From Elusimicrobiota bacterium (GTDB lineage Bacteria > Elusimicrobiota > Elusimicrobia > UBA1565 > UBA9628): a stretch of 64,000 bases of DNA. Location: the NCBI GenBank assembly GCA_016182905.1, contig JACPFR010000004.1:62001-126000 (forward strand), in the 5' to 3' direction. Made by a program: the position numbers and the translations under genes. Shown piece after piece: positions 1 to 64,000 of the stretch (position 1 is the stretch's first letter; each line of letters opens with the position of its first letter). Below the pieces are notes generated by a model. The model was not told where the DNA came from and searched no databases. It was given only the letters and a program-made list of their open reading frames with translations.

Positions 1-2159
1 TCGGCGGTCGCGTCGAACGGGCGCGAGCGGCCGTCGGGCGAGTAGGGCTTGAGGGCGTGGGCGCCGGCGAGCGCGCGGGCCTCGCCCGCGACGTCGACGG
101 CGCCGGCCAGCGCGGCGTCCACCTCGCCGCGCTGAAGGGCGCGGACGGCGGCCTCGAGCGCCTTGAGGCCGGAGTTCTCCTCGGCGGAGACGGTGAAGCT
201 CGGGCCGCCGAGACGGAACTCGCGCGCGACGCGGCTGGCGGCGACGCTGGCCAGGCCGCCCATGACGCGGTTCGCGGTGAGCGCGGGACCCGAGGCGTCC
301 CGCAGCGAGGACAGCCAGGAGGAACGCTCCGCGGCGGACAACGACCAACCCTTCGCTTTCGCCCAGGCGTCGGCGGAGGTCTCGAGCGACCAGCGGAGAT
401 CGTAGTGCGTAATCGCGAGGTCGAAGGCGACGCCGAGGAAGACCCCGACTCTATCACGTCCTTCTTCCGATAATTTCGAGTCGGCGATCGCCGCCGCGGC
501 GCTCTGCAACGCCAGGAGCTGCTGGGGCAGCATCTCCTCCATCTCCTTGGGAGGGATCCGGAAAGCAGCCGCACTGGAGCCCGCCTCGCGCAGAAACCGG
601 CCCTTGAAGCCGGCGGGGGCGTCGATGCCCCACCAACGGTCCTCGGCGTACGAGCTCTCTTGTTCGACGCCGCTCAAAACGGCTTCTTGGAACGAACGGA
701 GATCGTCGAGGGTCCCGAAGCGAGCGTCCATGCCTATGATGGCAACCGGCACCGAGGCCGGGATATGACGGCGGACGGATGGAGAACTCTTCGCGGGTGC
801 CTTACGACGCTCCGGAGCTTCTTCAACCAACAGATGAGCGTTGATGCCGCCGAAGCCGAACGCCGATAACGCGGCGCGGCGCGGGGTCTTCGCGTCACGA
901 CGAGTCCACGCCGCCGCTTCGGACTGAACTCTGAAAGGACTGCCCGTCAAACCGGCGTTCGGATTTTCGGTATGGAAGTTGGCGTTAGGAGGAAGGGTCT
1001 CGTTCTCGAACCCCAAAAGGACCTTCATGAGTCCCGCGGAGCCGGCGGCCGTCAACAGATGACCGATGTTGCTTTTCACCGATCCGAGCGCGCACTGACC
1101 CGGGGTCCAGCCCCTTTCTCCCCACAGCGCCTTGAGGCTCGCCGCCTCGATCGGGTCGCCCGTCGGCGTCCCCGTGGCGTGGCACTCGATGAAATCGATC
1201 TGCGACGGGGACAGCCCCGACTCCAGATAAGCCGCGCGCATCGCGCGCAGCTGGCCGACCGTGTTGGGCGCCAGGAGGCTGCCCCCCACGTCGTTGGAGA
1301 GCCCCCCGCCCACGAGCACGCCGCGGACGCGGTCGCCGTCGCGCTCCGCGTCCGACAATCTCTTCAAGACGAACAGTCCGGCGCCCTCGCCGACGACGAG
1401 GCCGTCGGCCGCCGCGTCGAACGGCGACGGGATGCCCGACGGCGACAGCGCCCGCAGCTGCGAGAAGCCCATCTGCGTATACAGCGACTGCGGGCGCGCC
1501 ATGCCGCCGGCGAGCATCGCGTCGGCGCGGCCGGCGCGCAGCTCCTCCATGGCGAACTTGAGCGCGTACAGCGACGAGGCACAGGCCGCGTCGAGCGTCC
1601 AGGAGCCGCCGCCGAGGCCGAAGGCCTTGGTCAGGACGCCGCCGGGAAGTCCCGCCACGAAGCGGTTGGCGGGATTGACGCGGGAGGGAGGCTGCTTCGG
1701 GACGATGCCCAGGGCGCCGCGCTCGAACGCGGGCAGGAGCAGCTCGCGCGACCAGGCCGAGGCGCCGTCGGTGGGCAGGACGAGCTGGCCCATGACGACG
1801 CCCATGCGGGACTTGTCGGCGGAGGCGAGCTTCGCGCCGGCGAGCGCCTCCCGGGCCGCGTGGAGGGCCAGGTGGAACGCCGGATCGAGGGACAGCGCCC
1901 ATTCCGGGTCGAGCGCCAGGCCCGCGGGGTCGAAGACGAAATCCGAGACGAAGCAGGCCTTCTTCGAGTAGACCTTGTCGTAAGCGCCCTTGGCCGGGTC
2001 GAAGGCCGCGTCGGCGGGGATCGCCCAGCGGCCGGCGGGGACCTCGCGCGCGGAGCAGCGGCGAGAGACCAGGTTCTCCCAGAACCGGGCGGGCGTGGGG
2101 GCGTCGGGGAATATCCCCCCGGCCCCTACGATCGCGATCGGCTCCGGTTTCTGGCTCAC
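1..2159 (-). CDS. pfaC: PfaC-like synthase subunit (KS + chain-length-factor KS), cut by the window edge
   Basis: This is the N-terminal part (about 719 residues) of a PUFA-type synthase subunit that would condense and extend acyl-ACP chains with the PfaA-like protein upstream. The start is GTG at 2159, and its GTGA overlaps the stop of the preceding lipoprotein gene. The first ketosynthase carries DAACASSLYA with the active Cys near residue 193, then ECHATGTPTGD and VKSNIGH. From about residue 440 a second KS-like domain follows in which the active-site region reads FTVSAEENS, with no cysteine. That is the pattern of the chain-length factor in PfaC proteins. The dehydratase domains expected further on lie outside the window. 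HglC-type glycolipid synthases are related, but the KS-CLF tandem favours PfaC. Confidence 0.85.
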   Translation of the reverse strand, partial: MSQKPEPIAIVGAGGIFPDAPTPARFWENLVSRRCSAREVPAGRWAIPADAAFDPAKGAYDKVYSKKACFVSDFVFDPAGLALDPEWALSLDPAFHLALHAAREALAGAKLASADKSRMGVVMGQLVLPTDGASAWSRELLLPAFERGALGIVPKQPPSRVNPANRFVAGLPGGVLTKAFGLGGGSWTLDAACASSLYALKFAMEELRAGRADAMLAGGMARPQSLYTQMGFSQLRALSPSGIPSPFDAAADGLVVGEGAGLFVLKRLSDAERDGDRVRGVLVGGGLSNDVGGSLLAPNTVGQLRAMRAAYLESGLSPSQIDFIECHATGTPTGDPIEAASLKALWGERGWTPGQCALGSVKSNIGHLLTAAGSAGLMKVLLGFENETLPPNANFHTENPNAGLTGSPFRVQSEAAAWTRRDAKTPRRAALSAFGFGGINAHLLVEEAPERRKAPAKSSPSVRRHIPASVPVAIIGMDARFGTLDDLRSFQEAVLSGVEQESSYAEDRWWGIDAPAGFKGRFLREAGSSAAAFRIPPKEMEEMLPQQLLALQSAAAAIADSKLSEEGRDRVGVFLGVAFDLAITHYDLRWSLETSADAWAKAKGWSLSAAERSSWLSSLRDASGPALTANRVMGGLASVAASRVAREFRLGGPSFTVSAEENSGLKALEAAVRALQRGEVDAALAGAVDVAGEARALAGAHALKPYSPDGRSRPFDATA

Positions 2160-3169
2160 CGCTTATAGATGGTGTACGCTTCCGCGTCTTCGGTCCATTC
2201 GACGCTCGCGCGGTTCAGCCGCCGCAGGACGCCGAGCCAGCCGCCGTCCGCGGGGCTGGTGACCGTCTTCGACAGGGCCGCCTTCGAGGCGATGACGCGG
2301 ATGGTCTCCGCCGAGACGACGTCGCCCTCCTGAGGAAGCTCCGCGACGAGGCGCACGCCGAGCTTCTTCGCCTCCTCGTCGGGATACTCCCAGGACTCGC
2401 CGGCCTTCAGGCGCTTCTCCTTCACGTTCTCGTTGGGGACGACGAGCGCGGTCTGGTCCTTCACGCCGAGGTCGTAGATGTTGTACAGGTAGATCCAGCA
2501 GTCCCGCGTCGCGGTCACCGTGATCTTCGCCTCGTCGCCGTGCAGGAAGCGCTGGTTGGAGACCTGGAGCTCGACGAAGAAATCCTTGTCGCCGGCGGCG
2601 TCGCGCGGCACCGCGCAGGCCTTGAGCTTGAGGCGGTACAGGCAGCCCGGGCAGTCCGGGACGTCGCGGTAGCCCTCCTCGAGCACCTCCTCCTTGACGA
2701 TCCGCCCGTTGCGCGTCGTCTGGAGGATGCCCTCGGTCAGCCGCGACTCCTTGCGCAGGCCTTCCTGCTGGAAGTCCATGAACTTCGACCGGACCTCGAC
2801 GCCGAGGAAATCCTGGACCGCGGCGGCGCGCGCCTGCTCCATCGCGGCCGCGCGCGTCTGGTGGCGCGTGTCCTGGGCGCCGACCGCGACCGACGCCGAG
2901 CCCTCGAGCCAGGTGCAGCCGTCGGGATCCACCCCGAGCACCTTGCCCTGGCGCTCCCGGACCTCGTTGCGCGCGACCGCCTCCTTCGACTCGCCCTTCT
3001 CCGTCGCGACGACGACTCCGCCGCTCCGCGGCGAGGATTCTCCGTGAGACTTCTCGGCGCGGACCTTCACCGCGTCGTATTCCGGCCCGGAGGCGGCCTT
3101 GACCTGGGTCTTGCCGCCGCCGCAGGCCGACAGGGCGAGCGCGCAGGCGAGCGGGAGGGAGCGTCTCAT
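2156..3169 (-). CDS. Lipoprotein with DUF4384-like C-terminal domain
   Basis: A 337-residue exported protein. The N-terminus has a signal peptide ending in the lipobox LSAC (Cys about 15), so it should be lipid-anchored. Residues about 90-165 are a charged segment of the kind seen in LPP20/DUF4384 surface proteins. The region from about 200 (DCWIYLYNIYDLG, then VVPNENVKEK) resembles the DUF4384 domain, whose biochemical role is unknown. The gene starts directly after the stop of the 50-residue lipoprotein gene and its own stop overlaps the PfaC-like start, so it is translated as part of the lipid-synthase operon. Nothing in the sequence suggests an enzyme; a role in handling or placing the lipid product is inference only. 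Confidence 0.75.
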   Translation of the reverse strand: MRRSLPLACALALSACGGGKTQVKAASGPEYDAVKVRAEKSHGESSPRSGGVVVATEKGESKEAVARNEVRERQGKVLGVDPDGCTWLEGSASVAVGAQDTRHQTRAAAMEQARAAAVQDFLGVEVRSKFMDFQQEGLRKESRLTEGILQTTRNGRIVKEEVLEEGYRDVPDCPGCLYRLKLKACAVPRDAAGDKDFFVELQVSNQRFLHGDEAKITVTATRDCWIYLYNIYDLGVKDQTALVVPNENVKEKRLKAGESWEYPDEEAKKLGVRLVAELPQEGDVVSAETIRVIASKAALSKTVTSPADGGWLGVLRRLNRASVEWTEDAEAYTIYKR

Positions 3170-3322
3170 TCAGTTTCCGCCCGCCTCTTTGTCGAGCGAC
3201 CGGTGGGCCTTCTCCGAGGCGGAATGCGAGCCCTCGTAGTTCGGACGCGGGTCGGCCTTGCGCTCCTTGCAGGCGGCGGCGAAGGCGGACAGGACGATCA
3301 GCGCGAGCAGGGTCTTCTTCAT
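3170..3322 (-). CDS. Small lipoprotein (50 residues)
   Basis: A short reading frame begins MKKTLLALIV and has a lipobox-like AAAC at residues 15-18, followed by a 32-residue polar tail rich in charged residues. The stop (3170-3172) abuts the ATG of the next lipoprotein gene at 3169, and the start lies 13 nt after the PfaA-like stop. The tight packing and lipoprotein signal argue that it is real despite its size. It has no recognisable domain. It may be a small partner of the DUF4384-like lipoprotein. Confidence 0.65.
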   Translation of the reverse strand: MKKTLLALIVLSAFAAACKERKADPRPNYEGSHSASEKAHRSLDKEAGGN

Positions 3323-3335
3323 GTGATTCCTCCGG

Positions 3336-6300
3336 TCAGGCGGCGGTCTCGACGGCGTTGCGGCGGAAGGCCTTCGACAGGGACGAATCGGCGGCGCATT
3401 CGAAGCCCTCGAGGCGCGCGACGAGCGCGCCCCGCTCGTCGACGAACTCGACGTCCGCTCCGGCGAGGCCTTCGGCGCGCTTGACGGCCTTGACGACGAC
3501 GCGCACCCCGGACTCCGGGAAGCGCTCCGCGTACTGGCGGTAGCGCGCGGCGAAGCTGGGCAAGGACGGCGCGCCCATCTGGGCGTCCGTCCAGAGGATC
3601 ATGGCCTGGAACGCCGCGTCGAGAGCCGCGGGATCGGTCAGCCAGCGGTCGCGGATCGGCGAGCGCGCCCACGAGGCGGGCGGCAGGGCCGTCTTCGCCT
3701 CGACGACGATGCCTTCCGGGCCGCAGTGCGGCGCGGACAAGATGAACTTCATGTCGGGCCCGTGAAAGAGGACCTCGCCGTAGGCCGAGTCTATCGTGCG
3801 GCCGTAAGCCGGGCCGGAGACCTTGAGCGCCGCCGCGGGGGCCGCGGGCCGCTTGGCCGCGAGGAGGACCTTGGCGGAGACGTGGAGCGTCCCGCCCTCG
3901 CCGCGCAGCTCGGCGGCGACGACGAACAGCCCGTCCCGCTTCTCGGCGAGGCCGGCGTGAGCCTTGACCGTCGTCGCGGCGGCGGGCCGGACGACGATGC
4001 CCTTCGCCACGCGCAGGTCGTCGAAGCCGACGAAGGCGAAGCCGGGGTTGGAGTGCAGGGCCGCGTGCGCCAGCCACTCGGCCGAGACGGCCAGGGGCAG
4101 GACGGCGCGTCCGTTGAGGACGTGCGACGACAGGAACGGGTAGGCCTCGAGCGTCAGGTCGCGCTCGAAGCTCGCGGGCAGGGCCGCCTTCGTCCCGGGC
4201 AAGGCGGCCAGGACCACGGTCTCGGCCGGGCCGGAGCCGCGGAGCTCGGCGACGAGGTGCTCGCCGCCGGACGCGAGGCCGATGACACCGACGCCCTCCG
4301 AGGCGAACAGCTTCTTGAGGCCGGCGTCGACCATCCCGCCGTCCCACGGGCCCCAGCCGAGCGAGGCGACGCGGCACTCGGGCAGGCGCGCGGAGAGGAC
4401 GCAGGCGGCCTTGTTCAGCGTCTCGTTGGCGATCGCGTAATCCGACTGCCCCACGCGGCCGTAGCGAGCCGTCGAGGACGAGAAGAAAGCGAGGACGCGG
4501 AGGTCGGACGGCTTGACCGCGTCGAGGAGATTGCGCAGACCCGTCAGCTTCGTGTCGAGGACGGCGTCGACCATCGACGGAGTCTTGTCGAGGATGCTCT
4601 TGTCGGCGAGGACGCCCGCGCCGTGCACGATGCCGCGGACGGGGCCGAAGTCCTTCACGGTCTCGGCGACGAGCGCCTTGACCGCGGCCGCGTCGCGGGC
4701 GTCGACGGCTCGGTACCGGGCCTCGGCGCCGACGGCCGCCAGCCGCGACAACGTCGAGCGGATCTCGCGCGCGGCCATCACGTCCTTCGCGCGGGCGCCG
4801 ATCTCCTTCGGAGTCAGGCCCGTGGAGGTCTTCGCGATGAGGGAGCGCAGGGCGCTCTCGTTCGCCGCGGGCGCGTACTCCGCCGGCTCGGCGCCGGGGA
4901 GCGGGCTGCGGCCGACGAGGACGAGGCGGGGCTTGAAGGCCTTCGCCAGCGCCAGCGCGCACTCGGCGGTGACGCCGCGCGCGCCGCCGGTGACGATGAC
5001 GGAGTCGCCGGGCTTGAGCGGCTCGCGGCCCGACGGGGACGCGGGGCGCTCGACGAGCGAGACGACGCGGAGCCCGGCCTCGGAGAGGCCGGCCTCGACG
5101 GGCCCGTCGAAGGACAGCTCCTTGACCAGCAGCTTCGCGGCGGCGTCGAGAGGCAGGGACGGGGAGACGTCGACGGCGCGGCAGACGGACTTCCACTCGC
5201 GCGCGGCGGTCTTCATGAGGCCGGACAGGCCGCCGAAGGCGGGATCCTGGTCCTGGCCGCCTTCCAGGCCGAGGGCGCCGTCGAGGCGGGTCACGGTCAC
5301 GACGAGGCCGCGGACGCCGCGGGATTCGAAGGAGCGGCCGGCGGACTGGATCAGGGCGAAGGACTTCTTGAGGTACGCCTCGGAGTCCGCGGTCCACGGG
5401 GAGCCCTTCGCGGCGGGGCGGACGGGGGCGACGACGATCAGGGCGCCGAGCTCGGCGGGGAGGGAGCTCGCGTCGTCGACGGAGACGAGGGCGGTCTTGA
5501 AGCCCTTCGCGGAGAGCTCGCGGACGACCGCGGTGTCGAGGCCGGAGTCCTTGGTGACGGCGACGGTCAGGGACTTGTCGAGAGGGAACGCGTCGCGGGG
5601 GCCGGCGGGGACGAGCTCCGGAACGAGACGGGTGATGACGCAGGGGCCTTCCGACGGCTTCGCGGAGGGAACGGCGACGTCGATGACGGCCGCGGGCACG
5701 GATGCGGGCGCGGAAACCGCGGTGCCTTCGGAAAGGTAAACGGAAATCTGTTTTAACGTGCGCAAAGTGCCGAGGTGCTCGGGCTTGACCTTCGGAGCGC
5801 CGGGCAATCTTTCGGAAACGGCGGAGAGTATCTCGACTCGCTTGATCGAATCGATGCCGAGGTCGCCTTCCAGATCCATATCTGGGTTGATGGTGTCGGC
5901 GGGGTAGCCGGTCTTGTCGGCGACGACAGCGAGCAGCACGGGCAGGATGTTCTCCTGGGACGCCTCGGGCCCCCGCGTTGTTTTATCTTGAGATAAAACA
6001 ACGGGAGCCGCGCCCACCCCCTCGGACAAGTACGCGGCGATCTGCTTCAAGGTGCGCAGCGTGCCGAGGTGCTCGGGCTTAACTTTCGGAGCGCCGGGCA
6101 ATTTTTCGGAAACGGCGGAGAGTATCTCCACGCGCTTGATGGAATCGATGCCGAGGTACCCCTCCAGGTCCATGTCGGGGTTGATGGTTTCGGCGGGATA
6201 ACCGGTCTTTTCGGCGACGACGGACAACAACACCGGCAGGATCTCGGTCGACGGCGCATTACCGGGAACGCTGACGACGACGCTGACGACGGCCGGAGCT

Positions 6301-9300
6301 GCGACGACCGTCGCAGCTCCGACGCCTTCGGACAGATAAACGGAGATCTGCTTCAGCGTGCGCAGCGTGCCGAGATGTTCCGGCTTCACCTTCGGAGCGC
6401 CGGGCAATTTTTCGGAGACGGCGGACAGAATCTCGACTCGCTTGATGGAATCGATCCCGAGGTCCCCCTCCAGATCCATGTCGGGGTTGATGGTCTCGGC
6501 GGGGTAACCGGTCTTCTCGGAGACGACGGCGACGAGGACGGAGACGATGTCCGCCTTTGGCGCGACGGAAACAGCGACGGGGGCGGGAGCCGTGGACGGC
6601 GACGGATTTTTAACGGCGACGGATTGAGGGATCGGAGCGGAGACCGGAAGACTCGCGGAGACGAACGCCGGAACGCCGCCGGACATCCTCGCGTATAACG
6701 CCTGCTGCTGCTCCACCAACGCCTGAACGCTCCGCTGAGCCGAGTCTTGGCCCTGGAGGAACTGGAGATGCAGAGCGGCGGTCTGCTCTTGGAGGCGGGT
6801 CAAGGCGTCGATGCTCGCTTGAGCGGCGGACAAGGCCTGGCCCAAGAGTCCGGCGTCGCCGGTTTGAGTCGCGGGCGCCTGCATCATCGCAACAGGATCA
6901 GGTTGAACGGGAACGGCGACGGGGGCGGGCGCCGGGAAATTCTTCTTCGGTGTGGACCGATAGATGGCGCCGGTCAGTTTCACCGACATCTTGGGCTTGG
7001 GGCGGCAGTCCGACAGGCCCTTTTCTCCCCCTTGCCAATCCTTCAGATCGATGGAATGACCGAGGGCGGCTAATTGCGCGAGCGTTCTGGCGAGGTCGCC
7101 CATTCCGTTCTTCTTGCCGTTGGAGGCATCGGCGGAGATGGCGACGTGCTCTTGGCCCTTCAGGATCTGGCCGACCAATCCCGTGAGTCTATTGCCGGCG
7201 CCGCATTCCACGAAGGTCGTGATGCCGTCGCGGCGCATGGCCTCGATGGATTTGACGAACTCGACGGGGTGGGCGAGCTGCTGGGACAAAATCTCCCGCG
7301 CCATCGGCGCGGGTTCGGGATATACGGCACCGGTGGTATTTGAATAGACCGGCAGGGACGGCTTGGAGAACGGCAACGAATCAAGAACCGTCGCGAAGGG
7401 CTTCAACGCTGGAGCGACGAGCTTGCTGTGAAACGCCGCGGCCACCGGAAGACGGACGACCTTGTGGCCGCGAGCGGCCAAGATTTTTTCAGCCTTGTCG
7501 ATCTCGGAGGTGGCGCCGGACAGCACATTCTGCGTCGGGGCATTCCTGTTCGCGATCACGAGGTCGAGTTTTTCTTCCTTCACGGATTTTTCGACTTCGT
7601 CGAACGACGCGATGACCGCGAGCATGGAGCCCTTATCCGAGCCATCGCCTTTCATCAGACGGCCGCGGAGGCCGGAAAGGGCGTGGAGAGTCTTCGCGTC
7701 GTAACGCCCGGCGACGTGGAGCGCCACCAATTCGCCGTAGGAGTGGCCGGCGGCGGCGTCGGCCTTCACGCCGAAACGCGAGAGAACTCCCCATGCCGCG
7801 AGCGCGGCGGCGCCGAGGGCGGGCTGGGCGACGGAGGTGTCGCGCAGCGCCAGCTCCTGCTTATCCTTCTGCTCGGCCTTCCACGCCGGCTGCGGGAACA
7901 TCAAGGACGACAGCTTGCCGCCCTCGAACGCCTCGTCGGCCTCGGACAGGGCGTCGAACGCCTCGGGGAACGCGCAGACGAGGTCGCGCGACATGCCGAC
8001 GTACTGCGCGCCCTGGCCGGGGAAGAGGACGCCGAGCTTGCCGGGCTTCCCCGTGCCGTGATAAATACCATCGATGGGCGAGGACTTCAGGACCTTGGCC
8101 TTCTCGGCGATGGCCTTCCAGTCGGCGCCCTTCTCGAGCACGATCGCGAGGCGGGCGTCCGCGGACGGGTCGAACGACGAGCGGGAGGCCTGGCACGCGG
8201 CGCGGACCTCGTCCCAGTTCCGGGCGGCGGAGAGCGGCGCGAGCTTGGCGGCGCAGTCGCCGGAGACGGCGAACAGCTCGTGCTCGGCGTCCCAGTCGGT
8301 CTCGGTCTTCGCGGGATTCCCCTCCTCGAGGATCGCGTGGAAGTTGGTGCCGCCGAAGCCGAGCGCGGAGCAGGCGGCGCGGCGGGGATGGTCCTTGGAC
8401 GCCATCCACGGGCGCTTCTCGAGACTCAAATAAAAGGGAGTTTGGCCGGAGGCCAGAATCGGCAGGGGCTCGGTCACCTTGATCGTCGGAGGCAGGACCT
8501 TGTGGCGCAGGGCCATCGCGGCCTTGATGAAGGCGGCGGAGCCGGCGGCGGCCTTGGTGTGGCCGACCATGGACTTGACCGAGCCGAGGGCGACCCAGGC
8601 GCCTTGGCGCTTGGAGCCCTTCTTGAACACTCCGGAGATCGCTTCGACCTCGATGCCGTCGCCGACGGCGGTGCCGGTCCCATGAGCTTCGACCAGCTCG
8701 ACGGTGTCGGGCGACAAGCCGGACAGGCGGTAGGCCTCTTCGATGGCGCGGGTCTGTCCCCCGGCCGAGGGGGCGTAGATCGATTTTCCGCGGCCGTCGG
8801 AGGAGGTCCCCAGGCCGCGGAGGATCGCGTGTACGCGGTCGCCGTCTTTAACGGCGTCGTCGAGACGCTTGAGTACGACCATTCCGACGCCCTCTCCGAG
8901 AGTCGTCCCGTCGGCCGTGAAGTCGAACGGCTTCGCGTGACCCGACTTGGACAGAGCGGGAGTCTTGGTGAAGCACGTGTACATAAAAATATCGTTGAAG
9001 GTGTCCACCCCGCCGGTGACGACCATCTTGGCCCGTCCCGCTTGGAGCTCCAAGGCCGCCATGTGCATCGCGGAGAGCGACGAGCCGCACGCCGCGTCGA
9101 CGACGCAGTTCGTGCCGCCGAGGTTGAAGCGGTTGGCCACGCGGCCGGCGATGACGTTGCCGAGCAGGCCGGGGAAGCTCGCCTCCTGCCAGGGCACGAA
9201 CTCGTCGGACATGCGCGCGAGCGCGTCCTCGGCCTGCGTCGGGGGCACGCCGGCGGCGAGGATGGCCTTGCGCCAGGCGGGCAGGCTCAGGCGGGCGCCG

Positions 9301-9725
9301 AGAGGGATCACGATCTCGAGGGCGCCGGTGACGCCGAGGATGCAGGACACGCGGCCGCGGTCCCAGGTGTCCTTGTCGACGGGGTAGCCCGCGTCGGCGA
9401 GGGCCATCTTCGCGGCGACGAGCGCGAACAGCTGCGCGGGGTCGGTCGCCTCGAGGGTGTTCGGGGACAGGCCGAACTCGGACGGGTCGAAGTCGTAGGC
9501 GTCGAGGAAGCCGCCCTTGTAGGCGTACACCTTGTCCTGCTTCTTCGCGTCGGCGTCGTAATAATCGTCCTTGCTCCAGTGCGTGGCCGGCACGTCCTGG
9601 ATCGCGTCCACCTTGTTCTTGATGTTCGCCCAGTACTGGCGCAAGGTCTTCGCCTTGGGGAACACGCCCCCCAGGCCGACCACGGCGAGCGGGACGAACT
9701 CAGGGGACTTGTCGGTGTTTTTCAT
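3336..9725 (-). CDS. pfaA: PfaA-like polyunsaturated-fatty-acid-type synthase (KS-AT-ACPx3-KR-DH)
   Basis: A 2129-residue multidomain synthase. The ketosynthase (about 10-470) has Cys213 in VVDAACGSS, His348 in EAHGTGT and His389 in SMVGHTKAA. The acyltransferase (about 560-860) has GHSYG with Ser662. A Pro/Ala-rich linker leads to three acyl carrier domains with phosphopantetheine serines at about 1093, 1195 and 1293 (LGIDSIKRVEI). The ketoreductase (about 1570-1830) has TGGARGVT and the active Tyr near 1763 (GQSDYAIANE). A hot-dog dehydratase follows (HVLNGRAVLP, about 1867). This domain order is that of PfaA, which builds long-chain polyunsaturated or related lipids in the cytoplasm on tethered intermediates. 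Three ACPs are fewer than in many marine enzymes. The product cannot be predicted from sequence. Confidence 0.92.
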   Translation of the reverse strand: MKNTDKSPEFVPLAVVGLGGVFPKAKTLRQYWANIKNKVDAIQDVPATHWSKDDYYDADAKKQDKVYAYKGGFLDAYDFDPSEFGLSPNTLEATDPAQLFALVAAKMALADAGYPVDKDTWDRGRVSCILGVTGALEIVIPLGARLSLPAWRKAILAAGVPPTQAEDALARMSDEFVPWQEASFPGLLGNVIAGRVANRFNLGGTNCVVDAACGSSLSAMHMAALELQAGRAKMVVTGGVDTFNDIFMYTCFTKTPALSKSGHAKPFDFTADGTTLGEGVGMVVLKRLDDAVKDGDRVHAILRGLGTSSDGRGKSIYAPSAGGQTRAIEEAYRLSGLSPDTVELVEAHGTGTAVGDGIEVEAISGVFKKGSKRQGAWVALGSVKSMVGHTKAAAGSAAFIKAAMALRHKVLPPTIKVTEPLPILASGQTPFYLSLEKRPWMASKDHPRRAACSALGFGGTNFHAILEEGNPAKTETDWDAEHELFAVSGDCAAKLAPLSAARNWDEVRAACQASRSSFDPSADARLAIVLEKGADWKAIAEKAKVLKSSPIDGIYHGTGKPGKLGVLFPGQGAQYVGMSRDLVCAFPEAFDALSEADEAFEGGKLSSLMFPQPAWKAEQKDKQELALRDTSVAQPALGAAALAAWGVLSRFGVKADAAAGHSYGELVALHVAGRYDAKTLHALSGLRGRLMKGDGSDKGSMLAVIASFDEVEKSVKEEKLDLVIANRNAPTQNVLSGATSEIDKAEKILAARGHKVVRLPVAAAFHSKLVAPALKPFATVLDSLPFSKPSLPVYSNTTGAVYPEPAPMAREILSQQLAHPVEFVKSIEAMRRDGITTFVECGAGNRLTGLVGQILKGQEHVAISADASNGKKNGMGDLARTLAQLAALGHSIDLKDWQGGEKGLSDCRPKPKMSVKLTGAIYRSTPKKNFPAPAPVAVPVQPDPVAMMQAPATQTGDAGLLGQALSAAQASIDALTRLQEQTAALHLQFLQGQDSAQRSVQALVEQQQALYARMSGGVPAFVSASLPVSAPIPQSVAVKNPSPSTAPAPVAVSVAPKADIVSVLVAVVSEKTGYPAETINPDMDLEGDLGIDSIKRVEILSAVSEKLPGAPKVKPEHLGTLRTLKQISVYLSEGVGAATVVAAPAVVSVVVSVPGNAPSTEILPVLLSVVAEKTGYPAETINPDMDLEGYLGIDSIKRVEILSAVSEKLPGAPKVKPEHLGTLRTLKQIAAYLSEGVGAAPVVLSQDKTTRGPEASQENILPVLLAVVADKTGYPADTINPDMDLEGDLGIDSIKRVEILSAVSERLPGAPKVKPEHLGTLRTLKQISVYLSEGTAVSAPASVPAAVIDVAVPSAKPSEGPCVITRLVPELVPAGPRDAFPLDKSLTVAVTKDSGLDTAVVRELSAKGFKTALVSVDDASSLPAELGALIVVAPVRPAAKGSPWTADSEAYLKKSFALIQSAGRSFESRGVRGLVVTVTRLDGALGLEGGQDQDPAFGGLSGLMKTAAREWKSVCRAVDVSPSLPLDAAAKLLVKELSFDGPVEAGLSEAGLRVVSLVERPASPSGREPLKPGDSVIVTGGARGVTAECALALAKAFKPRLVLVGRSPLPGAEPAEYAPAANESALRSLIAKTSTGLTPKEIGARAKDVMAAREIRSTLSRLAAVGAEARYRAVDARDAAAVKALVAETVKDFGPVRGIVHGAGVLADKSILDKTPSMVDAVLDTKLTGLRNLLDAVKPSDLRVLAFFSSSTARYGRVGQSDYAIANETLNKAACVLSARLPECRVASLGWGPWDGGMVDAGLKKLFASEGVGVIGLASGGEHLVAELRGSGPAETVVLAALPGTKAALPASFERDLTLEAYPFLSSHVLNGRAVLPLAVSAEWLAHAALHSNPGFAFVGFDDLRVAKGIVVRPAAATTVKAHAGLAEKRDGLFVVAAELRGEGGTLHVSAKVLLAAKRPAAPAAALKVSGPAYGRTIDSAYGEVLFHGPDMKFILSAPHCGPEGIVVEAKTALPPASWARSPIRDRWLTDPAALDAAFQAMILWTDAQMGAPSLPSFAARYRQYAERFPESGVRVVVKAVKRAEGLAGADVEFVDERGALVARLEGFECAADSSLSKAFRRNAVETAA
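5755..6545 (-). repeat. Tandem acyl-carrier-domain repeats inside pfaA
   Basis: Three near-identical units of about 210 bp, separated by variable linkers (unit spacing about 300 bp), encode the three ACP domains. All keep the phosphopantetheine motif. The middle copy reads EGYLGIDS where the others read EGDLGIDS. Recent duplication or gene conversion is the likely cause of the similarity. Confidence 0.85.
5976..6003. repeat. Perfect 13-bp inverted repeat in the ACP2-ACP3 linker
   Basis: Arms 5976-5988 and 5991-6003 are exact reverse complements around a 2-nt loop. The arms are AT-rich in the middle (TTTTATC), unlike the surrounding GC-rich coding sequence. The repeat is translated within the linker as part of SQDKTTRG. 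It lacks the GC stem and T-run of an intrinsic terminator. Confidence 0.8.
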
Positions 9726-9732
9726 GATCTCT

Positions 9733-11259
9733 CTAGTCGAGGAGACGCTCGAGCTCGGCGGCGGACAGCGGCTCGATGCGGGTGGCTTCGGGGTCCAGGG
9801 GCACGCCCTGGCAGCGGAGGAAGTGCGCGCGGGTCAGCACGGCCGCGCCGTAGAGGATGTTGCGGGCGACGACCGCCGCGGTCCGGTTTTCGGGGGCCGC
9901 CAGGAAGGTGCCCGCGGCCCATTCGTTGAAGGCGCCCATAGCGGGGCCGCACCAGACCTGATAGTCGAGGACGCGGTCGGGGACGCCGGCGTTGGCCCAG
10001 CGCGAGGCCTGGCCGAGATACGAGCGGAAGACCAAAGCGAGCTTGTGCTTGGGCTCCTTCTCCGCGCGCGCGACCTGGGAGGGGTCCCGCTTGAGGAAGA
10101 ACTCCCTCGTGGAGGCCCAAACGGCGTCGAGATCCTCTTTGAACAGGTCCTTTTCGATCGAGGCCCTCACCGCGGCCGGGATCGCCTCGATCGAATCACT
10201 CGACTTCCAGATCTCGTACAGCTTCGCGCCGCGCTGCGCGAACATCGTGCCGCGCTTGAGCACCTGGACCTTCACGCCGAGCTCGAACATGTCCGCGGCG
10301 GGGGCCATGACGCAGTCGGCCTGGCCGGCGGCGGCGAGCATGGCCCGGACCTTGTCGCTCGAGCCGGACTCGACGCAGGCCTGGTTGACCGAGCCGGTCA
10401 TGACGTACGCCGCGCCCATCATGTAGGCCGCGGCCGCGGCGTCGGGGGTGGCGATGCCGCCGGCGGCGCCGACGCGCGCGGGGCTGCGGAACCCGTGCTG
10501 GGCCTGCAGGCGGTCGCGCAGGGCGATCATCGCCGGGAACATCGCGACGAGGGGCCGGTTGTCGGTGTGCCCGCCGCTGTCGGCCTCGACGGTGAGGTCC
10601 TGGGCCATCGGGATCTCGGCGGCGAGCGCGGCCTGCTCGCTCGTGATGAGGTTGGAGGCGGCCAGCTCGCGCAGGAGCCTCTCCCCCGCCGGGGCGAGGA
10701 ACTTCGCGGCGACCTCGACGCGGGAGACCTTGGCGACGACCTTGTTGGGGGCGTTCACCCGGCCGTCCGCGCCGCGCGAGATCCCGTGCAGGCGGTAGCG
10801 CACGATCGCAGGCGTGAGGTCCATGAACGCCGAGGCCTCGACGAGGCGCACGCCGCGCCGGAGGTACAGGTCGCAGACGGCGTTCTCGAGGTCGGTCTCG
10901 CTCGGGCTGTGGATCAGGTTGAAGCCGCGGGGCGACGCTCCGAGGGACTTCTCGAGGCGGTCGATGGCGGCCTCGACGCGGGCCGGAGGAAGGCCCGCGG
11001 CGCCGAAGAAGGAGAGCAGGCCGGCCCGGGAGCCCGCCTCGACGAGGGCCTCGGAGGCGATGCCGTTGGCCATCGCCCCCGTCGCGTAGGCGTAGCGCAC
11101 GCCGTGCTCGCGGAGGAACGCGGGATCGCCGAGCCTCTCGGGAAGGAGCGCGGGAGCGGAGGCGTTCCCGGCCGTCACGGGCGACCGGAGGTCGCGCAGG
11201 CGCGCGCGGAGAGCCGCGGTTTCCGAGGGCGCCTGATTCGATTCGAGAGAAGAGGTCAA
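9733..11259 (-). CDS. pfaD: PfaD-like enoyl reductase (nitropropane dioxygenase fold)
   Basis: A 508-residue flavin-dependent enoyl reductase of the PfaD family. It acts in trans on acyl chains carried by the Pfa synthase. The TIM-barrel 2-nitropropane-dioxygenase signature is seen in EADSGGHTDNRP and GAAGGIATP (FMN phosphate region); the C-terminal helical extension ending near SAAELERLL is typical of PfaD. It is the first gene of the operon, 7 nt before pfaA. The assigned start is TTG at 11259; no ATG lies in frame upstream, and a GTG at residue 28 is a possible alternative. A TATAAT box sits 32 nt upstream. The length matches PfaD (about 510-540 residues). Confidence 0.9.
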   Translation of the reverse strand: MTSSLESNQAPSETAALRARLRDLRSPVTAGNASAPALLPERLGDPAFLREHGVRYAYATGAMANGIASEALVEAGSRAGLLSFFGAAGLPPARVEAAIDRLEKSLGASPRGFNLIHSPSETDLENAVCDLYLRRGVRLVEASAFMDLTPAIVRYRLHGISRGADGRVNAPNKVVAKVSRVEVAAKFLAPAGERLLRELAASNLITSEQAALAAEIPMAQDLTVEADSGGHTDNRPLVAMFPAMIALRDRLQAQHGFRSPARVGAAGGIATPDAAAAAYMMGAAYVMTGSVNQACVESGSSDKVRAMLAAAGQADCVMAPAADMFELGVKVQVLKRGTMFAQRGAKLYEIWKSSDSIEAIPAAVRASIEKDLFKEDLDAVWASTREFFLKRDPSQVARAEKEPKHKLALVFRSYLGQASRWANAGVPDRVLDYQVWCGPAMGAFNEWAAGTFLAAPENRTAAVVARNILYGAAVLTRAHFLRCQGVPLDPEATRIEPLSAAELERLLD

Positions 11260-11285
11260 GTTCGCGCGCGCAGGACGGAGAATAT

Positions 11286-11354
11286 GACCGGATTATAGCG
11301 TTTTTATCTCCTTTTTCGCGCGCTCGGGCGTCGACTGTGCTATCCTTTCCCCCC
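11286..11354. promoter_or_regulatory. Divergent promoter region between pfaD and dedA
   Basis: On the minus strand TATAAT lies at 11292-11297, ahead of pfaD. On the plus strand TATCCT lies at 11341-11346, 8 nt before the GTG of the DedA gene. No clear -35 boxes or Shine-Dalgarno sequences are visible for either gene. Confidence 0.55.
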
Positions 11355-11978
11355 GTGGAAGAACTGATCGGTCTCCTCAAGAAGATACACGACGTCAAGG
11401 CCATCGTCCAATGGGGCGGCCTGACGATGATCTCCCTGATCGTTTTCGTCGAGACCGGCCTGTTCGTGGGCTTCTTCCTGCCCGGAGACTCCCTGCTCGT
11501 CACGGCGGGCATCTTCGCGCGCACCGGGCACCTCTCGCTGGGGACCTTGCTGACGATCGTGCCCCTGTGCGCGATCATCGGCGACCAGGTCGGCTACATC
11601 ATCGGGCGCAAGGCCGGAGAGGCCCTGTACAGCCGGCCGGACTCCCTCGTCTTCAAGCGCGCCCACCTCAAGCGCGCCCACGACTTCTACGAGAAGTACG
11701 GCGTCAAGACCATCGTCATCGCCCGCTTCGTGCCCATCGTGCGCACCTTCGCCCCCGCCGTCGCGGGCGCGGCACAGATGGACTACCGGACCTTCGTCAC
11801 CTACAACATCCTCGGCGGCCTCCTCTGGGTGTTCTCGACCATACTCGGCGGCTACTTCCTGGCCTCTATGGTCCCCGACATCGACAAGAGGATCCACGAG
11901 GTGATCGTCGTCGTGGTGATCCTGTCGGTCCTCCCCGGCCTGTACGAGTGGTGGTCGCACAAGCGCGCCGCCGCCTAG
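11355..11978 (+). CDS. DedA family membrane protein
   Basis: A polytopic inner-membrane protein of about 207 residues of the DedA/VTT family, now linked to undecaprenyl-phosphate or phospholipid translocation. The family features are the glycine/proline-rich re-entrant segment (GFFLPGDSLL), the conserved GDQVGYIIGR and the RFVPIVRTFAPAVAG motif. Four to five hydrophobic segments are visible. An in-frame GTG exists at 11337, but a TATCCT -10 box lies between the two, so the GTG at 11355 is preferred. The stop overlaps the spoVG stop on the other strand by 3 nt. Confidence 0.88.
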   Translation: MEELIGLLKKIHDVKAIVQWGGLTMISLIVFVETGLFVGFFLPGDSLLVTAGIFARTGHLSLGTLLTIVPLCAIIGDQVGYIIGRKAGEALYSRPDSLVFKRAHLKRAHDFYEKYGVKTIVIARFVPIVRTFAPAVAGAAQMDYRTFVTYNILGGLLWVFSTILGGYFLASMVPDIDKRIHEVIVVVVILSVLPGLYEWWSHKRAAA

Positions 11979-12280
11979 GCAACCTTCACCGCCTGACCGT
12001 ACTTCTCCAGGATCAGGCCGATCGCGGCGGTCCTCGCCTCCGCGGTGATCGGGTGCGCCAGGTCGAACCAGCGGTCCGCCGTGGCCCCCCTGCCCTTCTC
12101 CGCCGGGAAGACGACGAACGGCTCGTCGTTGCCCGGCTCCGCCTTCTTCAGCACGCGGATGCCTTTGATCACGAAGGCGTCCGCGATCATCAGCTCCGCG
12201 AAGGCCATCAGCTTCGTGGGACGGTCCGACGGGTCCTGATACGGCCGCACGCGCGCGTCCAGCTTCGGCAGGTTCTCCAT
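11975..12280 (-). CDS. spoVG: SpoVG family RNA/DNA-binding protein
   Basis: A 101-residue SpoVG-type protein. These are small site-specific nucleic-acid-binding regulators found well beyond spore formers. The family pattern is seen in LMAFAELMIADAFVIKGIRV, FVVFPAEKGRG and DLAHPITAEAR. The start at 12280 is chosen because GGGGGAG lies 6 nt upstream; a longer frame to 12334 has no such site. It is convergent with dedA. Confidence 0.88.
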   Translation of the reverse strand: MENLPKLDARVRPYQDPSDRPTKLMAFAELMIADAFVIKGIRVLKKAEPGNDEPFVVFPAEKGRGATADRWFDLAHPITAEARTAAIGLILEKYGQAVKVA

Positions 12281-12298
12281 GTTTTCTCCCCCTTTTCG

Positions 12299-12342
12299 GC
12301 CGCCGGTCCCGGCGGCCGGGCGGGACGCCTGCAAGGCGTCCC
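12299..12342. terminator. Two adjacent GC-rich hairpins
   Basis: Arms 12299-12304/12311-12316 (GCCGCC...GGCGGC) and 12322-12330/12334-12342 (GGGACGCCT...AGGCGTCCC) form two stems between the response regulator's 3' end and the spoVG start. No T-run follows, so this may be a weak terminator or a REP-like element rather than an intrinsic terminator. Confidence 0.45.
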
Positions 12343-12377
12343 ACCCTACATACGATCGAGGGGCCGAAAAAGTTGCA

Positions 12378-12821
12378 TCAACGGGGCGCGAACTCGTTGA
12401 ACCGGAGCCAATAGTCCTTCACGGCGGCGGCGAAGGCGGCCAGTTCCCGCGCCGACGAGGGCTTGATGACGAAGGAGTTGGCCCCGAGACGGTACGACTC
12501 GGCCACCTCCTCGGGCCAAGTGGACGCCGTCAGCATGATGACCGGCAGGGTCTTGAACCGCTCCTGGTCGCGCAGCCAGGCGAGGATCTCGAGGCCGGAC
12601 TTGCCGGGCAGCTTGATGTCGAGCAGCACCAGGACCGGGAGCGGGAAGGCCTTCCGGTCCGCGTAGCGCCCCTCGCCGGAGAGATAATCGCAGGCCTGCT
12701 CGCCGTCCGGGACGAACGCCAGGGGGTTCGAGACCCCGGCCTTTATCCAGGCTTCGCGGAACAGGAACAGGTCGTCGTCGTTGTCCTCGACGATGAGTAT
12801 CGACCGTCGGTCATCCGTCAT
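12378..12821 (-). CDS. Single-domain response regulator (Rcp1-like receiver)
   Basis: A 147-residue stand-alone CheY-like receiver. It has the acidic pocket (VEDND at 11-15), the phospho-acceptor Asp68 in LLDIKLPG, Thr98 in MLTAST and Lys120 in VIKPSS. The long loop after helix 2 (SGEGRYADRKAFPLP) is typical of the Rcp1/CheY family that pairs with bacteriophytochrome or hybrid kinases. No kinase gene lies beside it. GGAGG is 6 nt before the ATG. Confidence 0.9.
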   Translation of the reverse strand: MTDDRRSILIVEDNDDDLFLFREAWIKAGVSNPLAFVPDGEQACDYLSGEGRYADRKAFPLPVLVLLDIKLPGKSGLEILAWLRDQERFKTLPVIMLTASTWPEEVAESYRLGANSFVIKPSSARELAAFAAAVKDYWLRFNEFAPR

Positions 12822-12923
12822 GGCCGGCCTCCGTCACCTCGATCGCCGGACCGACGCCCCGAGCCCGGCCATCGTATCCTAAGGCAACGCCGGGCGCCTG
12901 TCCATGAAGCCCGCGTCACGTTT

Positions 12924-13283
12924 TTATGACGGTCCGGCGAGGGCGCGCAGCGCGGCGTTGTCGAGGAGGGCGGCGCCTTCCTCCGCGTCCTTCAGGATCC
13001 CGCGGCGGCGCAGGATCTTGACCGCCGCGCGGGCCCGGTCCGGAGGCAGGTGCGCCGCGGGGATATACGAGTCCGCCCCGCCCCACAACGCGGCCAGCTC
13101 GGGCACGACCAGCGCCCCGTCGCCGCTGAAGCCGGCGTAGGCGAGCAGATGGAGAAGGACCACGCTCTCGTCGGGGGTGAGCGCGGAGGCGCGCTCGATG
13201 AGGCGGCCGAGCTCGGCGACCAGGGCCGCCCGCAGCTCCGGCGTCAGCCGGGAGAGGTCGTGCCTACGCTCCGACCCACTCAT
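12924..13283 (-). CDS. Uncharacterised protein, possible winged-helix fold
   Basis: A 119-residue protein with no recognised family. It is mostly helical, and the segment LVVPELAALWGG to AVKILRRRGILKD could be a winged-helix-like unit, but this is weak. Its first 20 bp overlap the 3' end of the helicase gene, so the two are probably translated together. Third-position GC is high like its neighbours. The 102 bp between it and the response regulator contain nothing clear beyond the regulator's leader. Confidence 0.6.
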   Translation of the reverse strand: MSGSERRHDLSRLTPELRAALVAELGRLIERASALTPDESVVLLHLLAYAGFSGDGALVVPELAALWGGADSYIPAAHLPPDRARAAVKILRRRGILKDAEEGAALLDNAALRALAGPS

Positions 13284-15174
13284 AGGACGAGCGATGGCTG
13301 TCGAGCGCGTCGGCGTGCGTCACGAAGCGCGCGTAGACGGGATGGCGGCCGACGGTGGCCGAGTCGCCGACGACGACCAGGCAGCGGCGGGCGCGGGTGA
13401 TCGCGACGTTGAGGCGGCGCATGTCGGAGAGGAAGCCGATCTGGCCGGCCTCGCTCGAGCGCACGAGGCTGAGGATGATCGCCTCCTTCTCGCGGCCCTG
13501 GAAGCCGTCCACGGAGCCGATCTCGAGGCCGGGCTCGCGGACCATGGTCTTGAGCAGCTTGGCCTGCGCCGTGTAGGGCGTCAGGATGGCGACGTCCTTG
13601 GGCTTGAGGCCGGAGCCGAGCAGCTCGTACAGGAGCTTGACGGCCAGCTCGGCCTCGCCCTTGTTCTCGCGGCTCTCGAGCATGTCGTTCCAGGCCTCGT
13701 CGAAGCCCGCGCCCGCGGTGTCGACGAAGGTCACCGGGCGGCTCGTGAGGTCGGAAGGGGTCACGCCGGGGAGCTCGGCGGCGACGTGCTTCGCCACGGT
13801 CTCGTCGGCGATGAGCTTGCCCTCGTAGAACTCCTGGGACGGGAAGCGCATGATGTCCTCGTGCATGCGGTACTGCACGCGCAGCAAGGTCTGCGCCGAG
13901 GCGGGCAGGAGGTCCTTGAGGCGGTCGAACAAAGTGACCGTCAGGCCGCCCTCGGCGGCCTCCTTCGAGTAGATCGTCGGCGGGAGCTGGTTGCCGTCGC
14001 CCGCGAAGACCGCCTTGCGCGCGATCGTCAGCGGCACCCAGGACAGGGGCTCGCTCGCCTGCGAGGCCTCGTCGAGCACGACGAGGTCGAAATCGCCCTT
14101 CACGTAGCGCTTCGAGATGCCGGCGTGCGTGGCGAGCACGACGTTGGCGCCCGCGACGATGTGCCGCGCGATCTCCGCCTCCAGGTCGCGGGCTTGCCGC
14201 CAGAGCTTGCCGACCTCGCGCTCGCGCAGCTGCCGTTCCTCGTAGCCCAGCTGATTGATGCCGCGGCCAAAACGCGACTTGCGGTGGATCAGGCGCTCGC
14301 GGTACGCGTCGAGCTCCTGGACCTCCTCGAACGCGGGGTCCGCCTCGATCTGCGCCGCGAGGTTGCCGTGGCGCAGGCTCTCGAGCGTGCGCGCGGGATG
14401 GCCCAGGCGCGTGACGCGCAGGCCGGTGCCGATCAGCTTCTCGAGGATGTTGTCGACGGCGATGTTCGACGGCGCGGTGGCGAGCACGCGCTCGCCGCGA
14501 GCCACGTGCTGGCGGATGATCTCGACGAGGACGGTGGTCTTGCCGGTGCCGGGCGGGCCGTGCACGAGCGCCACGTCCTCCGCGGCCAGGGAGGCCTTCA
14601 CCGCGGCCTGCTGATACTCGTTGAGCCCGCGGTTGAACCAGAGGACCTTCGGGACCTTGGTCCGCTCCGGCTGCTGCTCGCCGAGGAAGATCTCGCGCAG
14701 GGTCCCGAGGCGGGAGCGCCTCGACTCCGCGACCGTGACCAGCGCCTTGCGCATGCGCTGGTAGGTGGCGTCGGAGCCGAGCAGGTCGATCTGGCAGTGG
14801 CCGCGGATCTCCTCCTCGGGGGCGGGGCGGCTCATCGCCACGGTCACGCGGTACTCGTCGACCTTGTACAGCGTCCCTTCCACGGACTCGAACTCGTTCT
14901 TGGGCGCCAAAGTCAGCAGCACGTTGTCGCCGGCGTTCATCGCGTGGAACGGCGCGAGCTCTTCCCCCTTCGGCGCGCGCGACAGGGTGACCATCGTCAG
15001 GCCGCCCATCCCGCCCTCGACGCCGTCGACGACCAGGCCGGTGACCGTCTTGCCCCGCGCCTCGCGCTGGGAGACCGGAAACTTGCGCAGCTCGCGCAGG
15101 TTCTCCGCCTTCTCGGCCTCGCGTTCGAGGTCGATCAGCGCCTGGAGCCTGTCGAAGTGTTCCTTGCCGGCCAT
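13264..15174 (-). CDS. Superfamily 1 DNA/RNA helicase, IGHMBP2/UPF1-like
   Basis: A 636-residue SF1B helicase. The N-terminal beta-barrel/stalk region (about 1-190) precedes Walker A GPPGTGKT (206-213), motif II VVLDEASQ, motif III GDGNQLPP, motif IV QYRMHEDIM, motif V SVDGFQGREKE and motif VI NVAITRARR. Related proteins unwind DNA or RNA 5' to 3'. The start is ATG at 15174 (MAGKEHFD) rather than an upstream TTG, because a TAGACT box lies 11 nt before the ATG and would overlap the longer frame. It is followed by the overlapping uncharacterised gene. Confidence 0.9.
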   Translation of the reverse strand: MAGKEHFDRLQALIDLEREAEKAENLRELRKFPVSQREARGKTVTGLVVDGVEGGMGGLTMVTLSRAPKGEELAPFHAMNAGDNVLLTLAPKNEFESVEGTLYKVDEYRVTVAMSRPAPEEEIRGHCQIDLLGSDATYQRMRKALVTVAESRRSRLGTLREIFLGEQQPERTKVPKVLWFNRGLNEYQQAAVKASLAAEDVALVHGPPGTGKTTVLVEIIRQHVARGERVLATAPSNIAVDNILEKLIGTGLRVTRLGHPARTLESLRHGNLAAQIEADPAFEEVQELDAYRERLIHRKSRFGRGINQLGYEERQLREREVGKLWRQARDLEAEIARHIVAGANVVLATHAGISKRYVKGDFDLVVLDEASQASEPLSWVPLTIARKAVFAGDGNQLPPTIYSKEAAEGGLTVTLFDRLKDLLPASAQTLLRVQYRMHEDIMRFPSQEFYEGKLIADETVAKHVAAELPGVTPSDLTSRPVTFVDTAGAGFDEAWNDMLESRENKGEAELAVKLLYELLGSGLKPKDVAILTPYTAQAKLLKTMVREPGLEIGSVDGFQGREKEAIILSLVRSSEAGQIGFLSDMRRLNVAITRARRCLVVVGDSATVGRHPVYARFVTHADALDSHRSSYEWVGA

Positions 15175-15185
15175 GGGGGACCAAG

Positions 15186-15191
15186 AGTCTA
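15186..15191 (-). promoter_or_regulatory. -10 box before the helicase gene
   Basis: TAGACT, preceded by TGC (an extended -10), ends 11 nt before the ATG. The leader would be only a few nucleotides. No Shine-Dalgarno sequence is visible. Confidence 0.5.
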
Positions 15192-15256
15192 GCAATTAGC
15201 GGCGCAGGCGGAACTTTTCGGGCCCCTCGATCGTAAGAGAGCAGGCGCCCGCGACC

Positions 15257-15285
15257 TTGCAATGCGGGGCCGGGGGGTCTACACT
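15257..15285 (+). promoter_or_regulatory. Promoter of the hicB-like gene, leaderless geometry
   Basis: TTGCAA (15257-15262), a 17-nt spacer, and TACACT (15280-15285) end 6 nt before the ATG at 15292. Transcription would therefore begin at or next to the start codon. Confidence 0.6.
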
Positions 15286-15291
15286 ATGTCC

Positions 15292-15495
15292 ATGAAGCTC
15301 AAGATCGTCGTGGAGGCGGACGAGGACGGGGTTCTCGTCGCTCGCTGCCCGTCCCTGAAGGGCTGCTGGTCCCAGGGGAAGACGAAAGCCGAGGCCGTCG
15401 AAAACATCAAGGAGGCCATCCTCCTTTACCTCGACGCCGGCGAGAGGAGCTTCAAGCCCACCCCGAAGCAAAAGGTCCTCAGCGTCACCTTGTGA
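15292..15495 (+). CDS. HicB-like antitoxin-type protein
   Basis: A 67-residue protein with the HicB partial-RNase-H fold pattern: MKLKIVVEADEDGVLVARCP, then GCWSQGKTKAEAVENIKEAI. HicB proteins usually neutralise a HicA mRNA interferase, but no hicA frame is seen on either side, and no C-terminal DNA-binding domain is present. It may be an orphan or act as a small regulator. An ATG 6 nt earlier (15286) is an alternative start. A CCCCTG/CAGGGG hairpin follows the stop at 15500-15515. Confidence 0.8.
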   Translation: MKLKIVVEADEDGVLVARCPSLKGCWSQGKTKAEAVENIKEAILLYLDAGERSFKPTPKQKVLSVTL

Positions 15496-15572
15496 AGCCG
15501 CCCCTGGTTTCAGGGGCATCCTGTCCGACGCCGGGCTGCCCGTCGATGATTTCATCCGTCTTCTTTGATAAC

Positions 15573-16772
15573 ATGCCCCTCGTGGCGCTCCCCCAGATCC
15601 CGACTCTGCCGCCCCCCGTCCGCAAGTACCTGCGCCGGCCCAAGCCGGGGTCGGGGGACTTCTCCTGGGACGCTGACGAGTACGTGAACGGCAACAAGCT
15701 GGCGCTGTTCGTGCGCGGCAAGGACCTGTTCGAGGCGATGGGCGAGGCGATCGACGCCGCGAAGGAGTCGGTCAGCCTCGAGACCTACCGCTTCGGCGGC
15801 GACGACACCGGCCGGGCGTTCGCCGGGCTGCTCGCGCGCGCGGCCAAGCGCGGCGTGCGCGTGCGGCTGATCTACGACTCGGTCGGTTCCATCGAGCTCG
15901 CGCCCGAGACCGAGACCTCGATGCGCAACGCCGGGGTGCAGATCCTCGAGTACCATCCCGTCGCGCCCTGGCGCCCGCGCTGGGCGTGGAACAAGCGCGA
16001 CCACCGGAAGATCCTCGTCTGCGACGGGCGGACCGGCTTCATCGGCGGGATGAACATCAGCGACGAGCACGCGCCGCTCGAGGAGGGCGGCCTGGACTGG
16101 CCCGACGCCCACGCGCGCGTGGAGGGCCCCGCCGCCCACGAGCTCGAGCGCCTGTTCCGCGCGGTGTGGCACAAGGAGACGGGGCGCTGGTTCGAGTCCC
16201 GCCCCGCGGACCCGTCCGCCGGGTCCGCGCCCGTGCGCGTCGTCGGCAACCACGAGATCCTCAAGCGCTTCGCGATCCGCGAGGCCTACGTCGACGCCCT
16301 GCGCGCCGCCCGCAGCGAGGTCTCGATCGCCAACTCCTACTTCATCCCGGACTGGCGCGTGCGCCGCTCGCTCGCGCAGGCCGTGCGCCGCGGCGTCGAG
16401 GTGCGCGTGCTGGTGCCCGGGCGCTCGGACGTCCGCTCGGCGTGGTACGCGATGCGCGCGACCTACGGGTCGCTGCTGACCCGCGGCGTGCGCATCTTCG
16501 AGTGGCAGGGGCCGATGATGCACGCGAAGGCCGTCGTGGTGGACGGCAAGTGGTGCGCGGTCGGCTCCTATAACCTCGACCACCGCTCGCTGCAGCACAA
16601 CCTCGAGGTCAACCTGCAGACCACCGACGCCCCGTTCGCCTCGGAGCTGCGCAAGCGCTTCGAGGCGGGCCTCGAGGGCGCCCTCGAGATCACGCCCTAC
16701 GCCTGGAGCAAGCGCTCGTGGGCCGAGCGGGCGCTCGAGCAGTTCTTTTCGTCGTTCGACTATTTTTTTTGA
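15573..16772 (+). CDS. Phospholipase D-like phosphatidyltransferase (cardiolipin synthase type)
   Basis: A 399-residue enzyme with two HKD motifs: HRKILVCD (with GGMN following) in the first half and HAKAVVVD (with GSYNLD following) in the second. Two such motifs form one active site in cardiolipin synthases and related phospholipid transferases. It lacks the two N-terminal membrane helices of ClsA, which is more like ClsB/ClsC or YwiE types. The start at 15573 is chosen because a GATAAC -10-like box sits just before it. The 77 bp upstream hold only the hairpin after hicB. Confidence 0.85.
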   Translation: MPLVALPQIPTLPPPVRKYLRRPKPGSGDFSWDADEYVNGNKLALFVRGKDLFEAMGEAIDAAKESVSLETYRFGGDDTGRAFAGLLARAAKRGVRVRLIYDSVGSIELAPETETSMRNAGVQILEYHPVAPWRPRWAWNKRDHRKILVCDGRTGFIGGMNISDEHAPLEEGGLDWPDAHARVEGPAAHELERLFRAVWHKETGRWFESRPADPSAGSAPVRVVGNHEILKRFAIREAYVDALRAARSEVSIANSYFIPDWRVRRSLAQAVRRGVEVRVLVPGRSDVRSAWYAMRATYGSLLTRGVRIFEWQGPMMHAKAVVVDGKWCAVGSYNLDHRSLQHNLEVNLQTTDAPFASELRKRFEAGLEGALEITPYAWSKRSWAERALEQFFSSFDYFF

Positions 16773-16788
16773 TACTCTGCCCTCTCCC

Positions 16789-17259
16789 ATGAAGCGGCTC
16801 TACCTGATGCGCCACGGCCACTCGCCCACGACGATGGAGGCCGGCGTGTCCAAGGACGCCCTGCGGCCCCTGTCGGACCTGGGACGGGAGAACGCGCGCC
16901 ATATGGCCGCGGAGCTGCTGCGCCTCGGCTGCGCGCCGGGCCTCATCCTGCACTCGCCGCTGCTCCGCGCCGTGCAGACGGCCGCCGAGGCCGCCTCGGT
17001 GCTCAAGCCCGCCGGAGGCCGCGAGGCCTTCGCGCCGCTCGACAACACCAAGCCCCCCGAGGAGGTCGAGATCGCGCTCGCCGCGCGCGCCGCGTCCGTC
17101 GACGAGGTCCTCGCCGTCGGCCATCAGCCCCAGATCGGCGAGATCGCCGCGCTCCTCGCCAAGACCACCTTCGAGTTCCGCCCGGCCACCATCGTCGCCA
17201 TCGAGTTCGCGCCCGAGCCGCGCGTGCTGTGGGCGATGAGCCCCGAAGTCCCGGGATGA
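16789..17259 (+). CDS. sixA: SixA-type phosphohistidine phosphatase
   Basis: A 156-residue histidine-phosphatase-superfamily protein with the catalytic RHG at residues 8-10 (LMRHGHSPT), the second-half VGHQPQI and a small SixA-size fold. SixA removes phosphate from histidine of phosphotransfer proteins. A TACTCT box lies 10 nt before the ATG. Its stop overlaps the start of the diguanylate cyclase gene (ATGA), suggesting coupled translation. Confidence 0.88.
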   Translation: MKRLYLMRHGHSPTTMEAGVSKDALRPLSDLGRENARHMAAELLRLGCAPGLILHSPLLRAVQTAAEAASVLKPAGGREAFAPLDNTKPPEEVEIALAARAASVDEVLAVGHQPQIGEIAALLAKTTFEFRPATIVAIEFAPEPRVLWAMSPEVPG

Positions 17260-18104
17260 GCTCGCCGGGACGGCGCCAGAACGACCGCGGGGGCCTCCGC
17301 GCCGGCGTGCGCGCCGCGCCCCACTACTTCCTCTACCCGGCCGCCGGCGCCGTCCTCGGCCTCCTCTCGCCGCTCGGCGCGTTCCTGCTGCGCTACTGGC
17401 TCGCCGATCCCCTGCTCAAGCGGGTCTGGGCCCGGCACGAGCTCGACTACAACTTCCTGTTCTACGCGTACATGGGCGTCGGCACCGTCGGCGCGTTCCT
17501 GATCTTCGGCTACGTGATCGGCCTGCGCTCCGAGCGCCAGCGCGTGCGCAACCGCGTGCTCTCGGCGCGCGTCGACGAGCTGCACCTGAAGTCGGTGACC
17601 GACGGCCTGACCGGCGCCTTCACCCACGGCTACCTGCAGGAGATGCTCGAGCTCGAGATCCAGCGCTCGCTGACCCAGAAGACGCCGCTGTCGGTCATGC
17701 TCGTCGACATCGACGACTTCAAGCGGATAAACGATTCTCACGGTCATCTGTTCGGCGACCGCGTCATCAAAGAGACGGCCGAGACGATCTCGGCCAACGT
17801 GCGCTCCGGCGACATACTGGGCCGCTACGGCGGCGACGAGTTCGTCGTGATCATGCCCGGAGCCGACGCCGCGACGGCCGTGCACGTCGCCGGCCGCGCC
17901 CGGGCGGGCATCGCCAAGAACGGCTACCTCGCCACGATCAGCGTCGGGGTGGCGACCGTCGAGGACCCCGGGAAGGAGTCCCCCTCCGAGATCCTGCACC
18001 GCGCGGACATGAACCTGTACCAGGCCAAGCACGACGGCAAGAACTGCGTCCGCGACTACTGCGCTTTGCCCGACGTCCCACGCCGAAGACAGACCGACGC
18101 CTGA
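17256..18104 (+). CDS. Membrane-bound diguanylate cyclase (GGDEF)
   Basis: A 282-residue protein. Two membrane segments lie near residues 25-50 and 75-95, followed by a short coiled linker and a full GGDEF domain. The signature is GRYGGDEFVVI, so it should make cyclic di-GMP. The inhibitory site RSGD lies five residues before GGDEF, which allows product inhibition. There is no large sensory domain; signal input would be through the membrane segments. The start ATG at 17256 overlaps the sixA stop. Confidence 0.9.
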   Translation: MSSPGRRQNDRGGLRAGVRAAPHYFLYPAAGAVLGLLSPLGAFLLRYWLADPLLKRVWARHELDYNFLFYAYMGVGTVGAFLIFGYVIGLRSERQRVRNRVLSARVDELHLKSVTDGLTGAFTHGYLQEMLELEIQRSLTQKTPLSVMLVDIDDFKRINDSHGHLFGDRVIKETAETISANVRSGDILGRYGGDEFVVIMPGADAATAVHVAGRARAGIAKNGYLATISVGVATVEDPGKESPSEILHRADMNLYQAKHDGKNCVRDYCALPDVPRRRQTDA

Positions 18105-18137
18105 AGGCGTCATCCGCGACTGTTTCCGGAAACAGTC
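18096..18137. terminator. Two hairpins between convergent genes, one a perfect 20-bp palindrome
   Basis: GACGCC/GGCGTC pair at 18096-18111 across the GGDEF stop codon. A perfect palindrome GACTGTTTCC/GGAAACAGTC then occupies 18118-18137. Lying between two gene 3' ends, they could stop transcription in both directions, although no T-run is present. Confidence 0.5.
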
Positions 18138-18141
18138 CCCG

Positions 18142-18849
18142 CTACTTCGACGCCGAGTACGGGCAGTCCGCCTTGAAGTCGCAGCGCGGGCAGTACTTCG
18201 TGTCCGGCGGGAAGGCCGCCGCCTCGATGCCCGACGCCGCCGCGCGGATGTCCGCGTCGTAGGCGTCCTCGCCCGAGCCGTCGTAGGGGACGCTGACCCG
18301 CTCGCCCGCGACGACGCAGTCCACGGTCAAGGTCGAGGGCGTCAGGCCGAGGCCGCGCTTGGCGCCGAGGGCATAGAAGCGCATCTGAGGATCCTTGGAG
18401 ACCTGCTCCGTCGTCGGCGCGCCGGGGCCGGTCTTGTAGTCGATGAGCTCGTAGGCGCCGTCGGGGCCCTGATCGATGCGGTCGATCATGCCGCGCATCA
18501 CGTGCGCCCCGGAGGACCAGAAGAACTCCTTCTCCACGGCGACCGTCCGCGCGCGGCGCGACTCCTCCTCGCCGTGGAAGCGGGTCAGCGCGCGCTCCGC
18601 CTTCGCGAACCAGCGGGCCTCGGACTCCTCGTCCGGATAGCCCAGCGTCAGCCAGCGCGAGCGCAGGGCCGCCATCAGGGACTCGAGCGAGAACTCCCCG
18701 CTCTCCAGCCACGCCTCGAGCGCGCGGTGCAAAGACAGCCCGAAGGAGGACTTGGGGACGAGCGGGATCTTGCGGCCGTCGACGAACAGGAGCTTGTACT
18801 TCCACGGGCACTCGCGGTAGATGCGGTAGCGGGTGTAGGAGATCTCCAC
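18142..18849 (-). CDS. PD-(D/E)XK nuclease, Cas4/AddB-like with a probable Fe-S cluster
   Basis: A 235-residue nuclease-fold protein. The active-site core is seen in RGMIDRIDQ and ELIDYKTG. Cys14 near the N-terminus plus Cys220, Cys223 and Cys229 at the C-terminus match the four cysteines that hold a [4Fe-4S] cluster in Cas4 and AddB. There is no helicase domain, CRISPR array or cas gene nearby, so a DNA repair or recombination role is more likely. The GTG start overlaps the rsmD stop (TAGTG). Confidence 0.8.
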   Translation of the reverse strand: MEISYTRYRIYRECPWKYKLLFVDGRKIPLVPKSSFGLSLHRALEAWLESGEFSLESLMAALRSRWLTLGYPDEESEARWFAKAERALTRFHGEEESRRARTVAVEKEFFWSSGAHVMRGMIDRIDQGPDGAYELIDYKTGPGAPTTEQVSKDPQMRFYALGAKRGLGLTPSTLTVDCVVAGERVSVPYDGSGEDAYDADIRAAASGIEAAAFPPDTKYCPRCDFKADCPYSASK

Positions 18850-19445
18850 TATTCAGATGAAGGAGCCGACGCGACGCGCCTCAGAAACTCCACGTCCGTG
18901 TCCCCGTACCTTTCTTCTCGATATTTCTCGTAGCCGGCGGGAAGCTCGACCTTCTCCTTCTTGTAGCGCTGAAGGAGCGCCACGCCGCCCGGCGCCAGGA
19001 GGCCGGCCTCGGCCGCGCGCGCGAGCGACGGCGTCGAGTAGGCCAGCATCTTGTTGTCTTCCGTGCGGTACGGCGGGCCCAGGTAGATGATGTCGAAGTC
19101 GGAGACCCCCGCCCGGAACGGGATCCACGAAAGATCTTGGAGTATGTCGCCGTAGCAGGCCCGGCCCTTCGCCGCGAAGCCCAGGCGCGTGAGGTTCTCC
19201 TCGATGACGGCGATGCAGCGCTTGTCCGCGTCCACGAAGAACGCCGAAGCCGCGCCCCGGGACAGCGCCTCGATGCCGACGGCGCCGGTGCCGGCGTACA
19301 GGTCGAGCACCCGGGCTCCTCCGAGACGCGGGCGGAGGATGTCGAACACGGATTTCTTGATGCGGGCCGAGATGGGCTTGACCATCATTTCCTTCGGCAC
19401 GCTCTTGAGGGCACGTCCGCGACTTTCGCCGGCGATGATGCGCAT
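18849..19445 (-). CDS. rsmD: RsmD-like 16S rRNA (guanine-N2)-methyltransferase
   Basis: A 198-residue Rossmann-fold methyltransferase with the SAM motif VLDLYAGTGAVGIEALSRGA and the RsmD N-terminus MRIIAGESRGR. The family methylates G966 of 16S rRNA. The catalytic (N/D)PPY motif reads GPPY here (IYLGPPYR), a change at the key acidic/amide position. The start at 19445 follows a TATAAT box; the longer TTG-started frame would overlap the neighbour's promoter. Confidence 0.85.
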   Translation of the reverse strand: MRIIAGESRGRALKSVPKEMMVKPISARIKKSVFDILRPRLGGARVLDLYAGTGAVGIEALSRGAASAFFVDADKRCIAVIEENLTRLGFAAKGRACYGDILQDLSWIPFRAGVSDFDIIYLGPPYRTEDNKMLAYSTPSLARAAEAGLLAPGGVALLQRYKKEKVELPAGYEKYREERYGDTDVEFLRRVASAPSSE

Positions 19446-19474
19446 GGTTGGTATTATTATAGAATAAGCTGGCA
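19446..19474. promoter_or_regulatory. 29-bp divergent promoter (rsmD / receiver-MBL gene)
   Basis: TATAAT for rsmD lies on the minus strand at 19456-19461, 10 nt before its ATG. TAGAAT for the plus-strand gene lies at 19460-19465, 9 nt before its ATG. The two -10 boxes overlap, and any -35 boxes must be inside the opposite genes. The two transcripts can scarcely be made at the same time. Confidence 0.6.
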
Positions 19475-20746
19475 ATGGGCGCTCAGATCATCATCGTGGA
19501 CGACGACCCCCTCGTGGGCGGACTGACGCTCGAGCTGCTCAACGACGCCGGCTACACCTCCCGCCTGATCCAGGACAGCCTCAAGGCCCAGGACATCATC
19601 AAGGCCGAGAAGCCCGCTCTCGTCATCCTCGACATCCTGATGCCCGGCTTGGACGGCTTGACCCTTCTTCACAGGCTCAAGTCCGACCCCGAGACCGAGC
19701 CGATCCGCGCGATCATCGTCTCCGGCAAGTCCTTCGAGGCCGAGAAGCAGCGCGCGGCGCAGTACGGCGCCGAGGCCTTCATCGAGAAGCCCTACGACGT
19801 GGAGCTCTTCGCGCAGAAGGTCAACGAGATCATGAAGAAGCAGGGCGTGGACCCGAAGAAGACGGCCCGCCCCCCCTCCGCGCCCGCGCCGATCGCCCGC
19901 ACCGACCTGAAGGCCGTGGTCTGGGGCTGCCGCTCGACCTCGTCGGCCGTGTCGCCGGTCGTGACCCGCTACGGGAAGCACACCTCCTGCGTGTCGGTGG
20001 AGACGCCGTCGCACATCTTCGTCTTCGACGCCGGCTCGGGCATAAGTCTTCTCGGCAACGAATTGATGAAATCGTCGCTTCATAAAGAAATCTGGCTGTT
20101 CCTGACCCATTTCCACCACGACCATGTCGAGGGCCTCGCGGGCTTCCCGTGCGCCCACGACAAGGACTACACGCTCCACATCAGCGGCGCCTCCGAGGCG
20201 GACAAGCCGTTCGAGAAGGCGCTCGAGGCCGCCTTCGAGCCCGGCTTCGGCGACAAGATGCCGCCCGCGAAGATCGAGCTGTACGAGCTGCTCGAGCAGA
20301 CGTACGAGATCCTGCCCGGCGTGCGCCTCTCCGTCTTCTACGCGAACCACCCCGGCACGACGCTCGCCTACGTGCTCCAGACCGAGGGCCGCAAGATCGT
20401 GTACTGCCCCGACAGCGAGCTGTACGGCGAGTACGCGACCGCGCTCCAGGACTACGACGAGAAGATCGGCGCGGTGTGCCGCGGGGCGGACCTGATGTTC
20501 CACGACGGCCGCTACACCGCCGAGGACTACAAGAAGAACCGCAACAGCGGCCACTCGAGCTTCCTCGCCGCCGTCGACTTCGCGGGCAAGAACCTCGTCA
20601 AGGCGCTGGTCCTCGTCCATCAGGACGGCAGCTACGCCGACTCGGTGCTCGACCAGATGGGCAAGGAAGCCCAGGCCCGCGCCGACGAGCGCGGCTACAA
20701 GCTGAAGGTCGCGCTCGGCCGCGAAGGCCTGCGCATCACGGCTTAG
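19475..20746 (+). CDS. Response-regulator receiver fused to a metallo-beta-lactamase-fold hydrolase
   Basis: A 423-residue fusion. Residues 1-122 are a receiver with Asp53 (LDILMPG), Ser83 in place of Thr, and Lys105 (IEKPYD). After a Pro/Ala linker (130-143), residues about 147-420 form a metallo-beta-lactamase fold beginning VVWGCRST, with metal ligands in THFHHDH (His212, His214, Asp216, His217) and DAGSG upstream. The second half resembles phosphodiesterase-like hydrolases of the WGCRGS type. Phosphorylation of Asp53 probably controls the hydrolase. The substrate is unknown; a cyclic nucleotide is one possibility. Its stop overlaps the nfo stop on the other strand. Confidence 0.85.
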   Translation: MGAQIIIVDDDPLVGGLTLELLNDAGYTSRLIQDSLKAQDIIKAEKPALVILDILMPGLDGLTLLHRLKSDPETEPIRAIIVSGKSFEAEKQRAAQYGAEAFIEKPYDVELFAQKVNEIMKKQGVDPKKTARPPSAPAPIARTDLKAVVWGCRSTSSAVSPVVTRYGKHTSCVSVETPSHIFVFDAGSGISLLGNELMKSSLHKEIWLFLTHFHHDHVEGLAGFPCAHDKDYTLHISGASEADKPFEKALEAAFEPGFGDKMPPAKIELYELLEQTYEILPGVRLSVFYANHPGTTLAYVLQTEGRKIVYCPDSELYGEYATALQDYDEKIGAVCRGADLMFHDGRYTAEDYKKNRNSGHSSFLAAVDFAGKNLVKALVLVHQDGSYADSVLDQMGKEAQARADERGYKLKVALGREGLRITA

Positions 20747-21573
20747 GCCGACAGCTTCCGGATGAACTCCAGGCTGGCCCGGTCGTCCTCGCGTCCGCCG
20801 GCGGGCATCTCGAGGATCCCCGGGATCGACGAGAACTCCTCGCGGTCGAGCAAGGCCTTCAGGCCTTCGCTGCCGAGACGGCCGCGTCCCCAGTGCTCGT
20901 GGTGCTCGCGATGCGAGGACAATAACGCCCTCGTGTCGTTGAGATGGAAGGCCTTGATGGAATCGAAGCCGAGGAGGCGGTGCGCGCGGGCGACGAACTT
21001 GAGGGCGCCTTCGATGGAGGAGCAGTCGTAGCCGGCGGCATACGCATGAGCCGTGTCCAGGCAGACGCCGATGTGAGGGAGAGACGGCTTTAGCGCGTCT
21101 TGCAGACGCGCTAGATCCTCGAGGCTTCCTCCCATGCGGCGGCCTCCGCCGGGGACGTTTTCTAACAGCAACGGCGTTTGGCAGGAACTCTGTTGGACGG
21201 CCATTATGACGGACTGCGCGAATAATTCGACGCCCGCCTCCAGGGACGAGTCGACCGAGTAGGCCCCGCCATGAATAACATATGCATCCCCGCCTAACGC
21301 TTGCGTCAACGACAATTCATGGGCGAGATGTTTGATGGAGCTCGTTCGACGAGCCCCATCTGACGACGCCAAACACGGCACATAGCGGGAGTGAACGAGC
21401 AGCGGGAGCTTCGCCGCGCTTCGCGCGGCGTTGAAAGAAGACAACTCTTCTTCCGACGGCTTGGCGTGACGGCGATACGGCAATATCTGGAAGGACTCGG
21501 CGCCGAGCGCCAGTGCTTCGCTCAACGCGGCATCATACCCCCCACGGACCGAGGCATGGATGCCTAACCTCAC
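20743..21573 (-). CDS. nfo: Endonuclease IV (AP endonuclease)
   Basis: A 276-residue TIM-barrel AP endonuclease for base-excision repair. The zinc-site signatures are visible in LLLENVPG, VCLDTAHAYAAGYD, FHLNDTRA and the C-terminal GILEMP (the family more often has ETP). The GTG start at 21573 overlaps the aldehyde dehydrogenase stop (GTGA). It is the last gene of a chain of four genes joined by 4-bp overlaps. Confidence 0.88.
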   Translation of the reverse strand: MRLGIHASVRGGYDAALSEALALGAESFQILPYRRHAKPSEEELSSFNAARSAAKLPLLVHSRYVPCLASSDGARRTSSIKHLAHELSLTQALGGDAYVIHGGAYSVDSSLEAGVELFAQSVIMAVQQSSCQTPLLLENVPGGGRRMGGSLEDLARLQDALKPSLPHIGVCLDTAHAYAAGYDCSSIEGALKFVARAHRLLGFDSIKAFHLNDTRALLSSHREHHEHWGRGRLGSEGLKALLDREEFSSIPGILEMPAGGREDDRASLEFIRKLSA

Positions 21574-23009
21574 GGAAGCCCCATCAGCTTGCGCAGGAAC
21601 CCCGCTTTCCGTTCATCGTAAGGGAACCACCAAAGATCGGGCGTCGCGTCGGGCCACTCGTGAACCACCACGGACTGCGCCTGAGTGAAGGCCAATAAAC
21701 CTTCCTCTCCATGACGCCGTCCCATGCCGCTCTGCTTCATTCCCCCGAAGGGAAGCGCGCCGTAGGCGTAGTGCGACGAGGGCTCGTTCACGCCGACCAG
21801 TCCCACCTCCAGCGCCGCGGCGAGGCGCTCGCCTTTCGCGAGGTCCGTCGTCCAGACGCTGGCGGCGAGGCCTTCCTGGCCCGCGTTCGCCAGGGCGACG
21901 GCTTCCTCGGCTCTGGATATCTTCATGATCGGGAGCACGGGCCCGAAGCACTCCTCGGTCATCACGCGCATGTCCATGCGCGCGTCGAGGACGAGGGCGG
22001 GAGACATCAGCAGGGCGTCGCGGTCGAGGACGTCGCCGCCGATGACGCGCGCGCCCTTCTTGCGCGCGTCCTCGAGCTGCTCCTGGATGCGGTCGAGCAG
22101 GGGCGGGAAGACGAGGCGGCCGAGGTCGCAGTCGCGGCCGTCGAGCCGCTGGCGCAGGGCCGCCATGCGCGGCCGGACCTTCTCGACGAACCGGTCGTAG
22201 GCCTCGGCCTCGACGAAGACGCGCTCGACGCCGACGCAGACCTGGCCGGCGTTCCCGCAGGCGGCCCACACCGCGGCGGCGGCGGCGCGGTCGAGCGAGG
22301 CGTCGGCGAGCACGATCATCGGATGCTTGCCGCCGAGCTCGAGGATCACCGGCTTGAGCTGGCCCGCGGCGCGCACGGCGACCGCGCGGCCCGTCCTGGT
22401 CGAGCCGGTGAACACCGTCATGTCTGAGGCGTCGATGACGGCCTCGCCGGCGGCGCCGGCGCCCGGCACGACCGACAGCAGGCCCGCGGGCAGGAGGGAG
22501 GTGCCGGCGACCGCGCCCTCGAGCCACAGCGCGGTCTTCGTCGTCCACTCCGAGGGCTTGAGCAGGACGGCGTTGCCCGCGAGCATCGCGGCGAAGGCGT
22601 CCCCGAACGGGATGAGGAACGGCATGTTCCAGGGCGTGATGAGGCCGATGACGCCGCGCGGCACCCGTCTCTCATACGCGCGTTTATTGAAGAGAGACCA
22701 GGGCTTGCTCGCGGCCTTGTCGCCCAGGACGCGAGGCGCGGCCGACGTCATCCAATCGACGAGCAGGCCCGCGGCGCCGAGCTCCATCAGGTCGATCTCG
22801 ATGAGAGGCTTGCCCGTCTCCTCGTGGACGACGGCGCGGATCTCGTCGCGGCGCGCGGCGAGGGCCTTCCACAGCGCGCGCAAGGTCTTGACCCTCTGGG
22901 CCACCGTGGTCCGGCGCCAGGTCTCGGAGGCGCGGCGCGCGGCGGCGGCCTTGGCGGCGAACTCGGCGGCGGTGGTCTCGACGGCGGACGGCGTTCGGGT
23001 GGTCATCAT
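21570..23009 (-). CDS. NAD(P)-dependent aldehyde dehydrogenase
   Basis: A 479-residue aldehyde dehydrogenase superfamily enzyme. It has TPWNMPFLIP (substrate/cofactor loop), KPSEWT, the glycine motif FTGSTRTG, the general-base region ELGGKHP and the catalytic Cys in NAGQVCVGVERV. The superfamily oxidises aldehydes to acids; succinate-semialdehyde or long-chain aldehydes are possible. The start at 23009 overlaps the upstream stop as ATGA. The substrate cannot be set from context. Confidence 0.88.
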   Translation of the reverse strand: MMTTRTPSAVETTAAEFAAKAAAARRASETWRRTTVAQRVKTLRALWKALAARRDEIRAVVHEETGKPLIEIDLMELGAAGLLVDWMTSAAPRVLGDKAASKPWSLFNKRAYERRVPRGVIGLITPWNMPFLIPFGDAFAAMLAGNAVLLKPSEWTTKTALWLEGAVAGTSLLPAGLLSVVPGAGAAGEAVIDASDMTVFTGSTRTGRAVAVRAAGQLKPVILELGGKHPMIVLADASLDRAAAAAVWAACGNAGQVCVGVERVFVEAEAYDRFVEKVRPRMAALRQRLDGRDCDLGRLVFPPLLDRIQEQLEDARKKGARVIGGDVLDRDALLMSPALVLDARMDMRVMTEECFGPVLPIMKISRAEEAVALANAGQEGLAASVWTTDLAKGERLAAALEVGLVGVNEPSSHYAYGALPFGGMKQSGMGRRHGEEGLLAFTQAQSVVVHEWPDATPDLWWFPYDERKAGFLRKLMGLP

Positions 23010-23716
23010 TTCCCCTTGAGCAGGCCGCCGAGCTTCTCCATCACGGAGGAGGCGGCGTCGCCGAGCGCCTTGGCGCCGAGGCCCGAGACGGCCTTGGCGG
23101 CGGCGCCGGAGATCGCGGCGAGGACCTCGGAGACGGCCTGCGCGGGCGAGCGGCCCTTGCCGCCGAGGTTGCTCATGCGGACCCCGGGCAGGGCGATCGT
23201 CGCGCCCTTGCCTCCCAGCGCGGACGCCGCGAGGCCGACCTGGCCGCCGGTGACGAGGAGGTCCTTGATGAACAGGGACTTCGCCGGGCCGGACTTGGCC
23301 GGCGCGCCCCCGGACCGGGGCAGGGCCGCCTCCGCGTTGCGCTGCAGGCGGGACAGGTTGCTTCCCCCGCCTCCCACCTCGTAGAGGATCTCGGGATCGC
23401 GCACCACGACGCTCTCGACGACGACGGTGTCGGAGGCCAGGGAGGACAGCTTGATCTTGACCTCGACCGACCCGACCTTGAGGGCGTGCGCCCCCTTGAA
23501 GCCGGGCGGGTTGCCGATGACGAGGCCCTTGATGGCGCCGCGGCCCGACCAGGGGGTCAGGAACACCGCCCCGACCGCGACCGGCGCGCCGATGATCCCG
23601 GGGCCGAAGCGCTCCACCGCGAGCTTGACCCCGCGCCCAAGCCACAGCGAGAGCGCGCCGGCGACGATCATCCCGAGCACGACCGCGAACATGAGCAAGG
23701 CTTTGAGGGCTTTCAT
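23006..23716 (-). CDS. AsmA-like membrane-anchored protein
   Basis: A 236-residue protein with one N-terminal membrane segment (about 5-28) and an envelope-facing domain. The stretch GAIKGLVIGNPPGFKG with the alternating hydrophobic VGSVEVKIKLSSL is typical of AsmA/DUF748-like proteins, which act in lipid transport or outer-membrane assembly. It overlaps both neighbours by 4 bp. It is shorter than AsmA itself, so it holds only the N-terminal type of module. Confidence 0.65.
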   Translation of the reverse strand: MKALKALLMFAVVLGMIVAGALSLWLGRGVKLAVERFGPGIIGAPVAVGAVFLTPWSGRGAIKGLVIGNPPGFKGAHALKVGSVEVKIKLSSLASDTVVVESVVVRDPEILYEVGGGGSNLSRLQRNAEAALPRSGGAPAKSGPAKSLFIKDLLVTGGQVGLAASALGGKGATIALPGVRMSNLGGKGRSPAQAVSEVLAAISGAAAKAVSGLGAKALGDAASSVMEKLGGLLKGK

Positions 23717-24303
23717 CGGGCCACCTGTTCAAACGGGATATCCAGCAGCGGCCACGAGAGCGCCTCGCGGTCGCGGTAGTGCCACCACTCGTCGGCCAGC
23801 GACACGAAGCCGGCGGACTCGAGGGCGGCCTTCAGGGTCTCCGCGTTGCGCCGCGCCTCCGGAGGGACCCCCGGGGCGCCGTGGCGCGCGAGCGGGCCGA
23901 AGTCGTCGAACGCCGAGGGCATCGGCAAGGCCTTGCCCGAGGCGTCGGCGAGGGCGGCGTCCACCGCGCCGGCGCGGTTATGGGACGAGCCCTTGGCGGG
24001 GTCCGCGACGAAGCGCGCGTCGGGCTTGGCCTTCCAGAGCGCCTTCTGCGCGGACAGCGGGCGGTAGGCGTCGTAGATGACCAGCCGCAGGCCCTTCGCC
24101 CGCAATTCCGCCGCGGCCTTCGCGAGCTTCCCCGCCGTGGAGCGCCGCAGGAAGGCGGCCGCGAACGGGTACAGGGGGCTCCCCGTCAGGTTGTCCTTGG
24201 TCGCGTAGCGGATGTCCAGAACCGCGTCCGGGATCAGGGCCTGAACGTCGATGAGCGGGTCGGCGAGCGGCAGAGCGGTCATCACGAGGAGCGCCGGTAG
24301 CAC
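23713..24303 (-). CDS. D-Ala-D-Ala dipeptidase (VanX family)
   Basis: A 196-residue zinc dipeptidase. The metal and catalytic residues are visible: Arg81 (DAYRP), His108 and Asp115 in SSHNRAGAVD, and Glu172 with His175 in DEWWHY. An N-terminal hydrophobic stretch may be a signal peptide. Such enzymes cut D-Ala-D-Ala released in wall turnover; without vanH/vanA neighbours a resistance role is not implied. The start is GTG at 24303. Confidence 0.88.
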   Translation of the reverse strand: MLPALLVMTALPLADPLIDVQALIPDAVLDIRYATKDNLTGSPLYPFAAAFLRRSTAGKLAKAAAELRAKGLRLVIYDAYRPLSAQKALWKAKPDARFVADPAKGSSHNRAGAVDAALADASGKALPMPSAFDDFGPLARHGAPGVPPEARRNAETLKAALESAGFVSLADEWWHYRDREALSWPLLDIPFEQVAR

Positions 24304-24351
24304 GCCCCATCGTAGCAGACCCCTCCCCGGGCCCGCAACCGCTCCGCCGTC

Positions 24352-24795
24352 CTAGCGCTTGGCGACCGGGACGCCCCGCAGGTACTCCATGAACACCTCG
24401 CCGGCGCCCATGTAATGCGCCTCGATCTCGAGGCGGATGTCGTCGATGCGGGACGGGTCCACGAAGCGCCGCAGGTCGGCCAGCCCCTTGAGGGCCGCGC
24501 GCATGCTGTCGGTCGGGTCGAGGTCGCGCTTGGAGGCCGTGTCCATCACCGCCTCGAGGATCAGGATCGAGCCCCGGGTCATGCTGTGGTCGGCGAGCAG
24601 CAAAGCGGTCATCGCGCCCTTCACGGCGTCCTCGATCACGCGGGTCGGGGCCGTGTCCCCCGCGGGAGCGCCCTGCAAAGCGGCCATCAACGTCTTGCGG
24701 ACCACGCACGCGGCGGCCGCGCAGGGGTCTCCGAGAAGCCGAAGCTCTTCGGCGACCATCTCCTTCGTCAGCTGCACGATTCGAAGCTCATCCAT
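24352..24795 (-). CDS. Uncharacterised helical protein
   Basis: A 147-residue protein that I do not recognise. It is largely alpha-helical, with charged amphipathic stretches and no signal peptide. Start ATG 24795 is supported by GAGGTGG upstream. A TATATC box is about 30 nt before the ATG. Confidence 0.6.
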   Translation of the reverse strand: MDELRIVQLTKEMVAEELRLLGDPCAAAACVVRKTLMAALQGAPAGDTAPTRVIEDAVKGAMTALLLADHSMTRGSILILEAVMDTASKRDLDPTDSMRAALKGLADLRRFVDPSRIDDIRLEIEAHYMGAGEVFMEYLRGVPVAKR

Positions 24796-24884
24796 TGTCG
24801 TTCCACCTCTCGCTATGGATATAGCCGGATCCCCACGCGAGGTCGACCCAACAAATACTGAACGTCCGCTGAACGCGCGCCCGA

Positions 24885-25121
24885 TCAATACCCGGCGCCG
24901 CCCCCGCTCCCGCCCCCGCCGCCTTTGCTTGAGCTGGCGATGGCCGCGACGACGCCGCCTATGATCACCACGCCCAACACCCACCATATCCAGTTGCGGG
25001 ATCTCGGCCTGGCCTCCGGCGCCGTCGTCCGGGCCGAAGTCGACGACGATATCTCGTAAGGCGTCTGAGCGCGCGCCGGCGCCGCCGTCAACAGACACAG
25101 GGCCAACGCTGCGGTCTTCAC
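24885..25121 (-). CDS. Small exported membrane protein with glycine-rich tail
   Basis: A 78-residue protein. The signal peptide ends ARAQ; one strong membrane segment (WIWWVLGVVIIGGVVAAIA) follows, then a Ser/Gly tail. GTG 25121 is chosen because GGAGG lies 5 nt before it and the signal peptide starts there; an ATG at 25151 would add 10 residues. Function unknown. Confidence 0.6.
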   Translation of the reverse strand: MKTAALALCLLTAAPARAQTPYEISSSTSARTTAPEARPRSRNWIWWVLGVVIIGGVVAAIASSSKGGGGGSGGGAGY

Positions 25122-25229
25122 CCTCCCCTCCGTGCTCTTCGTGGATTCCACCGGATTCTACCGTCAGGGAACGGGGAGGGCAAGAAACAGTCTTATGCCG
25201 ACTTCGCGACACCGGACCTGTTCCGTGAT

Positions 25230-26057
25230 TTACGGCTCGACGGGCAGGAACGGCTTGCCCGACGGGTTAAGCGTGAAAAAGATGCTTGCGCTCCAGTCCG
25301 CGACGTCCCCGTCGCGGAAGTTGTAGTTCCAGTCCATGTTCACGCTGAAGGTCCATTTCCGCCAATAGCCATTGACGTTGGCGCCGACGGTGGCTGTGTC
25401 GTCCGCGAGGTTGACCCCGGCGTTGGCGGCGGCGGTCGCGTTGACGCTCTCGATGACCATGTTGCAGCCCACCGTGCCCTGGACGCCGAAGTGCTTCATG
25501 TATTTCTGCCAGCCGAAGTCGTCCCGGAACTTGGCGTAGGCTTTCGCGTCGAAGTCGAGGTCTATCTTCTTGAGGTCTCCGAAAAAGCCGGAGCTCACGA
25601 TCGATTCCCAGTCGGGGCGAACCTTGACGCGATAGTCCGGCGGAATGACGTTGAACTTGAAGGTTGCGGGCGGCACGTCGAGGTCTCCCGCGGTCTCCGC
25701 CTTGCGGTGCTTGAGCTTGAAGTCCGAGATGTCCTCGATGACCTCCCGCCCGGCGTCGTAGGCGAAGTCCTCGAAGTTCTTCTCGTAGATGGGCTGCATC
25801 GCCTTGATCATCTCAACTTGGTGCTCGAGCTCGAGGACGGCGTCGGGCGAGCCGGCGCTCTTGACCTTGTCGTCGAGGTCCTTGAGCATGGCGTCGAAGC
25901 CCATCTTGATCGGCTTGTCGGCCTGCTTGAGGCCCTGCTCGAGGCCGCGCTTGACCTGCTTGCGGAGGATTTCGCCGGCGAGTTGGACGGCCTCATCGTA
26001 AAAGGTAGTGCCTCCGACGCCCTTCTTCTCTTCAACTGCTGTATCTGTGTCAGGCAT
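25230..26057 (-). CDS. Uncharacterised protein (275 residues)
   Basis: No family recognised and no signal peptide. Residues 15-100 are predicted helical and charged. Residues about 130-275 look beta-rich, alternating polar and aromatic (VNGYWRKWTFSVNMDWNYNF), like a barrel or sandwich. AAGGAGA lies 5 nt before the ATG. It is 9 nt downstream of the next gene, so the two form a pair. Confidence 0.6.
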   Translation of the reverse strand: MPDTDTAVEEKKGVGGTTFYDEAVQLAGEILRKQVKRGLEQGLKQADKPIKMGFDAMLKDLDDKVKSAGSPDAVLELEHQVEMIKAMQPIYEKNFEDFAYDAGREVIEDISDFKLKHRKAETAGDLDVPPATFKFNVIPPDYRVKVRPDWESIVSSGFFGDLKKIDLDFDAKAYAKFRDDFGWQKYMKHFGVQGTVGCNMVIESVNATAAANAGVNLADDTATVGANVNGYWRKWTFSVNMDWNYNFRDGDVADWSASIFFTLNPSGKPFLPVEP

Positions 26058-26066
26058 GGGGTCTCC

Positions 26067-26636
26067 TTACCACTGCTCGCTGTGTCCGCCGCGCTTGGGC
26101 GAGCGCTGGTAGCGACGGCGATGATCTTCCGGGGGCGGATCGCTGTCGAGGATGTCGCCGGAGGTGGCCTCCGTGGTCTCCTTGTAGACGTAGAGCAGGA
26201 CGTCGTCGGTGTCGGGCTTGGTCTGGATCACATCCTCGATGATGACGTCGATGGGCGGAGGGGGCTCCTCGGGCTCAGGGGGCAACGGGCGCACACCCGT
26301 GCCGCCAGGGTTCTCCTCTTCCCAATCGTCCGCGGGCTCTTGCCGCGGATCGACCGGAATCGGGTCGACGAGGCGGCGGTCGATCGTGACCTCCGTATAT
26401 TCGCCGGCGGGCCCGGCGGCGATGACCTGCTTCAGGCCGGAGGACGAGAAGCTCGTCGTGAAGATTTTCCCCTTCCCCACGACGCGTGAGGCGTACTGAG
26501 TCTCGGGGACCATCCACATGACCTTGTCCTCGAATCCGGCGGGGACGGTGTGGCATTGGAACGTGATCGTCTCGCCGGCGACATGGATGATCTCGTCTTC
26601 CGGCGTCTCGATGATTACTAATATCTGCCCTGGCAT
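26067..26636 (-). CDS. Uncharacterised protein with an Ig-like N-terminal part
   Basis: A 189-residue protein. Residues 1-90 (ETITFQCHTVPAGFEDKV and following) read like an immunoglobulin-type beta sandwich. Residues about 100-130 are Pro/Glu-rich, and the C-terminus is Arg-rich. There is no signal peptide. AAGGAGA lies 7 nt before ATG 26636. It is co-transcribed with the 275-residue gene. Confidence 0.6.
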   Translation of the reverse strand: MPGQILVIIETPEDEIIHVAGETITFQCHTVPAGFEDKVMWMVPETQYASRVVGKGKIFTTSFSSSGLKQVIAAGPAGEYTEVTIDRRLVDPIPVDPRQEPADDWEEENPGGTGVRPLPPEPEEPPPPIDVIIEDVIQTKPDTDDVLLYVYKETTEATSGDILDSDPPPEDHRRRYQRSPKRGGHSEQW

Positions 26637-26728
26637 TTCTGAATCTCCTTGGCTGGGGTCGACCAAGCGAAGGATAGGGCGGCTCGGATTTTAAGTCAAG
26701 GCCTAGCAGGCCCCCGGCCCTAGCCTCT

Positions 26729-26784
26729 CAAAAAAAGCAGAGAACCCGGTCAATGCCCGAACGGAAGGCTCGAACCGGGTTCTC
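26729..26784 (-). terminator. Intrinsic terminator, left copy of the tRNA-Ala tail
   Basis: Stem 26740-26750 with 26774-26784 (GAGAACCCGGT...ACCGGGTTCTC), followed on the minus strand by seven T. A very similar terminator follows the intact tRNA-Ala at 49570-49621. Confidence 0.8.
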
Positions 26785-26831
26785 GTCGAGAAACACGAAT
26801 AAACTGGTGGACTAGGGGTGATGGGGTATAT

Positions 26832-26899
26832 GAAAGAAAACCACTCGCCCCCGTCGTTGCCGTTTCGTCGGCGGTGTTGAAAATCTCGAGGGGCGAGTG
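26832..26899 (-). terminator. Second terminator-like hairpin at the left island boundary
   Basis: Arms 26841-26851 and 26889-26899 (CCACTCGCCCC/GGGGCGAGTGG) with a 37-nt loop, then TTTTCTTTC on the minus strand. It lies directly after the CCA end of the tRNA remnant. Confidence 0.6.
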
Positions 26900-26945
26900 G
26901 TGGACCTTAGCGGGATCGAACCGCTGACCTCCTGCATGCCATGCA
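26897..26945 (-). repeat. 49-bp remnant of tRNA-Ala 3' part (attachment-site duplicate)
   Basis: Identical to 49642-49690, the anticodon-arm-to-CCA part of the intact tRNA-Ala gene. The 5' half of a tRNA is missing. A further 8-bp copy of the CCA end with its downstream tail lies at 26805-26812. Confidence 0.85.
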
Positions 26946-27117
26946 GAGCACTTTCCCGAGCCGCGGACTAGCAATTTTATTTAGAAAATATCGTTTTTTC
27001 AGGATCAAGATCCGCGGAAATATTTTCCAGGTGTCCCAATGTGTCCATACTCGGTCAAAATTGGACGATCTCGAACCAACGTCAGCCAATTGAGGCGCTG
27101 TCGCGAGTTACGTAAGT

Positions 27118-27702
27118 CTAAGATCGTCCCGCCATTATTCCACGATCTTCTCTGTGTGCTGGTGCAGCTAATGAGGAGAGAGCCCACCGAAGACGTTCGT
27201 CCTCAACCCGGCAATCCAACGGCATGCGATGAACGGTCGTGGCATTCCGCTGTTTCCTGTAGAGCCTTTCCAGGACACGCTGATAGTTCCTCTGGCTCTC
27301 CTTTCTGCGTGGACGAATCCCATCATCAACATACGGAATCGAGCCAAATGGCAGAACGATGCAGGCGTCATACGTCCTGACGCGCGCCCATGCTTCCGTC
27401 AAGAGGGGCTGCACCGCGGCCTCGTGCTGGCACCGGTAGAAAAGCACGTACGCGATGAAGTCCAAGCATGAGTTGTCCGCCACGAACGCCGGCAGGGCGG
27501 ACTCGCGCGAGACACGCAGGTCCCACAGCGCGGCGAGAACGACGGCGATCTCAGCCGCCGGCCGGCCGGCCAAAGGCTGATCCGTGACGACCAGATAGTC
27601 GCGCATCTCCTCTGAGATGCGCGGGATTCCTAGAGCCTCGGATAGGCCCGTCACGAGAGTCGTCTTGCCGACCCCCGCGGAGCCCGAGATGGCGATCTTC
27701 AT
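27118..27702 (-). CDS. P-loop ATPase/kinase-like protein
   Basis: A 194-residue P-loop protein with Walker A GSAGVGKT (7-14). The general layout (nucleotide binding, then EEMRDYL) resembles NadR/AAA_28-type small kinases. It is the last gene of the B12 operon, 1 nt after the cobO stop. No known cobalamin enzyme matches it. The C-terminus (after about residue 150) looks unstructured and Arg-rich, and may have been altered near the island junction. Confidence 0.65.
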   Translation of the reverse strand: MKIAISGSAGVGKTTLVTGLSEALGIPRISEEMRDYLVVTDQPLAGRPAAEIAVVLAALWDLRVSRESALPAFVADNSCLDFIAYVLFYRCQHEAAVQPLLTEAWARVRTYDACIVLPFGSIPYVDDGIRPRRKESQRNYQRVLERLYRKQRNATTVHRMPLDCRVEDERLRWALSSLAAPAHREDRGIMAGRS

Positions 27703-27703
27703 A

Positions 27704-28285
27704 TCAGAACTCGATGCCGGGCTGCGCCTTGATCTTCTGGTCCCGATAGGGATGCTTGATCGGCTTCATCTCGGTGACGAGATCGGCGAGCTGGATCAGT
27801 TCCTCAGTCGCGTGGCGGCCGGTCAGGAGGATATGCGTGTCCGGATCCTTCTCCTTCACGCCGTCGAGCACTTCCTGGGCGTCGAGGAAGCCGTAGTGCA
27901 CGACGTAGTTGATCTCATCGAGAAAGATGAAGCGGTGGCGCTTCGAGCGGATGAGCTCGAGACACTTGGCCCAGGCCACGCGGGCGCTGGCCTTGTCCTT
28001 CTCGATATTCCTGGTGTCCCAGGTGAAGCCATCGCCCATCGCGTGGTACTCGACCTGGTCGCCGAATGTCCGAAGCGCCTTGAGCTCGCCGGGGATCCAC
28101 TTGCCCTTGATAAACTGCACGATGGCGACCTTATAGCCGCGGCCGAGGCAGCGCAGCACCATGCCGAGGCCCGCCGTCGTCTTGCCCTTTCCCTCCCCCG
28201 TATGGACCATGATCAGGCCCTTCTTGATCGCGACCTTGATGTCCTCGTGAGTCTGCGGCGCTTTTTCGGCGTTGACCGTGTCCAT
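27704..28285 (-). CDS. cobO: Cob(I)yrinic acid a,c-diamide adenosyltransferase
   Basis: A 193-residue CobO/BtuR/CobA-type enzyme that attaches the 5'-deoxyadenosyl group to cob(I)alamin precursors using ATP. The P-loop is HTGEGKGKTT, followed by GYKVAIVQFIKG and the LDEINYV motif. The ATG at 28285 has AAAGGAG 9 nt upstream. The length matches the family (about 190-200 residues). Confidence 0.92.
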   Translation of the reverse strand: MDTVNAEKAPQTHEDIKVAIKKGLIMVHTGEGKGKTTAGLGMVLRCLGRGYKVAIVQFIKGKWIPGELKALRTFGDQVEYHAMGDGFTWDTRNIEKDKASARVAWAKCLELIRSKRHRFIFLDEINYVVHYGFLDAQEVLDGVKEKDPDTHILLTGRHATEELIQLADLVTEMKPIKHPYRDQKIKAQPGIEF

Positions 28286-28305
28286 GATTGATCGCTCCTT
28301 TAAAA

Positions 28306-28989
28306 TTATTTCAGCGTTTCCGCGGCCTGCCGGCCGTAACGGTCGTAGAATATGAGGTCGTCTACGGGGATTCGCTTTCGCCAGCCCGCGGTCGCGAGCA
28401 TCGGCTCCGCAGGAAACTCTTCGGGATAACCGACGCACAGATAGGCGACGGGCACGACATGGTCGGGCAGCCCGAGGATGCGAGCCAGGTCGCTATTATC
28501 GATAATGCTCACCCAACCAACGCCGACACCTTCAGCCCGCGCGGCCAGCCAAAGGTTCTGGACGGCGCAGCAAACGCTGAAGAGGTCCGTGTCGATGATC
28601 GTGCTTCTCCCGAGCACCTGTCCTCCGCGAGTGCGGTCGCACGTCACGCATACATTCAAGGCCGACTCGCGGATGCCCTCGAGCTTAAAGGATTTATAGA
28701 GAGCCGCCCTGTCGCCGGCGTATTGTCCGGAGGCGCGTGCGTTCTCGCGCTGGAAGACCTCGTTCACGCTCTCGCGGACCGCGCGATCGCGGATCACGAT
28801 GAAATTCCACGGCTGCATGAAGCCGACCGAGCCGGCATGATGCGCGGCATCGAGTATCCGGCGCAGGACGTCCGCGGGCACGGGATCCGGCCGGAATTTC
28901 CGGATATCACGGCGGCGATAGATCGCCTCATAGGCGCTCATTGCCGCGGCGGCCGGCGGCACGGTTTTAAAGGCTTTCAGGTGCGGCAT
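28306..28989 (-). CDS. bluB: 5,6-dimethylbenzimidazole synthase (BluB)
   Basis: A 227-residue nitroreductase-fold flavoprotein. BluB splits reduced FMN to make the lower ligand of B12 and needs oxygen. The signatures are YRRRDIRKFRPDPVP, GSVGFMQPWNFIVI and GVGVGWVSIID. The position in a B12 operon supports BluB over other nitroreductases. The start at 28989 overlaps the chlID 3' end by 23 bp and follows a run of six G; ATG 28941 is an alternative. Confidence 0.88.
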   Translation of the reverse strand: MPHLKAFKTVPPAAAAMSAYEAIYRRRDIRKFRPDPVPADVLRRILDAAHHAGSVGFMQPWNFIVIRDRAVRESVNEVFQRENARASGQYAGDRAALYKSFKLEGIRESALNVCVTCDRTRGGQVLGRSTIIDTDLFSVCCAVQNLWLAARAEGVGVGWVSIIDNSDLARILGLPDHVVPVAYLCVGYPEEFPAEPMLATAGWRKRIPVDDLIFYDRYGRQAAETLK

Positions 28990-30730
28990 AATGCGCCCCC
29001 CACGATTCGGCGATACGCTTGGCGAATCCCAGGCGTACCGCGCCTGATTCGGTGTCGATGACCAAGCCGGCGATCCTGCGCTTGCGGAACTGTTCCGCCA
29101 ACGCCAGGGTCTCGGCCAGAGGATCCTCGCCGGCGGCGACCGTTGGCCTACCGTCGGTGATCAGCACGACAAAAGGCTCAAGAGACTCCTGCGGGGAGAG
29201 CCGGGAGATGACCTGCTCCGCGAGCCTTATCCCCGCCGCGAGCGGCGTGCGGCCTCCGGTCATCATCTCAGCCAAAGCCTTCTCGGCCGCGGCGGCGCTT
29301 CGTGTCGGAGGCAGCAGCAACTCCGCCCCCTCCGCGCGGAAGGCGATCAAACCGACCTGGTCGCGGCGCTGGTAGGCGTCGACGAGCAGCGAGAGAGCCG
29401 CGGTCTTCGCCGCCTTCATCCGCGCGTGGGCGTTCATCGAGCCGCTTGCGTCCACGACGAAGAGTACGAGCGCGCCCGTCTTGAACTCGCGGATATGTTC
29501 CTTGATCTGGCCCGGATCGAGAGAGAGCGCGCCGTCGCCGGCGTCTCCGACGGCCGCGTGCTTCAACGTATCGTCCCAGGCGATCGCGGAGGCCTTGCCG
29601 GAGAAAGCGCGCAGCGCCACGGGAGCTCCGGTGACGCCGGTCGTCTCCCGGCTTTGGCGGCGGCCGGGCTCGGCCTTCCCCTGCCGGACGCTGCGCCCAA
29701 GAACATATGGCTTCACCGCGTGCGGCTTTCCCGCGGCATGGCTCGTCTCCGCGGCGTCCGAGTCTTTCCCGGGCTCCGTGGACGGCTTCGCGGCTTTGGA
29801 GCCGCCTTGCGCGCCGTCGGACTCGCCCATCGATGATGGGCGGCTTTTCGGCGGCGGCGGCGGAGCGCTTTGAGTGAGGTGCTTTTGGCGCCGATGCGGC
29901 AGGGCCAACAGCGCGGCCTCCTCGACATCCTGGGCCTCGACCGCCGCCTTGCCGGCGAGCGCCGCGAGGGCGCGCGCGGATCGATAGATCACGAGGTCCG
30001 CCCGAAGGCCTTGGACGCCCGATTCGACACAGATCGCCGCGATATCCCTCGATTGGCTTTCCGACAGATCGAGACGCGGCAGCAGCCCGCGAGCGCGAAG
30101 GAGCAGCGCCTTCAAGTCCGTCTCTTGAGCGGCCCATTTTTCGCAGAAGGCCGCGGGATCGAGGTCGAAAGCCAGCCGCCGTCGCGTGACCTCGACGCGC
30201 TCCTCGGGATCGGAGACCGAGTCGGTCTCGATCGACAAGCCGAAACGGTCGAGCAGCTGCGGACGAAGCTCCCCTTCCTCCGGGTTCATGCTCCCGACCA
30301 GGATGAACCGCGACGGCGAAGTCAGAGAGAAGCCCTCGCGTTCCACGCGCACGAAACCCGAGGCCGCGGCGTCGAGGAGAAGGTCGACGAGATGATGGCT
30401 TAGCAGGTTGACCTCATCAACGTAAAGGATGCCGTCGTGAGCCTGGGCCAGAAGCCCGGGAAGAAAGCGCTTCTTTCTCTTCTTGAGGATGAGCTCGAGA
30501 TCAAACGAGCCGAGAAGGCGGTCCTCGGTGCAGCCGAGCGGCAACTCCAAGAGGGGCGCGCCGGCGCCGAGCAGCCGGGCGAGGCCCCGGACGGCGGTCG
30601 TCTTGGCCGAGCCTTTTTGCCCGCGCACGAGGACGCCTCCGATCAGAGGATCGATGGCGTTGATCAGCAAGGCTCGCTTGAGCCGGGACTGTCCGACGAT
30701 AGCGGTGAAAGGATAATGGAGCGGTTTCAT
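28967..30730 (-). CDS. ChlI-ChlD fusion, chelatase AAA+/VWA subunit
   Basis: A 587-residue protein in which a magnesium-chelatase-type AAA+ domain (Walker A GQKGSAKT; Walker B region YVDEVNLL) is fused to a Pro-rich linker (about 290-370) and a von Willebrand A domain with the metal-binding DASGSMN and LITDGRP. With CobN it would power metal insertion using ATP in place of CobS/CobT of the aerobic cobaltochelatase. ATG 30730 is chosen for the AGGAGA 6 nt before it; ATG 30754, overlapping the cobN stop as ATGA, is an alternative. Confidence 0.88.
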   Translation of the reverse strand: MKPLHYPFTAIVGQSRLKRALLINAIDPLIGGVLVRGQKGSAKTTAVRGLARLLGAGAPLLELPLGCTEDRLLGSFDLELILKKRKKRFLPGLLAQAHDGILYVDEVNLLSHHLVDLLLDAAASGFVRVEREGFSLTSPSRFILVGSMNPEEGELRPQLLDRFGLSIETDSVSDPEERVEVTRRRLAFDLDPAAFCEKWAAQETDLKALLLRARGLLPRLDLSESQSRDIAAICVESGVQGLRADLVIYRSARALAALAGKAAVEAQDVEEAALLALPHRRQKHLTQSAPPPPPKSRPSSMGESDGAQGGSKAAKPSTEPGKDSDAAETSHAAGKPHAVKPYVLGRSVRQGKAEPGRRQSRETTGVTGAPVALRAFSGKASAIAWDDTLKHAAVGDAGDGALSLDPGQIKEHIREFKTGALVLFVVDASGSMNAHARMKAAKTAALSLLVDAYQRRDQVGLIAFRAEGAELLLPPTRSAAAAEKALAEMMTGGRTPLAAGIRLAEQVISRLSPQESLEPFVVLITDGRPTVAAGEDPLAETLALAEQFRKRRIAGLVIDTESGAVRLGFAKRIAESWGAHYAAPESL

Positions 30731-30750
30731 GGTTGCTCTCCTGCGCGTCT

Positions 30751-33700
30751 TCATGCGGCGGCCTTCGGTCGTTCCAGCGCGGCGCCTTCGAGGTCGCCCT
30801 CGACCTCGAGGACGGTGCGGCGCAGGGACTCGAGCATCGGCTCGGACGGCTTCTCCCAGAGTCCGCGCAGTGCGGCCTCGAGCAAGCGCTCGGCCATGCC
30901 CTTCAGCGCCCAGGGATTGCTTGCGGACAAGAACGCCCGGTTCGTTTCATCAAGCACGTACGACTCGACGACGCCCTCGTACATCCAGTCCTCGACGACG
31001 TGGGCCGTGGCGTCGTAGCCGAACATGTAGTCGACGGTCGCGGCCATCTCGAAGGCGCCCTTGTAGCCGTGCCGGCGCATGCCTTCCGTCCACTTGGGGT
31101 TGACGACGCGCGCGCGAAATACGCGCTTGGCCTCTTCCGACAGGGAGCGCACCTTGGGATCATCGGGCCGCGAGGAGTCGCCGAAATAGGCGAGCGGCGC
31201 CTTCCCGCTCAACGCGCGGACCGACGCGATCATGCCGCCATGGAACTGCAGGTAGTCGTCGCTGTCGAAGATGTCATGCTCGCGGTTGTCCTGGTTCTGC
31301 ACGGCCAAGGACACGGTCTTGAGGCGCTCGCCGAACTCGCGCTGGGACGGGCGGCCGTACGTCTTCTCCGTGTAGGCGTAGCCTCCCCAAGTGAGATAGA
31401 TCTTGGAGAGGTCCTCGTCGGACTCCCAATTGCGCTCGTCGATGGCCTGCAGGATGCCGGCTCCATAGCTCCCGGGCTTGCTGCCGAACACCCGCAGCAG
31501 CGCAGGATCCTCGTCATTCGCGCTCGACGGGCTGAACTTCTCGCTCCTGCGATCGGCGAGCCAATGCTTGCGCACGAAGTTCATCTCTTCCGGCTCTTCT
31601 TGCCGCGCCGCCAGTCTGACGGCCTGATCGAGAAGCGCCACCGCCTGCGGAAACGCGTCGCGAAAGAAGCCGCTGATGCGGACCGTCACATCGATGCGCG
31701 GACGCTTGAGCTCCTCGAGCGGGATCAGCTCAAGCCCGCGCACCCTCCGAGTCGACTCGTCCCAGACCGGACGCACGCCGAGAAGGCAGAGAATCTCGGC
31801 CACGTCGTCGCCCTTCGTCCGCATCGTCGATGTGCCCCAGACGATCATACCGACGGTCTCCGGGAAGCTTCCGGTTTCCTTGACGTAACGCTCCAGCAGC
31901 CGCGCCGCCAAGCCACGGCCCACTTCCCAGGCCGCTCTTGAGGGCACGGCCTGTATGTCGATCGAGTAGAAGTTCCTGCCGGTCGGCAGCACGTCGCTAG
32001 CGCCCCGCGTCGGGGAACCGCTCGGGCCCGGAGGAACGTAGCCTCCCGCCAAGCCCAGCAGCAGATGATCGATCTCCTCGGTGGTCCGGCGCAAGTTCGG
32101 AACGAGCTGGCGGCAAACGTCATCAAGCGCCCGTTCGAGCTCCGGATGGCCGCCATAGCGGCCGGCGACCTCGCGCGACGCGGCGGGATCGAACTGCCCC
32201 CGCGCCAACTCCGAGACGCATAGCTTGGAAACGTCGTGCAGGGCGCGCGTCACATCACCCCAGGCGCGAAGGGGCTGGTCGGGAGACAATGTCGCCAAGA
32301 CCGCCGGCAAAGGCCGGTCCACGGGCGCGCCGGGCTCGAGAGCGAGAAGCTGCGGGTCCATTCCGAGGGATACGGCCACGGCCTCTCTCATCGGCGCGGC
32401 GCGGCCGCGAAGACGCGTGAGCGCCAAGATCAGGTCGAGCAGCGCCTCGTTTTCCGGCGCCTTGCCGAAGGTGTGAAGACCGCCGCGGATCAGCGAGTCC
32501 TTGATCTCGCACAGATAGCCGTCGATGTGTTGGAGGAAGCCGCCGAAATCCTCCGGCGGAGCGTCGACGTTGAGGTCGGAGGTGAGGTTCGCCTTCTCGA
32601 CGAGCTCCCAGATCCTCTGCTTGATCCATGGAAGCTTCTTGGGGTCGAGCGCCTCCATCTGCGAGTATTCGTCCATCCAGGTCTCGAGCCTCGAGAGGTC
32701 GCCATAGCTGTCGGCCGTCGTCATCGGCGGGATCAGGTGATCGACGATCACGGCGTGGGCACGGCGCTTGGCCTGAGTCCCCTCGCCCGGGTCGTTGACG
32801 ACAAACGGATAGAACAACGGGAGTTCCGCGAGCGCCAGCTCCGGGAAGCAGTTCTCGCTCAAGCCCAGGCTCTTGCCCGGCAGCCACTCGAGATTTCCGT
32901 GCTTGCCCATATGGACGACCGCGTCGGCGCGGAAAATCTCCCGCAGCCACAGGTAGAAGCCCAGGTAGTGATGAGTCGGCGGCAGATCGGGACTATGATA
33001 GATCGCGATGGGATTGTCGCCGAATCCGCGCGGAGGCTGGACGCCGATGAAGACGTTGCCGAGCCGGATGCCGCGCACGTCGAGAGCGCCGTCCAGGCAG
33101 AACTTGTCGCCGGGCGCCTCGCCCCAGGTCGCGCCGATCTTCTCTCGTGCTTTCGGCGGCAGGCCGGAGAACCAGGCCTTGTAGTCGTCTCCCGAGAGGA
33201 ACATCCCCGTGGTTCGGGCGGACACATTCTCATTGTCCCAGGAGGCTCCGGACTCGATCAACTGCCTGACCAAGGCGTCCCCATCCTCCGGGAACTCCCC
33301 GACCTGATAGCCGTCGGCCTTGAGCGCCTTGAGAACCTGCACGAGCGAGGCGAGCGAATCGAGCCCGACGGCGTTGCCGATGCGCGAGTTTTTCGTCGGG
33401 TAGTTGCTCAGGATCAGAGCGACGCGCTTCTCGGAATTAGGAACGCGCCTCAGTCTGGCGAAGCGGACGGCCAAGCGCGCGACCACGCGGGTCCTTCCCG
33501 GATCGGCGACGTAACGCGTGATCGAGCATGCGAGGGGGCTCGCCTCGTCCATGATCTCGCGGAAGCAGAACGGCACCGTGATGATGCGCCCGTCGAACTC
33601 GGGGATGGCCACGTTCATCGCGACCTCGCGCGGCGAGAGGCCGGCGGGCGATTCGTCCCAGGCACGCCGCGAGCGAGTGCTTGATACGGCTTGCAGGATC

Positions 33701-34482
33701 GGCACGCCCAAGGACGCCATTGCGGCGACCTCGGGACAGTCCGCGGCGCCCGTCGACGCGGCGAAGCTCAGGGCGCAGATCAGGGCGTCGACGACGGGAC
33801 GGCCGTCCGCGATAAAGTATTTCTGGACCAAGGAGGAGAGGCCGGAATCCCCCTTGAGCCGGTAGCAGAATACAGGGACCGGGGACCCGCCGGCGGCGGC
33901 GACGGCTTCGCACAAAGAGTCGACGTAGCCGGTGTCCCCGACGAGCCAGTGCGCCCGATAGAACAGGATGCCGATCCTGGGTCCCGAGGTATCGGGAGGG
34001 ACGCGCTTCAGCGCGTACCGCCCATCGAGAGGCAAAGCTTGCGGCGCGGCGGCGCCGCGCGAGGTGCCCAACAATCCGTCGCTGAGCGCGCAGAGCCACT
34101 CCTTGACGTTCTGCACGTCGCCGTTGGCCCAATACGCCAGGGAGAGCCGGACGATCTCCGGCGGCACGGTCGTGAACTCCGACAGTTCCGGATCGGGCTC
34201 GTCGTGATGGGGCAAGGCCAGCATCGCGACCCCGCGCGCCTTCGCGGCCGCGCGAAGGAACCGCAGGCCTTCGTCGAAGTATCGAGTTCCTCCGAGAACG
34301 CGAACGGCTAAGACCATTTTTTCATCCGCAGGCAGCGACGTCCAGAACGCCTCGAGAGCCTGGAGCGAGCCGAGGTTGTTCGTGTTCTCGCAGCGGACTT
34401 TACCGAAGCCCGGGGGAAGCAGCGACAACGCGTTGTGGACGGCCAATATCTCGGACTCGGCGCTGCTCAGGAAAACGATCAT
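30751..34482 (-). CDS. cobN: CobN-type cobaltochelatase large subunit
   Basis: A 1243-residue CobN/BchH-family protein. The family signatures are visible: HMGKHGNLEWLPGKSLGLSE, SYGDLSRLETWMDEY and GMIVWGTSTMRTKGDD. The B12 operon favours cobalt insertion into hydrogenobyrinic acid a,c-diamide over magnesium insertion. GGAGG lies 7 nt before the ATG. The enzymes that make its usual substrate are not encoded in this window. Confidence 0.9.
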   Translation of the reverse strand: MIVFLSSAESEILAVHNALSLLPPGFGKVRCENTNNLGSLQALEAFWTSLPADEKMVLAVRVLGGTRYFDEGLRFLRAAAKARGVAMLALPHHDEPDPELSEFTTVPPEIVRLSLAYWANGDVQNVKEWLCALSDGLLGTSRGAAAPQALPLDGRYALKRVPPDTSGPRIGILFYRAHWLVGDTGYVDSLCEAVAAAGGSPVPVFCYRLKGDSGLSSLVQKYFIADGRPVVDALICALSFAASTGAADCPEVAAMASLGVPILQAVSSTRSRRAWDESPAGLSPREVAMNVAIPEFDGRIITVPFCFREIMDEASPLACSITRYVADPGRTRVVARLAVRFARLRRVPNSEKRVALILSNYPTKNSRIGNAVGLDSLASLVQVLKALKADGYQVGEFPEDGDALVRQLIESGASWDNENVSARTTGMFLSGDDYKAWFSGLPPKAREKIGATWGEAPGDKFCLDGALDVRGIRLGNVFIGVQPPRGFGDNPIAIYHSPDLPPTHHYLGFYLWLREIFRADAVVHMGKHGNLEWLPGKSLGLSENCFPELALAELPLFYPFVVNDPGEGTQAKRRAHAVIVDHLIPPMTTADSYGDLSRLETWMDEYSQMEALDPKKLPWIKQRIWELVEKANLTSDLNVDAPPEDFGGFLQHIDGYLCEIKDSLIRGGLHTFGKAPENEALLDLILALTRLRGRAAPMREAVAVSLGMDPQLLALEPGAPVDRPLPAVLATLSPDQPLRAWGDVTRALHDVSKLCVSELARGQFDPAASREVAGRYGGHPELERALDDVCRQLVPNLRRTTEEIDHLLLGLAGGYVPPGPSGSPTRGASDVLPTGRNFYSIDIQAVPSRAAWEVGRGLAARLLERYVKETGSFPETVGMIVWGTSTMRTKGDDVAEILCLLGVRPVWDESTRRVRGLELIPLEELKRPRIDVTVRISGFFRDAFPQAVALLDQAVRLAARQEEPEEMNFVRKHWLADRRSEKFSPSSANDEDPALLRVFGSKPGSYGAGILQAIDERNWESDEDLSKIYLTWGGYAYTEKTYGRPSQREFGERLKTVSLAVQNQDNREHDIFDSDDYLQFHGGMIASVRALSGKAPLAYFGDSSRPDDPKVRSLSEEAKRVFRARVVNPKWTEGMRRHGYKGAFEMAATVDYMFGYDATAHVVEDWMYEGVVESYVLDETNRAFLSASNPWALKGMAERLLEAALRGLWEKPSEPMLESLRRTVLEVEGDLEGAALERPKAAA

Positions 34483-34486
34483 GACG

Positions 34487-35458
34487 TTACCTCCATAGAT
34501 TCAGACCGGCTTGGTTCAGAGCCCACGCAGCGGCGACGGCCAGCACGACCGTGATATGCGCGCAGCGGTACATGACGCGGATCGAGCGCTCGATCATCTC
34601 GGGCCGCAGCGGCCGCACGGGTATCCCCAAAAATTGGGTGACGACGACGCGGGAGCCGTACCGGTTGGTCCCGCCCAGGCGAATCCCGAGCGCGCCGGCC
34701 ATCGCGGCCTCGGGGATGGCGGCGTTCGACGGCGTCGAGGACGCGCCGTCGCTCCAAGCCGCGCGGAAGGCGCGCCCCGCCGGAAGACCGGCGAGCCCCG
34801 CCGCGAGCGGCAAGAGCAGGCCCGAGAGCAGGGCGGGCGGCTTGTTCACGGCCGTGTCGAGCTTGGCCGCGAGCCGGCCGAAGCGGAGATAGCGGCTGTC
34901 CTTGTGGCCGATCATCGAGTCGAGCGTGTTGACCGCCTTGTACGCGAGCGCCAAGGCCGGGCCCCCGAGCGCCGCGTAGAATAACGGAGAGATCACGCCG
35001 TCGACCGTGCTCTCCGCCACGCACTCCACGGCCGCGCGCACGATCTCGGGCTCATCGAGCTCGCCGGTCTCCCGGCCGACGATCATCGACAGGGCCCGCC
35101 GCGCCCGCGGCAGATCGCCGGCTTCCAGCTCCGCGGCCACGCGCCTCGCCTCGACGGCCAGGGATCTGACCGACAAGGTCGTGTAGAGCAGCCACGCCGA
35201 GGCGGCGGCGCCGGCGGCGGCCGAAACGCGCCACGTCATGCCGAGGATGAGCCCGGCCGCGGCGTAGGTCGCCCCCACGACCGACACAGTCAGGAGGCCT
35301 CCCGAGATAAAGTCATTGCTGAAGACCGTCCGCAGCGTCGTCTCCCCTCTTGAGATCGCCGCGCCGATCCAGCGGACCGGGTGCGGCCAGGCCGGCGGGT
35401 CGCCGAGGATGAGATCGAGGGCGTACGCCAAGGGCAGCAGTTGCCAGGAGAGCGTCAT
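34487..35458 (-). CDS. cbiB: Adenosylcobinamide-phosphate synthase (CbiB/CobD)
   Basis: A 323-residue integral membrane enzyme that joins aminopropanol (or its phosphate) to adenosylcobyric acid. It has LILGDPPAWPHPVRWIG at the N-terminus, ESTVDGVISPLFYAALGG and GHKDSRYLRFG, all family hallmarks, plus several membrane helices. The start overlaps the cobQ stop (ATGA). Confidence 0.92.
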   Translation of the reverse strand: MTLSWQLLPLAYALDLILGDPPAWPHPVRWIGAAISRGETTLRTVFSNDFISGGLLTVSVVGATYAAAGLILGMTWRVSAAAGAAASAWLLYTTLSVRSLAVEARRVAAELEAGDLPRARRALSMIVGRETGELDEPEIVRAAVECVAESTVDGVISPLFYAALGGPALALAYKAVNTLDSMIGHKDSRYLRFGRLAAKLDTAVNKPPALLSGLLLPLAAGLAGLPAGRAFRAAWSDGASSTPSNAAIPEAAMAGALGIRLGGTNRYGSRVVVTQFLGIPVRPLRPEMIERSIRVMYRCAHITVVLAVAAAWALNQAGLNLWR

Positions 35459-36957
35459 GCCGCTTGGAGCCCCTGTCGGACGATGGTCCGCAGCCGCTTC
35501 ATATCGAGGTTCCGCCCCACGACGCGCGCGAGGGCGTCGAGCGCCCGTTCCCCCTGATCCCCCGATTTGGCCGCGAGGGGTGAAAGGCCTTTGGCGCGGC
35601 GCAGGCCTTTCAGGAGTTGGCGCCGGAAGGGAGCCGAGTCGAACAGTCCGTGAACGTAGGTCCCCCAAACGTTGCCGTCGAGTGAGGCTGAGCCGTCCTC
35701 GTCGCGGACGCGGCGTCCCTGGCGTTCGACGATCTTCAACAGGGCGTCGCCGCCGCGCCGCGTCGTCCGGCCCATGTGGATCTCGTAGCCGCGGATGTCC
35801 GCCCCGCTCGGGTTATGGGTGCCGCGCACCTCGAAGGTCGCCTTGGTCGAGGAGAAGCGCGTGTCGACGGCAAGCAGTCCGAGGCCGTCTTCCCTCCGCC
35901 GCGCCGACTCCGCCCCGGCGGGATCGAACAGCTTGCGGCCGAGCATCTGGTAGCCGCCGCAGATGCCGGCGACCTGGGCGCCGGCCGCGGCGCAGCGAAG
36001 CACGTAGCGGTCCAGGCCGCGCCGGCGCAGCTCCCGAAGGTCGGCCATCGTGCTTTTCGTACCCGGGATGATCAGCAGATCGGGAAAACGGTTGGCCTGC
36101 GGCTGATCGACGTATCGCAGCGAGACGCCGGGCTCGCGCGACAGCGTCTCGAAATCCGTGTGGTTGGAGATGCGCGGCAAGCGCAGAACCTCGACGAGCA
36201 CTTTCCCGCCGCCGCCGGCGGAGCGCGAGGTCTCGAGCAGCGCCGAGTCCTCCTGGGCGAGCCTCAGGTCCGAGAGGTGAGGAATGACGCCGAGCACGGG
36301 CACGCCCGTGCGCCGCTCGAGCTCCACGAGCCCCGGCTTGAGGATCGAGACGTCCCCCCTGAACTTATTGATCACGAAGCCCTTGACCCGCCGGCGCTCT
36401 TCTTCGGTGAGCAGCTCCATGGTCCCGATCAGCGAGGCGAAGACGCCGCCCTTGTCGATATCGGCGACGAGCAGGACCGGGGCTTGCGCCCAGCTGGCCG
36501 CCGTCATGTTCACGATGTCGAAACGGCGGAGGTTGATCTCGGCCGGGCTTCCGGCGCCCTCCAAGATCACCAGCTCGAATCCGGCCCTTAAGCGGTCCAA
36601 GGCCGCGCGGGCTTCCGGGACGACGCGAGGCTTCAGGCGGTGGTAGCCGCGCGCCGAGACGCTGGCGATCGGCCGCCCTATGAGCAGAACCTGCGAGCGG
36701 CGATCGCTTTGGGGCTTCAGGAGGATCGGGTTCATGTCGACCGACGGCCGCAGGCCGCAGGCGCGGGCCTGCTCCGCCTGTGCCCGGCCGATCTCGCCGC
36801 CTTCCTTGGCGATGGCGGAGTTATTGGACATGTTCTGGGTCTTGAAGGGCGCCACTCGCGCGCCCTCGAGGTGAAACAGGCGGCAAAGCGCGGTAACCAG
36901 CATGCTCTTTCCCACCGAGGAGCCCGTTCCCTGCACCATCAAGGTTTTAGCGGCCAT
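35455..36957 (-). CDS. cobQ: Cobyric acid synthase (CobQ)
   Basis: A 500-residue amidotransferase that amidates four side chains of adenosylcobyrinic a,c-diamide using glutamine and ATP. It has the P-loop GTGSSVGKS (10-18), FKTQNMSNN, and the C-terminal glutaminase with the nucleophile in GICGGYQMLG and His in YVHGLFD. The family usually reads NMSLN; here NMSNN. It overlaps the next upstream gene's stop by 11 bp. Confidence 0.93.
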   Translation of the reverse strand: MAAKTLMVQGTGSSVGKSMLVTALCRLFHLEGARVAPFKTQNMSNNSAIAKEGGEIGRAQAEQARACGLRPSVDMNPILLKPQSDRRSQVLLIGRPIASVSARGYHRLKPRVVPEARAALDRLRAGFELVILEGAGSPAEINLRRFDIVNMTAASWAQAPVLLVADIDKGGVFASLIGTMELLTEEERRRVKGFVINKFRGDVSILKPGLVELERRTGVPVLGVIPHLSDLRLAQEDSALLETSRSAGGGGKVLVEVLRLPRISNHTDFETLSREPGVSLRYVDQPQANRFPDLLIIPGTKSTMADLRELRRRGLDRYVLRCAAAGAQVAGICGGYQMLGRKLFDPAGAESARRREDGLGLLAVDTRFSSTKATFEVRGTHNPSGADIRGYEIHMGRTTRRGGDALLKIVERQGRRVRDEDGSASLDGNVWGTYVHGLFDSAPFRRQLLKGLRRAKGLSPLAAKSGDQGERALDALARVVGRNLDMKRLRTIVRQGLQAA

Positions 36958-38029
36958 GAGCGATGCTCCCCAGCGCCGCGATCAACTTTTTATTCTCAGG
37001 CGCCGTCCTCACGGCAAAGCGCACATGGCGCCCATCCTCGAGCCCGGGGAAATCCTCGCAAGAGCGCAGCAGCAGGCCGCGCGCCAAGGCCTCTGTTTTC
37101 CACCACGACGCGGCGGGACCGGGCTCCGGCACCCGGCACAGCAGGAAGTTCGCATCGGAGGGATAAGGAATGAATCCCAGCTCGGCGAGCGCCGCGGACA
37201 GTGCGGCGCGCAGTCCGGCCACCCGCTCCCGGCTCCGCCGGAGAAATCCGTCCTGGCTCAAGAGCGCGACTCCGGCCGCCTGGGCCAGGGCGTTGACCGA
37301 CCATGGCGGCTGGAAGCGCTTCAGCGCGTCGAGCAGGAACTTGGGCCCGACGGCGTAGCCGACGCGCAGGCCCGGGACGGCGAAGCTCTTGGTCAACGAG
37401 CGCAGCACGAGCAAGCCTTGCCGGGGCGCGCGCGCGGCCCAGGAACGGCCGTCGCCGCCGCGCGAGAACTCAAGGAACGCCTCGTCCAGGATAAGCGTGT
37501 GCTCGCGCGCGCGGCAGACGCGGACCAAGCTCGCCAGCCACGCGGGACGAAGCAGGCGGCCCGTCGGATTGTTGGGATTGGCCGCCCAGACCGCGCAGCG
37601 CCGGCGTCGCGCGATCGCCGACAAGACGGCGGAGGTGTCGAGCGGGAAGCCGCCGTTTGAGCGCGCATGAATGAAAGACACGGGTGTCTTCTCGATGGCG
37701 CAGGCGGACGCGTACTCGCTGAACGACGGCGACAAGATCAAGGCCGGGCGGCCGCGCAGCGCGCGAGCGGCGAGGTGGATGAGTTCCGCGGCGCCGTTGC
37801 CGGGAAGTATCTCGTCGGGCCGCACGCGATGGCGGTCCGCGGCGGCGCGCCGGAAGTCGCCGCAATGCGGATCGGGATAGCGGCCGATATCGCGCAGCGC
37901 GGCTTCGAGGGCCTTGCCGGCGGCGCGGGGCAAGCCGAACGGATTGATGTTGGCGCTGAAATCCGTGAAGGCGCGCGGGGGACGCTTCGTCCGCAGCGCG
38001 GCGCCGGCCCAATCGCCGCCGTGGCTCAT
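36947..38029 (-). CDS. cobD: L-threonine-O-3-phosphate decarboxylase-type aminotransferase
   Basis: A 360-residue PLP enzyme of the CobC/CobD group that makes (R)-1-amino-2-propanol phosphate for the nucleotide loop. It has DFSANINPFGLP near the N-terminus, NPNNPTG, LDEAF and the PLP lysine in SLTKSFAVPGLRVGY. Histidinol-phosphate aminotransferase is similar, but the start motif and operon favour CobD. The ATG overlaps the cobS stop. Confidence 0.88.
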   Translation of the reverse strand: MSHGGDWAGAALRTKRPPRAFTDFSANINPFGLPRAAGKALEAALRDIGRYPDPHCGDFRRAAADRHRVRPDEILPGNGAAELIHLAARALRGRPALILSPSFSEYASACAIEKTPVSFIHARSNGGFPLDTSAVLSAIARRRRCAVWAANPNNPTGRLLRPAWLASLVRVCRAREHTLILDEAFLEFSRGGDGRSWAARAPRQGLLVLRSLTKSFAVPGLRVGYAVGPKFLLDALKRFQPPWSVNALAQAAGVALLSQDGFLRRSRERVAGLRAALSAALAELGFIPYPSDANFLLCRVPEPGPAASWWKTEALARGLLLRSCEDFPGLEDGRHVRFAVRTAPENKKLIAALGSIAHGR

Positions 38030-38784
38030 GAGACGGCCCCTGATTGAAAGGCGAAGACGCCCAAAACGAGGAGCTCGACGAGCTCGCACGCGGCGCCCAA
38101 CGTGTCGCCCGTCATCCCGCCGATGCGGGCCTCGACGCGCCGGCGATACAGTTCAGCCGCGGCGACCGTGAGCAGGAACGATATCGCGCCGCGCCCGGGC
38201 GAGACGGCAACGGCGATCACCAGCGCGGCGGCGGCGACGAGACACGTCGTGCCGGCCGCGACCCGGCCGATATAAGGGCTTCCCGTCCCGCTCCCGGAAC
38301 GCGCATACGTCGAGCGATAGCAGAGCCAGACCATTGCCGCGCGCGACAGCGCTCCCGCCGCGACGAGAGCCGGCAGCGCCGCGGCCGCGCCCAGGCCGGA
38401 GAGCAAAGCGAACTTGCCGAGAAGCGCGCAGCCCACGCCCACGACGGCCATGGCCCCGGAGCGGCTGTCCTTCATCACGGCCAAGATGCGCTCGCGGTCA
38501 CCGTTTCCGTAGAAGCCGTCGCACACGTCGGCCAAGCCGTCGAGATGCAGGGCTCCGGAGGCCGCGGCCAGCGCCGCCACGGCCGCCGCCGCCGCGATCG
38601 GAGCCGGGAAAAAAGCGGCGCAAGCCATGCCCGCCGCTCCCGCAAGCGCTCCCACCAAGGCGCCGAGGAAGGGATAGAACTTCATCGAGCCTGGCAGGTC
38701 GCCTTCGGCCAGGCGGGATGGGCTCGGCACGGGCAGGACCGTCAGGAACTGCAGGGCCAGAATGGCCTGCCGCAGGGCGCTCAT
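38026..38784 (-). CDS. cobS: Adenosylcobinamide-GDP ribazoletransferase
   Basis: A 252-residue polytopic membrane protein that joins activated cobinamide to alpha-ribazole. The metal-binding DGLADVCDGFYG and the following DSRSGAMAVVG are family hallmarks; LQFLTVLPVP at the N-terminus is also typical. The ATGA overlap with tonB links the two. Confidence 0.92.
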   Translation of the reverse strand: MSALRQAILALQFLTVLPVPSPSRLAEGDLPGSMKFYPFLGALVGALAGAAGMACAAFFPAPIAAAAAVAALAAASGALHLDGLADVCDGFYGNGDRERILAVMKDSRSGAMAVVGVGCALLGKFALLSGLGAAAALPALVAAGALSRAAMVWLCYRSTYARSGSGTGSPYIGRVAAGTTCLVAAAALVIAVAVSPGRGAISFLLTVAAAELYRRRVEARIGGMTGDTLGAACELVELLVLGVFAFQSGAVS

Positions 38785-39449
38785 TCGTCCTCCAACGAGA
38801 ATCGGATCGGCATCTTCACCTTGCAGGCCACGGGATTTCCGTCGGCGTCGTACGCCGGCGAGAACACGGCTTGGCGGATTTTGCGCAGGGCCAGCTCGTT
38901 GAGCGCCTCGTCGGCGCCCTGCAGCAGCCGCGCGTCGCGCACGACGCCGATCTCGTCGATGAGCACCGACAGCACGACGCGGCCGTCCTTGCCCCTCTGC
39001 CGCGCGGACTGCGGGTAATCCTTGGTGGTGATGAAATTCGAGATCCAGCGCGGCTGGCGGGCGGCCTGCGAGGCCGGGATGTAGCGCCCTTCGCTCTCGC
39101 CGGTCCCTCCGCCGCCCGTGCCGATCGCCGTGGCCGCGCAAGGTTCGGGGCATGGCGTCGGCTCCTCCGGGGCGACCGGCAGCGGCGCCGGAGCGGCGGG
39201 CGCCGGCGCGGGCGGCGCGCCCTGCTTGGGCGCCGTCCAAAACGGCGCCGCGGCCGCCGCCCGCCCGCCGCCGGGATTCGGAGTCCGCATGGCGGCCAGG
39301 GAGAGATCGAGCTCGGCGACGATGGCCGGCGGCGCGCGGCGCGCCAAGGCGTACGACAGGCCCGCGAACGTCCCGGCGTGCGCCAAAGCGGAGGCGAGCA
39401 CGCCTCCTCCCACGCCGCCGATCACCCAGTTGCGGACGCGCGACCTCAT
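38781..39449 (-). CDS. tonB: TonB energy-transducing protein
   Basis: A 222-residue TonB. One N-terminal membrane segment (about 8-35) leads to a Pro/Ala-rich periplasmic spacer (about 65-105) and the C-terminal TonB domain (about 130-220) with YPQSARQRGKDGRVVLSVLI. It would energise the BtuB receiver encoded in the same operon. Overlaps exbD by 4 bp. Confidence 0.9.
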   Translation of the reverse strand: MRSRVRNWVIGGVGGGVLASALAHAGTFAGLSYALARRAPPAIVAELDLSLAAMRTPNPGGGRAAAAAPFWTAPKQGAPPAPAPAAPAPLPVAPEEPTPCPEPCAATAIGTGGGGTGESEGRYIPASQAARQPRWISNFITTKDYPQSARQRGKDGRVVLSVLIDEIGVVRDARLLQGADEALNELALRKIRQAVFSPAYDADGNPVACKVKMPIRFSLEDE

Positions 39450-39847
39450 CGTTCGGAGGCCAGAGCCACTCGGGTCACGCCCGCCTGCTTGATCGCGTCG
39501 AGCATCCCGACGACTTGCCGGTAAGGCAGCCCGCCATCCGCCGCGAGCGTGACGCGCACGCCCGCATCGCGCTTCGCCTCGCGCGCGAGGTTCGCCTTGA
39601 GGGCGTTCAGATCGACCGTCTGGCCCATCAGCTGCAGCGTTCCGGCTCTGTCGGCGGAGACCATGAGGCTCGCCGACGCGGGCGCCTCCGCCGTCGCCGC
39701 CTTCGGCAGGTTGATCTTGAGGCCCGACTCCGTGACGAAATGCGCCGTCACCATGAACACGATGAGAAGCACGAGCATGATGTCGACGAGCGGAGTGACG
39801 TTGATCCCCGTCACCATGCCGTCGTCGGCCGTCTCCATGGCGCTCAT
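39446..39847 (-). CDS. exbD: ExbD proton-channel subunit
   Basis: A 133-residue protein with the single membrane helix and the functional Asp in NVTPLVDIMLVLLIVFMV, and a periplasmic domain. It forms the TonB-energising motor with ExbB. The start at 39847 overlaps the exbB stop. Confidence 0.92.
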   Translation of the reverse strand: MSAMETADDGMVTGINVTPLVDIMLVLLIVFMVTAHFVTESGLKINLPKAATAEAPASASLMVSADRAGTLQLMGQTVDLNALKANLAREAKRDAGVRVTLAADGGLPYRQVVGMLDAIKQAGVTRVALASER

Positions 39848-40476
39848 TCGGCCGCGGCCTCCCTCTCGGCCTTCAGATGGACGAGAAGCAGATGGATCAA
39901 GCTCTGCGCGTTGACGCATTTCCTCTTCAAGCGCGTTTGGAACGCGTTGTTGGCGGCGACGGCCGGAATGGCCACGAGAATGCCGAACGCGGTCGCGACC
40001 AGCGCCGAGGATATCCCGGCCATGACGACGGCCGCTCCCGAGCCCCCGGTCATAGCCAGGTCGTTGAAGGCCTTGATCACGCCCAGCACCGTTCCAAAGA
40101 GTCCGATGAAGGGCGCGTTGTTGCCGAGCGTTCCCAGGACGATCAGATTTTTTTCGAGCCGCGCTCGCTCGAGGATGAGCCGCGACGTCATGGCCTCCCC
40201 TACCGAAGCGGGACCTTTCGAAATGTTCAAGATTCCGGCGGCGGCCACGCGCGCTTCCAGCGAAGTGTCCAATACCGACAGCCGCGCCCCGGCCCAATCG
40301 CCGGCCTCCAACTGCCGCGACAGCGCTTCGAGCAATGCCGGGAAGTCGGCATCGTCGCGCCGGAACACCCGCCATCTCTCGATAATGACGCCGAGCGAGC
40401 CGACACTCGCCGCGACGAGCAGCCAAAGCACCCAGACATCTCCAGCCAGCGCCAGCTTCTTGAACAATTCAATCAT
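39844..40476 (-). CDS. exbB: ExbB/TolQ-type proton-channel subunit
   Basis: A 210-residue membrane protein with three membrane segments. The conserved [19 protein letters not shown] and [20 protein letters not shown] match ExbB. With ExbD and TonB it completes a dedicated B12-uptake motor. It overlaps the CbiE-fusion stop by 4 bp. Confidence 0.92.
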
Positions 40477-41726
40477 GACTCGCGGCCCTCGCCAAGGTAG
40501 TCCTTCCTCAACGTCTTCCAGAGGTCCAAACGCGACCAGTCCGGTTCCTTGAGCTTGCGTAGATCGTCGCCCCGGAACGGGTTGGGAAGGAATACGGTGA
40601 TCATCTGCTCACCTCGGCCGTTCCAGAAGCGCAGGCCCCAGCTCTGCGGTGAGCCGGCAGTGTCCGTGGTCTTGAAGAAGGCGGCCTTAGTCACCCGTCT
40701 TTGGCGGGCGATCTCCGTGAGATTCTCCTTGGATTCAGGATGATGGGCGGTCTTCCCCTTGTACTCTCCTACGCACAGATGGAAGTGCCAAGGGCCCGCG
40801 TCCACGGTGAGATATCCGTCGAGGAAGCTGACCCGCGGCTTCTCGGTCAAGACGAGCTCGAAGACGGCGCCGGGGAGGCAGGGCCCGAACCGCAGGTGGT
40901 TCCAGTGAATCTCGAACAGCTCCTTGAACAGGCTTTCCTGGGCTTGCTGACCGCAGTCCATATACTCATACTCGGTCTTCGTGCCGTCGAGGGCCTCTTC
41001 CGTCTTGACGTCAGGGGCTTCCCGCGTCCTTGCCGCGATTTGATCTGACATTAGTCGTTCCTCCTGTCTGCGGATCAGCATGATGCTCATATGGGAACAT
41101 TCGCGGCCGACACACTCGGCGAGCGTGCCGCTCCAGCGCGCCTCGTCGCGGGTCAAGCTCTCCCACACCTCGGTCGGGTGCCAGGGCGAGACGCCCCGTT
41201 CCAGCAGGTAGGCCGCAATGTGCCGCGGCATGAAGGAGCGCGCCGCATCCCACGGGCAGGGAATGACGATGGCATTACGCTCGTCGTCGAGCACGCTCAC
41301 CAGATGACGCTTGAAAGGGGCGAGATCGCCGCGGCGGTGAAAGGTGATGAAGGTAGTCTCGTCGAAACACACCCTGGCGCGCGAGGCGAGGACCTGGGCG
41401 GAGGATATTCCGGGCAGCGTCTCAACCTCGTGACCGCAGGCGCGCTCGACCCGTTCCAGGTATTGGAAGCCGCTGAAGTGGACGTCGCCCATGAACACCA
41501 CGACGCAGCGTTTGCCGGCATGGTGTGCCGCTGCCACCCGCGCCAACTGGGCGTCTTGATCTCGGTAGCCCATCGTGACGACCTCCGCCGCAGCCGGGAT
41601 CAGACCGCGCACGATGTTGACCACCGTTTCGAACCCGGCGATGACATCGGCATCTTCGATCAACGCCGCCGCGCGCCGCGTCAAGTATCCGATGTCGCCC
41701 GGCCCTGCGCCGATCGCGATGATCAA
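40473..41726 (-). CDS. CbiE-like methyltransferase fused to an uncharacterised C-terminal domain
   Basis: A 417-residue fusion. Residues 1-225 are a tetrapyrrole methylase of the CbiE type ([29 protein letters not shown]), which methylates C5 (and C15 in some) of precorrins with SAM. Residues 226-417 form a separate conserved-looking domain ([46 protein letters not shown]) that I cannot name. A strong Shine-Dalgarno AGGAGG (41060-41065) lies 8 nt before an in-frame ATG at 41051, so the C-terminal domain may also be made alone (192 residues). CobL proteins carry CbiT at this place; this is not CbiT. The start is TTG, overlapping the previous stop. Confidence 0.8.
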
Positions 41727-42187
41727 GGCAACGTCCCCGCTGTCGCGGCCCGCCGCGCATAATCAAGAGTTGCGTCCCAGCCAGCTGCGTCCTTGATTTC
41801 GCTATAGACCCGACACCGATTGCCGACTCGCAGGGTCGCGGCCGGCGCGCTTTCGCAGAGCCCGTGGCATTCGGTGGCGGTGACGGCGCACCCGCCGGCG
41901 CCGACGGAGAAGGCCGGATGGGCCGGCCCGAAATCGGAGCGCTCGCGGCAGGGGCCGCTGCGGCAGACGAAGAGCTCGGCGGCCCGGTCGTAAAAGCGTA
42001 CCCGTGCACGCTCGAGCGCCGCCTCGAACTCGGCGTCGGAAAGGAAGAAGCCGTTCTTCTCGAGCCAGCGGCGCCGACTCGGAACCTCCTTGGGCGTCCA
42101 ACGTCCCTTCCACTTGACGACGAAGGCTAAGAGGAGTGTCTCGGCCGTGATCGGGACCTCAAGCGCGGCCTGCTCCGACGCTGTCAT
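41723..42187 (-). CDS. Thioredoxin-like [2Fe-2S] ferredoxin
   Basis: A 154-residue protein. Its second half has four cysteines in the thioredoxin-like ferredoxin arrangement: CRSGPC, then ECHGLC about 30 residues later. That fits a [2Fe-2S] cluster. The first 60 residues are a separate, charged region ([17 protein letters not shown]). Located between btuD and the CbiE fusion, with 4-bp overlaps on both sides, it may supply electrons for cobalt reduction or a ring step; this is inference. Confidence 0.7.
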
Positions 42188-42999
42188 GTGCCCCGCCCCG
42201 CCGGGACTTCGGCCGTATTATGAAGGAACGCCAGTTGCCATGCGCCAAGTATGTCGTGCCACTGCCCGACAGACTTGACGCCGAAGACCTCCTGAACCGT
42301 CTCCGGAGTGAGGACCTCTTCCGGCCGGCCGACGGCGACGATGCGGCCTCGAGACAGCAACGCCAAGCGGTCGCAGTTCCGCGCGGCCAAATTCAGGTCG
42401 TGCAGCACGATCGCCACGCCCCGCGTTTGCCCCAGGCCCCGCACCATATCGAGAAGGGCCATCTCATGGCGGATATCGAGATGCGCCGTGGGTTCATCCA
42501 GAAGCAGGAAATCCGGCTGCTGGGCGACAGCTCGGGCGAGGTGCACGCCTTGGCGCTCTCCTCCGGACATCGCGGTGACCGAGCGTTTCGCCAGATGCCA
42601 AGTATCCGTCCGTTCCATGGCCTGCCGCACGGCCTGGTGGTCTTCCGGTTGGATCGGTTCGAAGCGGCCGCGGAAAGGGTAGCGTCCCATCATCACGACT
42701 TCTTGCGCCGGGAAGGCAAAATCAGCCAGCACGTTTTGAGGAACGAAGGCGATCAGTCGCGCTAGCTCTCTCTTTGAGAAATCGGCCAAATCCCGGGCTC
42801 CAAGGCGGACTCTGCCGAAGGCGGGGTGGATCATCCCCGAAAGGACCCTCAGCAGTGTGCTTTTGCCGGCTCCATTCGGGCCGATAAGACCGGTCACGCC
42901 CGCGGGCGGTATCTCCAGGCAGATGTCCTGCAGAAGATGCTGGCCGCAGATCTCGTAACTGACGTTCTCGAGGGAAAGTCTATCCGCTTTCATCAGCAC
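42184..42999 (-). CDS. btuD: BtuD-like ABC transporter ATPase (cobalamin import)
   Basis: A 271-residue ATPase with Walker A GPNGAGKST, the Q-loop region FVPQNV, signature MSGGERQGVHLARA, Walker B LLLDEPTAHLD and the switch His in VLHDLN. It would pair with BtuC for vitamin B12 import. Start GTG 42999 has AGGAG 7 nt upstream; an ATG at 42993 overlapping the btuC stop (TGATG) is the alternative. Confidence 0.92.
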   Translation of the reverse strand: MLMKADRLSLENVSYEICGQHLLQDICLEIPPAGVTGLIGPNGAGKSTLLRVLSGMIHPAFGRVRLGARDLADFSKRELARLIAFVPQNVLADFAFPAQEVVMMGRYPFRGRFEPIQPEDHQAVRQAMERTDTWHLAKRSVTAMSGGERQGVHLARAVAQQPDFLLLDEPTAHLDIRHEMALLDMVRGLGQTRGVAIVLHDLNLAARNCDRLALLSRGRIVAVGRPEEVLTPETVQEVFGVKSVGQWHDILGAWQLAFLHNTAEVPAGRGT

Positions 43000-44033
43000 C
43001 CAATCTCTCCTCTCTTTTTGAGCAGTAGATAAAGAAAAAACGGTCCGCCGACCATGGCGGTGACGACGCCCAACCTCAATTCCTCGGGAGGAATGGCCAT
43101 CCTACAGAGGAGGTCCGCCGCGGTCAGAAAGGACGCACCAGCCAAAAAGCTCGCCGGAAGAAGGCTGCGATGGTCCGGCCCCAAAACCAGGCGCACCAGA
43201 TGGGGCACGATCAATCCCACGAAAGCCACGCCTCCGCTCACGGCGACCGCCGCTCCGGTGATCAGCGAAGCGAGGGCCAGCAGCCAGCGCTTGGCGTTGC
43301 GGACATCGACGCCGACGTTCTGCGCGCCTTCTTCGCCGAGAAGCATTGCGTTGAGATCGCGCGAGAAGGCGATGGCCACTAGCGACGCGGGAAGGATGAC
43401 GACCGCAGCGATTCGGACATGAGTCCAGCCCTTGAAATCCAGCCCTCCAAGGAGCCAGAACACGATCTGTCGCCCAAGTTCGGCGTTCTTGAGCGACAAG
43501 GACAATACGAGAGAGGTGAGCGAGGAAGCCATGCCGCCGACAGCGATGCCCGACAGCAGCAGCATCGTCATGGAGGTTTTCCCACGCTCCGTGGACAACA
43601 GATAAACCAACAACGAGCAAGTCCACGCGCCCAAAAAGGCGGCCGCCGGCAACGTATAAATCCGATCCGCGGCCCAGCCCATATATAAAGCGATGACGGC
43701 GCCCAAGGCCCCGCCGCCCGTCGCTCCGATGATGCCGGGGTCGGCCATTGGGTTGCGGAAAATCCCCTGCATGATCGCTCCCGCCAAAGCCAAGCCGCCG
43801 CCGACCGTGCAAGCCAAAAGGACACGAGGGAGGCGGACTTCGATGAGGATGATTTCCTGAATTCTTGTCCAATTCGCGGCCCCCAAGAAAGACGATAAAC
43901 GGCTCAGAAGGATCATTACGGTCTTCCTTAGCGGAATGTCGACGCTGCCAAAGGCAGTGCCCGCAACGACAGCGAGGACGATGAGCAGCCCGAGTCCGAC
44001 GAAGACGTAGCGGAGTCTCTTGGGCGGCTTCAT
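42993..44033 (-). CDS. btuC: BtuC-like ABC transporter permease (FecCD family)
   Basis: A 346-residue membrane protein of the FecCD/BtuC family with about ten membrane helices. The family motifs LACTVGGGLALAGAIMQGIF, DPGIIGATGGGALG and GGVAFVGLIVPHLVRLVLG are visible. The start overlaps the btuF stop (ATGA). Confidence 0.93.
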   Translation of the reverse strand: MKPPKRLRYVFVGLGLLIVLAVVAGTAFGSVDIPLRKTVMILLSRLSSFLGAANWTRIQEIILIEVRLPRVLLACTVGGGLALAGAIMQGIFRNPMADPGIIGATGGGALGAVIALYMGWAADRIYTLPAAAFLGAWTCSLLVYLLSTERGKTSMTMLLLSGIAVGGMASSLTSLVLSLSLKNAELGRQIVFWLLGGLDFKGWTHVRIAAVVILPASLVAIAFSRDLNAMLLGEEGAQNVGVDVRNAKRWLLALASLITGAAVAVSGGVAFVGLIVPHLVRLVLGPDHRSLLPASFLAGASFLTAADLLCRMAIPPEELRLGVVTAMVGGPFFLYLLLKKRGEIGC

Positions 44034-44947
44034 GGCGTTGGGAACAGCTCAGGGTGCAGAACACGAGCGGTCTCCTCGACTCCGTCAACGATGAATTGGT
44101 CGACGGCGCCGATGTCTCGTCCCGGCAGTGAATAGACGCGGTGATCGCGTATCGCGCGGATGGTCCGCAGCGCCGGATCGGCGTAGAGTTGCGCCGCCAA
44201 ATCTATTTTTCCGGGCTTATAGACGCTGATGAGTATGACCTCTGGGTCCAGCGCGATCAAACTCTCCATGGAGATCTTCCGGAACCCCGTCTGTCCCGCC
44301 TCGGCCGCGACATTGATCCCGCCCGCGCGGACGATGACCTCATCGAGCGTGGTGCCCGTGCCGGACGTGAACCCTTTGGGGATGTAGTGGATGACTTTGG
44401 GGCGGGAAGCCGCCTTCGCGATCTTTTTTTCGACTAAGGCCAGGCGTTCGTCCATGTGGCCCACGAGCTTTTGGGCCTTCTCTTCGGCACCCACAGCCTC
44501 GCCCACTCGGATGATATTGGCTTGGATATCTCGGATCGAGCTATAGTTCTCCAGCCTCAGAATGGGCAACCCCGCGTCCTGCAGGAGCTTGACGGTCTCG
44601 GCATGGGTATAGCGCGCCACGAAAACTAAGTCGGGGGCGCAGGCGATTATCTGCTCGGCATTCACCGTCAATTTGTGCGGAATGATTTTCGCCCATTCGA
44701 CAATGTGAGAGCTATAGGGGTCCTCGGCGAGCTGTGTGACGGCTTGGATACGACTCTTGTCCACGAGAGCCGAGAGGATATGGTCGACAGCCAGGACCAC
44801 GGAGACGATCCTGCGCGGAGGAGCGGCAAGCGTGATCGCTGGGTCCGTTCCGCTCTGGATCGTGCGCGGGAAGCCGGAGGCGGGAATCGTCCCGGCGAAC
44901 CCCGAAACCGTCGAAGTCGCGAGCAAAACGATAAGCGCCGTTCTCAC
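44030..44947 (-). CDS. btuF: BtuF-like periplasmic cobalamin-binding protein
   Basis: A 305-residue periplasmic-binding-protein fold of the TroA/BtuF type with an N-terminal signal peptide (cut near SGFAG). It has PPRRIVSVVLAVDHILSAL, APDLVFVARYTHAE and a long helix between lobes (residues 150-200). It delivers B12 to BtuCD. Start GTG 44947 lies 1 nt after the btuB stop. Confidence 0.9.
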   Translation of the reverse strand: MRTALIVLLATSTVSGFAGTIPASGFPRTIQSGTDPAITLAAPPRRIVSVVLAVDHILSALVDKSRIQAVTQLAEDPYSSHIVEWAKIIPHKLTVNAEQIIACAPDLVFVARYTHAETVKLLQDAGLPILRLENYSSIRDIQANIIRVGEAVGAEEKAQKLVGHMDERLALVEKKIAKAASRPKVIHYIPKGFTSGTGTTLDEVIVRAGGINVAAEAGQTGFRKISMESLIALDPEVILISVYKPGKIDLAAQLYADPALRTIRAIRDHRVYSLPGRDIGAVDQFIVDGVEETARVLHPELFPTP

Positions 44948-44948
44948 C

Positions 44949-46907
44949 CTAGAACCTCACAGCAGTGCCCGCGAGAAGCCGGAAACCGGGCGTTGAGAAT
45001 CCGAAGGCCTCCTCGTAGCGCCGGTCGAAGAGGTTCTCAGCGCGCGCGAAGAGCCGGACTTCAGGACGGCCGGAGTAGACGATCGCCGTCGCCGTCAAGT
45101 CGGTCTTGACATAGCCCGGGAGCGAGACACGTCGCGGGTTGTTGACGCCGAGGGACCAGTCCTGGTCGAGCGAACGGCCCTGGAGCGTGGCGTTGGCGTT
45201 GACGCTGAATCTCTTTCCCGCCACATCGAGCGTTACTGCGCCGCGGTGCTTCGGTCGGCGCAGGAGCTGCTGACCGGGAGGAAAGCTCGTGCCGCCCACG
45301 CCGCCATCGGCCAGGGCCTTGGTCTCGAGGTAGGTGTGCGATAGTGATAAGGTGGTCACCAGCTCCTGCGGCCACTTGAGGCGTCCTCGGACGGTCGTCT
45401 CAAAGCCCGCCGATTCCGCCGACTGGATGTTGACGTTCATCGGAGCGACGCGCGCGATGAGGTCCGTGTACTGATTGGAAAAGTACGTGGCGTTAAGCTC
45501 CACCGCGTTGTCCAAGAGGTATTGATCAAGCCCCGCCTCCCAGGTCTCCACGCGCTCGGGCCGGAGGTCAGGATTGCCGACGGTGGTGCCGCCGCCGAAC
45601 GTCTGAAAAAAACTCGGTTCGGTGATACCCTTGGCCCAGCTCCCGCGCACCTTGGTGCCTGTCTTGGCCACGAAGACGCCTCCCGATAGGCGGGGGATCG
45701 TCGCTCGTCCGAACGTCTGGTTGTCCTCGAAACGAACGCCCGGTGTCAGAAAGGCCGCGTCTTTCCAGTTGAGCTGCGTCTGGAGATAATAAGCGTGGTT
45801 CTCTCGCCCGATGTCGGTGGCTTGCGCCGTCGTCACGTTCGCCGCGGAGATATTGCGCCGAGTCTCCTCCAGCGTCTCCCGTTCCCAGGCGATGCCTGCG
45901 ATCATTTCAGAACGGATGGAGGCGAACTCGGGCAGTCGCACATTCCAGGAATAGTCGACGGACCGGCGCCCCTCCAGCGTCTGGATTTGAAGATCCGTCG
46001 TATCGACGCCGGGGTCTCTGGGGTCCTTCTGGAAGCGGTGCTCCTGGTTGACGCCGAGCTGGAGGCGATGGGTCCAGGCCTCGTGGACGGGCAAAGTCAG
46101 GTCGGCGCCGATCGTCGTTCGCTTCGTCCGTCGGAACTGTCTCGGGTCGAGCGCGGCCTGCAGGCGGTCGCCGGCCAATTCCGTGGGGAATTTGAACTCT
46201 CCGTCGCTGTAATTGCCCGTCAGGGACAGGTCGAGCTTGTCGTAGAGCTTCTGTTGCAGGGAACCGGACAGGCCCAGGGAGTTGTAGCCGTTGTTGATGG
46301 GGAGGAATCCCTTTGAATCCACCTTGGACACGCCGATGGAATATCCGCCGTTATCGCCGGCGCCAGCCGAGAGCGAGAGCTTCTCCTCGAAGGTGCGGTA
46401 GCTGCCTCCGGCGACGCTGACGTCCACGCGCGGTGCGCCGCGGCCCTTTTTCGTGATGATATGGATGACCGACCCGATGGCGTCCGATCCATATAGGGCA
46501 CTAGCAGCGCCCCGAACGACCTCGATTCTCTCAATGTTCGCCAGCGAGAGGTCGGCAAAGTCGAAAGTCCCGCCCGAGCGATTGACCCTCACGCCATCGA
46601 TAAGCACCAGGTTATGGTTGGCGCTGCCGCCGCGGGAGAAGATCGAGACCGTACCGCCCCGGCTGCCCGTTTGGGTCACGCTCAGTCCCGCCACGTCCCG
46701 CAGAAGCTCGTGAACCTCGGTGACCTGCTGGCGCGAGATTTCCTCGGACGTGATGACCTGGACCGACTGCGTGGCCCGCTTCTTGGAGAGCGGCGTCTTC
46801 GACGCCGTGACCACCACTTCTTCCAATTCAGCTCCATCGTCCGAGGCGGCGGCACCGGCCGCAGCCCCGTAGGCGAGCAATAGCGCGCAGATGAATCGCT
46901 TATACAT
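44949..46907 (-). CDS. btuB: BtuB-like TonB-dependent outer-membrane receptor
   Basis: A 652-residue outer-membrane receptor. The order is signal peptide (1-21), TonB box EEVVVTAS (about 29-36), plug domain (about 50-160; LRDVAGLSV, VLIDGVRVN, RGAASALYGSDAIG) and a 22-strand barrel ending in Phe (LAGTAVRF). Context in the riboswitch-controlled operon with btuFCD and tonB makes cobalamin the likely ligand. AAGGAG precedes the ATG; it overlaps cobT by 8 bp. Confidence 0.92.
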   Translation of the reverse strand: MYKRFICALLLAYGAAAGAAASDDGAELEEVVVTASKTPLSKKRATQSVQVITSEEISRQQVTEVHELLRDVAGLSVTQTGSRGGTVSIFSRGGSANHNLVLIDGVRVNRSGGTFDFADLSLANIERIEVVRGAASALYGSDAIGSVIHIITKKGRGAPRVDVSVAGGSYRTFEEKLSLSAGAGDNGGYSIGVSKVDSKGFLPINNGYNSLGLSGSLQQKLYDKLDLSLTGNYSDGEFKFPTELAGDRLQAALDPRQFRRTKRTTIGADLTLPVHEAWTHRLQLGVNQEHRFQKDPRDPGVDTTDLQIQTLEGRRSVDYSWNVRLPEFASIRSEMIAGIAWERETLEETRRNISAANVTTAQATDIGRENHAYYLQTQLNWKDAAFLTPGVRFEDNQTFGRATIPRLSGGVFVAKTGTKVRGSWAKGITEPSFFQTFGGGTTVGNPDLRPERVETWEAGLDQYLLDNAVELNATYFSNQYTDLIARVAPMNVNIQSAESAGFETTVRGRLKWPQELVTTLSLSHTYLETKALADGGVGGTSFPPGQQLLRRPKHRGAVTLDVAGKRFSVNANATLQGRSLDQDWSLGVNNPRRVSLPGYVKTDLTATAIVYSGRPEVRLFARAENLFDRRYEEAFGFSTPGFRLLAGTAVRF

Positions 46908-47976
46908 GGGAAGGCTCCTTGTCGGTCGTTTTCTCGGCGACGCCGGCCTGATCGAAAGTCGCCATCTCGTTGTAGACGGCGCAGCTCGCGCGCAGTATCG
47001 GTATGGCGAGCGCGGCTCCGGTCCCTTCGCCCAGTCGCATCCCGAAGTCGAACAGGACGGTCAGCCCAAGCTCTCGCAGCAGGCGCTGATGGCCGCGCTC
47101 AACCGACATATGAGAAGCGCTCAGGTAATGCACGGCATCGGGCGCGATCCGGCAAGCGACGAGAGCGGCCGCCGAGGCGATGAAGCCGTCGACGAGCACC
47201 GGCGTGCGCGTCGCCGCACCGGCCAGCACGACGCCGACGAGGCCCGCGATCTCAAATCCCCCCACCTGGGCGAGAATCGAGATCGGATCGGCGGGATTCA
47301 GCTTGCGGAAGGCCAGCGCGCGGCGGATCACTTCGATCTTCTTCTTGAGGCCGTCCGCGTCCACGCCCGTGCCACGGCCGGTCACTTCTTCCGGTGAAGC
47401 CCCGGTGAGAGCCGCCGTGAGGGCGCTTGCAGCCGTGCTGTTGCCGATACCCATCTCGCCGAGGGCGAATAGCCCCGCGCCATTCTCCTTGGCTGCCAAG
47501 GCGATTCGCGCGCCCTCGATGATGGCACGGAGCGCCTGCTCGCGGCTCATGGCGGGGCCTTGGGCCATATTCGCCGTGCCGCGGGCGATCTTCACGTCGA
47601 TAAGGCCGGGCGCCGGCTTCAGATCGCCCGCCACGCCGAAGTCCGCCACAACGACGTCGGCTCCGGCCTGCTTCGCCAAGGCGTTAATGGCGGCGCCGCC
47701 AGCGAGGAAATTCAGAACCATCTGGGCCGTGACCTCCTGGGGATAGGCGCTCACCCCCTCCGCCGCGACGCCGTGATCCGCCGCGAAAGTGAAGACGACC
47801 GGGCGCTCGATGGACAATGGGAACGTCCCGGTGACGGACGCCAGCCATCGGGCAAGTACCTCAAGCCGTCCAAGGCTGCCTTGGGGCTTCGTGAGCCGAT
47901 CGAGCCGCTGCTGAGCCTTTTCGGCCGCGGCGGCGTCCGTGGGTCCTATCTGCGAGAGAATCTCTTCGAGAGTCAT
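46900..47976 (-). CDS. cobT: Nicotinate-nucleotide--dimethylbenzimidazole phosphoribosyltransferase
   Basis: A 358-residue CobT that makes alpha-ribazole 5'-phosphate from dimethylbenzimidazole and nicotinate mononucleotide. It has FTFAADHGVAAEGVSAYP, GEMGIGNSTAASAL and the catalytic Glu region MRLGEGTGAALA. With BluB present, the lower ligand can be both made and activated. AAGGAG precedes the ATG, which overlaps the cobU stop (ATGA). Confidence 0.94.
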   Translation of the reverse strand: MTLEEILSQIGPTDAAAAEKAQQRLDRLTKPQGSLGRLEVLARWLASVTGTFPLSIERPVVFTFAADHGVAAEGVSAYPQEVTAQMVLNFLAGGAAINALAKQAGADVVVADFGVAGDLKPAPGLIDVKIARGTANMAQGPAMSREQALRAIIEGARIALAAKENGAGLFALGEMGIGNSTAASALTAALTGASPEEVTGRGTGVDADGLKKKIEVIRRALAFRKLNPADPISILAQVGGFEIAGLVGVVLAGAATRTPVLVDGFIASAAALVACRIAPDAVHYLSASHMSVERGHQRLLRELGLTVLFDFGMRLGEGTGAALAIPILRASCAVYNEMATFDQAGVAEKTTDKEPSHV

Positions 47977-48512
47977 GTAAGGCTCCTTACCGAGGACTGA
48001 GCTTTGAGAGAAAGCGGAATGCCGGCCGCGACGAGCCAGACGTTCTGGGCCAATCGGGCCGCTATCTGGTTCGCGCTGCCCGCGAGGTCGCGAAACGCCC
48101 TTCCAAGCGGCGTCTCCGGGACGATCCCGAACCCCACCTCATTGGATACGACGATGATGGGCAACGGGGAGCTCTGAGCGTACCGGCAAAATCGCTCGAC
48201 CCGATCCAGGATCGAGTCTTGGTCCTCTCCTTTAATAAGAGCCTCGGACAGGTAGAGAGTAAGGCAGTCGATCAGCGCGGCGTCCGCCTTACCCTCGTGC
48301 GGATCGAGGGCGCGCGTCAAATCAGCAGGGTGCTCGATCGTGATCCATCCGGAGGGCCTCTCGAGGCGGTGCCTCGCGACCTTGTCGAACATCTCCCCAT
48401 CGCGAGGAACACACGTCGCGACAAAGACCACCGACACGCCGTGTTCATGCGCCAGGGCGAGGGCATGACGACTCTTGCCGCTGCGCGCGCCGCCGAGAAC
48501 GAGAGTCAACAT
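47973..48512 (-). CDS. cobU: Adenosylcobinamide kinase / guanylyltransferase
   Basis: A 179-residue bifunctional CobU. It has the P-loop GGARSGKS (7-14), FVATCVPRDGEM, the DCLTLYLS Walker-B-like motif and the C-terminal VVSNEVGFGIVPETPLGRAFRD. It phosphorylates and then GMP-activates cobinamide. Overlaps the phosphatase gene by 7 bp. Confidence 0.94.
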   Translation of the reverse strand: MLTLVLGGARSGKSRHALALAHEHGVSVVFVATCVPRDGEMFDKVARHRLERPSGWITIEHPADLTRALDPHEGKADAALIDCLTLYLSEALIKGEDQDSILDRVERFCRYAQSSPLPIIVVSNEVGFGIVPETPLGRAFRDLAGSANQIAARLAQNVWLVAAGIPLSLKAQSSVRSLT

Positions 48513-49075
48513 GGGAGGATCTTCCGAAGCGGCACATCGATCGGCCGCAAGCTTCCTAAACGCGGCACGTGATCAAAGAACTCGTTGTCAGGACGTCCAA
48601 GGAGCTCCAGGCCGATCACGGCGAGCGGTCCTCCGTGCGCTATGATGAGAACGCAATCGTCCGACGCGGATTGCGCATGTTCGCTTAGGAAGGCGCGCAC
48701 GCGGTGGCGCAACGATGAGAATGGCTCGCCCGCGGGAATGTCGACCCGGGATGGGTCGGAGAGCCAGGTGGAAATGAGTTGAGGCCAGCCGCGCTCGATC
48801 TCAGCGTACGTAAGGCCTTCCCACGTCCCGAAATCGACCTCGCGCAAGCGATCGTCGACTAACAGCGGGACGCCCCGGCCGTTGAGAGCGATCTGAGCCG
48901 TCTCACGGGCGCGCAGCAACGAACTGGTGAAGCAGGCCGCAATGGGATACGGAGCGATGACGTGGGCCAGCGCCGCAGCCTGCTCCCGTCCCTTTGCCGT
49001 CAGCGGCGCGTCGGTCCGTCCGCAATACGTGCCGGAGGCCGTGCATTCGCCGTGGCGAGCCAACAACAGCGTCAT
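48506..49075 (-). CDS. cobC: Alpha-ribazole phosphatase (histidine phosphatase family)
   Basis: A 189-residue phosphoglycerate-mutase-fold phosphatase with the catalytic RHG (LLLARHGECTASG), a substrate loop FGTWEGLTY and the second His in IAHGGPLAV. As the first gene of the B12 operon it is assigned to removing the 5'-phosphate of alpha-ribazole or cobalamin. The start is ATG 49075, just after the riboswitch terminator; the longer frame would run into the terminator. Confidence 0.88.
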   Translation of the reverse strand: MTLLLARHGECTASGTYCGRTDAPLTAKGREQAAALAHVIAPYPIAACFTSSLLRARETAQIALNGRGVPLLVDDRLREVDFGTWEGLTYAEIERGWPQLISTWLSDPSRVDIPAGEPFSSLRHRVRAFLSEHAQSASDDCVLIIAHGGPLAVIGLELLGRPDNEFFDHVPRLGSLRPIDVPLRKILPC

Positions 49076-49110
49076 CGCCCGGCGTCCATATGCGTCATCA
49101 GGTGGCTTAA

Positions 49111-49152
49111 AATAAAAAATCCTCAATCGCAAAAACAAAGCGATTAAGGATT
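49111..49152 (-). terminator. Intrinsic terminator of the cobalamin riboswitch
   Basis: Stem of 13 bp: 49140-49152 with 49118-49130 (AATCCTTAATCGC/GCGATTGAGGATT, one G-U pair), loop of 9 nt, then TTTTATT on the minus strand. It stands between the riboswitch and the first gene, so ligand binding likely favours termination. Confidence 0.85.
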
Positions 49153-49250
49153 GCACCCGACTAGACTTCGTCCCTAACTCTGCGCGTGGAGCCCGTTAAC
49201 GAATCCGCGGGCCAGCTATTCTTCCCGTAAGAGGAAGAACGCGCAACTCA

Positions 49251-49408
49251 CATAGGCAGGTATTCTGACTCCTGAATCATCCTCCCCTCAACCCTTCCCA
49301 GCGAAACGCAACCAGTGGGCAACATTTGAGGTTCGTCCTCAGTTACAGCGGCGGGACCGTCTCCGATTTGCACGGAGTTCTCTTTTGAGGCCCTTTCGGG
49401 CCACCTAT
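49251..49408 (-). promoter_or_regulatory. Cobalamin riboswitch
   Basis: On the minus strand the conserved elements occur in order: AGGTGGCCC at the 5' end, GTGCAAATCGGAG, ACGGTCCCGCCGCTGTAA, the B12-box-like GCCCACTGG (49312-49320), GCTGGGAAGG, GGATGATTC, and AGTCAGAATACCTGCC at the 3' end. It controls the whole downstream B12 operon. Confidence 0.95.
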
Positions 49409-49433
49409 GAAAATATATGAAAGAACTACAGGC

Positions 49434-49462
49434 ATCTTATATTTTGTTCCAGCCATTGTCAA
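49434..49462 (-). promoter_or_regulatory. Sigma-70-type promoter of the B12 operon
   Basis: TTGACA (49457-49462), a 17-nt spacer, TAAGAT (49434-49439). The start site would be near 49427, about 19 nt before the riboswitch. Confidence 0.85.
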
Positions 49463-49569
49463 ATTTCGGCAGGCACTACTCACCCGTCGCGTAAACTGAC
49501 GGATATCCGAACGATAGCTGTTGCGGCAAGTCAAAAAAGCGGGTGTCCAAAAAGTGTCCATAGCCCCTC

Positions 49570-49621
49570 AAAAAGCAGAAAACCCGGTCAAAGCCGAACG
49601 GAAGGCTTGAACCGGGTTCTC
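49570..49621 (-). terminator. Intrinsic terminator after tRNA-Ala
   Basis: Stem 49611-49621 with 49578-49588 (one G-U pair), followed by five T on the minus strand. Closely similar to the copy at 26729-26784, differing by a handful of bases. Confidence 0.8.
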
Positions 49622-49641
49622 GTCGAGAAACGCGAATAAAC

Positions 49642-49717
49642 TGGTGGACCTTAGCGGGATCGAACCGCTGACCTCCTGCATGCCATGCAGGCGCTCTCCC
49701 AGCTGAGCTAAAGGCCC
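49642..49717 (-). tRNA. tRNA-Ala (anticodon GGC)
   Basis: A full cloverleaf on the minus strand: acceptor GGGCCTT/AAGGTCC, anticodon loop ATGGCAT, T arm GCGGTTCGATCCCGC, and an encoded CCA. The 3' 49 bp recur at 26897-26945, marking this gene as the island's integration site. Confidence 0.95.
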
Positions 49718-49755
49718 GTAGATATCATTCTACCAGATTGGAGCGATACTCTCAA

Positions 49756-50442
49756 CTACTCGCGCGAGGGGCTGAGGCCGGAGCGGCGAGGCCGGCCGTC
49801 GGGCCCGTAGCCGTCATAGCCCGCGGGAACGGACACCGGGCCCGAGATATCCACCGTGTCTCGGCCGTCCGACCCGCCGCCGTCGAACATCTTGTCGAGT
49901 TGGCCGAAGCGGTCGTACGTCGACTCGCGGCCCGTCGGCTTGACCTCGCCGCGCGCGCGCAGGGCCGCGATGAGGCTCCGGTCCCCCCGGCCGTCGGCCT
50001 CGCGCAGGAGCTTGGCGGTGTTCTTGCCGAGACCCGCCTTCCGCGTCTCGAGGCCGTCGAGCACCTCCCGAAACTGCTCGGGCCGGGCGAGCGCGTGGGC
50101 CAGCAGGAGAGCGGACGCGCGCTGCGGCTCCATCGGCTCCTTGCCGAGCGAGGCCCGAAGGGCCGCGGGAGAGCTCACGCCGGCGCCGACCACCGCGATC
50201 TCGAGGTAATCCCGCACCGCCCTCGGGGCGGTCATCGCCGCGACGGAGCGCAGGTGGAGATCGAAGGAATCGAGCAGGCGCGAGCCGAAGAACGGGTCGG
50301 CGGCCAGCGACCGCGACACCATGCCGAGATAGGCGCCCGAGTAGCCGGTGGCGGGAGCCGCGTGGGCGTCGACGGGGCCGGCCGGGCCGGCGGAGGCGCG
50401 GATCGCGCAAAATATGAGGACGATGAGCAGCGGGCCTTTCAC
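49756..50442 (-). CDS. Exported protein of unknown function
   Basis: A 228-residue protein with a signal peptide (about 1-19). The middle is helical and repeats a pattern of charged helices (about 50-160); the last 50 residues are rich in Gly, Asp and Ser and probably disordered. No family recognised. It sits directly outside the island, upstream of tRNA-Ala in the same direction. Confidence 0.6.
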   Translation of the reverse strand: MKGPLLIVLIFCAIRASAGPAGPVDAHAAPATGYSGAYLGMVSRSLAADPFFGSRLLDSFDLHLRSVAAMTAPRAVRDYLEIAVVGAGVSSPAALRASLGKEPMEPQRASALLLAHALARPEQFREVLDGLETRKAGLGKNTAKLLREADGRGDRSLIAALRARGEVKPTGRESTYDRFGQLDKMFDGGGSDGRDTVDISGPVSVPAGYDGYGPDGRPRRSGLSPSRE

Positions 50443-50447
50443 GACAG

Positions 50448-50523
50448 GAGGATAGCCCCGGATCGATCCGGAATCAAGGGGGCGCTCCGCGCTCCTTCAG
50501 ATGGAGGGCTATCCTCAAGGATA
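50448..50523. terminator. Nested inverted repeats between the Nudix gene and the exported-protein gene
   Basis: AGGATAGCCC (50448 on) and GGGCTATCCT (near 50505) can pair at long range. CTATCC/GGATAG (50508-50523) and a CGGATCGATCCG palindrome can pair locally. Alternative structures are possible; no T-run follows. Confidence 0.35.
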
Positions 50524-50542
50524 GTCGCGGCGATGCGGTATG

Positions 50543-50956
50543 CTAACCCAGCAGGCCGGGCAGGCGCCGGGAGAACTCCACCTCGGCGGGGAACATCTCT
50601 TCAAGCGGCAGGTCGCCGACCTCGCGCCAGAACAGCTCGAGCACGTCGTCGCCGTTGCCGGCCAGGCGCAGGTCGCCGGACACCCGCTCGACGAGCCAGT
50701 ACACGGACACGATCTGGATCGGGGCGGCCGTGGACAGGTGCGCCTCCTGGTTGGCGTACAAGGTCCGCACGGGCCGGATCTCGAGGCCGGTCTCCTCGCG
50801 GAACTCGCGGCGCAGGGCGTCGCCCGGGGCCTCCTCGATCTCGATGCCTCCCCCGGGGAAGTTGATGAAGGTGCCGCCGCCGAAGCGCGAGCGGGCGAGG
50901 AGGACCTTGTCCCCCTCCCGCAGCACGCCGTAGACGCGGCAGGAGAAGCGTCTCAC
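50543..50956 (-). CDS. Nudix hydrolase
   Basis: A 137-residue Nudix protein with the complete box in the segment from GGGIEIEEAPGDALRREF to REETGLEI. Nudix enzymes split nucleoside diphosphates linked to another group; the substrate is not predictable. The start overlaps the stop of the metallo-beta-lactamase-fold gene (ATGA-like), so the two are coupled. Confidence 0.88.
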   Translation of the reverse strand: MRRFSCRVYGVLREGDKVLLARSRFGGGTFINFPGGGIEIEEAPGDALRREFREETGLEIRPVRTLYANQEAHLSTAAPIQIVSVYWLVERVSGDLRLAGNGDDVLELFWREVGDLPLEEMFPAEVEFSRRLPGLLG

Positions 50957-51546
50957 GCGCCCTTGTTCAGGAAGGCGACGACGGCGGTCTTGGCGTCGCC
51001 GAGCAGCGGGTCGCCGTCGCCGACGAGCAGGTGGTCGAAGTCGTAGGTCCGCAGGAGCTCGAGCGAGCGCTTGAGCGCGGCGGGATCGTCCTGCTTCTCC
51101 ACGGGAACGGTCTTCAATCTTCCATGGGGCGCGATCAGCGCGTCGCCGAGAAGGAACAGCCGCCGTTCGGGCCAGTAGAGGGCGATCTCACCCGGCGATT
51201 TTCCGGGAAGGTGCACGCACAGAAGGCCGCAGATCGAGTCCCCGTCCTTGACCGTCTTCTCGGGGACGATCCCCGCCTCCTCGACCTCCGCGGCATGGAG
51301 CACGGTCGGGATCTTCCAGCGCTCGAGCACCGCCCCGCGCTCCCGCAGGTGGTTCCTGTTGGTGATCACGAGCGCGTCGGGCTTGAGGCCCGCGGCCTCG
51401 AGATAGGCCAGGTCGTCGTCCGAGAACGGCACGGGGTCGACGATGACGGTCCCCCCGGCGGTCTTGAGGAGGTGGCCGTTGAAGTTGAACCTCTTCTCGG
51501 GGTTGAACGAGGACCAGCAGTACGCGCCTTCGGCGAGTTGGATCAT
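50953..51546 (-). CDS. Metallo-beta-lactamase-fold protein with a degenerate metal site
   Basis: A 197-residue protein with the beta-lactamase fold pattern (TVIVDPVPFSDDD, then LLGDALI). Where active members have HxHxDH it reads TNRNHLRE, and the later His position reads LPGKSPGE. Most zinc ligands are therefore missing. It may bind rather than cut its ligand, or use a reduced site. No TACACT-type promoter is seen on this strand; the divergent gene's promoter is adjacent. Confidence 0.75.
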   Translation of the reverse strand: MIQLAEGAYCWSSFNPEKRFNFNGHLLKTAGGTVIVDPVPFSDDDLAYLEAAGLKPDALVITNRNHLRERGAVLERWKIPTVLHAAEVEEAGIVPEKTVKDGDSICGLLCVHLPGKSPGEIALYWPERRLFLLGDALIAPHGRLKTVPVEKQDDPAALKRSLELLRTYDFDHLLVGDGDPLLGDAKTAVVAFLNKGA

Positions 51547-51578
51547 GGATTGAGCCTCTCTCGATGATAACTTTTTCG

Positions 51579-51584
51579 TACACT
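51579..51584 (+). promoter_or_regulatory. -10 box, leaderless geometry, before the binding-protein gene
   Basis: TACACT ends 6 nt before ATG 51591. The same hexamer and spacing occur before the hicB-like gene at 15280-15285. No Shine-Dalgarno sequence is visible. Confidence 0.55.
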
Positions 51585-51590
51585 GGGGTC

Positions 51591-52724
51591 ATGCTCCGCC
51601 GGACCGGCCTCGCCGCCGTCATGGCCCTCGCCTGCGCCTGCTCGCCCGAGGGCGGAGGACCCGTCCGCCTCCTCGTCGCCGTGCCGATCACCGGGGACAT
51701 GGCCGCCTCGGGGCAGGGCGTGGAGCGCGGGGTGCGGATGGCCGTCGAGGACGAGACGGCGCTGGGCGGTCTTCCCGCCGTCGAGGTGACGGTCTCCGAC
51801 GACCGCTCCGACCCCTTCGAGGCCGCCTCCGTCGCCCGCCGGGCCGTGGACGACCCGCGCGTGTTCGCCGTCGTCGGCCATCTGACGTCGGGCTGCGCCA
51901 TCGAGGCGTCGCGCGTCTACGCGCAGGCACCGCTGGCGATGATCACCCCGTCGGCCACCGCGACCGCGCTGACGGCCCAGCAGGACCGTCCGGACTGGGG
52001 CGGAGAGCGCGTCGTGTTCCGCCTTCCCCCTTCGGACGCGATGCAGGGAGAGTTCGCCGCGGACTACGCCGTCAAGCGTCTCGCCTTGAAGAGCTTCTTC
52101 CTCGTCCACGACCGCTCGCCCTATGGCCTCGGCCTGGCCGAGACCTTCCGTGCGGCCGTCGAGCGCAAAGGAGGCTCGGTCTCCGCCTTCGAGGCCGTCT
52201 CCCTCGGGGACAAGGATTTCTCCGCCGTCGCCAAGGAGATCGCGGCGGCGCGCCCGGACGCGGTGTTCTACGGCGGGATCTACATGGAGGCGGGACTGCT
52301 CATCAAGCAGGCCCGGGCCGCCGGCTATCGCGGCGCGTTCCTCTCGGGCGACGCGACCAAGAACCGCGACTTCTTCGACATCGCGGGGCCGGCCGGGGAC
52401 GGCGCCTACATCTCGGTCGGGGGCGTGCCCGTCGAGGCCCTGCCCAGCGCCGCCGACTTCGTCGAGCGCTATCAGAAGCGCTGGGCGGGCGCCCAGCCCC
52501 GGGCCTACGACCACTACGGCTACGAGGCCGCGCGCGTCGCGCTCGACGCCCTGCGCAAGGCGGGCTCCCCCGACCGGAGGCTGGTCCTCGACGCCGTGCG
52601 CAAGACCCACCTGCGCGCCATGGTCGGAGACATCTCCTTCGACGCGAAGGGCGACACTTTGCGCGGCATCGTCACCATGACGAAGGCCGACTTCGCCCGC
52701 AAGAAGTTCGAAGTCGCGTACTGA
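51591..52724 (+). CDS. Branched-chain amino-acid-type ABC substrate-binding lipoprotein
   Basis: A 377-residue periplasmic-binding protein of the LivJ/Leu-Ile-Val type. The lipobox is LACAC (Cys near 17). It has VAVPITGDMAASGQGVERG, VGHLTSGCAIEAS and FLVHDRSPYGLGLAETF, typical of the family. No permease or ATPase genes are beside it, so it may serve a transporter encoded elsewhere or act as a sensor. An in-frame frame from 51564 is rejected because the -10 box lies inside it. Confidence 0.85.
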   Translation: MLRRTGLAAVMALACACSPEGGGPVRLLVAVPITGDMAASGQGVERGVRMAVEDETALGGLPAVEVTVSDDRSDPFEAASVARRAVDDPRVFAVVGHLTSGCAIEASRVYAQAPLAMITPSATATALTAQQDRPDWGGERVVFRLPPSDAMQGEFAADYAVKRLALKSFFLVHDRSPYGLGLAETFRAAVERKGGSVSAFEAVSLGDKDFSAVAKEIAAARPDAVFYGGIYMEAGLLIKQARAAGYRGAFLSGDATKNRDFFDIAGPAGDGAYISVGGVPVEALPSAADFVERYQKRWAGAQPRAYDHYGYEAARVALDALRKAGSPDRRLVLDAVRKTHLRAMVGDISFDAKGDTLRGIVTMTKADFARKKFEVAY

Positions 52725-52727
52725 CGT

Positions 52728-52773
52728 CAAAAAAAGCCGCCGGCCTCCTTTCGGAGACCGGCGGCATTTCTTT
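52728..52773. terminator. Bidirectional intrinsic terminator
   Basis: Stem GCCGCCGG (52736-52743) with CCGGCGGC (52758-52765), with an inner CTCC/GGAG pairing and a TTTC loop. TTTCTTT follows on the plus strand and a T-run (complement of 52728-52735) on the minus strand, serving the binding-protein gene and the tRNA-Leu/secG side. Confidence 0.85.
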
Positions 52774-52778
52774 GATCT

Positions 52779-52862
52779 TGCACGAGGGGGGACTCGAACC
52801 CCCAAACCCTTTCGGGCGTACGCACCTCAAGCGTATGTGTCTGCCAGTTCCACCACCCGTGC
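52779..52862 (-). tRNA. tRNA-Leu (anticodon GAG)
   Basis: An 84-nt minus-strand gene with acceptor GCACGGG/CTCGTGC, anticodon loop TTGAGGT, a long variable arm (CGCCCGAAAGGGTT region) and T arm GGGGGTTCGAGTCCCCC. The CCA is not encoded, unlike the tRNA-Ala here. It lies 12 bp after secG. Confidence 0.95.
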
Positions 52863-52874
52863 GCGGGTTTGCGT

Positions 52875-53249
52875 CTACTTCTTGACCGGAGCCGGAGCGG
52901 ACGGCTTGGACGTCTTGGCCGCCTCCGGGAGCTCCATCGGCTTCGCCTCGGCGGCGGGCGCCGGGGCTTCCGTCGCGACCGGAGCGGGCAAGGTCGCCGC
53001 GCTCGAGGTCACGCTGGACATCCCGGTCCGGTCCGAGAGGAGCGTCAGGAAAAGCGAGGTGAAGGCGAAGGTCGCGGCCAGGCCGGCGGTGAGCTTCTTC
53101 ATGAAGCTGGAGCCGCTGGGCGTGTTGATCAGCGAGTCCCCCCCGCCGCCGAACATCGACAGGCCGGCGCCGCGACCCGTCTGCAGGAGCACGAACAGGA
53201 TCATGCCCAGGCAGGCGATGATGTGGATCGTCATCAAGATGGTGTACAT
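52875..53249 (-). CDS. secG: SecG translocase subunit
   Basis: A 124-residue SecG with two membrane helices separated by the conserved LLQTGRGAGLSMFGGG turn, plus a Pro/Ala-rich tail from about 85 that is longer than usual. It is an auxiliary subunit of SecYEG. Follows pgk, a common bacterial arrangement. Confidence 0.93.
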   Translation of the reverse strand: MYTILMTIHIIACLGMILFVLLQTGRGAGLSMFGGGGDSLINTPSGSSFMKKLTAGLAATFAFTSLFLTLLSDRTGMSSVTSSAATLPAPVATEAPAPAAEAKPMELPEAAKTSKPSAPAPVKK

Positions 53250-53269
53250 GAAGATCGATTATACCTATT

Positions 53270-54475
53270 TTACGACGCGAGAGCGACCAGGCCCGGAAGA
53301 GCCTTCCCCTCGAGCAGCTCGAGCGACGCGCCGCCCCCGGTCGAGCAGTGGGTCATCTTGCCGGCCAAGCCGGTCTTCGCCAGGACGGACAGGCTGTCGC
53401 CGCCGCCGACGATGGTGATCGTGCCCTTCGCCGTCGCCTCCGACATCGCCTTGGCGACGGCGTTGCTGCCGGTGGAGAAGGCGGGCATCTCGAATATGCC
53501 CATCGGGCCGTTCCAGAAGATCGTCTGGGCCTTCGAGATGTGCTCGGTGAAGAACTCGATCGTGTGCGGGCCGATGTCCACGCCGATCATGTCGGGCGGG
53601 ATGGCCATCGCCTGGGTCGCGGCCGCGGGGGCGTCGGGCTTGATCTCGCGCACGACGAGGTGGTCGGCGGGAAGCAGTATCTCGACTTTCTTGTTGTAGG
53701 CCTTCTCGATGATCGCCTTGGCGGCGTCGATCTGGTCCTTCTCGAGCAGGGACTTGCCGATGTTGATGCCCTGCGCGGCGAGGAAGGTATAGGCCATGGC
53801 GCCGCCGATGAGCAGCGCGTCCACGCGCTCCAGGAGCTTGTCGAGCACGGCGAGCTTGTCGGAGACCTTGGCGCCGCCGATGATCGCGAGGAACGGGCGC
53901 TGCGGGTTGCCGATGACGCGGTCGAGGAACTCGAGCTCGCGCTGGACCAGGTAGCCGATGGCGCCGGGAAGGTGGGCCGCGACGCCGGCCGTCGACGCGT
54001 GCGCGCGGTGCAGGGCGCCGAAGGCGTCCTGGATGAAGAGGTCCCCGTTCTTGGCCAGCGCCTTCGCGAAGGCGGGATCGTTGGCCTCCTCCTCGGCGTG
54101 GAAGCGGAGGTTCTCGAGGAGGACGACGTCGCCGGCTTTGAGCGCCGCGACGGCCTTCTCGGCGACGGGGCCGACGCAATCGTCGGCGAACGCGACCGGC
54201 TTCTTCAATAAGCGTCCCAGCTCGGCGGCGACGGGCTTCAGGGAATACTTGGGCTCCACCTTCCCCTTCGGGCGGCCGAGGTGGGCGACGAGGACGAGCT
54301 TCGCGCCCTCGGCGAGCAGGTGCTCGAGGGTCCGGAGGGTCTCGCGGATGCGCGCGTTGTCCTCGATCTTGGAGCCCTTCATCGGGACGTTGTAGTCCAC
54401 GCGGACGAGCACGCGCTTGCCCTTGACGGTCATGTCCTGCAGACGCTTGAGCTTGAGAGCCGGCTTATCGGTCAT
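53270..54475 (-). CDS. pgk: Phosphoglycerate kinase
   Basis: A 401-residue glycolytic kinase (1,3-bisphosphoglycerate + ADP to 3-phosphoglycerate + ATP). It has RVLVRVDYNVPM, GRPKGKVEPKYSL, GGAKVSDKLAVL and the C-terminal GGGDSL. The length is standard. It lies 7 nt after the arginase gene. Confidence 0.96.
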   Translation of the reverse strand: MTDKPALKLKRLQDMTVKGKRVLVRVDYNVPMKGSKIEDNARIRETLRTLEHLLAEGAKLVLVAHLGRPKGKVEPKYSLKPVAAELGRLLKKPVAFADDCVGPVAEKAVAALKAGDVVLLENLRFHAEEEANDPAFAKALAKNGDLFIQDAFGALHRAHASTAGVAAHLPGAIGYLVQRELEFLDRVIGNPQRPFLAIIGGAKVSDKLAVLDKLLERVDALLIGGAMAYTFLAAQGINIGKSLLEKDQIDAAKAIIEKAYNKKVEILLPADHLVVREIKPDAPAAATQAMAIPPDMIGVDIGPHTIEFFTEHISKAQTIFWNGPMGIFEMPAFSTGSNAVAKAMSEATAKGTITIVGGGDSLSVLAKTGLAGKMTHCSTGGGASLELLEGKALPGLVALAS

Positions 54476-54482
54476 AAAATCC

Positions 54483-55397
54483 CTAGTATATGTTCTTGCC
54501 CATCGCGGACGCGATGAGCTCGCTCGCGAGGACGGCCGTCGCGTTCTGCGTGTCCTCGAGCGGGTTGACCTCGACGAGGTCGAGGCCGACCATGCGCTCG
54601 GAGTCGGCGCACAGCTCCATCAGCAGGTGGGACTCGCGGTAGGTCAGGCCGCCGCGCTTGACCGTGCCGGTGCCCGGCGCGTTGCCCGGGTCCACGGCGT
54701 CGATGTCGAAGCTCAGATGGAAGCCGGCGGTGCCGTCGCTGGCCATGTCGATGGCCTGCTCGGTCACCACTCCCATCCCGTAGCGGTCGATCTCCTGCAT
54801 GGAGAAGACGCGGATGCCGGATTTGCGGATGTTGACGGCCTCGGCGCGGTCCACGTCGCGGATGCCGACGAGGACCACGTTGCGCGGGTCGATCTTCGGA
54901 GAGAAGCCGCCCATGCGCGCGAAATCCTTATGACCCATCCCCAGAAGGTGCGCCAGCGGCATGCCGTGCACGTTGCCCGTCGGGGACGACTCCGGGGTGT
55001 TGATGTCCGCGTGCGCGTCCACCCAGATCAGCCCGACCTTGCGCCCCTTGTCGCGGAACGCGCGAGAGACGCCCGACACCGAGCCGACGGCCAGCGAATG
55101 GTCGCCGCCCAAGGTGATCGGAACGGAGCCGTTGGCGACGGCCTCATAGGTCTGCTTCTCGAGGCTTTGGCAGACCTTGAGGATGGCCGCCCCGTTCTTG
55201 AGCTTGCCTTTCGCGGCCGGGACGATCTTAGGCACGGTCAGGTCCCCGGCGTCGGTGACCTCGAGGCCCAAGGCCTCGAGGCCCTCGACGAGGTTGGCCC
55301 GCCGGACGGCGGCGGGCCCCCCCGAGGCGCCCTTTTTGGAGGCGCCGTAATCCAGGGGGACGCCGATGACCGTCGCGTGCCGCTTCTTTCCGCTCAC
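54483..55397 (-). CDS. rocF: Arginase family ureohydrolase
   Basis: A 304-residue manganese enzyme. Metal-site motifs are GGDHSLAVG, DAHADIN and SFDIDAVDP, all intact. The N-terminal VIGVPLDYGASKKGASGGP matches arginase more than agmatinase. It would release urea and ornithine from arginine. It sits between gap and pgk with gaps of 4 and 7 nt, in a glycolytic operon, which is unusual. Confidence 0.9.
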   Translation of the reverse strand: MSGKKRHATVIGVPLDYGASKKGASGGPAAVRRANLVEGLEALGLEVTDAGDLTVPKIVPAAKGKLKNGAAILKVCQSLEKQTYEAVANGSVPITLGGDHSLAVGSVSGVSRAFRDKGRKVGLIWVDAHADINTPESSPTGNVHGMPLAHLLGMGHKDFARMGGFSPKIDPRNVVLVGIRDVDRAEAVNIRKSGIRVFSMQEIDRYGMGVVTEQAIDMASDGTAGFHLSFDIDAVDPGNAPGTGTVKRGGLTYRESHLLMELCADSERMVGLDLVEVNPLEDTQNATAVLASELIASAMGKNIY

Positions 55398-55401
55398 GTC
55401 C

Positions 55402-56466
<1,065 letters not shown>

Positions 56467-56481
56467 CTAGCGTTTTTGACG

Positions 56482-59202
<2,721 letters not shown>

Positions 59203-59207
59203 ACCCG

Positions 59208-59235
59208 TAGATACCAAAGTCAGCGCGCGCCTCAA
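59208..59235 (-). promoter_or_regulatory. Promoter of ppdK
   Basis: TTGAGG (59230-59235), a 16-nt spacer, and TATCTA (59208-59213), ending 5 nt before the ATG. This is another leaderless-type layout. Confidence 0.55.
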
Positions 59236-59335
59236 CAGCGCCGCGGAGCGCGCTCGGCGCGTCAATATTTTCAGCCCGCCCCAGCGCCGGCGGGCGCGCT
59301 CTCCGACGGGAGAGACCCGCCATCCGCGCGAAACA

Positions 59336-59355
59336 ATGTCTAATATAATAGACAT
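59336..59355. promoter_or_regulatory. AT-rich imperfect palindrome upstream of ppdK
   Basis: ATGTCTA/TAGACAT arms around ATATAA. It contains TATAAT on the plus strand (59344-59349) and lies in the 178-bp gap between ppdK and the FecR-like gene. It may be an operator or a second promoter. Confidence 0.4.
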
Positions 59356-59380
59356 GCCGCGAGCCTCCGGGCGCCGTCCC

Positions 59381-60475
59381 TCACGGCCTGAACAAGAGCC
59401 CGCTCAGGTATGGCGAGCTCTTGCCGGCCGCGGCGAGACGCACGGTCTGCAGATAGTACGCGCGCGCGCCCTCGGGGGTGCGCGTCTCCTTGACGACCTC
59501 GTCGGCGAGGTTCAGGACCAGGAAGTTCGTCTCCTCGGACTCGCTCGTCGACGACAGCTCGCCGCCCGCCGCGTCGACCTTCACCGCGAGGCCGAGCCGC
59601 GTCAGGTCGGCGCGCCGGTCCTCCGGCACGGCGTAGCCGATCGACTGCTCGATGACGTCGCCGCCTCCGCCCGGCAGGCGGTAGACCGTCGTCCGCTTCC
59701 AGCTCCCGTTCCCGATCCAGGTCATCTTGGCGTCGTCGACCGAGTCGGGCGCTCCGTATTTGTCGATCATCGCCTCCGCGACCATCCCGGACCTCTCGGG
59801 CCAGGCCGCGGCGGCGCGCCGGGCCGCTTCGGAGCTCGCCCCGCGCATGGGTTCCTCCGGGGCGTCGCCCCGGGCCTCGAACGTCGTCTCGTTCTTGCGG
59901 ATGACGGTCACCCCCGCCAGGCTCATCGGGCGCCGTGAGGCCGTCTCGTCCTCCCGCACGGCGACGATGAGCGCCTCCCCGGGCTGCAGGAGGCGGCCGG
60001 CCCCGCGCGCCCCGCCGGTGGCGACGAGGACGTCGCCCATCTCGGACCGGACGGTCGCCTCGCCGGGGCCCGAGGCGGTGATCGAGAGCCCCCCGCCCCG
60101 CTTCGGGCGGAACCGCTCCCCCCCGACGACGATCTCCAGGGACTTGGGGTCCGTCTCGATCGCCGCGATGACCTGGACGGCCGCCCGGCCGTCCTCCGGC
60201 CGCCTCGCCGTGTAGTGGAACGTGTCGCCCTTGCCGGCGGTCACGACCGCGTCGAAGTCCGACCGGAACTCGGCCGTTCCCGCCGTGACGCGGACGATCG
60301 AGCCGGAGCGGACGTAGGGCAGCCTCTGCCCGGCGACGCTCTCCCTCCGGTTCGGGGTCTCGATCTCGAACCGCCCGGAGAGCCGGCTGACCTGCAGGCG
60401 GGGCTCGGGCTCCGCCCTCCGCGCGGCGGCCAGCGCCGCGGCCAACGCCATCGCGCCCAGGATCGTCCTTCTCAT
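59381..60475 (-). CDS. FecR-like exported protein
   Basis: A 364-residue protein with a signal peptide (about 1-22). Residues about 30-170 are beta-rich in the manner of FecR (GSIVRVTAGTAEFRSDFDAV, then GDTFHY and LQPGEALIV). The second half (about 230-364) is a different, unrecognised domain. It is probably periplasmic. GGAGGGGAAC precedes ATG 60475. No anti-sigma or sigma gene is adjacent. Confidence 0.6.
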   Translation of the reverse strand: MRRTILGAMALAAALAAARRAEPEPRLQVSRLSGRFEIETPNRRESVAGQRLPYVRSGSIVRVTAGTAEFRSDFDAVVTAGKGDTFHYTARRPEDGRAAVQVIAAIETDPKSLEIVVGGERFRPKRGGGLSITASGPGEATVRSEMGDVLVATGGARGAGRLLQPGEALIVAVREDETASRRPMSLAGVTVIRKNETTFEARGDAPEEPMRGASSEAARRAAAAWPERSGMVAEAMIDKYGAPDSVDDAKMTWIGNGSWKRTTVYRLPGGGGDVIEQSIGYAVPEDRRADLTRLGLAVKVDAAGGELSSTSESEETNFLVLNLADEVVKETRTPEGARAYYLQTVRLAAAGKSSPYLSGLLFRP

Positions 60476-60570
60476 GTTCCCCTCCATGACCCGATGGCGC
60501 TCACTCTACAACGAGCGGGGACCCGCCGCCTATGGCGGCGCGGTGAAGGTAAGTTGAACGGCGCGGAGCG

Positions 60571-60720
60571 TCAGCGGTTGAGCAGGACGATCTCGGCGCG
60601 CTGATCGGAGAACGGCGCCCGCGTCGCGTCGACGCCGATGTGGCGCGGGGCGACCATCAGCTCGCGCAGCAGGACGTCCTGGATGGCCTTGGCCTGCGAG
60701 TCGCCGAGCTCTGGGAACAT
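60571..60720 (-). pseudogene. 3' remnant of a gene, OmpA-like C-terminal end
   Basis: A 49-codon frame ends RAEIVLLNR and has almost only G or C at third positions, as in real genes of this genome. The frame stays open to about 60790 but composition changes near 60720. The end resembles OmpA-domain C-termini (weak). The 5' part of the gene appears to be lost. Confidence 0.4.
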
Positions 60721-60765
60721 CACGAGACGGACTGGACGAATTCCCCCTTCGCGGAAACAACTGGC

Positions 60766-60771
60766 TATAAT
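60766..60771 (+). promoter_or_regulatory. -10 box before the orphan gene
   Basis: TATAAT, flanked by CTGGC/GCCAG arms, lies 24 nt before ATG 60796. Confidence 0.5.
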
Positions 60772-60795
60772 CGCCAGACTGCGGCGCTATCCCTG

Positions 60796-61305
60796 ATGAG
60801 AAACCTATTCCGACGGTTGTCAGCGGAGCACGGAGAACGGCTGCGGTTTCTCGCGGCGCTCGACCCGGCTAATGCGAGCGCGTTCTTGAAAACGATATCG
60901 GCTTTCAAGAACGGCGAAGTCGAATTCATGTTCCTCTCGGGAAATGAGTCCGCCCTTTCCCTCTTGAGCGGGATATTCGATCGCGGCCCTCTCGACCGTC
61001 TGGATTGGACGATCGCCTGGATCCTGCGGCAGGCCGGCGCGCTGGATGCGGCAGCACCCTGCGTCACCGTAGCCATCCGCCCGGAGCCGGAGAACGTTGC
61101 CCGATTCAAGAGCGCGTGGGCCGGCCTGGGATTCAACGGCAACCCTCCGCCGGCACCCCCGACATTGACCTGGACGTTCATCCTCAGCGCATCCTACAAC
61201 GGAATCTCGCTCGAAAAGTCATGGGACGAGCGGAGACTCCTCGCCGAGATAGACGGGTACGCGCTCTATCATGCGCCCGACATGACGGGCCTCAGCCGAT
61301 CCTGA
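60796..61305 (+). CDS. Uncharacterised protein (169 residues)
   Basis: No family recognised. No signal peptide or membrane segment. Codon use is less GC-biased than the neighbours. Moderately hydrophobic helices alternate with a Pro-rich loop (PPPAPPTL). It is convergent with the kinase gene, 9 bp apart. An acquired gene is possible. Confidence 0.55.
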   Translation: MRNLFRRLSAEHGERLRFLAALDPANASAFLKTISAFKNGEVEFMFLSGNESALSLLSGIFDRGPLDRLDWTIAWILRQAGALDAAAPCVTVAIRPEPENVARFKSAWAGLGFNGNPPPAPPTLTWTFILSASYNGISLEKSWDERRLLAEIDGYALYHAPDMTGLSRS

Positions 61306-61314
61306 TGACCCGGT

Positions 61315-63474
61315 TCAGACGCCGCGCTGAACCGCCGGCGCTTCCTGCAGCGCCCGCGCCAACGCCCCGATACAGGCCGAGGCGGTCGGCCAGCGGTTCG
61401 CCGGATCAGGATCCAGGGCACGGGAGATGACCGGGTCCACGGCGGCCGGAAGCCCCGCCAGCTCGGACAGCGGCCGGTAGCGCTTCTCCACCTTGATCAT
61501 GACGTGGCCGCCGGGAAACGGCATCTGGCCGGACAGGCATTCGTAGGCGCAGGCGCCGAAGGCGAAGATGTCGGCCGCCGGGGCCGCCGCGGCCCCGCCC
61601 AACTCCTGCTCGGGCGCCATGTAGGCCGGCGTGCCCGCGACCTCCAGCCTCGACACCGTCGACATCGTCTCCCGGACGCAGCGGGCGATGCCGAAATCCA
61701 TCACTTTGGCGACGTCGCCGGCGGTCATGATGTTGGCGGGCTTCAGGTCCTGGTGGACCACTCCTTGGGCGTGCGCGTAGTCGAGGGCGGACGCGACCTG
61801 CCCCAGCAGGTGCAAGACCTTCGGGACCGGAAGCGCCCCCCGGCCGAGGACCTCGTGCAAAGTCTCGCCTTGGATGTGTTCGAAAACGAGCCAGACTTCA
61901 CCGTTCTCATCATGGACCGCGTGGATGTCCACGATGTTCGGATGCTTGAGCCTGGCGACCGTGCGCGCCTCCTTAAGAAAGCGCTGCCGCTCGCGCGGGT
62001 TCTCCGCCACCTCGGGGCGAAGGACCTTGATGGCCACCTTGCGCTTGAGCGCGCGGTCCTCCCCCTCGTAGACGACGCCCATCCCGCCCTGGCCGAGCCG
62101 TTCTCCCAGGCTGTAGCCGGCCGGGACCGCCGGCCTCATAGGTGGGGCGCCCCGGTCGGCCGAGGGCACCCGTGATCGCCCCGTGTCCCGGAACTTCGGG
62201 AAGAGCGCGAACGAGAAGAACAACAGGGCCGTACCGATAGCGCCGAACCACACCGGCCACGCGCGGCCGCTCTTGCTTGGAACGGCCTTGCCTCCGTTGA
62301 GGGCAAGTGCCTCCTCGTAAACGGGGGCGAATTTCGGGTCGAGCGCCGCGGCGCGAGCGAGATCGGACAGGCGTTCCTCGGCGCGGCCGAGCGACCGGAA
62401 GGCCTCGGAACGGGCGACGTAGGCCTGGGCATCGTTGTTATCGATGGCCAGCGCGCGCTCAGCCTCGGCCAGGCCTTCCTGCGGACGGCCAAGGTCGGTC
62501 AGGTCGCGGGACAGCAGGTGCAGGGACCTCGAGTCGCGGGGGTTTAGGGCGACCGCCTTTCGAGCGTCCTCGGCTGAATCCTGCAATCGGGTCAGCAGGC
62601 GCCGGGTCAGCGCGCGCAGATGGAACGCTCCGGCGTCCGACGGGTTCTCCCCGATGCGGCGTGTCAGGACGGCTTCGGCTCCAGCATAGTCCTTGATCGC
62701 GATCTTAGTGCTGGCCTCGCGATAGACTGCGTTGGCGTGCAGATCGGGCATGACGGCCCCGGCGGGAATGGTCGCCGGGCCACGAGTGGCGCCGCCGGCC
62801 AGCGCACCGAACGAGATGGGCGAGGCGAGTATGGCGCCGTTGCCCGTCCCCTCGTCCTGGCGCATGCCCGCCGCGAGCTCGGCGATGCGGGACTTCACCG
62901 TCCTCTGATCCACGCCGGTCTTCACGGGGGCGGTGAGCTTCACGAACGACTGCAAGGCGGGGTCCTCGGGGTGGCGGGCCAGGGCCGCGACGGCGTACTC
63001 GCGGGCGGCGGCGGTGTCGTTCGCGTTCACCAGGCGGGCCACTTCCTGGCGGGACTGCTCGGCCTCCGGGGTCTGCGCCTGAGGGAAGGTGACCGGGGGC
63101 CGGGCCTGGGCTCCGGTCTGCTCGCCGAGGACGCCGGCCGACACGATCCCGCCCACCATCGCCGGGATGTTCGCGTCGACCGTGGTGTCGGAGTCGACGG
63201 CGGTCGGGACGACGCGGCACAACCCGTTGGGAAGCACGCCGTTCGCGCAGGCGTTGCCGGTGGGGTCGTTCTGAACGACGCCGTCCTTGCCGGCGACCTC
63301 GGGACGGGGCTTAGGCTTGACCGCCACGCAGCCGCCATTGCCGTCGCTGGTGGTGCCGGTTTTGCAGGTGACGACAGATGCATCACTGACTTCGTCCTCG
63401 TCGCCTAGAGCAATAGCCGAAGATGCGGCCGAGCAGAGGACGACGGCGAGAAGAAGAAATCGGGAGTGTTTCAT
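61315..63474 (-). CDS. Transmembrane Ser/Thr protein kinase with N-terminal TPR region
   Basis: A 719-residue protein. A signal peptide or anchor is at 1-22, then a Cys-bearing segment (about 35-90) and TPR-like helical repeats (about 250-400). One membrane helix lies near 415-435 (VWFGAIGTALLFFSFALF). The Hanks-type kinase (about 470-715) has GQGGMGVVYEG, VAIK, HQDLKPAN (the family usually has HRD) and VMDFGIARC. The TPR part would face the periplasm and the kinase the cytoplasm, an inverted order relative to PknB, whose sensor is C-terminal. The start is ATG 63474. Confidence 0.88.
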   Translation of the reverse strand: MKHSRFLLLAVVLCSAASSAIALGDEDEVSDASVVTCKTGTTSDGNGGCVAVKPKPRPEVAGKDGVVQNDPTGNACANGVLPNGLCRVVPTAVDSDTTVDANIPAMVGGIVSAGVLGEQTGAQARPPVTFPQAQTPEAEQSRQEVARLVNANDTAAAREYAVAALARHPEDPALQSFVKLTAPVKTGVDQRTVKSRIAELAAGMRQDEGTGNGAILASPISFGALAGGATRGPATIPAGAVMPDLHANAVYREASTKIAIKDYAGAEAVLTRRIGENPSDAGAFHLRALTRRLLTRLQDSAEDARKAVALNPRDSRSLHLLSRDLTDLGRPQEGLAEAERALAIDNNDAQAYVARSEAFRSLGRAEERLSDLARAAALDPKFAPVYEEALALNGGKAVPSKSGRAWPVWFGAIGTALLFFSFALFPKFRDTGRSRVPSADRGAPPMRPAVPAGYSLGERLGQGGMGVVYEGEDRALKRKVAIKVLRPEVAENPRERQRFLKEARTVARLKHPNIVDIHAVHDENGEVWLVFEHIQGETLHEVLGRGALPVPKVLHLLGQVASALDYAHAQGVVHQDLKPANIMTAGDVAKVMDFGIARCVRETMSTVSRLEVAGTPAYMAPEQELGGAAAAPAADIFAFGACAYECLSGQMPFPGGHVMIKVEKRYRPLSELAGLPAAVDPVISRALDPDPANRWPTASACIGALARALQEAPAVQRGV

Positions 63475-63643
63475 AATGAGGGGTACCCGGAGTGTAACCC
63501 CGGCCCCGAACTCTGTCAAGGTAGGCTTAACCCTCCTTTAATGGCCTAGGCCTACTGGAGCAAGAAGACCTAGGCCGATTACCGGGTCTCACCCGGGACA
63601 TAGGCCTCAGGGAGGGCGCCCATAAGGCGCCTACAATTCGACT
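63475..63643. promoter_or_regulatory. Divergent intergenic region with repeated TAGGCC-type motifs
   Basis: Four copies of TAGGC(C/T) or its reverse complement are visible (around 63522, 63546, 63568 and 63601), some forming palindromes such as GGCCTAGGCC. A TACAAT -10 box (63632-63637) ends 6 nt before the plus-strand ATG. GGCGCC repeats flank CATAA near 63616-63632. Confidence 0.45.
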
Positions 63644-64000
63644 ATGAGAATAAAGACCCACCCCATCACCGCGGTCCTGACCTCGGCCTACCTTTCGGCC
63701 ATGCTCACCTCGAGCCTCGCCCCCATCCGCAACAACGCCATTTTCGCCGCCGCGGTCGACCCTTCGGCCGCCCAAAAGGCTCTCAAGAACGCCGTCACCG
63801 GTCTCGATGCGTCCGGCTGGGCCGCCGCCGTCGCCGCGACGCCCACGCCCGTCCCGCCGGCGCCCAAGAGCGTCCCCGTCGACCTGATGCCCAAGGCCGA
63901 TCCGATCATCAACGAGGAACTGCTCGCCAGGCTGATCAAGCGTACGCTTGCCTCGAAGAAACCCACCACGTTCGACAAAGATGTCTGCCGAGTCCTCGGC
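63644..64000 (+). CDS. N-terminal part of an exported protein, cut by the window edge
   Basis: The frame is open for 119 codons to the window end. Residues 1-26 resemble a signal peptide or anchor (ITAVLTSAYLSAMLTSSLAP). After that comes an Ala/Pro-rich segment, then charged helices. No family recognised from this part. Confidence 0.6.
   Translation, partial: MRIKTHPITAVLTSAYLSAMLTSSLAPIRNNAIFAAAVDPSAAQKALKNAVTGLDASGWAAAVAATPTPVPPAPKSVPVDLMPKADPIINEELLARLIKRTLASKKPTTFDKDVCRVLG

Follow-up and report, generated by a model that had tools for sequence, protein, structure and literature searches.

A tRNA-bounded cobalamin island carrying a CobN-type chelatase in an Elusimicrobiota genome without recognised corrin-ring pathway

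Hydrogenobyrinic acid a,c-diamide is the known substrate of the cobaltochelatase CobNST. What would such an enzyme act on in a cell that seems to lack the genes to build the ring? The question is raised by a 64,000-nucleotide stretch of Elusimicrobiota DNA (the window), in which the initial annotation had described a CobN and a ChlID with CbiE as the sole ring-building gene of the island; no other ring gene was indeed recognised among the island genes scanned. Three explanations had been offered: imported or modified corrinoids, another tetrapyrrole, or a pathway split across the genome.

The chelatase genes lie in a block of ≈22.7 kb that is a genomic island inserted at the 3′ end of a tRNA-Ala gene (Table 1). 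It adjoins the tRNA, the tRNA end is duplicated at the opposite boundary, and the block is absent from relatives, with a clean empty site in two of the five congeners examined. In congener G007, the left- and right-flank genes stand side by side, with identities of 94% (aldehyde dehydrogenase) and 84% (M15 peptidase) on the left and 81–83% on the right, and the last left-flank gene is 317 bases from tRNA-Ala (about 90 bases in G014). No left-flank genes were found within the 40 kb taken from G011, and two left-flank genes were absent from G006. Family profile searches showed no integrase gene among the island genes scanned, and two left-edge ORFs (25230-26057 and 26067-26666) matched no family. 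We considered the possibility that the contig was misbinned, but this was ruled out by the identity of its PGK to congeners (96% to one, 90–92% to others) and by the conserved flanking gene order. Together with the tetranucleotide correlation of the flanks (0.957–0.973), these place the contig in the genome. The corresponding value for the island was 0.886; composition is weak evidence on contig origin, because 13 other stretches of the same genome ranged from 0.649 to 0.970, a span that includes the island.

The island holds a run of about 21 genes with a cobalamin riboswitch at its head, covering TonB- and ABC-type corrinoid import and the greater part of the route that leads from cobalt insertion to adenosylcobalamin. 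CobB, a threonine kinase and a Co(II) reductase were not recognised among the island genes scanned, nor was a cobalt importer or CobW recognised in the island. The homology of CbiB/CobD begins at residues 78–80, and its true start is therefore probably later. The ExbD/TolR start near 39847 was placed by eye, and the N-terminal part of the longer frame overlies exbB. The Cys-rich protein, by its motif possibly a [2Fe-2S] ferredoxin, had no credible relative in the PDB, and its model was poor (pLDDT 62) and was not used.

Table 1. Features of the island and its boundaries, in window coordinates.
Feature	Coordinates	Strand	Evidence and remarks
tRNA-Ala (GGC)	49642-49717	-	ARAGORN, blastn; 3′ end is right boundary of island
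Cobalamin riboswitch aptamer RF00174	49238-49423	-	106 bits; just upstream of first gene
Alpha-ribazole phosphatase-like (histidine phosphatase, CobC)	48506-49156	-	TIGR03162 143 bits (below 163 cut-off), PF00300
CobU/CobP adenosylcobinamide kinase/guanylyltransferase	47973-48512	-	NF004469 177 bits
CobT dimethylbenzimidazole phosphoribosyltransferase	46900-47976	-	TIGR03160 449 bits
TonB-dependent receptor, BtuB-like	44949-46907	-	best NCBIfam TIGR01779 249 bits (below 600 cut-off), PF00593, PF07715
Periplasmic binding protein, BtuF-like	44030-44947	-	PF01497
FecCD permease, BtuC-like	42993-44033	-	PF01032
ABC ATPase, BtuD-like	42184-42999	-	PF00005
Cys-rich protein, 154 aa	41723-42187	-	no family match; L019 relative, 32% identity
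CbiE-type C5-methyltransferase (aa 1-221) and DUF7676 (about aa 228-417), one frame	40473-41726	-	profile matches, model
ExbB/TolQ proton channel	39844-40476	-	PF01618 105 bits
ExbD/TolR	39446-39847	-	PF02472 at aa 205-324 of longer frame
TonB	38781-39449	-	PF03544 60.5 bits
CobS/CobV cobalamin synthase	38026-38769	-	TIGR00317, PF02654
CobC/CobD threonine-phosphate decarboxylase	36947-38089	-	TIGR01140 299 bits, over cut-off
CobQ/CbiP cobyric acid synthase	35455-36957	-	NF001989 613 bits
CbiB/CobD adenosylcobinamide-phosphate synthase	34487-35668	-	TIGR00380 199 bits, PF03186
CobN cobaltochelatase large subunit, 1243 aa	30751-34482	-	profiles, tree, invariant columns
ChlI-ChlD (CobS/CobT-like) AAA+/VWA motor subunit, 595 aa	28967-30754	-	profiles; 4-base overlap with cobN end
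BluB 5,6-dimethylbenzimidazole synthase	28306-28989	-	TIGR02476 262 bits
CobO/BtuR corrinoid adenosyltransferase	27704-28438	-	TIGR00708 222 bits
P-loop kinase (AAA_28/NadR-like), last gene of run	27118-27702	-	profile matches
Direct repeat of tRNA-Ala 3′ end, att-like, left boundary	26898-26957	-	blastn; 60 bases, 95% identical

Both chelatase assignments of the initial annotation were borne out. CobN, which is single-copy in the genome, matched TIGR02257 at 1275 bits (cut-off 822) and PF02514 at 1349 bits. In a midpoint-rooted maximum-likelihood tree of 21 rows it grouped with CobN (100/99), apart from BchH and from the BtuS-like rows (T. lovleyi and G261, taken as such from tree place and context). 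HmuS, which was absent from the tree, was compared by score, at 364 bits versus 1141 bits for the CobN of M. tuberculosis. The island protein thus falls outside the HmuS/BtuS dechelatases, by tree for the BtuS-like rows and by score for HmuS. It keeps 179 of the 192 columns that are invariant in seven reference CobNs, compared to 129–131 for BchH and the two BtuS-like rows, and among the invariant H, E, D, C and K residues the sole change is K308 to R. (The “ring” tag on three reference rows is a label only: the Nonomuraea and Sinorhizobium records are unannotated, and Halobaculum is known by its CbiC neighbour.) The adjoining AAA+/VWA motor partner was identified as a ChlI–ChlD fusion with VWA and AAA lid domains by its matches to TIGR02442 “putative cobaltochelatase” (631.5 bits, below the cut-off of 779) and BchD-ChlD (391 bits, cut-off 500); it scored 279 bits against a ChlI-type chain and 65 bits against a BchD-type chain. 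The tree and the conserved residues rule out a Mg chelatase or heme dechelatase as the main reading and, with the neighbourhood, disfavour another tetrapyrrole as the substrate.

No complete corrin pathway was found in the rest of the genome, an assembly of 63 contigs and 3.98 Mb that is 97% complete. CbiC/CobH gave no match, CobA/CysG, CobI, CobJ, CobM and CobF were not recognised, and the search for CobB returned CobQ and one match below cut-off; the ring-building enzymes and CobB a,c-diamide synthase of a de novo pathway were therefore not found in this assembly. Tetrapyrrole methylase domains (PF00590) gave eight matches, of which the island CbiE alone is of corrin type. One of the others is RsmI (over cut-off), one is RsmI-like (58.9 bits, below the cut-off of 167.9), and five are weak matches on a single contig. 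The last five were rejected as hidden ring genes, since they score 26–55 bits and are accompanied by TPR or epimerase domains (four of the five are in proteins with TPR repeats), with one glycosyltransferase in the vicinity. Matches to PF00590 above 100 bits numbered four to six in each of six CbiC-bearing genomes, versus one (RsmI) here. The genome encodes 11 B12-binding domains, and cobamides are therefore used; with nucleotide-loop genes present and ring genes lacking, it corresponds to the cobinamide/corrinoid salvager category of Shelton et al. (2018).

The CbiE call also held (NF004457, 325 bits, cut-off 302; TIGR02467, 95.4 bits, cut-off 92.9). The protein shares 65–70% identity with the CbiE proteins of six ring-bearing genomes; of the 108 columns invariant among these, it conserves 101. 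Its reading frame continues into DUF7676. At the junction, an SD-like AGGAGG and an ATG could also start DUF7676 alone. At E 1e-4, only PF24724 and PF00590 matched the frame, with no match to the ChuX/HemS sequence families PF06228 and PF05171, and DUF7676 had no sequence match in the PDB. However, its AF2 model (pLDDT 85) fits the ChuX/HemS fold with Z 11.8 and an rmsd of 3.3 across 129 residues, against Z of at most 3.4 for unrelated rows; Foldseek E-values for the model were weak, 1e-3 to 0.4. The motifs WHFHLC and WNG-x-GEQM are invariant in 21 aligned DUF7676 sequences. While like the ChuX/HutX/HemS heme chaperones in predicted fold, DUF7676 is a Pfam family of its own and occurs in corrinoid loci. 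Among the matches listed by literature searches, none was a paper on it.

Among 58 genomes of relatives, including this one and 18 congeners, CobN was found only here. CbiC is absent from 17 of the 18 congeners, some of which are only 70–75% complete, and the other congener, G010, has a ring cluster. Three of the six other over-cut-off CobN carriers in locus set P0001 (G060, G064 and G074) have CobN without CbiC; G077, with a PF02514 match below cut-off, was left out of this count. G064 and G074 have a second btuF/btuC/btuD set directly before cobN, the loci of both genomes have cobalamin riboswitches, and G060 (Chromatiales) has a CbiE with its N-terminal part out of frame. Four carriers of the CobN family in the same phylum (G261, G266, G268 and G359) have one TP methylase each, and the three placed in the tree do not join the main CobN group. 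In the named control Deinobacterium chartae, CobN was matched and CbiC was not. Deinococcus taeanensis was rejected as a ring-less example: CbiC and the ring module are on plasmid p_TS293_2, and cobO-cobN-chlID-cobB-cbiB-cobQ-cobU are on p_TS293_4. In D. deserti, ring genes, cobN and cobB form one run. The dN/dS of Deinococcus cobN (0.14–0.31, six pairs) was not used as evidence because, of the three strains tagged “noring”, D. taeanensis does have the ring module, and the tag lacks proof in D. ficus and QL22.

A ring-less CobN is already in print, and the island is a variant on that theme. Sphingomonas haloaromaticamans also lacks ring genes, keeps late genes and a riboswitch-led btuB-hoxN-cobW-cobN-cobO-btuF, and needs a supply of B12, growing on when this is given. 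Unlike the island, it has HoxN and CobW beside CobN, and CobS, CobT, CobA and CobB are reported; a tRNA-bounded island, an orphan CbiE and DUF7676 go unmentioned in the accessible text (PMC6970198). The late-cobalt-insertion CobN(ST/ChlID) of de novo pathways shares the CobN-clade protein and the adjacent AAA+/VWA motor, but in our genome no ring genes or CobB were found in the searches. The Deinococcus operons (L136 in D. deserti; L112 and L140 in D. taeanensis) are alike in cobO-cobN-chlID-cbiB, in a substrate-binding protein ahead and in having separable modules, but have the ring module in the same cell.

Our preferred reading, held tentatively and at slightly under an even chance, is that the island lets a ring-less lineage salvage corrins from outside, part of which may lack a metal, and that CobN–ChlID inserts the cobalt. 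The island, inserted as a unit at tRNA-Ala, would constitute a salvage system under the cobalamin riboswitch. BtuB with its own ExbB-ExbD-TonB, plus BtuFCD, would import the corrins, and DUF7676, because of its fold and neighbourhood, would probably receive the ring. CobN and its ChlID motor would then place cobalt in the metal-free share of the imported pool, and CobO, CobQ, CobC/CbiB, CobU, CobT/BluB and CobS would complete adenosylcobalamin. We infer the import of metal-free corrins, the action of CobN on them and any residual role of CbiE. Among the three original explanations, the one invoking imported or modified corrinoids has the strongest support, from the riboswitch, the presence of BtuB-BtuFCD-ExbBD-TonB in the run, the late cobalamin genes and the CobN-clade phylogeny. 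Several observations run against the salvage reading. It is not obvious what the orphan CbiE would do in a pathway entered only once the ring has closed, and the island has no recognised cobalt importer or CobW, though CobNST function in engineered E. coli cells needed cobalt transporters (PMC6249242). Among the matches listed by literature searches, no paper dealt with the salvage of metal-free corrins, nor, judging by titles and abstract openings, with pools of them in the environment.

The searches gave no sign of a pathway split across the genome, and we consider it unlikely, with perhaps one chance in four. In that case a plasmid, or the few percent missing from the assembly, would hold the ring genes and cobB, and CobN would have its usual role in de novo synthesis. 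It keeps this probability because the assembly is in 63 contigs and 97% complete and because D. taeanensis divides its ring and cobN modules between plasmids (D. deserti has one run), which also counts against salvage. Plasmids are easily lost from assemblies. The close similarity of the island CbiE to those of ring-bearing genomes and the ring cluster of G010 point the same way; the absence of CbiC, CobB, CobA/CysG and all ring methylases except CbiE from the 3.98 Mb, the 17 congeners without CbiC and the bounded island without ring genes inside argue against it.

Somewhat less probable still is that CobN, ChlID and CbiE are remnants of a once complete island in a cell living on cobalamin and cobinamide salvage, with a dispensable chelatase. 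CbiE is the sole remaining gene of the ring set, and Shelton et al. (2018) noted chelatase annotations in genomes from which the majority of corrin-ring and loop genes are missing, proposing that loss is under way in some of the partial pathways (PMC6461909). However, the cobN and chlID frames are intact and overlap, the conserved CobN columns are kept, and CobN without CbiC recurs in genomes set apart in the CobN tree.

Very improbable is a reverse reaction, in which CobN–ChlID would strip imported corrinoids (or heme) of their metal or swap it for another. In its favour, HmuS, a CobN/ChlH relative, extracts iron from heme (PMC12583661), both dechelatases share the chelatase superfamily and a tie to TonB-dependent uptake, and the island has a predicted ChuX/HemS-fold domain and no recognised cobalt importer. 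Against it, the island CobN is on another branch, under a cobalamin riboswitch and with a ChlID ATPase partner, whereas HmuS is reported to depend on NADH and to have transmembrane ends, BtuS is reported to be a periplasmic protein anchored in the membrane, their setting is heme uptake, and no ChlID is annotated beside the T. lovleyi relative.

The island moved as one compact unit, and for DUF7676 a role in handling corrinoids can be predicted, as a relative of the heme chaperones. It is conceivable, though we rate it as rather doubtful, that there is a class of bacteria feeding on the cobalt-free corrin rings of others, marked by riboswitch-controlled BtuFCD and CobN–ChlID, in which a ChuX/HemS-like, corrin-handling DUF7676, here in frame with a methyltransferase, takes the ring from the importer and cobalt insertion is a salvage step. 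Where cobalt chelatases turn up in ring-less genomes, the tendency is to ascribe them to overlapping annotation or to decay, as in Shelton et al. (PMC6461909). If such chelatases work, cobalt-free corrins would be exchanged between organisms as a nutrient, adding a step to the known traffic in B12.

The corrin-ring genes were sought throughout the genome that holds the island (3.98 Mb in 63 contigs, 97% complete, 1.88% contamination), a check that the initial annotation had proposed after finding CobN and ChlID in the island with no ring gene other than CbiE. The genome contained no CbiC/CobH and no CobB; the search for the latter returned CobQ and one match below the cut-off. There were eight PF00590 matches: the island CbiE, which was the only one of corrin type, one RsmI, one RsmI-like protein, and five weak domains (26–55 bits), all on another contig, C10, four of them in TPR-repeat proteins. 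Six CbiC-bearing genomes searched identically had 5–8 matches each, with 4–6 above 100 bits; here only RsmI exceeded that score. The genome encodes 11 B12-binding domains, and the cell thus uses cobamides.

The C10 proteins (G000:C10:146–153 kb and 169 kb; L009 6395–12723 and L010 12442–13941) appear to be SAM methylases without an assigned type. A glycosyltransferase adjoins the first four, and one of the four TPR-bearing proteins also has an epimerase domain.

The minus strand carries the B12 genes as one tightly packed run, about 21 in number, headed by a cobalamin riboswitch and reaching down to 27118. The order is alpha-ribazole phosphatase-like, CobU, CobT, BtuB-like receptor, BtuF-, BtuC- and BtuD-like proteins, a Cys-rich 154-aa protein, CbiE in one frame with DUF7676, ExbB, ExbD, TonB, CobS, CobC/CobD, CobQ, CbiB, CobN, ChlID, BluB, CobO and a P-loop kinase. 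The CobN and ChlID frames overlap by 4 bases, and the pair lies exactly where it had first been placed. The run showed no recognisable CobB, Co(II) reductase or threonine kinase; with none of the last kind recognised, the P-loop kinase might be considered, purely as an idea, a candidate for the threonine kinase step.

Features of the island and its surroundings (window positions)
Feature	Position	Strand	Remarks
Type I polyketide synthase	3336–9725	−	2129 aa; KS, AT, KR, DH, ACP domains
ORFs without known family	24.87–26.7 kb		2 kb left of the island, likewise without counterpart in congener G007
Duplicate of sequence past the tRNA-Ala 3' end	26718–26812		about 90 bases
Duplicate of the tRNA-Ala 3' end	26898–26957		57/60 aligned positions identical
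Island	about 26,958–49,641
P-loop kinase	27118–27702	−	closes the run
ChlID	28967–30754	−
CobN	30751–34482	−
Cobalamin riboswitch	49238–49423		106 bits; head of the run
tRNA-Ala(GGC)	49642–49717		3' end duplicated from 49642
PGK	53270–54475

The extent of the island follows from the duplicated tRNA-Ala 3' end and from gene order in two congeners, G007 and G014, which had a clean empty site among the five examined. In G007, the genes of the left flank (94% identity for the aldehyde dehydrogenase and 84% for the M15 peptidase) adjoin those of the right flank past the tRNA-Ala (81–83%), and the gap from the last left-flank gene to the tRNA is 317 bases, compared with about 90 in G014. G006 and G018 carry different inserts at the same tRNA (about 16 kb, with its own tRNA-end repeat, and about 2.6 kb, respectively), while the left-flank genes of G011 were absent from the 40 kb searched. 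Given these empty sites and different inserts, the genus has an integration hot spot at tRNA-Ala(GGC). No integrase was recognised among the genes scanned.

The contig itself belongs to this genome. PGK, present in 18 of the 19 genomes of the genus (this one counted), is 96% identical to that of one congener and 90–92% to those of several. Tetranucleotide use in the flanks correlated at 0.957–0.973 with the average of 13 stretches taken from other contigs; the stretches themselves spanned 0.649 to 0.970, and the island (0.886, GC 65%) falls within that range, so that its composition is no sign of foreign origin.

The phylogeny that had been suggested for CobN placed the window protein inside the CobN group (100/99), beside Nonomuraea (95/93) and apart from BchH and BtuS-like rows, in a midpoint-rooted tree of 21 rows. 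It retains 179 of the 192 columns invariant across seven reference CobNs, and the BchH and BtuS-like rows retain 129–131. When each reference was left out in turn, the omitted one retained 192 of 200–258 columns, and the window protein retained 1 to 6 fewer columns than it in five of the seven tests, and more in two. Its nearest PDB match was M. tuberculosis CobN (1141 bits), with HmuS distant (364 bits). Among 58 genomes of relatives, including this one and the 18 congeners, CobN occurred here only, and across the phylum in 5 of 340 genomes, this one counted.

We considered the possibility that the pathway is split, with a ring module elsewhere that was missed in the assembly, and CobN part of the lineage's own synthesis. 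D. deserti has cobO, the ring genes, cobN, chlID, cobB and cbiB in one run. In D. taeanensis, however, the ring module and the cobN/late module occupy separate plasmids, and the latter taken by itself would look ring-less; this keeps the split pathway alive for the window. On the other hand, 17 of the 18 congeners, some of them only 70–75% complete, have no CbiC, so that a ring module lost to incomplete assembly is not what one would expect by default. We consider a split pathway unlikely, but still a substantial minority possibility. A further Deinococcus locus, on D. aquaticus pDATS01, has a cobN match split into two parts that flank a formate transporter. Toxin-antitoxin genes lie immediately downstream, and the PLSDB gene table for this plasmid, itself incomplete, has no cobN entry.

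The window CbiE retains 101 of 108 columns invariant across six ring-bearing relatives, and therefore looks active. DUF7676 follows it in frame, and because the junction has an SD-like AGGAGG and an ATG, DUF7676 could possibly be translated separately. WHFHLC and WNG-x-GEQM were invariant among 21 aligned DUF7676 sequences. The structure model (pLDDT 85) scored Z 8.5–11.8 against its 14 best rows, which were ChuX, HutX, ChuS, HemS and PhuS chains together with four unnamed or putative proteins, followed by one PhuS row at 6.8 and the next at 3.4; Foldseek E-values were weak. Nineteen of the 22 loci that matched DUF7676 also had a btu or cobQ match, and a cobalamin riboswitch lay upstream of DUF7676 in four of the five DUF7676-bearing loci among six scanned. 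DUF7676 may be related to the heme chaperones and handle corrins, and we found no report of its fold in the literature searched.

DUF7676 matches without the CbiE part (L020–L037, L039 and L040) came mostly from Rokubacteria and mostly from corrinoid-uptake loci; one of their 20 genomes (G078) had CbiC. In a ring-bearing corrinoid cluster, a ChuX/HutX-family protein (PF06228, 29.9 bits; L019:16634–17026) lies beside CbiC.

Scanning GTDB with the CbiE-DUF7676 protein gave 26 loci in 25 genomes, five of which had CbiC. When the congener G010 and a further genome, G049, were added, CobN exceeded the cut-off in six: together with CbiC in G058, G059 and G080, and without it in G060 (Chromatiales), G064 (Bryobacteraceae) and G074 (Rokubacteria). 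The last three had 4 (two being pieces of one CbiE), 2 and 3 TP-methylase matches, all types pooled, and the best match of G064 lay near a glutamyl-tRNA reductase gene.

Ring-less genomes with cobN are already on record: Sphingomonas haloaromaticamans is one (PMC6970198), and Shelton et al. 2018 mention others in a comment on annotations (PMC6461909). The literature searched contained no report of a tRNA-bounded B12 island, or of a second importer paired with CobN, as in the ring-less assemblies of G064 and G074. Each of these two has two BtuF/C/D sets, the second immediately upstream of cobN, with ChlID downstream and cobalamin riboswitches in the locus. The main new argument for an imported CobN substrate is this pairing, tempered by the unstated completeness of both assemblies, and it suggests that CobN may act on such a substrate; we infer that the mechanism would be the import of metal-free corrins.
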